From Syntrophobacterales bacterium (GTDB lineage Bacteria > Desulfobacterota > Desulfobaccia > Desulfobaccales > 0-14-0-80-60-11), in contig JAGVAH010000162.1 in the NCBI GenBank assembly GCA_020060385.1, positions 1-32,942 on the forward strand: 32,942 nt of DNA, read 5' to 3'. Position numbers and translations under genes: made by a program. Shown here piece by piece: positions 1-32,942 of the stretch (position 1 is its first letter; each line of letters starts with the position of its first letter). The notes below the pieces were generated by a model that saw nothing but the letters and a program-made list of their open reading frames with translations, was not told where the DNA came from and made no database searches.

Positions 1-105
1 CAGGGCCCCGGTCACCCCGGTCCCGGCCGCGGCCAGGCCCGCGAGGCCCACCGCGGTCACGAACTCCCTGCGGGTCAGGTCAGTGCCTTTAGTCTTCTGA
101 CTCAT
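1..105 (-). CDS. Tat-exported protein, N-terminal fragment
   Basis: Only the first 35 codons are in the window; the gene runs off the left edge. The start is ATG at 105-103, preceded by a strong AGGAGG ribosome site (complement of 111-116) five bases away. The peptide is a classic twin-arginine signal: a polar start, then TRREF followed by an Ala/Gly-rich hydrophobic stretch. The mature protein should therefore be folded in the cytoplasm, often with a cofactor, before export. It lies downstream of the polyferredoxin and DUF362 genes on the same strand, which fits an exported redox enzyme or iron-sulfur subunit, but the 422-base repeat-filled gap means it may have its own promoter. The family cannot be named from this fragment. 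Confidence 0.75.
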   Translation of the reverse strand, partial: MSQKTKGTDLTRREFVTAVGLAGLAAAGTGVTGAL

Positions 106-241
106 ACAAGCCTCCTTTGGCTATGCGTCTCATCTCATATTCTGTTTATGAAAGATTTTGGTTAAGTTTCATTAGAACATCTTTTAAGTCCAATGCTGTT
201 CACTTAAGCGTGTCGAGAGGAAAGGAAGTCATTTTCCTTGC

Positions 242-329
242 CATTCTGAGGGAGCCGGAGGCGACCGAAGAATCTCTAACTTCTTGGGAAAACAGAGATT
301 CTTCACTTCGCTGCGCTCCGTTCAGAATG
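242..329. repeat. Dispersed palindromic repeat, family A, copy 1
   Basis: An imperfect hairpin. CATTCTGA at 242-249 pairs with TCAGAATG at 322-329, and AAGAATCTCT at 268-277 pairs with AGAGATTCTT at 294-303. The same core (GGAGCGGAGCGACCGAAGAATC in other copies) recurs at 3460-3520 and, degenerate, at 10938-11011. All copies are intergenic. This looks like a small non-autonomous palindromic repeat. A 72-codon reading frame across it is judged spurious. Confidence 0.75.
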
Positions 330-340
330 ACATAACGTAG

Positions 341-357
341 GGTGGGCACTGCCCACC
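341..357. repeat. Short palindrome GGTGGGCA-c-TGCCCACC
   Basis: A perfect 8-1-8 inverted repeat between repeat families A and B. A close relative, GGTGGGC-tgg-GCCCACC, lies at 30283-30299, so it behaves as a dispersed palindromic repeat. It could act as a transcript-end hairpin but has no T-run. Confidence 0.6.
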
Positions 358-393
358 GATTCCTTTAACGCTTAAGTGAACCGTATTGCTTTT

Positions 394-480
394 AAGTCCC
401 CCTTTTCTAAAGGGGGATTTAGGGGGATTCTCAGGCGCTTATATAATCCCCCCTGCCCCCCTTTTGAAAAGGGGGAAAAG
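394..480. repeat. Dispersed repeat, family B (AGTCCCCC...GGGGGA), copy 1
   Basis: A compound inverted repeat. A left half of C5/G5 boxes (complementary runs around TTTTCTAAA) is followed by GATTTAGGGGGATT, a short spacer containing CAGGCGCTTAT, and a mirrored right half ending in GAAAAGGGGGAAAAG. A second copy at 3327-3414 has the same order of boxes and the same CAGCGCTTAT-type spacer. Both copies are in gaps of the redox cluster. The remainder of the 106-527 gap holds no gene that I can support. Confidence 0.75.
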
Positions 481-527
481 AACCTGAACTTAAGTCTTAG
501 TTAGGCATCTATCCCCGATATCTATCC

Positions 528-2261
528 CTAAATCAGCATCCGCCCCGGGCGGGAGCGGGATTCGTTCTCACTATAAACCCGGATGGCCCGCAGTCCCGAT
601 ACCGGGCATTCATGTTCGCACATGCCGCAGCCGGTACACCGGGCCGCGTCCACAAAGGGACGCAGCAGGCGCACCACTATATCCACCTTGCCCCCTGCGG
701 CCGCGAGTTCTTCTCCGGTCAGGGGGCGCTCCAGGATCAGCCCCACTCCGGCCAGGCCGGTGATCCGCCGCAATCCCGCGTCCGGCGCGCCGCGGGGCCG
801 CAGGTAGAAGTCCCCGCTGATTAAGTTGGTATGGGCGGGGAAAGCGGCCTCCAGGACCACCGTCTGCCCCTGCACCCGGGCCGGCAGCCCCTCCCCCTCC
901 CGGATGGTCTCAAACACGGTGCGGGTGAAGATGGCCTTGGGGCTCACCGGGCACAATTCATGACAGACCAGGCAGGGCCGGTCCATGGCCCAGGGCAAGC
1001 AGCGGCCCCGGTCCACAAAGGCTGTGCCCATGCGGATGGGCCCCTGGTGGGCGAACTCTCCCAGGCCCTGCTTCTCCTCCAGGCTCAAGGGGCGGATGGC
1101 CGCGGTGGGGCAGACCTGGCCGCAGGCGATGCAGTTGGGCAGGCAGCCGCTCATACCGAGGCGGTAGTTGACCGCCGGGGTCCACAGGCCCTCGATGCCC
1201 GCCTCTAAGAGCGCGGGCTGGATGATGTTCCCGGGGCAGATGCGCATGCATTGGCCGCACCTTAAGCAGCGGGCCAGGAAGCGCTCTTCGTCCAGGGCCC
1301 CCGGGGGCCGGATGAGATGGGGGTTACGGTTGGCCCCGGCCAGGCCGCCGATCCCCCACATGGAGGTGAGGAGCAGCCCGGTGCCGGCCACCACAAAACC
1401 CCGGCGGGAGAGATCCGGCAACCCCGCCTCCCCCGCGGCCGAGGGTTTGGTTGCAAAGGTGAGGCGGTCCGCAGGGCAGCGGTCCATACAGTTGAAGCAC
1501 AAGACACACTCGCCGCCGATGATTTTACCCGAAGGCCGGCAGGCCCCTTCGCAGTAATGCTCGCAGATGCGGCAGTCCCCGCACCTGTCCGTGGTCTTGC
1601 CCAGGCGCCAGGGGGTGAAGCGGCTCAACAGGCCGAAGAGCGCGCCCAGGGGGCAGACGAAACGGCAGAAGAAGCGGGGCAGGACCAGGTTCAGGCCCAC
1701 TATCCCCAGGAACAGGAACCCCAGGAGCCAGGCCGAGACATAAGAGCGGGGCGCGTCGCTTAGCACGCCCAGGGGGTTGTCGGCCAGGGGGGCCAGGGCC
1801 AGGTTGACGCTGCGGTGGATCAGGGGCAGGGGATCGAAAATCCCGGTCTGCACCGAACCCATGAGGGCCAGGGCCAGGAGGAAGAGCAGGAGATAGTATT
1901 TCACGGCCTGGGCCCGGCGGTGGCCATTGGCCTCCACCCGCCCTTCCGTCCCCTTCCCCAGCCTGCCCAGCCAGCCGGTAAACTGGTTGATGGCCCCCAG
2001 GGGGCAGGCAAAACCGCAGAAGAAACGGCCCACAAACAGGGTGAGGGCGATGGTCACCAGGGCCCAGGCGAGGTTTTTGTAGAGGGTGCCGGTGGCCAGG
2101 ACCGTGGCCAGGGCGGTGAGGGGGTCCAGCTCCAAGATCCAGTTGATGGGCCAGCCCCGCAATTGCCACCAATGCGCGCCCAGGGTGGCGGTGACGCAAA
2201 ACCACAGGAAGAGGGCCAGGAAGAAGATTTGGCTGAGGCGGCGGACGGTGACGATGCGCAT
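528..2261 (-). CDS. NapH/NapG-like membrane polyferredoxin (fused)
   Basis: A 577-aa iron-sulfur electron-transfer protein. Residues 1-210 resemble NapH: hydrophobic segments at about 10-30, 45-78, 120-140 and 175-195, with the paired motifs CGFACP (82-87) and CRFVCP (199-204). Cysteine clusters for [4Fe-4S] centres follow at 227-241, 252-262, 332-342, 373-384, 421-437 and 542-552. In the middle (285-300) SRRGFVVAG plus a hydrophobic run looks like an internal Tat-type signal, so the C-terminal half is NapG-like and may lie outside the membrane. The start is ATG at 2261, 17 bases after the DUF362 stop, so translation is probably coupled. NapH and NapG pass electrons from quinol or cytoplasmic donors; the electron acceptor here is unknown. 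Family assignment is strong, the partner uncertain. Confidence 0.85.
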   Translation of the reverse strand: MRIVTVRRLSQIFFLALFLWFCVTATLGAHWWQLRGWPINWILELDPLTALATVLATGTLYKNLAWALVTIALTLFVGRFFCGFACPLGAINQFTGWLGRLGKGTEGRVEANGHRRAQAVKYYLLLFLLALALMGSVQTGIFDPLPLIHRSVNLALAPLADNPLGVLSDAPRSYVSAWLLGFLFLGIVGLNLVLPRFFCRFVCPLGALFGLLSRFTPWRLGKTTDRCGDCRICEHYCEGACRPSGKIIGGECVLCFNCMDRCPADRLTFATKPSAAGEAGLPDLSRRGFVVAGTGLLLTSMWGIGGLAGANRNPHLIRPPGALDEERFLARCLRCGQCMRICPGNIIQPALLEAGIEGLWTPAVNYRLGMSGCLPNCIACGQVCPTAAIRPLSLEEKQGLGEFAHQGPIRMGTAFVDRGRCLPWAMDRPCLVCHELCPVSPKAIFTRTVFETIREGEGLPARVQGQTVVLEAAFPAHTNLISGDFYLRPRGAPDAGLRRITGLAGVGLILERPLTGEELAAAGGKVDIVVRLLRPFVDAARCTGCGMCEHECPVSGLRAIRVYSENESRSRPGRMLI

Positions 2262-2278
2262 AAGCGGGTGCCCGATAC

Positions 2279-3295
2279 CTAAGCCTTAGTGTCCAGGAGC
2301 ACCGGCTTGAGGGCCTGATAATCCGCCACTCCCGCGCCCGCTTGGGCCGCCATCTGGATGTAGGGCACCTCCCCCAGAGTCCGCCCCAACAGTTCCACTC
2401 CCACCGCGTCCGCGGCCACGGGGTCGGTGGAGACCACCATGGTGCCCGTGTCCTTCAGATCGGACAGGGAGCCGCCGGTGGGGCCGTTGGTCATCATGGT
2501 GACGGTGCCGTCCAGGACGCACAGCGTGGGCTTCAGCAGTTGCGCCAGCTCGGTGATGATGCCGTTGATGTCCTGGTGGAAGACGTTGCGCCGCCCCCCC
2601 AGAAAGCCGTAAAGGTTCTTCAAGGTCAGGGAGGCCCCGGCCCGTTGGTGATCCTTGACCGGGGAGATGACCATGACTTTGGTTACTCCTTGGAAGACTC
2701 CGGCCATAACTGGCCATTGCTGGATGAGCCTGCCCCCGGGCAGGCTTAAGGGGGCAAAGAGGGCCCCCCGGGGGGGGATGATCCGGGAGCCGCTGGACCG
2801 GGCCGCCTGGGCCATTCCGGAGATCTCGAAGCAACTGTCCGGATTGTTGATGGGATTGTCGGTAATCAGCACCTGGGCCGCGCCGGCCTTAAAGCACAGG
2901 CCCGCCACCGCGGCCAGGGTCTCCGGGTGGGTGGTGGCCCCCAGGGAGGCGGGGGTGGCGAACGCGGCGTTGACCTTGAGGAGGACCCGGTCGCCCTTCT
3001 GGACAAAGACCTCCATCCCCCCCAGGGCCTTCACGCCCCGCTCCACCATCAGCGCTCGGTCCGTGCCCCGGACGATGGCCATTTTTGCGGCCCCCGGGGC
3101 CTTGGCGGCGTAATCCCCCAACCCGGTGAGGGCTTTCTGGCCCTCGGAAGGCGGGGGGCCTTTGGCGTCATAAAGGACGTAACTCAGGCCGCCCGCGGCC
3201 AGGGCCAGGGCGGAGGCGTAGCCCACCCGCTTGAGGAAATCCCGGCGGGTTATATCCCCGGTTTCTGGGGCAGCGTCTTTGGGCCTGGATGACAA
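2279..3295 (-). CDS. DUF362 domain protein with Tat signal
   Basis: 338 aa. The chosen start is TTG at 3295, with AGAGGA about six bases upstream; no ATG precedes the export signal. Residues 16-40 form a twin-arginine signal (TRRDF at 16-20, then an Ala/Leu-rich core and AAGG). The rest matches the DUF362 family: KGDRVLLKVN near 100, a THPE segment, ITDNP, a VKDHQRAG stretch followed by LTLKNLYGF, and DPVAADAVG near 290. DUF362 proteins are uncharacterised but are repeatedly found beside ferredoxin-type iron-sulfur proteins, as here. It probably acts in the periplasm with the downstream polyferredoxin, with which it shares an operon (17-base gap). No enzymatic activity can be assigned. Confidence 0.85.
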   Translation of the reverse strand: MSSRPKDAAPETGDITRRDFLKRVGYASALALAAGGLSYVLYDAKGPPPSEGQKALTGLGDYAAKAPGAAKMAIVRGTDRALMVERGVKALGGMEVFVQKGDRVLLKVNAAFATPASLGATTHPETLAAVAGLCFKAGAAQVLITDNPINNPDSCFEISGMAQAARSSGSRIIPPRGALFAPLSLPGGRLIQQWPVMAGVFQGVTKVMVISPVKDHQRAGASLTLKNLYGFLGGRRNVFHQDINGIITELAQLLKPTLCVLDGTVTMMTNGPTGGSLSDLKDTGTMVVSTDPVAADAVGVELLGRTLGEVPYIQMAAQAGAGVADYQALKPVLLDTKA

Positions 3296-3326
3296 TTAAT
3301 TTCCTCTGACCGCTTCTACAGTTGCT

Positions 3327-3414
3327 AAGTCCCCCTTTCCTAAAGGGGGATTTAGGGGGATTATCCAGCGCTTATTAATCCTGCCCTGACCCCCCTTTAG
3401 GAAAGGGGGGAAAA
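3327..3414. repeat. Dispersed repeat, family B, copy 2
   Basis: The same arrangement as 394-480: AAGTCCCCC boxes, TTTAGGGGGATT, a CAGCGCTTAT spacer, then the mirrored half ending AAAGGGGGGAAAAG. It separates the DUF362 start from the DUF6599-like gene, so the two halves of the cluster may be transcribed separately. Confidence 0.75.
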
Positions 3415-3459
3415 GTCGCACACTACCAAGCCCAAGCCTCTGCAAAAAACCTCTCACCT

Positions 3460-3520
3460 GTCATTCTGGGGGAGCGGAGCGACCGAAGAATCTAGATCCT
3501 TCGCTGCGCTCAGGATGACA
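3460..3520. repeat. Dispersed palindromic repeat, family A, copy 2
   Basis: A compact copy of the 242-329 element: TCATTCTGGGGGAGCGGAGC, then CGAAGAATCTAGATCCTTCG as the hairpin core, then GCTCAGGATGA. Intergenic. Confidence 0.75.
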
Positions 3521-3568
3521 AATTGGTTGTTAGCAGAAGCAGTTAATCAACAGCTCCTTTTGGTGGCT

Positions 3569-3606
3569 GCAGGCTTTAGCCTGCGATAGCATAGGCTGGA
3601 AAGCCT
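3569..3606. repeat. Double hairpin repeat (GCAGGCTTTAGCCTGC / AGGCT-AGCCT)
   Basis: A perfect palindrome at 3569-3584 is followed by AGGCT-GGAA-AGCCT at 3593-3606. It lies 25 bases past the DUF6599-like stop on the minus-strand transcript, so it could protect or end that mRNA. It lacks a clean T-run, so it is called a repeat and not a terminator. Confidence 0.6.
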
Positions 3607-3630
3607 GGGCCCCTTCGTCCGGGGGCCGGT

Positions 3631-4644
3631 TCACGGCTTTTCCCGGAGTTTGGACCGCAATTTGCCCGCCAGATCCAGGGCCGCGGCCAGGGAGGTGGCG
3701 TCATGCACCCCGGCCAGGGTCCGCCCCTGGACCAAGACCATTTCAAAGGAGTTGTCCAGGACGAAAGCCGCGGTATCCGCCGGCACCTCCGGGGCCTGGA
3801 CCTTCTGGTAACCGTTGGCCGCCAAAAAATCCAAATAACGCTGGGCCTCTTTCTGGGCCGCTTCCGGGGTATCCTTGGTGGCGATAAAGGCCGTGGCCTT
3901 GCCGCTCTTCATGGTGTATTCCCCGGTGAGCATATTATTTAACCCCTCACACCCGAAGGAATCGGCGGTGCAAAGACGCACCGTATCCGGGGCCAGGCCC
4001 TCCTGGGGAAAGGGCGCGGCCAGGACCGGCGCCTCTCCCTTTTCCCCGGGAATTTTGGTTAGGAGGACCTTGGCGTAAGCCTCCAGGGAGTTTTGCAGCC
4101 CGGGAGCGGCCCGGTCCGCCACGATCTCCACGTAAAACCGCCCCTGGGTGAAGAACAGAGCGTTGGCCGTGGCATAGGCATTGGCGGTCAGGGGGATACT
4201 GGGGGAACCGGGGCGGCGTTGGCCGCTGAACACGGCAAAGGCGTTAGGGGCGGCGCCCATGTCGTAGAGAAAGACCTCCACTTGCCCCTCCGCCGGGGCT
4301 GCCAGCGCGAACCTGCGGCAGGACATTTCTTTGAAACCCGCGGATAGATAGAGCTCGGCCTTGCCGTCGATCTTTTCGGAGAGGTTTTCCGGGCCGAAGC
4401 TCTCCACCGGGGCCAGGGACGCAAAGCCCTCAACCTCGGGGAGGAGCGCGGCCGTGGCCTTGGGGGCGGCACCGGCCGCGGCCTGGGGCCGGCCCTGCAC
4501 AGGCGCGCGCAGGGCCGCGGTCACCGCGGGATTGAAGCGGGACTGCTGCACCAGCAGCCAGAGGGTGATCAGGCCCAGGAGGGCGAGAATGCCGTAGCCG
4601 ATCAACTTCTGGGTGGGCCCCACCTTGGGTTTAGCCCGGGCCAT
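3631..4644 (-). CDS. DUF6599-like membrane-anchored protein
   Basis: 337 aa. One N-terminal membrane segment (about residues 14-32, LIGYGILALLGLITLWLLV) follows a basic start, so most of the protein should be outside the cytoplasm. The region LPEVEGF...GPENLSEKIDGKAELYLSAGF (about 69-105) is the hallmark I associate with the DUF6599 family, whose members sit beside DUF362 and polyferredoxin genes. An Ala/Pro-rich linker (about 45-65) connects anchor and domain. The start is ATG at 4644 with GGGGAAG upstream, 20 bases after the preceding gene. No catalytic motif is visible. The role is unknown, probably linked to the redox complex encoded downstream. Confidence 0.7.
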   Translation of the reverse strand: MARAKPKVGPTQKLIGYGILALLGLITLWLLVQQSRFNPAVTAALRAPVQGRPQAAAGAAPKATAALLPEVEGFASLAPVESFGPENLSEKIDGKAELYLSAGFKEMSCRRFALAAPAEGQVEVFLYDMGAAPNAFAVFSGQRRPGSPSIPLTANAYATANALFFTQGRFYVEIVADRAAPGLQNSLEAYAKVLLTKIPGEKGEAPVLAAPFPQEGLAPDTVRLCTADSFGCEGLNNMLTGEYTMKSGKATAFIATKDTPEAAQKEAQRYLDFLAANGYQKVQAPEVPADTAAFVLDNSFEMVLVQGRTLAGVHDATSLAAALDLAGKLRSKLREKP

Positions 4645-4664
4645 AAATCTTCCCCGGCGCCCCT

Positions 4665-5276
4665 CTATTTACCGATCTTCTGCTGTCGGTTCAGATCGTA
4701 GATGGGGGTGACTTTGCGGTCCTGGCCCAGGACTTTTTCCGGAGATGGGCCCACAAGTTCCCCGTTCACCTGAATGAAGCGCAATTCCGCGCCCACCCCG
4801 CAGCCCGTGGTGCAGGCCTTATCCAGCTTCGATTTGACGTCGCCGTATTGCGGTTCCGTCTTGCTCTTGTGGAATTTCTGCCGCCACTCGATCCATTCCC
4901 TGGGGGTCAGGTTGCTCTGATCGATAAAGACATAATAGACCACTTTATCCGGGCAATCCTCCTCCAGGTAGACGGTAAACTCCGCGGGCTTTCCCTGGCT
5001 GCCCGGCCCGGCCATCTGCGTCTTTTGGTCCGCCTCCATGAGCCAGGCCGTGGGACATTTACGGGTGGCCAAAAAGGCCTTTACCGGACCGTAAATGAAG
5101 TTCGGATGCATTTCATCGGCCACGAAATTGCCGGCCAGGAATTTGGCGGTGGGCGTGAAGGCCACTAGGCCGTTGGCTTGCCGCAGGGCCGCGGCTTTCT
5201 GGCTGGCTGCCAGGACTCCGGGGGCAGGGCCCACCAGGAACAGAAACCCCAAGACTAACGGCAGTAGACGTAGCAT
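4665..5276 (-). CDS. Secreted protein of unknown function in redox cluster
   Basis: 203 aa. The start is placed at ATG 5276, not at the longer in-frame option at 5387, because GGAGAGG precedes it and it opens directly into a signal peptide (MLRLLPLVLGFLFLV, predicted cleavage near VLAAS). The mature part of about 180 aa has four cysteines, including a CTTGC pair near the C-terminal third, which could form disulfides or bind a metal. I recognise no family. It is the first gene of the minus-strand cluster and is 20 bases from the DUF6599-like gene, so it is probably a periplasmic partner of that protein. Confidence 0.7.
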   Translation of the reverse strand: MLRLLPLVLGFLFLVGPAPGVLAASQKAAALRQANGLVAFTPTAKFLAGNFVADEMHPNFIYGPVKAFLATRKCPTAWLMEADQKTQMAGPGSQGKPAEFTVYLEEDCPDKVVYYVFIDQSNLTPREWIEWRQKFHKSKTEPQYGDVKSKLDKACTTGCGVGAELRFIQVNGELVGPSPEKVLGQDRKVTPIYDLNRQQKIGK

Positions 5277-5637
5277 ACCCTCTCCTTCCTGACTGCGGGG
5301 CGTGTAAGGTTTGGAGGTACCCGGACCAGGTTCATGGCAGTGAAGAGACTCAGTGGCGAGGGGCCGGGGCCAAAGGGGTGGGGTCAACCATGGAGAAGTC
5401 TCCTACAAATAATTATGTACAAGTTTCTCCCAAACTTGCAAGTACCTCGGTTCAATCTCTTACAAATAATAAGTTCGACTTCTTGAGAAGCAAGTCTCCA
5501 CATTGAGACATCTTTACGGCACAGATTGCAGAGCGGGCGCCGCTGGCAGCCTATTTTATTGAAAAATATTGGAAAATAGCGGAAACTAAAGCGCACCCCC
5601 CGGTCTTGGGGTGAACTTCATTGACAGAGGAGAGCTG
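5277..5637. other. Divergent intergenic region with imperfect tandem repeat
   Basis: This AT-rich spacer separates the divergent secreted-protein and FKBP genes and should hold both promoters, though I could not fix either. Two units of about 58 bases start with TACAAATAAT (5404 and 5462) and share GCAAGT and TCT boxes. The first contains the hairpin CAAGTTT-ctccc-AAACTTG (5420-5438) and the overlapping palindrome ACTTGCAAGT. The second contains CTTCT-tg-AGAAG. A 70-codon frame on the minus strand (5384-5596) shows no protein-like features and is rejected. Confidence 0.5.
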
Positions 5638-6327
5638 ATGCTACGGAAATTGACGGCAGTCCTGGGGGTTATGCTTCTGGCGGCGCCGGCCCTGGCCGCG
5701 GAAGTACAAGAACTTAAGACCCCCAAAGACAAAATAAGCTACGGCATCGGGGTGGGCATGGCCAAAAACCTCAAACGCCAGGGGATCGAAGTCGACACGG
5801 AGGCAATGGTCAAAGGCTTGCGGGACGAGCTGGGGGGCGCCAAGCTCCTCATGACCGACGCAGAACTCCAGGCCACCATGGGCCAGTTTCAGAAGGAGAT
5901 GCGCCAGAAGCTGATGGACGCCAGGAAGAAGGCGGCCGCGGACAACCAGAAAGAGGGGGCGGACTTCCTGGCGGCAAACCAGAAGAAAAAGGGCGTGGTG
6001 ACGAGGCCCAGCGGCCTCCAGTACAAGATTCTCGCTGCGGCCAAAGGGAAGAAACCCAAGGAAACCGACGCGGTGGAGGTCAATTACCGGGGCACCCTGA
6101 TCAACGGCAAAGAGTTCGACAGCTCCTATCGCCGGGGCCAACCCGCGACCTTAAAGGTCAAAGAGATCATCCCCGGTTGGCGGGAAGCGCTAATGCTCAT
6201 GCCGGTGGGCTCCAAGTGGCAAATCGTCATCCCCCCCAAGCTGGCTTACGGCGAGCGGGGAGCCGGTGAAGATATCGGCCCCAACGCCACGCTGATCTTT
6301 GAGGTGGAACTCCTGGCCATCAAATGA
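5638..6327 (+). CDS. FKBP-type peptidyl-prolyl isomerase, exported
   Basis: 229 aa. The start is ATG 5638, with AGAGGAGAG just upstream; an earlier GTG at 5611 has no ribosome site and would spoil the signal peptide. Residues 1-20 are a signal peptide ending ALA. Residues 24-118 are the helical, charged dimerisation segment typical of FkpA/Mip-type proteins (DKISYGIGVGMAKNL, then a long Lys/Gln-rich helix). Residues 125-229 are the FKBP domain: V-NYRGTLINGKEFDSSY, IPGW, MPVGSKW, IPP-LAYGERG, and the closing LIFEVELL. It catalyses cis-trans isomerisation of proline bonds and acts as a periplasmic chaperone. It stands alone on its strand. Confidence 0.92.
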   Translation: MLRKLTAVLGVMLLAAPALAAEVQELKTPKDKISYGIGVGMAKNLKRQGIEVDTEAMVKGLRDELGGAKLLMTDAELQATMGQFQKEMRQKLMDARKKAAADNQKEGADFLAANQKKKGVVTRPSGLQYKILAAAKGKKPKETDAVEVNYRGTLINGKEFDSSYRRGQPATLKVKEIIPGWREALMLMPVGSKWQIVIPPKLAYGERGAGEDIGPNATLIFEVELLAIK

Positions 6328-6466
6328 GCGTTGACTAATATCGGGAGGTGGGAATAACTTAAATAATTTTAATCCTCCCAATTCCCTCTCCCCGGCTGGA
6401 GGAGGAGGGGAGAATGGTTCCGGAGGTAGAGGCCACCCCGTCACCCGAGATATTACCCCCACCCCA

Positions 6467-6493
6467 GGGCGGACAGCCGGGTCCGCCCCTACA
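6467..6493. repeat. GGGCGGAC hairpin repeat overlapping a gene end
   Basis: GGGCGGAC (6467-6474) and GTCCGCCC (6481-6488) form an 8-6-8 hairpin. Read on the minus strand, the flanking GTAG supplies the TAG stop of the cytidylate-kinase-like gene. It resembles the widespread TAGGGGCGGACC repeat. The rest of the 6328-6488 gap holds only purine/pyrimidine-rich inverted stretches. Confidence 0.6.
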
Positions 6494-7292
6494 CCCGGTG
6501 ATGCAGGTCCAGGCGCACCTGCCGGTCGCCGCAGACCTCTTTGACCATCTCCTGCACCAGATGCAGTTCCCTGGGGGTGTGGATGATGCCGGCCACGGTG
6601 ATTATCCCCTCCTCAAAGCCCACCTCCAGGGTGGGGATGAGCACCCGGGGGTCGGTGGCCACCCTGGCTTTCAGGCGATGGGCCAGGGCCATGTCCCCTA
6701 GAGCCTCCCGGGCTTCCGGGGTGGCCCGGCGGTCCTTGTCTTCCAGGGCCTCGGCCAGCATCTCCGCCACCTGCTCATAGGCGAGGCTACCGGTGTTTAG
6801 GGTCAGGTCGTAGATGTCTTCTTCGGCCCAATCCCCGCCGTAATTGGCCTTGACGTAGCAGGCCCGGTCGCCGTCCACCTTGGTAATGAGCCGCTGGGCC
6901 GCCTCCCGGCTCAAACTCTCACGGATCATGATGCGCTCCAGACGCACCTCCAGGGGGGCCAGCAGCCTCACCCGCAGGCAAAAAGGCACCCCCTGGAGGA
7001 GAAAAGAGCCGCCCCGGCCGATGATCACCACCCGGTCGGCCGCGGCGTACTCCAGGATCAGGGCCTCCACCTGGGCCACGTAGCCCCGGTATTGCCAATC
7101 ATGCCGCTCCCAGAAGGTGGGGCAGACTTCGTCCACTTCCCGGGCCACCCGCCCCCAGCGTTGGCCCCCTTTCTCCAGGTCCTGAAAGAGCCGTTCCTTG
7201 TCCACGTAGGCGTAGCCCAGACGCTGGGCCACCAGGCGGCCGATCTCCCGGCCGCCGCTGCCGTATTCCCGGGAAATAGTCAGAATCGCCAT
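6489..7292 (-). CDS. Cytidylate-kinase-like protein with C-terminal BON-like domain
   Basis: 267 aa. The N-terminal 190 residues match the Cytidylate_kin2 type: MAILTISREYGSGGREIGR gives the nucleotide-binding loop (residues 7-19), and later VVIIGRGGSFLL and the lid-like arginines (RLERIMIRESLSREAA) follow. Residues 200-267 (LKARVATDPRV, VEFEEGIITVAGIIHTPRE-like strands and helices) resemble a BON fold, a small domain usually linked to membranes or periplasmic proteins. The substrate is unproven; family members may phosphorylate CMP or act as regulatory kinases. The ATG at 7292 has AAGGGGAGAG upstream and lies 34 bases after the TerC gene, so the two are probably co-transcribed. The TAG stop overlaps a dispersed repeat. 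Confidence 0.82.
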   Translation of the reverse strand: MAILTISREYGSGGREIGRLVAQRLGYAYVDKERLFQDLEKGGQRWGRVAREVDEVCPTFWERHDWQYRGYVAQVEALILEYAAADRVVIIGRGGSFLLQGVPFCLRVRLLAPLEVRLERIMIRESLSREAAQRLITKVDGDRACYVKANYGGDWAEEDIYDLTLNTGSLAYEQVAEMLAEALEDKDRRATPEAREALGDMALAHRLKARVATDPRVLIPTLEVGFEEGIITVAGIIHTPRELHLVQEMVKEVCGDRQVRLDLHHRV

Positions 7293-7326
7293 TCTCTCCC
7301 CTTTCGCCGCTCTCCCACCGCGATCA

Positions 7327-8058
7327 CTAACCGCTTTGGGGCGGGTCTGATTCCTTGGCCTCGGCCTTGCGAAATACCAACCAGATCCATAGCTTGCCCA
7401 CCAAAATCACCCCTGCCGCAAAGACCGCCTCCATGACGTAGGTGAACCAGTGGGGGAGCCGGAGCCAGCCCGCCACCAGGGGGTCGGTGAAGATCAGTTC
7501 CCCGGACACCTTCCCCAAGACCGCGGCCCCGAGATAGATAATGATGGGATAACGGTCCATGAGCATGGACAGCAGGTTGCTGGTGAAGACCACGAAGGGG
7601 ATGGACAGGGCCAGGCCGAAGATCAGGAGAAAAAGGTTGCCATGGGACGCCCCGGCCACGGCCAGGACGTTGTCGGTGCTCATGGTGATGTCGGCGATGA
7701 CGATGAGCCACATGGCCTGCCACAGGGTCTTGGCCTCTTTGCCCCCTTCCTGCTCCGGCGCGCCCTCCAGGAAGAGCTTCACCGCGATCCAGGCAATGAG
7801 CAGCCCGCCCACAAGTTTGACCAAGGGTATATTCAACAATTTGGCCACGAAGAAGGTGAGGACCACCCGCAGGAGCACCGCGGCCCCCGCGCCCACGAAA
7901 ATACCCACCTGTCTCTGGGTGCGGGGCAGGGAGCGCACCGCCATGGCAATGACCACGGCGTTGTCCCCGGCCAGGATGAGGTCAATGATGACGATATTAA
8001 AGATGCCGACGCAAAAGGCCCAGTCAAGCTTGTCCAGTCCCCAGGCAGCCAGGTCCAT
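7327..8058 (-). CDS. TerC/YjbE-family integral membrane protein
   Basis: 243 aa with about seven hydrophobic segments. The two family signatures are present: DLILAGDNAVVIAMA (D32 and N33) and ADITMSTDNVLAVAG (D129 and N130), the acidic/Asn pairs thought to line the metal site. A soluble loop (about 99-112, rich in Glu and Lys) joins the two halves. Family members are implicated in manganese or other metal export, including loading of metal into secreted proteins. The ATG at 8058 follows a small putative exported protein by three bases, and the cytidylate-kinase-like gene follows. No yybP-ykoY manganese riboswitch could be recognised upstream. Confidence 0.9.
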   Translation of the reverse strand: MDLAAWGLDKLDWAFCVGIFNIVIIDLILAGDNAVVIAMAVRSLPRTQRQVGIFVGAGAAVLLRVVLTFFVAKLLNIPLVKLVGGLLIAWIAVKLFLEGAPEQEGGKEAKTLWQAMWLIVIADITMSTDNVLAVAGASHGNLFLLIFGLALSIPFVVFTSNLLSMLMDRYPIIIYLGAAVLGKVSGELIFTDPLVAGWLRLPHWFTYVMEAVFAAGVILVGKLWIWLVFRKAEAKESDPPQSG

Positions 8059-8061
8059 GGT

Positions 8062-8262
8062 TTACTCCCTAAATATTGGCATTACCGGGCATTCAATTCC
8101 CGCCGCAAGGCCGCCATGCGCCCCTGGGGTCGCCGGCCGGGCCCGCTGGTGGGGCGCGAAGGTTTGCACGCGGGGCTTGAAGGGGTTGAGGTCCCAGTCG
8201 GCGGACAGGAACGGCGTCCCCCCGGCCAGGAAGAGGACCCCAAATATGCTGATCTTTTTCAC
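8062..8262 (-). CDS. Possible small exported protein upstream of TerC gene
   Basis: 66 aa if started at GTG 8262, which has AAGGATAT about six bases upstream. The first 20 residues (MKK then ISIFGVLFLAGG) look like a signal peptide or membrane anchor; the rest is Pro/Arg/Ala-rich with no known domain. An upstream GTG at 8280 is possible. It ends three bases before the TerC start, which suggests translational coupling. CTGGG/CCCAG flanks the ribosome site (8262-8284 region) and could hide it in a hairpin. It may be a leader peptide and not a stable protein. Confidence 0.4.
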   Translation of the reverse strand: MKKISIFGVLFLAGGTPFLSADWDLNPFKPRVQTFAPHQRARPATPGAHGGLAAGIECPVMPIFRE

Positions 8263-8280
8263 TGGGATATCCTTCGTCAC

Positions 8281-8829
8281 CCAGGTTCACCGCCTCCCCT
8301 CTGGAGGAGGAGGCCGGACTAACAGCAGGGGTTCCTGCCCGGGACCTGAAATTCTTCCCGGGCATCTTCCTGAGTCATGAATCGTCATTGTATCAAAATT
8401 CCAGGGGGAAACCCGGGTTTTAGCCCAGGGGGGCCGGAAAAAGTGAAAATAAGCTCCACTCATCCATAATTATCCTAAAACGGGACTCCGGCCGAAAAGA
8501 AAGATAGACAAAATTTGTGCAATCCGGTTGCATAATCAAAAATTTCTGTAAAAATTATTTCAATAAAAATTTTAAAAACCCCGAAACTTGGAAAAGCGCC
8601 AACCTCTCCCTAAATTTCCCTGAAGCGGAAGGGGACTCAAGATTTACAGCTCATGGCTCACACTGGCCCCCTTGGTCTGGGCCTTTTTAGGGGGGCTATT
8701 TCTCCAAACCCCGGTGATTGTCCCTTGCCGCTCCTTGAGAGATCTCCGGGCCTTTGCCGTGACCCCCGCGCCCAACCGCCTGCGAAGGCATTAACCTCAC
8801 GATTTAATTCTAAATAAAGGGCAAAGACC
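8281..8829. other. Intergenic region between TerC operon and first C10 protease
   Basis: The left part is GC-rich with inverted repeats (CCCGGG at two points near 8337-8361; GCAGGGG/CCTGC). The centre (about 8450-8600) is strongly AT-rich and probably holds divergent promoters, but no -35/-10 pair with proper spacing was found. GGCCGGA and TCCGGCC near 8430 and 8490 form a long-range inverted repeat. A frame ending at TAA near 8793 reads like a membrane segment but has no start. Confidence 0.4.
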
Positions 8830-10812
8830 ATGAAAAGATTGTCAGGAAGGCTAGGTCTATGGTTGCTGGTCGGGCTTTTAGCGACCTCGCTGCTGGCCGT
8901 CAGCGGCGCCTGGGCCAAGCCCACCACCCCACAGCAGGCCCGCACCGCGGTGCTCAACTGGCTCGGCCTGGACGCCCTGCCCCTGGGCGCGGCCCTGGGC
9001 CGGCAGATCAAGGAAGTCCAAACCTTCTATCATGAGGGCGCGGCCGCCTATTACGTGGTGTATCTAAACCCTTCTGGAATGGTCTTTCTGCCCGCGGACG
9101 ACTTGGTGGAGCCCATCATCGGCTTCCTGCCCGAGGGTGTCTATGACCCCTCCCCCGCCAATCCCCTGGGGGCTTTGGTCAGCCAGGATATTCCCGGACG
9201 GGTCCTCCAGGCCCAGGCCCAGGAGGCCAAGGGGGTGGAGGCCCTGGCCCCTGAATCCCCCCAGATCAAGGCCCAGCGCAAGTGGGACTTGCTGACCCAG
9301 ACCACTAGCCTCAAGGCCTCGGAGTTCGGCGTCAGCAGCATCTCCGACGTACGGGTGGCCTCCTTCGTCCAGAGCCGGTGGTCCCAAACCACGGTGAGCG
9401 GCAGCGCCTGTTACAATTACTACACCCCTCCCAATAGTGCCGGGAGCGCCAGCAATTACCCCTGCGGCTGCGTGGCCACGGCCATGTCCCAGCTCATGCG
9501 CTACTGGCAATACCCCTCTGCCGGGATCGGCGTCAATGGCTTTTACATCAAATATTCTGGCTCATGGCATTATCATTATACCCGAGGCGGCGACGGCTCT
9601 GGCGGGGCTTATTCCTGGGGTAATATGGTCTTGGTTCCCAATGCCAGCACCAGTGCCACCCAGCGAGCCGCCATCGGCGCCCTTACCTACGATGCCGGCC
9701 TGTCGGTGAATATGCAGTATACAGCCAGTGGTTCGGGAACTGACACCCTCCAGGCTGCAGACGCTCTCGTCAACACCTTCCAATACGCCAATGCCAAAAA
9801 AGGCTATAACTCCGGGAGCAACCTCCCGGAAACCAATCGCAATGCCATGGTCAACCCCAATCTGCACGCCCGATATCCCATCCTCTTCGGCATTACCGGC
9901 GATCCTGGTGGCCACGCCATTGTCTGCGACGGCTACGGCTACAACGCCTCCACCATGTACCACCATCTCAATATGGGTTGGGCGAATTCGCTAAGTTCGG
10001 ACGCCTGGTACAACTTACCCACTATTGACCCGCCCCAAGGGACCTTTACCAGCGTCTATAAATGCGTTTATAACGTCTATCCCACCGGTTCCGGAGAGAT
10101 CATCGCCGGGAGAGTGACCAATGCCGGCGGCACTCCCCTGAGCGGCGCCACGGTGACCGCCGCCAGCGGGGGCAGCACCTATAATGCCCTGGCCCCAACC
10201 ACTGGCAGCGGCGTCTATGCCATCCCCAAGGTCCCCTCCGGCACCACTTTTACGGTCACCGCCAGCCTGGGGGGGTATGACTCCTCCTCCCGGTCGGTGA
10301 CCACGGGCACCAGCATCAATAACACCACCACCACCGGAAATAAGTCGGACATCAACTTTACCCTTAACCTCCCGGCCATCACCCTGAACCAGGCCCTGGA
10401 CAACACCCGGCTCAGTTTCAACACCAGCGGCAACGCCAACTGGCACGGGGAGAGCGCCACCTGGTACTACGGCGGCAGCGCCGCCCAGAGCGGGGCCATC
10501 GCCCATAGCCAATACACCGACTTGCAGACCACCGTGGTGGGCCCCGGCACCCTTTCTTTCTATTGGAAGGTCTCCAGCGAATCCGGCTATGACTTCCTGG
10601 ATCTCTATATCGATGCCACCAACACCAATTGGATCAGCGGCGAGATGGGTTGGCTGCAAATGACCGTCAGCATCCCCCCGGGCATCCATACCGTCACCTG
10701 GCGGTACAGCAAGGATACTAATACCGTTTCCGGCTCCGACTGCGGCTGGGTGGATAAGGTGGTCTATACCCGGAGCGGCCTAGCGCCGATACTCCCCCTC
10801 CTCCTTGAATGA
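8830..10812 (+). CDS. Secreted C10 (streptopain-type) cysteine protease, paralogue 1
   Basis: 660 aa. Signal peptide 1-29 (ends AWA). Residues 30-125 form a propeptide like the Spi/C10 pro-domain. The protease domain spans about 170-415, with the nucleophile C214 in CGCVATAMSQLMRYW, the histidine H362 in GGHAIVCDGYGY, and NMGW (382-385) supplying the conserved tryptophan. Residues 422-512 are a carboxypeptidase-regulatory-like beta sandwich (GRVTNAGGTPLSGATVT, GVYAIPKVPSG). Residues 515-648 form a jelly-roll-like domain (LSFYWKVSS, DCGWVDKVVYT). It ends in the hydrophobic tail APILPLLLE. The propeptide is probably removed after secretion. The ribosome site is AAAGGGCAAAG before ATG 8830. A close paralogue follows. 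Confidence 0.88.
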   Translation: MKRLSGRLGLWLLVGLLATSLLAVSGAWAKPTTPQQARTAVLNWLGLDALPLGAALGRQIKEVQTFYHEGAAAYYVVYLNPSGMVFLPADDLVEPIIGFLPEGVYDPSPANPLGALVSQDIPGRVLQAQAQEAKGVEALAPESPQIKAQRKWDLLTQTTSLKASEFGVSSISDVRVASFVQSRWSQTTVSGSACYNYYTPPNSAGSASNYPCGCVATAMSQLMRYWQYPSAGIGVNGFYIKYSGSWHYHYTRGGDGSGGAYSWGNMVLVPNASTSATQRAAIGALTYDAGLSVNMQYTASGSGTDTLQAADALVNTFQYANAKKGYNSGSNLPETNRNAMVNPNLHARYPILFGITGDPGGHAIVCDGYGYNASTMYHHLNMGWANSLSSDAWYNLPTIDPPQGTFTSVYKCVYNVYPTGSGEIIAGRVTNAGGTPLSGATVTAASGGSTYNALAPTTGSGVYAIPKVPSGTTFTVTASLGGYDSSSRSVTTGTSINNTTTTGNKSDINFTLNLPAITLNQALDNTRLSFNTSGNANWHGESATWYYGGSAAQSGAIAHSQYTDLQTTVVGPGTLSFYWKVSSESGYDFLDLYIDATNTNWISGEMGWLQMTVSIPPGIHTVTWRYSKDTNTVSGSDCGWVDKVVYTRSGLAPILPLLLE

Positions 10813-10854
10813 GGAAGCCGGGGGGCCAGCAACCTGCTGGGATTCCCCAACCCC

Positions 10855-10881
10855 AGGCCGGGCCCGGGCCCGGCCTTTTTT
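10855..10881 (+). terminator. Rho-independent terminator after C10 protease 1
   Basis: AGGCCGGGCC and GGCCCGGCCT form an almost perfect GC stem with no more than a few loop bases, followed directly by TTTTTT. It lies 43 bases past the stop codon, so the two C10 genes are separate transcription units. Confidence 0.85.
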
Positions 10882-10937
10882 ATCTGCCAAGCATCGCCTC
10901 GAGGAAGGCGTTGAGACCTCTGTGAAAACCTTATTCC

Positions 10938-11011
10938 TGGTCAGGCTGAGGGAGCGAACCCACCGAAGATCCTCATAAATCCGAGATCCTGCCCTTTCCT
11001 CAGGATGACAG
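10938..11011. repeat. Dispersed palindromic repeat, family A, degenerate copy 3
   Basis: GGCTGAGGGAGCG, then CCACCGAAGATCCTC, a middle ATAAATCCGAGATCCT and the end CCTCAGGATGACAG keep the order of the 242-329 and 3460-3520 elements with several changes. From 11012 to 11270 there are only further inverted pyrimidine/purine stretches (for example ATCCCC with GGGGGT near 11108-11138), and no gene. Confidence 0.55.
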
Positions 11012-11270
11012 AATGGTTTGGAGCAGAGGACTTGAGTGCCTGGAAAGTTATGAAACCTCTACAAAATGCCGAATAATCAATATGAACCCCTCTGGCCGTC
11101 TTCTTATCCCCACCCTTGCGGAAGGAGGATGGGGGTGATTATTCTGGTCATGCCTCAACCTTATCCCCCTCCTCCAACCCCCGCCGCCAAGGGAGGGGGA
11201 GTTATCATGGCCCTTGAGTAAGGTATGTCCAGGATACTTCAATACTTGGGGCGATACGAAGTTCCCCTGA

Positions 11271-11306
11271 CAAACAATTCTTTGTTTGCCGGCGAAATGG
11301 TATAAT
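11271..11306 (+). promoter_or_regulatory. Promoter with overlapping palindromic operator, C10 protease 2
   Basis: A perfect -10 TATAAT is at 11301-11306. Seventeen bases upstream is TTCTTT (11278-11283), a weak -35. The -35 is embedded in the perfect inverted repeat CAAACAA-ttct-TTGTTTG (11271-11288), a typical place for a regulator to bind. The start codon is about 50 bases downstream of the -10. No matching motif was seen before paralogue 1. Confidence 0.55.
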
Positions 11307-11358
11307 TGGCTAATATTCTAACTTCCTCCCTTAAATGCGGGAAATGAGGTCTCCAGCC

Positions 11359-13371
11359 ATGAAAAGGCGGTCAGGGATTCTGGCTGTTGGGCTGGCCATC
11401 TGGCTTTTAGCAGCCGCGCTGCTGGCCGTCAGCGGCGCCTGGGCCAAGCCCACCACTCCGGAGCAGGCCCGGACCCTGGTCCTGAACTGGCTCGGCCTGG
11501 ACGCCGCGCCTCTGGGCGCGCGCCTGGGCCGGCAGATCAAGCAAGTCCAAACCTTCTATTATGAAGGCGCGCCAGCCTATTATGTGGTCGACCTGAAACC
11601 CCAGGGACTGGTCTTGGTGCCGGCTGACAACCTGGTGGAGCCCATCATCGCCTTCCTGCCGTCAGGAAAATTTGACCCCTCCCCCGCCAACCCCCTGGGG
11701 GCCCTAGTGAGCCGGGATCTTCCGGGGCGGATCCTTAAGGCCCGGGCTTTGGAGGCCAAGGGTCTGGAGTCCTTGGCCCCTGGCAATCGCCACCTCAAGG
11801 CCCGGCACAAGTGGAACTGGCTGTCGAAAAAACCCGCCGCCGCCACGGAGGCTACGGAGCTTGGAGTAAGCGGGGTCTCCGACGTGCGGGTGGCCCCCTT
11901 TGTCCAGAGCCGCTGGTCCCAAGATACGGTGAACGGCCAGGCCTGCTACAATTACTACACCCCCCCTTATGCTGCTGGCAACGCCAACAACTATGTCTGC
12001 GGCTGCGTGGCCACCGCCATGGCCCAGTTGATGCGCTTCTGGCAGCATCCCGCGGTTGGAATTGGACAGGTCTATTGTACTTACTATGTCACCAATGGAA
12101 TCCCTCAAGTTACTAAAACCTATCATGCTTATACCCGGGGCGGCGATGGTTACGGCGGGGCCTATGACTGGGCCAACATGGTGTTGGACCCTGAAAACTC
12201 CGGAGTCGACGAGACCCAGCGGCAGGCCATCGGCGCCCTCACCTGGGACGCGGGCCTCTCGGTCCGTATGGAATATGCCGCTGCTGGCTCCGGCGCCTAT
12301 ATGGAATATGTGGGGCCGGCCCTCACCGGCACCTTCGGATATAGTAACGCCAAATACGGGGAAAGCTGGCCCGGCGACCTCCCCACGGACAACCGCAATG
12401 CCATGGTGAACGCCAACCTGCACGCCGGGTACCCCGTTATCCTGGGAATTTATGGGTACCTGCCGGGGGGCCATGCCATCATTTGCGACGGTTACGGCTA
12501 CAATGCTTCCTCCACCATGTACCACCATCTTAACTTGGGGTGGGCCGGCAGTGACGACGCCTGGTATAATTTGCCCACGGTTGACACCTCCATAGGCACT
12601 TTCACCACTTTCGATTCCTGTGTCTATAACGTCTATAAACCCGGAACGGGGTCCGGTGCCGGGGAGATCATCGCCGGCCGGGTGACGGATGCCGGCGGCA
12701 GCCCTTTAAGCGGGGTCACGGTGAGCGCCACCGGGGGCTACTCCACCACCACCAACGCCAACGGCATCTATGCCCTGGCCCAGGTGCCCGCCGGCACCAC
12801 TTATACGGTCAGCGCCAGCAAGACCGGATATACCTTCACCTCCCAGACGGTGGCCACCGGTTCCAGCACCGATGGCACCACCACCACCGGCAATAAGTGG
12901 GGCATAGACTTTGCGGGCACCGGGTCCCCCGTCATCACCCTGAACCAGGCCCTGGACAACACCCGCCTGAGCTTCAACACCAGCGGCAGCGCCAACTGGT
13001 CCGGGGAAAGCACCACCTCCTACTACGGCGGCAGCGCCGCCCAAAGCGGCGCCATCACCCATGGCCAATACACCCAGTTGCAGACCACCGTGGTGGGCCC
13101 CGGCACCCTCTCCTTCTATTGGCAGGTCTCCAGCCAGGCCGACTATGACTCCCTGGAGGCGTACATCGATTCCACCTGCACCAATCGGATCAGCGGCGAG
13201 GTGGATTGGACCAAGGTGACCCTAACCATCACCGAAGGCATCCATACCGTCACCTGGAAGTACAGCAAGAATGGCTCTGTCAGTTCCGGCTCCGACTGCG
13301 GCTGGGTGGATCAGGTGGTCTATACCCGGAAGGCCGATATAGCCCCGGTGCTCCCCCTTCTCCTTTATTAA
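11359..13371 (+). CDS. Secreted C10 (streptopain-type) cysteine protease, paralogue 2
   Basis: 670 aa from ATG 11359, chosen because it aligns with the MKR start of paralogue 1 and has GAGG upstream; in-frame ATGs at 11335 and 11344 would add eight or five residues. The order is the same: signal peptide ending AWA, propeptide (about 31-120), C10 domain with C216 in CGCVATAMAQLMRFW and H372 in GGHAIICDGYGY, LGW tryptophan motif, carboxypeptidase-regulatory-like domain (about 437-520), jelly-roll-like domain, and the tail APVLPLLLY. The ends are very similar to paralogue 1 at DNA level, while the segment before TRGGDG differs in length, so the copies have diverged mainly around the active-site cleft. 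The target is unknown; degradation of proteins or peptides outside the cell is likely. Confidence 0.88.
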   Translation: MKRRSGILAVGLAIWLLAAALLAVSGAWAKPTTPEQARTLVLNWLGLDAAPLGARLGRQIKQVQTFYYEGAPAYYVVDLKPQGLVLVPADNLVEPIIAFLPSGKFDPSPANPLGALVSRDLPGRILKARALEAKGLESLAPGNRHLKARHKWNWLSKKPAAATEATELGVSGVSDVRVAPFVQSRWSQDTVNGQACYNYYTPPYAAGNANNYVCGCVATAMAQLMRFWQHPAVGIGQVYCTYYVTNGIPQVTKTYHAYTRGGDGYGGAYDWANMVLDPENSGVDETQRQAIGALTWDAGLSVRMEYAAAGSGAYMEYVGPALTGTFGYSNAKYGESWPGDLPTDNRNAMVNANLHAGYPVILGIYGYLPGGHAIICDGYGYNASSTMYHHLNLGWAGSDDAWYNLPTVDTSIGTFTTFDSCVYNVYKPGTGSGAGEIIAGRVTDAGGSPLSGVTVSATGGYSTTTNANGIYALAQVPAGTTYTVSASKTGYTFTSQTVATGSSTDGTTTTGNKWGIDFAGTGSPVITLNQALDNTRLSFNTSGSANWSGESTTSYYGGSAAQSGAITHGQYTQLQTTVVGPGTLSFYWQVSSQADYDSLEAYIDSTCTNRISGEVDWTKVTLTITEGIHTVTWKYSKNGSVSSGSDCGWVDQVVYTRKADIAPVLPLLLY

Positions 13372-13417
13372 AGCGATACTCCCTGGGTAAGGGCGCACCC
13401 CGTGCGTCCTCAGGTTG

Positions 13418-13441
13418 AAGGCGGACCTGCGGGTCCGCCTT
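13418..13441 (+). terminator. Hairpin terminator after C10 protease 2
   Basis: AAGGCGGACC-tgcg-GGTCCGCCTT is a perfect 10-4-10 stem, 46 bases past the stop, followed by the broken T-run TTGCCTTTT. The stem also resembles the GGGCGGAC repeat at 6467-6488. Confidence 0.6.
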
Positions 13442-13539
13442 GCCTTTTCCAGGGCCCTTACGGGGGCCCCTTGCCAGCTCCGACCTTGTGCAATTTTTAA
13501 CTTTCTTTGTCTATACATTAAAAATTATAAAAAGTGCTT

Positions 13540-13567
13540 TATAATTAGATCGGTTCTACCGATCTAA
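13540..13567 (+). promoter_or_regulatory. TATAAT box abutting a 10-3-10 palindrome
   Basis: TATAAT at 13540-13545 lies in AT-rich DNA and runs directly into TTAGATCGGT-tct-ACCGATCTAA (13545-13567), a perfect inverted repeat. The palindrome would cover the transcription start, as expected of a repressor operator. No good -35 is seen. It is upstream of the small 13692 gene and the flavodoxin-like gene. Confidence 0.5.
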
Positions 13568-13691
13568 GAGTTATATGGAAAGGTGTTGGTTGTTGGCGGA
13601 AAACTGGGCTGCTTTGAGATCACACTGCTCAACCTCCATCCGTATCCGGCCTCCTTAGCCGGCACCGCGCATGATGAGGGGGGTGATGATC

Positions 13692-13907
13692 ATGGGAGAG
13701 ATTATTGATTTCCACCTGACCAAAAGATCCATTTACCGGGCCGCAATCAAGGAAATGGAGCAGATGTACCGGCTCTCTTGCGGCGGCACTGACCCCATCG
13801 TGGATGAGGCTTCCAGGGAGATGTTTGAACGAGGGGAGATCGACGAAGTGAAATGGCTGAGCTGGGAAGGGTATTGTCAAAATGTCTTGAATATGCTGGA
13901 AGAATAG
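13692..13907 (+). CDS. Small protein of unknown function
   Basis: 71 aa from ATG 13692 (MGEIIDFHLTKRSIYRAAI). In-frame ATGs at 13671, 13674 and 13686 are possible; 13692 is preferred because GAGGGGGGT sits about eight bases upstream. The protein is acidic and probably helical, with a Met/Glu-rich middle and the ending LNMLEE. It has two cysteines and no signal peptide or known domain. It lies 43 bases before the flavodoxin-like gene and behind the palindrome at 13545-13567, so the two are probably co-transcribed. Confidence 0.6.
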   Translation: MGEIIDFHLTKRSIYRAAIKEMEQMYRLSCGGTDPIVDEASREMFERGEIDEVKWLSWEGYCQNVLNMLEE

Positions 13908-13950
13908 CATATGGAAAAAGAAGCCCTATGACCTTTCCCGGGAGGAAGCC

Positions 13951-14517
13951 TTGAAAATCGTTGCGGTCTTGGGAAGTCCCCGCCCCCAGGGGAACAGTGC
14001 CACTTTGGCCTCGAAGTTTCTGGATACCGCCAGGGAATTGGGCGCGGACATCCAGGTGTTTTCTGTAAACCAGATGGATTTTCAGGGGTGCCAGGGCTGC
14101 GGCACCTGTAAGACCAAAACCGAGGCCTGCGTCCTGGAGGACGATCTGGCCCCCGCCCTGGCAGCCGTCAAGGCCGCGGATGTCCTGGTCCTGGCCTCCC
14201 CGGTGTACTTCGGGGACTTAAGCGGCCAGTTGAAATGCTTCTTTGACCGCACTTATTCGTACATCGATGCCGATTTCAGCAGCCGGGTGCCTGGAGGCAA
14301 GACCGCGGTCATGGTCCTGGTCCAGGCGAATCCCGACGAAGCCCAATTTAGCGACATCTTCCCCCGCTACCAGCGGTGGCTGAGCTTTTTCGGCTATGCT
14401 CCGGTCTTTTTGCTCCGGGCCACCGGCGCCAAGAACCTGGGGGATATTGCGCAGCAGGCCCCGGTGCTGGAGGAGGCCGCGTCCCTGGCCCGGAAGGTGA
14501 TGGCCAAGTTATTCTGA
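13951..14517 (+). CDS. Flavodoxin-like / NADPH-dependent FMN reductase family protein
   Basis: 188 aa. The start is TTG 13951, five bases after GGAGGA. The flavin phosphate loop is GSPRPQGNSATLA (residues 8-20), and SPVYFGDLSGQLKCFFDR (83-100) is the second conserved flavin-contact segment of this family. CQGCGTC (47-53) is a compact cysteine cluster like that of iron-sulfur flavoproteins, although the spacing CxxCxxC with C60 may not be enough to prove a [4Fe-4S] centre. It should be a cytoplasmic electron-transfer or reductase protein using FMN. It converges on the VapC gene with only 17 bases between stops. Confidence 0.85.
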   Translation: MKIVAVLGSPRPQGNSATLASKFLDTARELGADIQVFSVNQMDFQGCQGCGTCKTKTEACVLEDDLAPALAAVKAADVLVLASPVYFGDLSGQLKCFFDRTYSYIDADFSSRVPGGKTAVMVLVQANPDEAQFSDIFPRYQRWLSFFGYAPVFLLRATGAKNLGDIAQQAPVLEEAASLARKVMAKLF

Positions 14518-14534
14518 GGACGGGAATATGGGGG

Positions 14535-14975
14535 TTATATCAGGTCTGCGGGGGTTATCATGAAGGGATTTATCACCAAAAGGTCCCCCACCTCCATTCC
14601 TGCCTGAAAATCCTCGCTTAATAGATACCGGCATCCTGCAGCCTGGGCCGCGGCCGCAATTAAAGCGTCCCACCAGGAAACACCATAGCGGTCCTGAATG
14701 AGCCAGGCCCCCTCCAGGATGCGCGTATCCACTGGCAACGGCTGCCAGGACAGCAAGACCCTTACGTTTCTACGGGCAGCGTCCGGCGCCAACCCCGGGT
14801 CCAACTTGGTAGTAACGGTGACATAGAATTCTTGGAGCACCTGATAGCTTAAGCGCCCTGTCCGCCTCTCCCAAAGCGCCGCCATCCAGGCGGAGGCCCT
14901 GGCCTGTTTCTCCGGTTCCGACGCGTCCCGCCAGCATACCAGCACGTTGGTATCCGCAAACATCTTAGCGCTCAT
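14535..14975 (-). CDS. vapC: VapC-type PIN-domain toxin
   Basis: 146 aa. The PIN ribonuclease carboxylates are visible: D8 in FADTNVLV, E49 in LQEFYVTV, D103 in WWDALIAAAA, and E121/D122 in LLSEDF. Together they would bind Mg2+ and cut a specific RNA, often a tRNA. It overlaps the antitoxin gene by 11 bases, the standard toxin-antitoxin arrangement, so its translation should be coupled to that of the antitoxin. The start is ATG 14975; a second ATG at 14963 is possible. All key residues are present, so it should be active. The gene symbol is by family. Confidence 0.88.
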   Translation of the reverse strand: MSAKMFADTNVLVCWRDASEPEKQARASAWMAALWERRTGRLSYQVLQEFYVTVTTKLDPGLAPDAARRNVRVLLSWQPLPVDTRILEGAWLIQDRYGVSWWDALIAAAAQAAGCRYLLSEDFQAGMEVGDLLVINPFMITPADLI

Positions 14976-15195
14976 GCAGATCTTCCCGTCTGGGATAGGG
15001 GGTCCCGGGCTTTTTCAAAACCCTGGGCTTTTCAGCGAGAAACTCCTCCATGGCCAGGAGGTATGCCTCTTCCGCCTGCATCTTTTCCTTGAGCATCTCC
15101 CCCACCAGCCGGGAGACGCTGGTGTTCTGCTCCGCCGCCCTGATCCGGGCCCAGCGGGCCACCTCTTCCTCCAGGGTAATGGTGACATTTTTCAT
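14965..15195 (-). CDS. vapB: VapB-type ribbon-helix-helix antitoxin
   Basis: 76 aa from ATG 15195. The first 45 residues (MKNVTITLEEEVARWARIRAAE, then TSVSRLVGEML) form a ribbon-helix-helix DNA-binding unit: one beta strand and two helices. The charged C-terminal part (LAEKPRVLKKPG) would wrap the toxin. A longer frame to 15234 is rejected because the promoter runs through it. No ribosome site precedes the ATG. The -10 element ends seven bases before it, so the mRNA probably begins at or next to the A of ATG. The protein should repress its own promoter through the palindrome at 15204-15220. Confidence 0.85.
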   Translation of the reverse strand: MKNVTITLEEEVARWARIRAAEQNTSVSRLVGEMLKEKMQAEEAYLLAMEEFLAEKPRVLKKPGTPYPRREDLHER

Positions 15196-15201
15196 AACAC
15201 A

Positions 15202-15230
15202 ATAATAGTGTAACACTATTTTCGTGTCAA
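15202..15230 (-). promoter_or_regulatory. vapBC promoter with palindromic operator
   Basis: On the minus strand: TTGACA (15230-15225), a 17-base spacer, then TATTAT (15207-15202). The perfect palindrome AATAGTGT-a-ACACTATT (15204-15220) covers the spacer and half of the -10, an ideal site for autorepression by the antitoxin. The start codon is at 15195, seven bases after the -10. Confidence 0.85.
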
Positions 15231-15234
15231 TCAA

Positions 15235-15470
15235 TCAATGATCAAATTCCCTGGGGGTCTCCCCAAGTGGCTCAATTGTTCCTGAGAAATTAGGCAGATA
15301 TTGCCGTCCTCTCCTGCCACCCCAACCCCTTTGGCAATTTATCATCAATAATTTCAGCAACATGCCCCGAGGCGGCCCTGGCATTTTTCTTGCTTCCCCT
15401 GCAACTGACCCCTTTTGGGGGGAGGAGTATGAGCCTTATCTGAAACCAGGTCTGGACTGGCGGCGGCCCT
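15235..15470 (+). other. Upstream region of the glycosyltransferase operon
   Basis: A gap of 236 bases (276 from the vapB start) with no gene. It must hold the promoter for the long plus-strand operon, but no -35/-10 pair with right spacing was convincing; TTGGCA at 15331-15336 lacks a matching -10. GGGG-tct-CCCC at about 15254-15265 is a small hairpin. No sigma-28 or sigma-54 consensus was found. Confidence 0.35.
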
Positions 15471-17189
15471 ATGAACTTCTTGGTGGTGGGAGGATTTTTC
15501 TTAGCAGAGGCCTTACAGCGGCTGGGCCACCGGGTGGTGGACGCGGAGGCCTTTTTGCCTGCCGGCGCCGCGGAGGTGGATTTGCCGGCAGTCCTGGAGC
15601 AGCTGCCGGCCGCGCACCGTCCTGACTTGCTGCTGGTGGTGGAGCGCCTGGGACCTCGGCGCCTGCCCCTCAATCTGGAGCATAGCAAAATTCCCCGGGC
15701 CTTTTATGCCCTGGACCCCCATCTCAATCTCTACTGGCATCAGAAATACGCCTCTGCCTTTGACTGCGTCTTCACCACCCAACGGAGCAGCATGTCCGCG
15801 TTCTGGGGCCAGGGGCGGCCGGTCCACTGGCTCCCCTGGGCCGTGAACCTGGAATCCGTCTTTGACCATGCCCTCCCCCGGACCCTGGATATCACCTTCG
15901 TGGGCCGGCTGGACCAGCGCCGCAAGCGGCGCCTGATCCTGGAGACTTTGCAAAGCCGGTTTGCGGTGCGCATCTGGGGAGACCGCCCGGATAATCAAAT
16001 TAACAACCAGGAGATGGGCCGGATTTACAGCCAGGCCCGGTTGGTGATCAACGAATCCATCCAGGGGGAGGTCAATCTGCGGGTCTTCGAGGCCCTGGCC
16101 GCGGGGGCCATGCTCCTCACCGAAGACGTGGGGTCTAATCTCCAGGGACTCTTCACTCCCGGGGAGGACCTGATCACCTATGGGCCCCAGGACCTCCTGG
16201 AAAAAGCTGCCTACTTTCTCCAGCACGAAGGGGAGCGCCGGGCCATCGCCAAAAGGGGCCGGGAGAGAGTTTACGCCCAACATGACACCCTGGCCCGGGC
16301 CCGCCAGTTCCTGGACTATCTGGGGGAAAGGGACTGGTCCTGGCAGGCTCCGGACCATCTGCATCTGGGACAGACCCTCTGGCATCTTGCCTTCCGGGGT
16401 CTTTACCCCCTGCGCCTGGGGATCGCCCGGGCCCGCTTCCACCTCCAGGAAGCCCTGGGCCGGAATCCCGCCAATGCCTCTGCCTACCTGACTTGGGGCC
16501 AACTGGCCCTGATGTCCGGAGAGCCGGCGGCGGCCCTGGCAGCTTACGATCAGGCCCTGGCCCTGGCCCCTGACTTCCAGATGCAGATCCTCAAGGGGCA
16601 TTTATTGCAGCATCTGGGACGGCAGGGGGACGCCGCCGCAGCCTTTCGCCAGGGACTGAAGCTGGCCCGGGAGGCCCCCTATGAACTGCGCCGGCAACTG
16701 CGGGCCCTGCTCCCCTGGGAGATGTACACCGCGGCCTTCTTCACCGGTTTGGGCCGGCTCTACGAGGCCCAGGGCCTCACCCTGGAGCCGGGATATCCTC
16801 CGGCCGCCGAACCCCGTTTTTTCAACTACGCGGTGGAATATTTTCTCCACGCCCTGAAGCTGGAACCCCGGTACGTACCGGCCCTTAAATCCCTGGGGCG
16901 GCTCCTGGACCGCCACGGCCTTCCCTGCGAGGCCATCCCCTATCTGGAGGCCTGGATGCGGGCCGAGCCGGAAAACCCCGAAGCCCGCTGGCTTTTGGGG
17001 CAGGCCCAACTGAAGGGTTACCAGCCCCGGGAAGGGTTGAAAAATCTGCTTTTGGCCCAGGTCTTGGAGCCGCAGCGGGACCTGATGGACGCCCTGCGGG
17101 TGGTGCCCCTGGCCCCGGCCACTTTAAAAATGCTGCTACCCCAAATTACTCCGGAGGAAATATGCTCCTGCCAGGCGCTCCCCTGCTGA
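15471..17189 (+). CDS. CgeB-like glycosyltransferase with C-terminal TPR repeats
   Basis: 572 aa. Residues 1-290 have a GT-B look: MNFLVVGGFFLAEALQRLGHRV opening, ALDPHLNLYWHQ, DITFVGRLDQRRKRR, then INESIQGEVNLRVFEALAAGAMLLTEDV (about 200-227), the donor-sugar segment of the Glyco_trans_1_2/CgeB group. Residues 310-560 consist of tetratricopeptide-like helices (AYLTWGQLALMSGEPAAALAAYDQAL and others), which usually bind an acceptor protein. The start is ATG 15471; an in-frame stop lies 30 bases upstream and the ribosome site is weak. It is the first gene of the operon and overlaps the next by 28 bases. The sugar and acceptor are unknown. Confidence 0.78.
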   Translation: MNFLVVGGFFLAEALQRLGHRVVDAEAFLPAGAAEVDLPAVLEQLPAAHRPDLLLVVERLGPRRLPLNLEHSKIPRAFYALDPHLNLYWHQKYASAFDCVFTTQRSSMSAFWGQGRPVHWLPWAVNLESVFDHALPRTLDITFVGRLDQRRKRRLILETLQSRFAVRIWGDRPDNQINNQEMGRIYSQARLVINESIQGEVNLRVFEALAAGAMLLTEDVGSNLQGLFTPGEDLITYGPQDLLEKAAYFLQHEGERRAIAKRGRERVYAQHDTLARARQFLDYLGERDWSWQAPDHLHLGQTLWHLAFRGLYPLRLGIARARFHLQEALGRNPANASAYLTWGQLALMSGEPAAALAAYDQALALAPDFQMQILKGHLLQHLGRQGDAAAAFRQGLKLAREAPYELRRQLRALLPWEMYTAAFFTGLGRLYEAQGLTLEPGYPPAAEPRFFNYAVEYFLHALKLEPRYVPALKSLGRLLDRHGLPCEAIPYLEAWMRAEPENPEARWLLGQAQLKGYQPREGLKNLLLAQVLEPQRDLMDALRVVPLAPATLKMLLPQITPEEICSCQALPC

Positions 17190-18586
17190 TCGGCTTCTAC
17201 ACTGAAGGCCTGCCTTTTGACGGGGCCACCATCTACGAGCAGGGTTTGGGGGGGAGCGAATCCGCCCTCTATTTCATGGCCCGGGAATTCGCCCGCCGGG
17301 GCCACCGGGTGCAGATTTTTTGCCGCACTCAACGTCCCGGTCTTTATGAAGGGGTGGAATACCGGCATCTGCGGGAGTTCTCCCAGGCGGTCCAGACGCA
17401 GACCTTCGACGTCTTCATCGTCAGCCGTTTCCCCCAAGTCTTCGCCCTGCCTTTTCAGAGCCGCCTGAAGGTGGTGTGGAATCACGATAATCTGGTGGAC
17501 CCGGAGGCTTACCGCCGGGAAACCTTCCGGGCCGACCTCTTCTTCACCCTGAGCGCCTACCATGAGGCGGAATATCTCTCCCAGTTGCCGGAGCTGGCGC
17601 CCTTTTTCCTGCGCACCAAGAACGGCGTGGACCTGGAAATGGCCCGGCAGGCCCGGGACGCGGTGGCCAAGGACATGACCAAGGTCATCTATGCCTCCCG
17701 GCCCGAACGGGGCCTGGAGTTCCTGCTGCGACATATCTGGCCCCGGCTCCTCCAGGCCCGGCCAGAGATGCGCCTGTTCCTCATGGGCTATGAGGCCCCC
17801 AATAAACCCGGCCAGGAATATATGGTGGAACTGGTGGCCAACGCGCCCCGGACCACGGTGCTGGGGAGCCTGGCCAAGCCGGATTTCTACCGCCACCTGG
17901 CGGAGGCGGCCCTGCTCCTCTATCCCTGTTCCTTCCCGGAGATCAGTTGCATCGCCGCCCTGGAAGCCCAGGCCCTGGGCACCCCCATCATCACCAGCCG
18001 GGATTTCGCGCTGGCGGAAACGGTGGGCATCTCCAGGTATCTGATTTCCGGGCGGCCCGCGTTCCCGGCCTATCAAGAGGCCTTCATCGCCCGGGCCCTG
18101 CTCTACCTGGACGACCAAGACCGTTACCAGCAAGATACCGCCGCGGCCTTGCGGTGGGTGACCGACCATTATTCCTGGAGTCAAATCGCCATGGAATGGC
18201 TGGCAATATTTGCCCGCCATCTGGCCCAAACCGAAGAACGGTTATCCTATTCCTTGTTTCTGGGGGGAGATGGGGGGGCTGCGGCTGCCTATCCCGCGCC
18301 CCCGCCCGCGGAGGTGCGCTACCTCAGCCTGTTGGAGACCCAGCAGGACTTGCTGGCCCTGAAACCCCGGCTGGAGGAGGTGGCCCAGGGGGAGTGGCTT
18401 CTCCTCTTGGAAGACCCGGGCCTCTCCGGGTCTCTGCCTCCCCTCCAGCCTTTGTTGGACGCCAGCAATGTGGATTGGTTCGGCTTTCGCCGCAAGCTCC
18501 AGCCCCCGGGCCAATGGGTGGGGGTGCTTTTCCGGCGGCATTGCCCCCTGCACCCGGACAACGGCCTGGAGGTGGTGATTCCTTAG
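17162..18586 (+). CDS. GT4-type glycosyltransferase
   Basis: 474 aa. A GT-B fold: GLGGSESALYFMAREFARRGHRV near 28-50 (acceptor-side glycine loop), KNGVDL near 160, YASRPERGLEFLL starting the donor domain, and PEISCIAALEAQALGTPIITSRD (about 260-282) with the E-x7-E type donor-sugar motif. Residues beyond about 365 form an extra, unassigned domain (YLSLLETQQDLLALKPRLEEV...). It has a strong ribosome site, GGAGGAAAT, before ATG 17162, inside the end of the previous gene. The predicted reaction is transfer of a nucleotide-activated sugar to a protein or glycan in the cytoplasm. The acceptor is unknown. Confidence 0.82.
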   Translation: MLLPGAPLLIGFYTEGLPFDGATIYEQGLGGSESALYFMAREFARRGHRVQIFCRTQRPGLYEGVEYRHLREFSQAVQTQTFDVFIVSRFPQVFALPFQSRLKVVWNHDNLVDPEAYRRETFRADLFFTLSAYHEAEYLSQLPELAPFFLRTKNGVDLEMARQARDAVAKDMTKVIYASRPERGLEFLLRHIWPRLLQARPEMRLFLMGYEAPNKPGQEYMVELVANAPRTTVLGSLAKPDFYRHLAEAALLLYPCSFPEISCIAALEAQALGTPIITSRDFALAETVGISRYLISGRPAFPAYQEAFIARALLYLDDQDRYQQDTAAALRWVTDHYSWSQIAMEWLAIFARHLAQTEERLSYSLFLGGDGGAAAAYPAPPPAEVRYLSLLETQQDLLALKPRLEEVAQGEWLLLLEDPGLSGSLPPLQPLLDASNVDWFGFRRKLQPPGQWVGVLFRRHCPLHPDNGLEVVIP

Positions 18587-18589
18587 CTT

Positions 18590-19765
18590 ATGCAGACCCT
18601 AAGCCTGTGCATGATCGTCAAGAATGAAGCCGGGAACCTGCCCCGGAGCCTGGCCCCCCTCATGCCTTACGTGGATGAGGCGGTGGTGGTGGATACCGGC
18701 TCCACCGACGGCACTGCGGAACTGGCCGCCAGCCTGGGGGCCCGGGTGCATCACTTTGACTGGGTCTTCGATTTTGCCGCGGCCCGCAATTTTTCCCTGG
18801 ACCGGGCCGGGGGCGACTGGGTGCTGTGGCTGGACGGAGACAACCGCATCCCCGAGGAAGACGCGGCCCTCCTCAAGTCCCTGGCGCAGCGGCAGGGGGA
18901 GGCCATCTTCTGGGCCACCGAAATTGTGGAGCCGGGGGGCGGCCGCCTCCTGCAAAAGCGCGTCTTCCCCCGGCGCCCGGAGGTTCGCTTCCGCTACCGG
19001 GTCCACGAGCAGCTCTGCCATCCCCCGGGTTGGGCCCAGGTCATCACCCCGGTGCGCATCTATCATTGGGGCTATGAGGACCGGGGTCTGCGCCAGGCCA
19101 AGGCCCGGCGCAACCTGGCCATTCTCCTGGCCGAACTGCAGGAACGGCCCGATGATTTCTATCTCCGCTACCACCTGACCCGGCACCATTTCTTTGCCGG
19201 GGAGTTACAAGAGGCCTGGGGCCAGCTCCAGGAAGTGCTGGCCGCCCCCGCTCTCGAGGCCCAAAACCCGGAGATCGCCCGCCATGCCCGGCTCCTGGCG
19301 GCCATTATCCGGGACCGGCTCCAGGACCTGGCCGGGGCCCTCAGGCAATTTCAGGAGCTGGCTGAGCAATACCCCGATTACGGGCTGGCCTGGTACCACC
19401 TGGGGCTCCTCTGCTTCCGCCATAATGATTTCCCCGCCGCGGCCCTGGCCCTGGGCCGGTTTTTGGAGCTGGGCTGCGGCCATTTCTTTCTGGACCAACC
19501 GGAAGAGAAGTTGATCCTGACGGCCCTGTTGACCCGGGCCCAGGCCCTGCGGCGCCTGGACCGCCATGGGGAGGCCGGGGACGCCCTGCTGGAGGCCCAG
19601 AGGCTTTTTCCCCAGCAGCCCGGGGTCTGGCTGGAGACCGCGGTCCTGGCCCGGGACTGCGCCGATTTCGGCAGCGCCCGCCGGGCCCTGAACCACTGCC
19701 TGGCCCTGCGGCCCCACTCCCGGCAGGCCCAGGCTCTGCTGACGGAGATGGAAGGGCTGGCATGA
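18590..19765 (+). CDS. GT2-type glycosyltransferase with TPR repeats
   Basis: 391 aa. The first 180 residues are a GT-A domain: SLCMIVKNEAGNLPRSL, VVDTGSTDGT (34-42), and WVLWLDGDNRI with the metal-binding D82-G-D84. HWGYED near 160 resembles the closing segment of this family. Residues 185-391 are TPR-like helices (YHLTRHHFFAGELQEAWGQL, YHLGLLCFRHNDFPAAALAL), which suggests a protein acceptor or scaffold. It starts three bases after the previous stop, and its stop overlaps the next start (ATGA at 19762). Confidence 0.85.
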   Translation: MQTLSLCMIVKNEAGNLPRSLAPLMPYVDEAVVVDTGSTDGTAELAASLGARVHHFDWVFDFAAARNFSLDRAGGDWVLWLDGDNRIPEEDAALLKSLAQRQGEAIFWATEIVEPGGGRLLQKRVFPRRPEVRFRYRVHEQLCHPPGWAQVITPVRIYHWGYEDRGLRQAKARRNLAILLAELQERPDDFYLRYHLTRHHFFAGELQEAWGQLQEVLAAPALEAQNPEIARHARLLAAIIRDRLQDLAGALRQFQELAEQYPDYGLAWYHLGLLCFRHNDFPAAALALGRFLELGCGHFFLDQPEEKLILTALLTRAQALRRLDRHGEAGDALLEAQRLFPQQPGVWLETAVLARDCADFGSARRALNHCLALRPHSRQAQALLTEMEGLA

Positions 19766-21525
19766 ACATCTGGGAAACCAACCTCCAGGCCCTCAAGGCC
19801 AGGACTCCCGCCGGGGACCTGCTGCCGGACCTCCCGGCCGCGCCCTTTAGGTGGCAGCGGGTCACCCTGGTGCCCGGCCCCCATCCCACCCTGCAGGTGC
19901 CCGGGGAAAAGGGCCGCCCGGTCACCCTCCACAGTCCCCGGGAGGCCTGGAAGGAGGCTGACGTTTTGGCGGCCCGGGCCCCCCGGGCCCCTTCCCGGCC
20001 TTTACTTGCCCTGGGTCTGGGCCTGGGCTACCACCTGCTCAGGCTGCTCCCCCGCCTGGACCCGGAGCAATCCCTGGTCATCGTCGAACAGGACCCGGAA
20101 ATCTTCTGGGCCGCGCTTCACACCCTGGATCTCACGCCCTTGCTCTCCCGGCCCCATACCTGGCTGGTGGTCAATCCCGACGCCAGGGAAGTGGTCAGCC
20201 ATTTGCGGGGCCAACTCCATCTGGGGAACGGCTGCGGCGACCCGGTCCTCTGGGGCCACCCCGCGTCTTTGCGGGCCGCCAACGGCTTCTACCAGGAGGT
20301 GATCGCCGCCTTCCAGGCCCCCCAGGTCCACCCCTCCCGGGCCAGGGGCCTGAAAAAGGAGAAACTGCGGGTCCTGGTGGTGAATCCCGACTATTTCCTG
20401 ATCCCCGAGGTCTCCCAGGCCTTCCAGCAGTTGGGCCATGAAGTGCAGCTCATCCTCTTTGACAAGCGCCAGGATCAAGGGGAGGAGGTGCTGCAGCGCA
20501 TCCTCAAGCGGGTGGGGGACTTTGCCCCGGATTTGGTCTTCACCATTAACCACCTGGGCTTTGACCGGGAGGGCCTGCTGATGGAGGCCCTGAACCGGCT
20601 GCGCCTGCCTTCGGTCTCCTGGTACGTGGACAGCCCGGCCATCATCCTCAACCTCTACGGCGGTCCCAAAAGCGATCTGTCCTATATCTTTGTCTGGGAC
20701 CCCACCTATGTCCCGGAGGTCAGGGCCCTGGGGTTTGCCAAGGTCTTCACCCTGCCGTTGGCCACCGACCCGGACATCTTTGCCCCCCGGCCCGGGGTCG
20801 AGCAGATGCGCTGGCGCACCCAGGTGGCCTTCGTGGGCAATTCCATGATTTCCTCGGTGGCCAAAAAGCTGGAGCGGCTGCCTGCGGCCCCGGAGTTTAT
20901 GGCCCTCTTCCAGCGGCTCCTGGACGCCCTCCAGGGGCAGCCCTACCGCCGCCTGGACCTGCTCCTGGAAGAGGAGGGCCTGGCCGAACATCCCCTCATC
21001 CGGCAAATGCCGTTAAGCGAGCGCACCGACCTGGAGGCCGGGCTCATCTGGGCCGCCACCCGGGACTACCGCCTAAGCTGCGTCCGCCAGTTGGCCCCCT
21101 TTAGGCCCACCATTTATGGGGACCCCGGCTGGCGGGAGCTGGTGCGGACGCCCCCCTTCCGGCTCCACCCGGAAGTCAACTATTTCCAGGACCTGCCGGC
21201 CCTTTACGGTGCCACCGCCATCAATTTCAACGCCACCAGCCTGCAGATGAAGGCCGCGGTCAATCAGCGGGTCTTCGACGTGCCCGCGGCCGGGGGCTTT
21301 TTGCTCACGGACTTTAAAGAGCAGCTGGCCGAAGTCCTGGAACCCGGCAAAGAGTCGGTGTGCTACCACGCCCCGGAGGAGATTCCCAGCCTGGTCCGCT
21401 TCTACCTGGAGCATCCCTCGGCCCGGCGCCGCATCATCGAGCGGGCCCGGACCCGGGTCTTGCAGGAACATACTTACCGCCACCGTATCCAGGAGATGCT
21501 GGCGGTGCTGCGGAGGACCCTATGA
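19762..21525 (+). CDS. CgeB-like glycosyltransferase with Maf-like N-terminus, copy 1
   Basis: 587 aa. The N-terminal 190 residues contain LALGLGLGYHLLRLL (82-96) and LVIVEQDPEIFWAAL (105-119), a Rossmann-type pattern I associate with the N-terminus of Maf flagellin glycosyltransferases. From about 200, LRVLVVNPDYFL and QAFQQLGHEVQLI open a GT-B domain. Later come DSPAIIL, YIFVWDPTY, LPLATDPDIF, and VNQRVFDVPAAGGFLLTDF with EHTYRHRI, the CgeB/Glyco_trans_1_2 C-terminus. It overlaps both neighbours by ATGA. It is paralogous to the 23127 gene; each is followed by a GT9 gene. Confidence 0.78.
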   Translation: MNIWETNLQALKARTPAGDLLPDLPAAPFRWQRVTLVPGPHPTLQVPGEKGRPVTLHSPREAWKEADVLAARAPRAPSRPLLALGLGLGYHLLRLLPRLDPEQSLVIVEQDPEIFWAALHTLDLTPLLSRPHTWLVVNPDAREVVSHLRGQLHLGNGCGDPVLWGHPASLRAANGFYQEVIAAFQAPQVHPSRARGLKKEKLRVLVVNPDYFLIPEVSQAFQQLGHEVQLILFDKRQDQGEEVLQRILKRVGDFAPDLVFTINHLGFDREGLLMEALNRLRLPSVSWYVDSPAIILNLYGGPKSDLSYIFVWDPTYVPEVRALGFAKVFTLPLATDPDIFAPRPGVEQMRWRTQVAFVGNSMISSVAKKLERLPAAPEFMALFQRLLDALQGQPYRRLDLLLEEEGLAEHPLIRQMPLSERTDLEAGLIWAATRDYRLSCVRQLAPFRPTIYGDPGWRELVRTPPFRLHPEVNYFQDLPALYGATAINFNATSLQMKAAVNQRVFDVPAAGGFLLTDFKEQLAEVLEPGKESVCYHAPEEIPSLVRFYLEHPSARRRIIERARTRVLQEHTYRHRIQEMLAVLRRTL

Positions 21526-23120
21526 ACCCCCTGGCGGCCCGGGCAGAAACCAGGGAAATGGCCGCCCCCGGGGCCCTGGGCCTCCGGAGTGCGCCTGCCC
21601 CCCGCCAGATCCTGGTGCTGCAACTGGCCCGTTTCGGAGACCTGCTCCAGACCTGGCCCCTGCTCACCCGTCTGCGCCTGGCCTATCCCGGGGCCCGGCT
21701 CACCCTGATCACCGACCAGCGCCTCCTGCCCCTGCACCCCTTGGGTCCCCAGGTGGACGCGACCCAGGGTTTTGATCTCCTGGGCCTGACCGCCTTGGTG
21801 GAGCAGGATTGGCCGGGGGCTTACCAGCGGGTCGCTTCTCTGCTTAAGGACCTCAGGGCCCGGGAGTTCGACCTGGTCTTCAACCTCAACTTTTCCCGGA
21901 TCAGCCTCCTCCTCACCTACCTTTTGGGGGCCCCGGCCCAGGGTTTTCTGCCCGGGGCCGGAGGCCGGGAATTTTTCCGGGGGCCCTGGCTGGCCTGGAT
22001 TTACAGCCTGGTGCACGCCCGCCGGTTCAACCGCTTCCACTTAACGGACGTCTTTCGCCATTTGGCCCCGGAACCGGCGGTGGCAACCGCGCCGCCAGCC
22101 CTGGCGGCCTGCCCCGGGGGCGAGCCGGTGATCGCCCTGCAACTGGCCACCCGCCATGACCGGCGCACCTGGCCCCTAAAATACTTCACCCGCCTGGCCG
22201 AATTTTTTGCCAGCCAGATGCAGTCTCGCGTTCTGCTCTTGGGTACCAAGGCCGAGCAGGACCTGGGGGAAAGGCTCCGGGCCGCGCTGGCCCCCCCGCT
22301 CCGGGAACGGGTGACCAACCTCCAGGGCCAAACCGGCCTGGCGGAATTGGCCGCACAGCTTAAAGAGACCCACTTCCTGGTGAGCGGCGACACCGGCACC
22401 CTGCATCTGGCCACGGCCCTGGGCGTCCCAACCCTGGCCCTCTTCCTGGGCCCGGCCCTCTGCTTCGAGACCGGCCCCTACGGCTGCGGCCACTACGTCC
22501 TCCAGGCCGAGCCTCCCTGCCACCCCTGCCTGGAAGCCTCCTCCCCCTGTCCGGCGGCAGGCCAGGTCTGCCTGGAGATGCTGCCGCCCCTGGCGGTGGC
22601 CCAACTGGTGGCCGGCCTGCTGCTGCAGGGGGCCGCGCCCCCGGATCTCCATCTGCCCGCGGGCGCCCGCCTCTACCGCAGCCAACTGGACGCTTTCGGG
22701 GTTTTTTATCAGCCCCTGGGCCAGGCGCCCCCCCGGTTCCAGGACCTGGTGGGCCTGGCCTACCGCCAGGCCGGCGTCTGGCTGGCGGAGGCAGGAACAG
22801 AATTTGGGGGAGGGGGCCAGGGGTCCGTAGCACAGGGGTCTCGTCTGTGGACCTCAGACTCCTCCCCCAAACCCCCTCCCCCAACCCAATATGGGGGGAG
22901 GGAAAAACTGGCTTCTGAGGTTATAGAACCCTTGGAGGTGCTGCTGACCACCTTGAGATATGGGAAAGGGTCCGTGGAGATACCGGAAGTGGCCGCGGCC
23001 CTCAGGCCCCTCCTGGCCTTCCAGGGGGAAATGCAGCGCCAGGGCCAGGAACATCTGTTTTTCGGCGTAAAAAACGTTTTTACCGCCCAACTGCAAAGCT
23101 GGCTAAATCAAACGAGGTAA
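21522..23120 (+). CDS. GT9 heptosyltransferase-like protein with in-frame insertion, copy 1
   Basis: 532 aa. The start is ATG 21522, in an ATGA overlap with the previous stop and with GGAGG upstream. ILVLQLARFGDLLQTWPLL (30-48) is the N-terminal glycine/aspartate motif of heptosyltransferases. IALQLATRHDRRTWPLKYF and SGDTGTLHLATALGVPTLALF (about 287-307) are the donor-site segments. A Cys-rich stretch (EPPCHPCLEASSPCP) follows. Beyond 370 lies a helical extension shared with copy 2. Residues about 425-463 are encoded by 22796-22910, a repeat-like palindromic insertion that keeps the frame (Gly/Ser/Pro-rich, FGGGGQGSVAQ). Heptosyltransferase activity is not proven; the acceptor may be a protein glycan instead of lipopolysaccharide. 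Confidence 0.82.
   Translation: MNPLAARAETREMAAPGALGLRSAPAPRQILVLQLARFGDLLQTWPLLTRLRLAYPGARLTLITDQRLLPLHPLGPQVDATQGFDLLGLTALVEQDWPGAYQRVASLLKDLRAREFDLVFNLNFSRISLLLTYLLGAPAQGFLPGAGGREFFRGPWLAWIYSLVHARRFNRFHLTDVFRHLAPEPAVATAPPALAACPGGEPVIALQLATRHDRRTWPLKYFTRLAEFFASQMQSRVLLLGTKAEQDLGERLRAALAPPLRERVTNLQGQTGLAELAAQLKETHFLVSGDTGTLHLATALGVPTLALFLGPALCFETGPYGCGHYVLQAEPPCHPCLEASSPCPAAGQVCLEMLPPLAVAQLVAGLLLQGAAPPDLHLPAGARLYRSQLDAFGVFYQPLGQAPPRFQDLVGLAYRQAGVWLAEAGTEFGGGGQGSVAQGSRLWTSDSSPKPPPPTQYGGREKLASEVIEPLEVLLTTLRYGKGSVEIPEVAAALRPLLAFQGEMQRQGQEHLFFGVKNVFTAQLQSWLNQTR
22796..22910. repeat. Palindromic repeat inserted in frame within GT9 gene
   Basis: TTGGGGGAGGGGG (22804-22816) and CCCCCTCCCCCAA (22872-22884) are perfect 13-base arms. 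Further CTCCCCCAA and GGGGGGAGGG stretches flank them. The composition is like the intergenic CCCTCC/GGGAGG repeats near 11161-11210 and 6380-6415 and unlike the rest of the gene, but the frame stays open. Confidence 0.6.
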
Positions 23121-23126
23121 GAATAG

Positions 23127-24920
23127 ATGAGTCTTTGGGCAAAGAATCTGGAAGTATTACAAAAAGTGTCCCCGGACCTGGCCGCCACCCTGGCCGCCAC
23201 CACTATTCCCGAGGATCACCAGGTCCGGCCCTCCCGTTCCGGGCCCCCCTGCCTGCAGGTGGGGAAGCAGCGCCTCACCTCCTCCTATGATCCGGTGAAG
23301 GAAGGCCAGGACTGGGCCCAGGCCCTGGAGGGGGATGCCGCTGAGCCCCTGGTGGTCTTCGGCCTGGGACTGGGTTATCACTTGCTGCCCCTGTTGGACC
23401 GGGAGGGGCCCCTGTGGGTGGTGGAACCCTCGGCCCCGGTTGCCCGCCTGGCCCTGGAGCACCAGGACCTCACGCCGCTCCTGGCCAGGGGCGGCCTGCG
23501 CCTGGGCTCCGATTTCACCGGCCTCCCCCGGAGCGCCCGCCTGGCGGACCACGGTCCCACCCGCCGCCTCCATCCCGGCCCCTACCGCCGCCTGACCCGG
23601 TTTCTGGCTGGCGAGGGCGGGGAGCTGGGGCCTTTGCGCATCCTGGTGGCGGGTCCCCTTTACGGGGGCTCCCACCCCATCGCCCGCTACACGGCCCGGG
23701 GCTTCCAGCAGTTGGGGCATGAGGCGGAACTCCTGGATTTCGCGCCCTTCTATGCCGGTTATCAGGCCATGGCCCGGGTCACCAAGGACCAGCGGGCCGA
23801 GCACAACCTGAAGCAAGGGCTCCTGGGCCTCCTGGGAGAGACCCTCCTGGCCCGGGCCCGGGATTTTAAGCCGGACCTGGTCTTTGCCCTGGCCCAGTCC
23901 CCCCTGGCCCCGCCCCTCCTCAAGGCCCTGAAAGCGGAAGTTCCCCTGGTGGCCTACTGGTTCGTGGAGGATTTCCAGGTTCTCACCTACTGGCAGGACC
24001 TGGCCCCGGGAGTGGACGTCTTCTTCACCCTGCAAAAGGAGCCCTTCTTTTCCGAACTGAAGCGCCGGGGGGTGATGAATTACGCCTGCCTGCCCCTGGC
24101 CGCGGACCTGGAGGCCTACCACCCCCTGGCCTTAAGCCCGGAAGAAAAACGCCGCTTTGGCTCGGCCCTCTCCTTTGTGGGCGCGGGCTATTACAACCGC
24201 CGCCAGTTTTTCCAGGGTCTCACTGACTTCGATTTCAAGATCTGGGGGTCGGAATGGCAGCTGCACTCCCCTTTGGGCCTGCATATCCAGGACCAGGCCG
24301 CCCGGGTGTCGGAAGAGGACTGCACCAAGATCTTCAATGCCACCCGCATCAATCTCAACCTCCATTCCTCCCCCTTCCATACGGGGGTCAATCCCCAGGG
24401 GGACTACCTCAACCCCCGGGTCTTCGACCTGGCCGCGTGCGGCGCTTTCCAGCTGGTGGATTGGCGCTCCCAGCTCCCCGATTTCTTCACCCCGGATAAG
24501 GAACTGGCCACCTTCACCTCCCTGGCCGAGGCCCGGGAAAAGATCGCCTATTTCCTGGCCCATGAAGACGAGCGGCAGCGCCTGGCCTGGGCCGCCCGGG
24601 AGCGGGTCCTGAAGGAGCACACCTATGCCCGCCGCCTGGCCGCGGCCCTGGAGATTATCCAGGACTTCCATCCCCGGACCCTCCCCTGCCGCCAGTCCCA
24701 GGCCCCGGCCGTGGCCCCCCCCCGGGCCTCCTTCCCGGCGGATCACCCGGTCCAGGCCCTGTTGGCCCGCCTGCCAGCCGACGCCGCCCCTGATCTGCAG
24801 GGCCTGGTGCAACAGATTAGAGAAAGCAGTGAACCCTTGACCGAACCGGAAGCCATTCTCTGGTTTCTCGATGAGTTCCGCCGCAAGATACACCGCCCCG
24901 GCGTCAATGGAGGGTGCTGA
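23127..24920 (+). CDS. CgeB-like glycosyltransferase with Maf-like N-terminus, copy 2
   Basis: 597 aa. The layout is as in the 19762 gene: MSLWAKNLEVLQ start, VVFGLGLGYHLLPLL (76-90), WVVEPSAPVARLAL, then a GT-B part (LRILVAGPLYGG, ARGFQQLGHEAELLDF), YWFVEDFQVL, LPLAADLEAYHP, and the C-terminal NPRVFDLAACGAFQLVDWR and EHTYARRL segments of the CgeB group. A histidine/asparagine-rich stretch (INLNLHSSPFHTGVNPQGDY) precedes it. A proline/alanine tail of about 80 residues is extra. GAGG lies about nine bases before ATG 23127. It starts six bases after the previous gene and its TGA overlaps the next ATG. Confidence 0.8.
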   Translation: MSLWAKNLEVLQKVSPDLAATLAATTIPEDHQVRPSRSGPPCLQVGKQRLTSSYDPVKEGQDWAQALEGDAAEPLVVFGLGLGYHLLPLLDREGPLWVVEPSAPVARLALEHQDLTPLLARGGLRLGSDFTGLPRSARLADHGPTRRLHPGPYRRLTRFLAGEGGELGPLRILVAGPLYGGSHPIARYTARGFQQLGHEAELLDFAPFYAGYQAMARVTKDQRAEHNLKQGLLGLLGETLLARARDFKPDLVFALAQSPLAPPLLKALKAEVPLVAYWFVEDFQVLTYWQDLAPGVDVFFTLQKEPFFSELKRRGVMNYACLPLAADLEAYHPLALSPEEKRRFGSALSFVGAGYYNRRQFFQGLTDFDFKIWGSEWQLHSPLGLHIQDQAARVSEEDCTKIFNATRINLNLHSSPFHTGVNPQGDYLNPRVFDLAACGAFQLVDWRSQLPDFFTPDKELATFTSLAEAREKIAYFLAHEDERQRLAWAARERVLKEHTYARRLAAALEIIQDFHPRTLPCRQSQAPAVAPPRASFPADHPVQALLARLPADAAPDLQGLVQQIRESSEPLTEPEAILWFLDEFRRKIHRPGVNGGC

Positions 24921-26689
24921 TGCGCATTCTGGTCATCAATCTTATGCGTCTGGGGGATCTGGTCCAGTGTTCTCCCGTGCTCCGCTCTTTGCGGCGCCGC
25001 TATCCGGAGGCCCAGATCACCCTGGTGGTCCAGGATGTCTTCCAGGAAACCGCCAGCTTGCTTCCCGGCCCCGACCGGCTGGTGTCTTTTCCCGCCCTGC
25101 AACTGGCTCCCCTGGTGGATGCGGGCGGGGATTGGGTCCAGGGCTATCAGCTGGTGGCGGATTGGCTGCGGACCCACATTGACTCTCCCCCGGACCTGGT
25201 GGTCAACCTCACCCCCGACTTTATGGGGGCTCTCCTCTCCCACCTGAGCCGGGGCCGGGAGGTGCGGGGCTTCACCCTCAGCCCCAGCCGCGCCTTTTTT
25301 ACCCAGCCGGCCTGGATGAGTTATTTGATGATCATTTCCCGGGCCCGGAAGGCCAACCCCTTTAACCTGGTGGATGTCTTCCTCAAGGCCGCGGGCCTGG
25401 ACGCGGACGGGGAAGGCCTGGCAGTGCAGATCCCCACCGCCGTCCAGAGCCAGGCTGCAAGTTTCCTGGAGGGAGTGCCCCTGGCCCCGGCCACCTCCCT
25501 GGTGGGGCTGGTGCCCGGCGCTTCCCAGCCCCAACGCTGCTGGCCCCCGGAAAGATACGCCCAGGTGGCCGGCACCCTGCTGGCGGCCCGGCCCTGCCAT
25601 TTTTTTATCTTCGGCAACCAGAAGGAAAGGCCGTTGGGGGAGAAAATCGCCTCCCTCCTGCCTCCGGGAACCGCGACCCTGTGCACCGGGGGGACCTCCG
25701 TCCCCTTCCTGGCCGCCTTGCTGTCCCAGCTCCATCTGTTGATCACCAACGACACCGGCCCCATGCACCTGGCCGCGGCGGTGAAGACCCCGGTCCTGGC
25801 TTTCTTCCTGGCGGGGGCCCGGGTCCAGGACACCGGGCCCGTGGGGGAAGGCCATCTGGCCCTGGAACCCCGGATCGACTGCCATCCCTGCCACTACCCG
25901 GACTCCTGCTCCCTGTTCAAATGCCACGAGGCCTTTTCTCCGGAGGGGGTGGCGGCCTGGGCCCTGCACCTCCTGGAAAAGAAACCCCTCACCCCCATCC
26001 CCGACGCCGCCCACTGGCGCAGTCTCCAGGTCTATCATTCCACCTGGGACCCCACGGGCCACCATGCCCATCTGCCCCTCATCCGCCGCCCCCTGGACCG
26101 GAAACACTTCTGGACCCTGGTCCACCGGGCGGTCTGGCCCCGTTTCCTGGACGGGGCCGGAGCGCCCGGGGATGCCCTGGAACGGTGGCTCTTGGAAATT
26201 ACGGGCAGCCACTTCCTGCCCCCCGGGGACGATTTGGGATTGCCCGGCGGCCACCGGGCCTTGACGGAACTGGTGGATCTCACCGCCCAGGGCGAGAATC
26301 TGGCCCGACGGCTTATTGACATCCCCCGCCAGCGCCGCTCTCCCTCTTTCCTCTGGCAACAGGCGGAGGCCATCCGCAGCATCGACCCCAAATTGCACCG
26401 CTTGCTGGTGGGTTACCCCGAAATCGCCTCCTTTATTGAGTTTTATTTCCAGGAACAGCGGAGCAATGATGGGGACACCTACGTCAATATTTTGGCGCGT
26501 CAATTGGCCGAAACCTACCATAACCTGCACCAGGCCGGCAAAATTTGCCTGCAAGTAATGGAGGAGTTTATCCGTTATTCCCCGGTATTATCCCATCATA
26601 TCAGCATGTTATCCGACATGGCACATCTTGTGCAGCAAGGATCGCTAACGGACACCTATCAACTTACCGAGGTGGCGTCATGCAAGTAA
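24920..26689 (+). CDS. GT9 heptosyltransferase-like protein with C-terminal extension, copy 2
   Basis: 589 aa. The start is ATG 24920 (TGATG overlap; GGAGGG upstream), not the GTG six bases earlier. RILVINLMRLGDLVQCSPVLRSL (2-24) and TNDTGPMHLAAAVKTPVLAFFL (about 276-297) are the GT9 motifs; VPGASQPQRCWPPERYAQV is the donor-side loop. DCHPCHYPDSCSLFKCHEAF is a cysteine cluster also seen in copy 1. Residues 350-589 form a long helical extension of unknown role, beginning LQVYHSTWDP, which has a counterpart in copy 1. No signal peptide or membrane segment is seen, so it is cytoplasmic. The gene overlaps the next by 10 bases. Confidence 0.82.
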   Translation: MRILVINLMRLGDLVQCSPVLRSLRRRYPEAQITLVVQDVFQETASLLPGPDRLVSFPALQLAPLVDAGGDWVQGYQLVADWLRTHIDSPPDLVVNLTPDFMGALLSHLSRGREVRGFTLSPSRAFFTQPAWMSYLMIISRARKANPFNLVDVFLKAAGLDADGEGLAVQIPTAVQSQAASFLEGVPLAPATSLVGLVPGASQPQRCWPPERYAQVAGTLLAARPCHFFIFGNQKERPLGEKIASLLPPGTATLCTGGTSVPFLAALLSQLHLLITNDTGPMHLAAAVKTPVLAFFLAGARVQDTGPVGEGHLALEPRIDCHPCHYPDSCSLFKCHEAFSPEGVAAWALHLLEKKPLTPIPDAAHWRSLQVYHSTWDPTGHHAHLPLIRRPLDRKHFWTLVHRAVWPRFLDGAGAPGDALERWLLEITGSHFLPPGDDLGLPGGHRALTELVDLTAQGENLARRLIDIPRQRRSPSFLWQQAEAIRSIDPKLHRLLVGYPEIASFIEFYFQEQRSNDGDTYVNILARQLAETYHNLHQAGKICLQVMEEFIRYSPVLSHHISMLSDMAHLVQQGSLTDTYQLTEVASCK

Positions 26690-27288
26690 CCCTCAACGAC
26701 CAATCTTTGCCGGTGGATCTCTCCCACCTGCGCAACCTGGAAGAAGCCCTGCTGGAGCTCAACGAAAGATTCATTCCCTCCGGGGAACAGCTCTTTCAAG
26801 TGCAGGTCAACGGCCAATTCTTTACGGAACGATATCCCCGGGAGTCCCGCTACATCACCCTGGGCGAGGTTGCCACCCTGGATATCAAGACGGTTACCGA
26901 CCAGGACCTGGCCCGGGGCATCCTCAGTGATGCCGCGCTCAAGGTGGAAACCCTGGTCCAGGCCCTGGAAAAGGGCGCGGCCCTCTTCCGCCTGGCCGCC
27001 GAAGATGAGGCCAACCACTATTTCGCCCAGGTGCTGGAGGCCCTGCGTTGGATGCTCCAGACCGGCGAAGGGGCCTGCCAGGTCCTGGACGTGGACATGG
27101 CGCACACCTGTTCTCCCCAGATCGGGGACGTCTCCGATTTCCTCAAGCGCTTTCAGGACCTCCTGGAAGAGATGCTCCAGGTTTACGAAGAAGAAGACTA
27201 CATCCTCCTGGCGGATTTGATGGAGTACGAACTCCTACCCATGGTGCAAGAATGGCAAAAGATACTATCACACCTCTCACGCCATTAA
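26680..27288 (+). CDS. Unknown protein at end of glycosyltransferase operon
   Basis: 202 aa. The start is ATG 26680, after GAGGTGG and within the end of the previous gene; an ORF start at 26545 would overlap that gene far more. The N-terminal 75 residues appear beta-rich (MQVTLNDQSLPVDLSHLRN, FQVQVNGQFFTERY). The rest is helical and acidic, with DMAHTCSPQIGDVSDFLKRFQDLLEEML in the centre. No catalytic motif, signal or membrane segment is seen. Position before a FliT/FlgN-like gene suggests a flagellum- or export-related helper, but the family is unknown to me. Confidence 0.7.
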   Translation: MQVTLNDQSLPVDLSHLRNLEEALLELNERFIPSGEQLFQVQVNGQFFTERYPRESRYITLGEVATLDIKTVTDQDLARGILSDAALKVETLVQALEKGAALFRLAAEDEANHYFAQVLEALRWMLQTGEGACQVLDVDMAHTCSPQIGDVSDFLKRFQDLLEEMLQVYEEEDYILLADLMEYELLPMVQEWQKILSHLSRH

Positions 27289-27608
27289 CCCGGAGTCGGG
27301 TGGCCCTGCTGCAAGACATCACCCGGGCCATCACCGCCGCAGTGCTGCAGGACGACCTGGGGCGGGCCGTCTCCCTCCTGGAGCAGCGCCAGACGGTGCT
27401 GCAACACCTGGACTGGTCAAACCCCGCAGAAGACCTGGGCGACAGCCTGGAAAGACTGTGGGACCTGGACCGCTCCCTCATGGCCTTCTGCCAATCCTGG
27501 CGGCAAGCCCTGGAGGAACGCCTGCAAACCCTCAACCTCAGCCATTACCTGCGGCAGAAATACGCCCCGGCACACCACCAGGCCCGGTACGTGGATCTGC
27601 ATAAATAA
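27252..27608 (+). CDS. Small helical protein, possibly FliT/FlgN-type chaperone
   Basis: 118 aa from ATG 27252, inside the end of the previous gene (37-base overlap). The sequence is almost entirely amphipathic helix (LLQDITRAITAAVLQDDLGRAVSLLEQRQTVLQ, then LERLWDLDRSLMAFCQSWRQALEERLQTL), with a basic tail. Length and pattern match flagellar export chaperones such as FliT or FlgN, which bind FliD or hook proteins, but sequence motifs in that group are weak. It is the last gene of the operon, followed by a terminator. Confidence 0.5.
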   Translation: MAKDTITPLTPLTRSRVALLQDITRAITAAVLQDDLGRAVSLLEQRQTVLQHLDWSNPAEDLGDSLERLWDLDRSLMAFCQSWRQALEERLQTLNLSHYLRQKYAPAHHQARYVDLHK

Positions 27609-27632
27609 GGTAACGGGGAACCAGATCCCTCA

Positions 27633-27664
27633 AAAAAAGGGCGGCCCATTGGGTCGCCCTTTTC
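27633..27664. terminator. Bidirectional rho-independent terminator
   Basis: AAAAAGGGCG-G-CCCATTGGG-T-CGCCCTTTT makes a long stem. T-runs follow on the plus strand (TTTT-CATTTT) and more strongly on the minus strand (seven T). It can end the glycosyltransferase operon and, from the other side, the nfn transcript. Confidence 0.88.
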
Positions 27665-27731
27665 ATTTTCTTATTTATGGGATTAGGGGGTAAGGGCCCA
27701 CAACCCTTAGCCCCTCCCCCACAAACCTTTC

Positions 27732-29150
27732 CTACCACCCATACGTCAGGTAGTCATGGATGGAGTTGGAGGCCAGACGGCCCGCGCCCATGGCCAGAAT
27801 GACGGTGGCGGAGCCGGTGACGATGTCGCCCCCGGCCCAGACCCGGGGTTTCATGGTCTTGCCGGTCTTGGGATCGGCGACGATATAGCCCCATTTATTC
27901 AGGGCCAGGCCCGGGGTGCTCTTGGTGAGCAGCGGGTTGGAGCCGGAGCCGATGGCGATGACCGCGGTGTCGATTTCCACGGTGTACTCGGAGCCCTTGA
28001 TGGGCACGGGGCGCCGCCGCCCGGAGGCATCGGGCTCCCCCAGTTCCATCTTCAGGACTTCCACGCCGGTGAGCCGGCCAGTGGCGTCATCGCCCAGGAA
28101 GCGCGTGGGGTTGTTGAGGAGCAGGAACTCCACGCCCTCTTCCTCGGCGTGGTGGACTTCCGCGGTCCGGGCGGGCAATTCGGCCATGGAGCGCCGGTAG
28201 ATGATATAGGAATGGTCCGCGCCCAGGCGCAGGGCGGTGCGGGCGCAGTCCATGGCCACGTTGCCGCCCCCGAAGGTGGCCACGCTCTTGCCTTTGACGA
28301 TGGGCGTGTCGTAGACGGGGAATTCGTAGGCCTTCATCAGGTTGGAGCGGGTCAGGTACTCGTTGGCGGAGTAGACGCCGATGTAGTGCTCCCCGGGGAT
28401 CTTCAGGAACACGGGCAGGCCCGCGCCCACCCCCAGAAAGACGGCGTCGAAGCGTTCCAGCAATTCGTCCACGGTCTCGGAGCGGCCGATGACCGCGTTC
28501 ACCTCAATGGTGGCCCCCATGCGTTCCAGGAAATTACACTCCTGGAAGACGATGGCCTTGGGCAGGCGGAATTCCGGGATGCCATAGAGCAGCACCCCGC
28601 CGGGGCCGTGCAGGGCCTCAAAAATGTGGACGTCATGGCCCTTGAGGAGCAGGTCGCCGGCCACGGTCAGGCCCGCGGGCCCCGCGCCCACCACCGCCAC
28701 CTTCTTGCCGGTGGGGTCGGCCTTGGGGGGCAGGATCTGCTTGCCATGCTCCCGCTGGTAGTCGGCCGCGAAGCGCTCCAGGTTGCCGATGGCCACCGGC
28801 TCGTCCTTCTTGCCGAGAATACACAAACCTTCGCACTGCACTTCCTGGGGGCAGACCCGGCCGCACACCGCGGGCAAAGAGTTTTTCTCCCAGAGATTGC
28901 GGATGGCGGCTTCAAACTCCCCTTCCTTGATATGCTTGATGAATCCGGGGATATCAATCTCCACCGGGCAGCCCTGTTTACAGCGGGGGTCTTTGCACTG
29001 AATGCAGCGCTCCGCCTCTTTCATGGCCAGCTCCGGGGTGTAGCCGTAGGGCACTTCCTCGAAATTGCGGCGCCGCTCGTTGGCGGGCTGCTCCGGCATC
29101 TTCTGCCTGGGGATCTTTTCTTTTTTAGGGGCTTTGACTTCTTCCGACAT
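27732..29150 (-). CDS. nfnB: NfnB-like (glutamate synthase small-subunit type) NADPH oxidoreductase
   Basis: 472 aa. The N-terminal iron-sulfur domain has C49-x2-C52-x4-C57-x3-C61 and C96-x3-C100-x5-C106-x3-C110. VAVVGAGPAGLTVAG (151-165) binds FAD; FGGGNVAMDCARTALRLG binds NADPH; WAGGDIVTGSATVI closes the flavin site. Length fits GltD/NfnB. With the adjoining NfnA-like gene it should form NfnAB, which couples NADPH, NADH and ferredoxin by flavin-based bifurcation; a sulfide dehydrogenase-type SudA role is an alternative. The start is ATG 29150 with GGAGAAGG upstream, 42 bases after nfnA. It ends before the bidirectional terminator. Confidence 0.9.
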   Translation of the reverse strand: MSEEVKAPKKEKIPRQKMPEQPANERRRNFEEVPYGYTPELAMKEAERCIQCKDPRCKQGCPVEIDIPGFIKHIKEGEFEAAIRNLWEKNSLPAVCGRVCPQEVQCEGLCILGKKDEPVAIGNLERFAADYQREHGKQILPPKADPTGKKVAVVGAGPAGLTVAGDLLLKGHDVHIFEALHGPGGVLLYGIPEFRLPKAIVFQECNFLERMGATIEVNAVIGRSETVDELLERFDAVFLGVGAGLPVFLKIPGEHYIGVYSANEYLTRSNLMKAYEFPVYDTPIVKGKSVATFGGGNVAMDCARTALRLGADHSYIIYRRSMAELPARTAEVHHAEEEGVEFLLLNNPTRFLGDDATGRLTGVEVLKMELGEPDASGRRRPVPIKGSEYTVEIDTAVIAIGSGSNPLLTKSTPGLALNKWGYIVADPKTGKTMKPRVWAGGDIVTGSATVILAMGAGRLASNSIHDYLTYGW

Positions 29151-29192
29151 TATCCTTCTCCTCCTGGCTGGTGTGCCTTCAGGGGTAATTTC

Positions 29193-30050
29193 TTAGCTGC
29201 AACAGGAGCATTTCCCGCCGCCGTGGCATTCCTTGAACTGGTCGTAGGAGACCTTTTCCTCCACCATGTAGGAGCGCAGGCGCAGGTCCAGTTCGTCCCA
29301 ATCGACTTCGTGGCCTTCGAACTCGGGCCCGTCCACGCAGGCGAACTGCATCTTGCCTTCCACCTTCACCCGGCAGCAGCCGCACATGCCGGTGCCGTCC
29401 ACCATGATGGGGTTGAGGCTCACCAGGGTTTTGACGCCAAATTCCTTGGTGACCTTGCAGCAGAACTTCATCATGGGCACGGGGCCGATGCACACGGCCA
29501 GTTTGATGTCTTTGTCCTTTTCCAGGGTTTCCTTGAGCTTGTCGGTGACGAAGCCCTTATGGCCGTAAGTGCCGTCGTCGGTGCAGATCATCATCTCGTC
29601 GGACGCGGCCTTCATCTTGTCTTCCAGGATGAGGAGGTCCTTGGAGCGGGCGCCGATGACGGAATAGACAAAATTGCCTATCTGCTTCAGGCCCCGGGTG
29701 ATGGGGTGCAGCACGGCGATGCCGGTGCCGCCGCCCACGCAGATGACTTTGCCCACCTTCTCCAGGTGGGTGGGCTGGCCAAGGGGGCCGATGACGTCTA
29801 TGTAGCCCTGACCGACCTGCAGGGTCTTGAACAGGGCCGTGCTCTTACCCACCACCATGTAGATAATGTTGATCAGACCCTTGGCCGGATCGGTATCCGC
29901 CATGGTCAGGGGGATGCGCTCCCCCTTTTCGTTGGCCCGGAGGATGACGAACTGCCCGGGCTTGGCCTTGGCCGCGATCTTGGGGGCCTTGATCCAGTTG
30001 CTGATAATGGTCCCCTGGGCCATTTCCTGCCGTTCCACTATCTCAAACAT
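29193..30050 (-). CDS. nfnA: NfnA-like ferredoxin-NADP reductase subunit
   Basis: 285 aa. The start is ATG 30050 (GGAGAGG upstream); a longer frame to 30104 runs into AT-rich leader. The N-terminal FAD domain includes GQFVILRANEKGERIPLTM (about 32-50). ICVGGGTGIAVLHPI binds NAD. DGTGMCGCCRVKVEGKMQFACVDGPEF holds the four cysteines of the [2Fe-2S] centre, as in PyrK/NfnA/SudB proteins. The extreme C-terminus, ECHGGGKCSCCS, is an extra cysteine-rich tail. It pairs with NfnB downstream to form the bifurcating transhydrogenase. A CRP/FNR-type palindrome lies about 130 bases upstream. Confidence 0.9.
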   Translation of the reverse strand: MFEIVERQEMAQGTIISNWIKAPKIAAKAKPGQFVILRANEKGERIPLTMADTDPAKGLINIIYMVVGKSTALFKTLQVGQGYIDVIGPLGQPTHLEKVGKVICVGGGTGIAVLHPITRGLKQIGNFVYSVIGARSKDLLILEDKMKAASDEMMICTDDGTYGHKGFVTDKLKETLEKDKDIKLAVCIGPVPMMKFCCKVTKEFGVKTLVSLNPIMVDGTGMCGCCRVKVEGKMQFACVDGPEFEGHEVDWDELDLRLRSYMVEEKVSYDQFKECHGGGKCSCCS

Positions 30051-30177
30051 ACGCGCCTCTCCTCGATTCGTATAATTGTTTAATTTTTCCCGTATCTTTT
30101 CCACAGGCCCTTTTCAAGCCTGCCTTTCTCACCCTCCATAACCGAGAGTTTTTATCACGGCTCCGGGGCAAGAATCA

Positions 30178-30193
30178 AGTGATAAATATCACA
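30178..30193. promoter_or_regulatory. CRP/FNR-type palindrome upstream of nfnA
   Basis: AGTGATAAATATCACA contains GTGATA-aa-TATCAC, a 6-2-6 inverted repeat that fits TGTGA-N6-TCACA spacing on the minus strand (TGTGATATTTATCACT). TTTATCAC near 30151 is a further half-site. It is located between fhs and nfnA, upstream of nfnA on its strand. A regulator of the Crp/Fnr group, such as HcpR in sulfate reducers, is a reasonable guess. Confidence 0.5.
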
Positions 30194-30227
30194 AAAGCGA
30201 TTTTCAGTCCCCCAATACTTTCTCCCA

Positions 30228-30269
30228 TAAAAAAACCGGCTTCCGGAGAGGGCCTCCGGAAGCCGGTTT
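30228..30269 (-). terminator. Rho-independent terminator of fhs
   Basis: On the minus strand, AAACCGGCTTCCGGAG pairs perfectly with CTCCGGAAGCCGGTTT around a short loop, followed by a run of seven T. It lies about 40 bases after the fhs stop and separates fhs from nfnAB. The small palindrome GGTGGGC-tgg-GCCCACC (30283-30299) lies just before it. Confidence 0.9.
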
Positions 30270-30310
30270 GGACATGCAGTAAGGTGGGCTGGGCCCACCC
30301 TAAATGTTAC

Positions 30311-32095
30311 TTAGAACAGGCCAAACACCGTGCCTTTCTTGACATCCACGTCGACGCGGCGGAAGGCCGGGTCGGAGCCGGTGCCGGGCATCAGGGAGAT
30401 GGCGCCGCACACCGGGCAGATGAACTTGGCGCCGCCGTAGACCAGGAAGTCCCGGACGGGCAGGGTCCAACCCTTGGGAGTCCCTTTGATCGTGGGATCA
30501 TGGGTCAGGGACAGGTGGGTCTTCACCATCATGGTGGCGTATTCGTTATACTTGGGATCCTTCTCGAACTTCTCCGCCTTGGCATTGGCTTCGGGGGCAA
30601 AGGCCACGCCGTCCGCGCCGTACACTTCCTTGGCGATGAGTTCGACCCGCTTCCGCAGCGGCAGTTCGTTGGGATAAAGGAACTTGAACTGGGGCTTGTC
30701 TTTGCAGGCATCCATGACCGCGTCGGCAAATTCCAGGGCGCCTTCGCCGCCAAACTGCCAGTGCTTGGACACGGCCACCCGGGCCCCGGCGGCCTCACAG
30801 GCCCGACGGATACAATCATGCTCTTCCGGGGAATCGAAATGGAAGGAGTTGATGCACACCACCGGGTTGATGCCGGCCTTTTTGATGGTTTTGACGTGGT
30901 GCACCGCGTTCTCCACGCCCTCTTCCAACCATTTCATGGTCTCTTTGCCGGCCGAGAAGTATTCTTTGGGCACGGGTTTTCCCGGAGGACACGGCAGGGC
31001 CCCGGCCTTGACACCATGGTGCTTCAGGCCCCGGACGGTGGCGGTGAGGACCGACACGTTGGGAATGAGGCCGCTGAAACGGCATTTGACGTTCCAGAAC
31101 TTCTCAAAGCCGATGTCCGCGCCGAATCCCGACTCGGTGATATGGTAATCGAACAGCTTGAGGCCGATCTGGTCGGCGACGATGGAGCTTTGTCCCACGG
31201 CGATGTTGGCGAAGGGGCCGGCGTGCACGAAGACGGGCTGCTTCTCCACGCTCTGCATGAGGGTGGGGTTGATGGAGGGCAGCATCCAGGCGGTCATGGC
31301 ATTACCCACTTCCAGGTCGCCGGTGGTGACGGGGTTGCCCTTCTTGTCGTAGCAGACCACCATGTTATTCAACCGGGTCCGCAGATCTTCCAGAGAGGTG
31401 AAGACCGACAGAATGGCCATAACCTCGGAAGACACGGCGATGCCGAAGGAGGACTTCATCATGAAGCCGTCCATCTTGCCGCCCATGCCGATGATGATGT
31501 GGCGCAGGGCCTGGGCGCAGTAGTCCATGATCCAGCCCATTTCGAAGTTTTTCGGATCGATGTTCAGGCGCTTCAGGTTCCGTTTGGCCAACTGGGCGTC
31601 GTCATAGTTGAACTCGTGCTGCAACCGGGAGGTGGCGGCCACCATGGCCAGGTTATGGGCGTTCATGATGTTGTTGATGTCGCCGGTGAGGCCCAGGGAG
31701 AACTCAGTCATGGGGATGAGCAGCGAAATACCGCCGCCGGCCGCGGTGCCTTTGACGTTCATGGTGGGGCCGCCGGAAGGCTGGCGGAGAGCGCCGCCCA
31801 CGTTCACTTTCCGGGCGCCCAGGCCCTCGATGAGGCCCATGGAGGTGGTGGATTTGCCTTCCCCCAGGGGAGTGGGGGTGATAGCGGTGACTTCGATGTA
31901 GTAGCCGTCGGGTTTGCTCTTCAGGCGCTCCAGGCACTTCATGTAGTCGACGCGGCCGATTTTCTGGCCGTGAGGGATGCGCTCATCTTTGGGGATTTCC
32001 AGCTTGTCGCACATCTCGTCAAAAGGAATCATCTCCGCTTCGGCGATTTCTGCAATCTGCCAGTCTTTTTGTTTTACCGGATCATACTTCGCCAT
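30311..32095 (-). CDS. fhs: Formate-tetrahydrofolate ligase
   Basis: 594 aa. It joins formate to tetrahydrofolate with ATP, the second step of the methyl branch of the Wood-Ljungdahl pathway (or its reverse in acetate oxidation). [16 protein letters not shown] (73-88) is the ATP loop. [19 protein letters not shown]-like and [18 protein letters not shown], and [12 protein letters not shown] are conserved family segments. [13 protein letters not shown] near the end is the usual C-terminal stretch. The length fits the longer form of the enzyme in anaerobes. AAGGAGG lies about nine bases before ATG 32095. The promoter is at 32243-32271, the terminator at 30228-30269. It is divergent from the metV-like gene. 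Confidence 0.97.
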
Positions 32096-32242
32096 AAACC
32101 AAGGCCTCCTTATGGTTATGTAATTACTGGTTAATTCCCGGCTAGCCGCAACCCGCCGGGTTTGTTACAGAGTTGCCCCTTGCGGGGCTCGCCTCTGGCA
32201 GGGCTCCCGCCAGGGCTCATACTTTTTTTCACATAGACCCCC

Positions 32243-32271
32243 ATTTAAACGACCGCAAGGAGGTTTGTCAA
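32243..32271 (-). promoter_or_regulatory. fhs promoter
   Basis: On the minus strand: TTGACA (32271-32266), 17 bases, TTAAAT (32248-32243). The -35 sits in the small inverted repeat TTTGT-ca-ACAAA. The leader to the fhs start is about 140 bases and contains GC-rich inverted stretches (for example GGCTCGCC near 32188). Confidence 0.65.
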
Positions 32272-32325
32272 CAAATATTTTTGCCCAAGAGCGCCATCAA
32301 TCAAATTTTTCTTCCGGATTTTTAT

Positions 32326-32354
32326 TTGACATCACTTTTTTTTAGAAGTAAATT
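32326..32354 (+). promoter_or_regulatory. Promoter for the metV-like gene
   Basis: TTGACA at 32326-32331, a 17-base spacer, then TAAATT at 32349-32354 (four of six consensus bases). It is divergent from the fhs promoter 55 bases away, so both could share a regulator. The leader to the start codon is about 200 bases and GC-rich; no known riboswitch was recognised in it. Confidence 0.6.
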
Positions 32355-32558
32355 GTGAATAGAAGTACAATATATCTCCCGGTGGGGCTGATTTTTGGGG
32401 CCTTTCCGGGGGTGATTGATCATATCCCCAGCCTTCCCACCTGTGAGCTTTTCGTGCCGGCCGCGGGACGCCCCTGGCCGCACCAAAGCGCAAAAACTGC
32501 GGCGGGCCCTGGAGCAATCTCACATCTGCTCTGGATTTTTGGGAGAGGAGGAGCCTTA

Positions 32559-32942
32559 ATGGTCATCGGGGAATCGAAACCCGTAGCGGAAATCTTGGAA
32601 ATGATCAAGGATTTCAAAAAAGTAGTGGTAGTCGGCTGCAAAGGCTGCGTCACCGTCTGCAACGCGGGGGGTGAAAAGGAAGTGGCCATCCTGGCCTCGG
32701 AGCTGCGCATCGCCCGCAAGGCCGCCGGCAACGAACTGGAAACCCTGGAGTACACCTGCGAGCGGCAGTGCGATCCGGAATACATCGAGCCCCTGGACGA
32801 TTTGGTGAAAGACGCGGAGGCCATCGTCTCCATTGCCTGCAGCGTCGGCCCCCAATACTGCACGGCCCGTTATCCTTACGTGCCGGTCTTCCCGGGCCTG
32901 AACACCATGTCCATCGGCGGGGCCGTGGAACACGGCGTCTGG
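32559..32942 (+). CDS. metV: MetV-like methylenetetrahydrofolate reductase C-terminal protein, partial
   Basis: The first 128 codons; the gene is cut by the right edge. The start is ATG 32559, with GAGGAG about seven bases upstream. The protein shows the MetV (MTHFR_C) pattern: VVVVGCKGCVTVCNAGGEKEV (22-42) with C27, C30 and C34, then C67/C71, C94 and C101, which bind zinc or an iron-sulfur centre, and SIGGAVEHG near 118. MetV partners MetF in reducing methylene- to methyl-tetrahydrofolate in acetogens and related bacteria. The metF gene would be expected downstream, outside the window. Together with Fhs, NfnAB and the anaerobic gene content this supports a methyl-branch operon. Confidence 0.88.
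   Translation, partial: MVIGESKPVAEILEMIKDFKKVVVVGCKGCVTVCNAGGEKEVAILASELRIARKAAGNELETLEYTCERQCDPEYIEPLDDLVKDAEAIVSIACSVGPQYCTARYPYVPVFPGLNTMSIGGAVEHGVW

Follow-up and report, generated by a model that had tools for sequence, protein, structure and literature searches.

A putative flagellin glycosylation cassette joining a Maf-like N-domain to CgeB- and GT9-type glycosyltransferases in Desulfobacterota

The locus and its genes

The window, meaning the whole stretch of DNA that was analysed (32,942 nucleotides), is an entire contig (C155) of a Syntrophobacterales bacterium whose genome (G000) comprises 4.15 Mb in 175 contigs. Nine genes on the plus strand occupy positions 15471-27608, and the same block of genes is found in named relatives, which are Desulfobacca and related MAGs and which place the genome among the Desulfobaccales. 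The block begins with three transferase genes assigned by Pfam: gt1 (15471..17189), encoding a CgeB-type transferase with TPR and found only in some relatives; gt2 (17162..18586), encoding a GT4-type transferase upstream of A1; and gt3 (18590..19765), encoding a GT2 transferase with TPR, the 3′ end of which overlaps the start of A1. Two gene pairs follow, A1 (19762..21525; 587 aa) with B1 (21522..23120; 532 aa), and A2 (23127..24920; 597 aa) with B2 (24914..26689; 591 aa). The A proteins combine a Maf_flag10_N domain with DUF3880 and Glyco_trans_1_2, a CgeB-like GT-B unit, to which A2 adds approximately 85 C-terminal residues; the B proteins are GT9 transferases with a Cys4 cluster and a C-terminal extension that is short in B1 and approximately 200 residues long in B2. 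The last gene of the cassette is the conserved orfC (26680..27288; 202 aa), and the block ends with a gene for a FliT-like flagellar chaperone (27300..27608), which scores 25.9 bits against PF05400, just under the cut-off of 29.5, and which is also found downstream of orfC in relatives.

The earlier note had described two A-B pairs of equal order and domain layout, separated by overlaps or tiny gaps, and both points are borne out by the open reading frames, all on the plus strand, and by Pfam. The stop codon of A1 and the ATG of B1 (at 21522) share a 4-base overlap, B1 and A2 are 6 bases apart, A2 and B2 overlap by 7 bases, and B2 and orfC by 10.

Elsewhere in the window, two adjoining plus-strand genes (8830-10812 and 11335-13371) encode C10-family peptidases with Peptidase_C10, a Spi inhibitor domain and CarboxypepD_reg, and their identical architecture apparently reflects a local duplication. 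On the minus strand, genes for a Fer4_5 Fe-S membrane-type protein, a DUF362 protein and a DUF6599 protein adjoin at 528-4644 and may form a redox unit. Minus-strand metabolic genes adjoin the nine-gene block after 27608; those for a glutamate-synthase-like FAD/Fe-S oxidoreductase (27732-29150) and a formate-tetrahydrofolate ligase (30311-32095) converge on the glycosylation operon, and the long plus-strand open reading frames at 27756-30083 and 30179-32134 were rejected as spurious mirrors of these two genes. A phage origin was likewise rejected, there being a single weak match only.

The A proteins

The Maf-like N-terminus proposed in the earlier note is upheld by several comparisons. PF20157 (Maf_flag10_N) matches A1 with 39.7 bits and A2 with 27.2 bits, against a curated cut-off of 23.5; in A1 this match covers residues 80-130, within a region of Maf homology that spans approximately residues 1-200. 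Profile-profile comparison (hhalign) with the N-termini of canonical Mafs, all confirmed to carry PF01973, aligned 183 columns of the A1 N-domain and 165 of the A2 N-domain, in both cases with an E value of about 1e-25, which is beyond chance; the resemblance to Maf covers some 170-185 residues. In a search of all PDB sequences the best match of both A profiles was 5mu5, which is presumably the Magnetospirillum Maf and is labelled as uncharacterized in its PDB record, and which a canonical Maf matches through its central domain. The A1 profile also has weak matches to catechol methyltransferases in the same region as the Maf match.

The CgeB-type catalytic part proposed earlier is likewise recovered in both proteins, with PF12996 (DUF3880) and PF13524 (Glyco_trans_1_2) above their curated cut-offs. 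The MptE-like catalytic domain of Maf (PF01973, Maf_flag10) was not found in A1 or A2 by Pfam, and the helical C-terminal domain of Maf is absent from both, A1 ending with its CgeB domain; the possibility that the B extension or orfC supplies this missing part of Maf was tested by hhalign profile comparison, with a negative result. Alignment of the two pairs, as the earlier note had proposed, gives A1 and A2 an identity of 28% in residues 1-359 and of 34% in the C-terminal 110, and B1 and B2 one of 31% over 417 residues, levels that mark the similarity among the A and among the B proteins as old. A stand-alone CgeB protein that lacks the Maf N-domain (contig C72, 17930-19048; 404 aa) is also encoded in this genome; its identity to the A1 catalytic half is 38%.

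The B proteins

Both B proteins match PF01075 (GT9) above the cut-off, B1 with 84.8 bits and B2 with 75.6 bits. Cysteine clusters are present in them (CHPCLEASSPCPAAGQVC; CHPCHYPDSCSLFKC), and the four conserved cysteines lie at a place similar to that of the iron finger of TibC/BAHT, as they do in most of the ordinary GT9 proteins compared. Because 10 of 13 other GT9 proteins carry such a cluster, it is not special to B and was rejected as a distinguishing feature; an R-x-GD motif is found in all GT9 proteins compared, B included. Residues 1-361 of the B2 model (mean pLDDT 86.6) match the folds of 3tov (Z 34), WaaF (1psw, Z 30) and WaaC (Z 28), and the match to TibC (Z 20 over 274 residues) begins only at residue 95 of TibC.

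The earlier description of B as a GT9 protein with a cysteine cluster and a long helical extension holds for the fold and the cluster, and in part for the extension, which is short in B1 and which in B2 (residues ~360-560) consists of a beta-hairpin as well as helices. Similarity between the two extensions is detected by hhalign over the first ~52 residues and not over the remainder.

Recurrence of the A-B pair

Named genomes were scanned for the A2 family, which yielded 302 relatives, and the best 80 of these were retained for neighbourhood counts. A GT9 gene lies directly downstream of A in all of these best 80 of 302 (median gap -0.5 bp), and in 75 of the 80 the GT9 protein has a C-terminal extension. 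The loci are distributed over at least six phyla, including Desulfobacterota, Nitrospirota, Nitrospinota, Calditrichota and Latescibacterota. In addition, at five loci GT9 and CgeB are naturally fused in one polypeptide; one such fusion, of 1190 aa in Latescibacterota, has the order GT9–Maf_N–DUF3880–CgeB. The A-B pair is thus a genuine unit, and the dedicated GT9 partner and the recurrence of the pair in other genomes, both raised in the earlier note, are confirmed by the 80 closest relatives and the five fusions.

Some loci encode long multidomain proteins. A GT9–CgeB–radical SAM fusion of 1394 aa is encoded at L115:3747-7931, and a protein of similar length (1414 aa) with GT9 and CgeB at L153:14080-18324. 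In Nitrospirota and Nitrospinota, the gene immediately before A2-B2 (L107:6751-9870 and L136:6618-9992) encodes a long protein with two CgeB GT-B parts, a methyltransferase and TPRs, perhaps a glycan-methylating partner.

Origin of the two pairs

The equal order and layout of the two pairs had suggested to the earlier note that the module arose by tandem duplication, a history that would be compatible with any functional reading. It could also be argued from the fact that B1, B2 and their kin form one GT9 clade apart from most GT9 proteins of the same genomes (support 99 including one basal GT9, 93 without it), and from an AU test in which one common origin for the fused N-domains is not rejected (p = 0.23, with a poorly resolved N-domain tree). 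Against it, A1 and A2 fall into separate clades that each span several phyla, that of A2 being widespread; forcing the CgeB domains of A1 and A2 together against other CgeB domains is rejected (AU p = 0.00026, with few outgroups and some long branches); and a smaller CgeB tree places A1 together with CgeB-only proteins and with the stand-alone protein from contig C72. Furthermore, B1 lies outside the B2 clade, the B1/B2 split predates the phyla now sampled, and A1 occurs in Nitrospirota with no GT9 gene after it. The trees and AU tests therefore reject a recent or simple tandem duplication, and duplication of one module within the lineage is improbable. Since outgroups are few and some branches long, a very old duplication is possible, other copies having lost the N-domain afterwards.

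Linkage to flagellar genes

The flagellin genes of the source genome are on contigs other than that of the window, and the flagellar linkage of the window hence rests on its relatives. In one of them (G012), a single strand carries flagellin–fliD–fliS–gt3–A1–B1–A2–B2–orfC, gt3 lying between fliS and A1 there as well, and in another (G054) the order is flagellin–flaG–fliD–fliS–A2–B2–orfC. Other genomes have A–B–orfC–flagellin–fliD–fliS or A–orfC–flagellin. The adjacency to flagellin genes that the earlier note had suggested looking for is thus found, and the distribution of A1 and orfC agrees with it. Of the genomes of the order, 15 of the 16 with flagella have a full or near-full A1, compared with none of the 13 without flagellin (Fisher p = 2e-7), the lone flagellated exception being an 84% complete genome with a fragment at a contig edge. 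Within the phylum, orfC is found in 34 of 198 genomes, and all 34 have flagellin, compared with 116 of 198 overall (hypergeometric 1.2e-9); because the genomes are phylogenetically related, both p-values overstate the significance. The orfC gene lies no more than 20 kb from a flagellin gene in 16 of its 34 genomes. Among the 80 named loci (best 80 of 302), only 19 have flagellin, fliD or fliS within 10 kb, and the one Nitrospirota locus inspected is a large glycosylation cluster without any of the three. PF01973, and with it canonical Maf, is absent from the whole source genome at E <= 0.001.

Transferases of the GT9 and CgeB types are frequent in loci for LPS and capsule, GT2 and GT4 transferases are among the neighbours in the window, and the weak catechol methyltransferase matches of A1 overlap the Maf match. 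The pairs could on these grounds be ordinary surface-polysaccharide or LPS transferases that lie near flagellar genes by chance, with an N-domain that is a generic nucleotide-binding Rossmann fold. This reading is unlikely, however, as the presence of the cassette tracks flagellin, synteny with fliD-fliS recurs in several phyla, the B clade stands apart from most GT9 proteins of the same genomes, and the N-domain resembles Maf along its full length. The A-B-orfC cassette very probably decorates the flagellum.

orfC and its association with canonical Maf

The orfC gene usually closes the A-B cassette, and its product has no Pfam family match. The structure model (pLDDT 93) consists of a ubiquitin-like N-terminal domain and a four-helix bundle, the first of which is missing from Nitrospirota versions. 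Fold searches (Foldseek, VIA) gave no significant match, the best E being 0.11 and the best Z, 12.6, lying in the range of chance helical-bundle matches. Homology to FliS or FliT was rejected, with an hhalign probability below 1% against both.

In three genomes (G218, G143 and G080) orfC accompanies a canonical Maf, in the order Maf(PF01973)–orfC–flagellin–fliD–fliS, which is the same slot that A–B–orfC occupies elsewhere. In a further genome (G044) the gene for a canonical Maf is followed by one that encodes the Maf N-domain only (L170:10328-11062) and then by that for a B-type GT9, next to flagellin. From this protein, the A proteins and the Latescibacterota fusion it follows that the Maf N-domain can be coupled to PF01973 or to CgeB, stand on its own next to a GT9, or be part of a GT9-CgeB fusion. 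At two other loci (L230 and L231; family f41, putatively Geobacter-like) a B-type GT9 and orfC form a pair with no A gene adjoining, away from flagellin.

These arrangements bear on the identity of the acceptor, which might be another exported flagellar or surface protein, such as the cap protein FliD, the hook or a pilin. In many loci fliD and fliS are as near as flagellin, and the operon in the window ends with a FliT-like gene, known FliT homologues being chaperones of FliD. An acceptor of this kind is nonetheless distinctly unlikely, given that the Maf-orfC pair lies immediately upstream of flagellin in three genomes and that flagellin is the substrate of canonical Mafs (PMC11339370).

A proposed function for the cassette

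The probable function of the cassette is that of a putative cytoplasmic flagellin O-glycosylation system, in which the Maf N-domain would dock the acceptor and the catalytic part would be interchangeable. Inactivation of maf abolishes flagellin glycosylation and motility, and the roles of the N- and C-terminal domains of Maf are described as unclear (PMC11339370). A role of the N-domain in acceptor recognition is suggested by the fact that this domain is constant while the catalytic engine varies.

Flagellin would be modified in the cytoplasm, ahead of its export. The Maf-derived N-domain of A may dock on flagellin, so that the CgeB-type GT-B half could attach or extend a sugar, and B, kept near through A and its extension, would add a further residue, with a nucleotide-activated heptose or a similar sugar as the candidate donor; A and then B are predicted to act on surface Ser/Thr residues. 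The orfC product could be a dedicated adaptor or chaperone that passes flagellin to the enzyme with the Maf N-domain, with a FliT-like protein encoded nearby. Because the two pairs belong to different subfamilies, both ancient, two linkages are suggested rather than redundancy, and the pairs probably assemble distinct parts of a single glycan; the earlier note had proposed successive sugars or two different acceptors, and either may apply.

In the literature searched, which did not extend to subscription papers and preprints, there was no mention of PF20157 or of CgeB in connection with flagellin glycosylation. The earlier note had not known the combination of Maf-like, CgeB and GT9 components as described. 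The cassette is widespread, and apparently has no published description. Whether the Maf N-domain is a portable flagellin-docking module, retained together with orfC while the engine is exchanged (Maf/PF01973, CgeB GT-B or a separate GT9), is evenly balanced on present evidence. If it is, flagellin glycosylation would include a general modular system spanning at least six phyla, and orfC would be a glycosylation adaptor of a new class, one that canonical Maf uses too. For many uncultured members of the Desulfobacterota, Nitrospirota, Nitrospinota and Calditrichota, the cassette predicts the mode of flagellar decoration, and separable docking parts of this kind would be of use in protein glyco-engineering. 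The role of the Maf N-domain is directly testable here, since it is no longer attached to the catalytic domain of Maf and is fused instead to a transferase of another class, in an unchanged slot.

Comparison with known systems

The cassette is probably a form of the known Maf type of flagellin glycosylation with a different transferase and a new conserved component, orfC. Canonical Maf, the motility associated/accessory factor, consists of PF20157, PF01973 and a helical C-terminal domain (structure, PDB 5mu5). A1 and A2 share with it the N-terminal Rossmann-like domain; the A-B cassette shares, in relatives, the position beside flagellin-fliD-fliS; and orfC is a partner common to some genomes with canonical Maf. 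In contrast, A has a DUF3880/CgeB GT-B unit in place of PF01973, together with a GT9 partner, and lacks the helical C-terminal domain. The catalytic half of A resembles CgeB transferases (PF13524, PF12996), yet A is fused to a Maf N-domain and linked to flagella, neither of which is true of the stand-alone CgeB of contig C72.

Among GT9 enzymes, B shares the core fold (Z 28-34), the R-x-GD motif and the Cys4 cluster with WaaC (2h1h), WaaF (1psw) and the Veillonella GT9 protein 3tov, and differs from them in its conserved C-terminal extension, its clade apart from most GT9 proteins of the same genomes and its position directly after A in 80 of 80 named relatives (best 80 of 302). TibC, which has the GT9 fold, is a proven protein heptosyltransferase with an ADP-heptose donor and a four-cysteine iron finger (PMC4358343). 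B resembles TibC/BAHT in its GT9-like core and four-cysteine motif, whereas the N-terminal beta-barrel of the latter is absent from the B2 model, which opens with the GT-B lobe (strand at residues 4-8), and the context of B is flagella while that of TibC is autotransporters.
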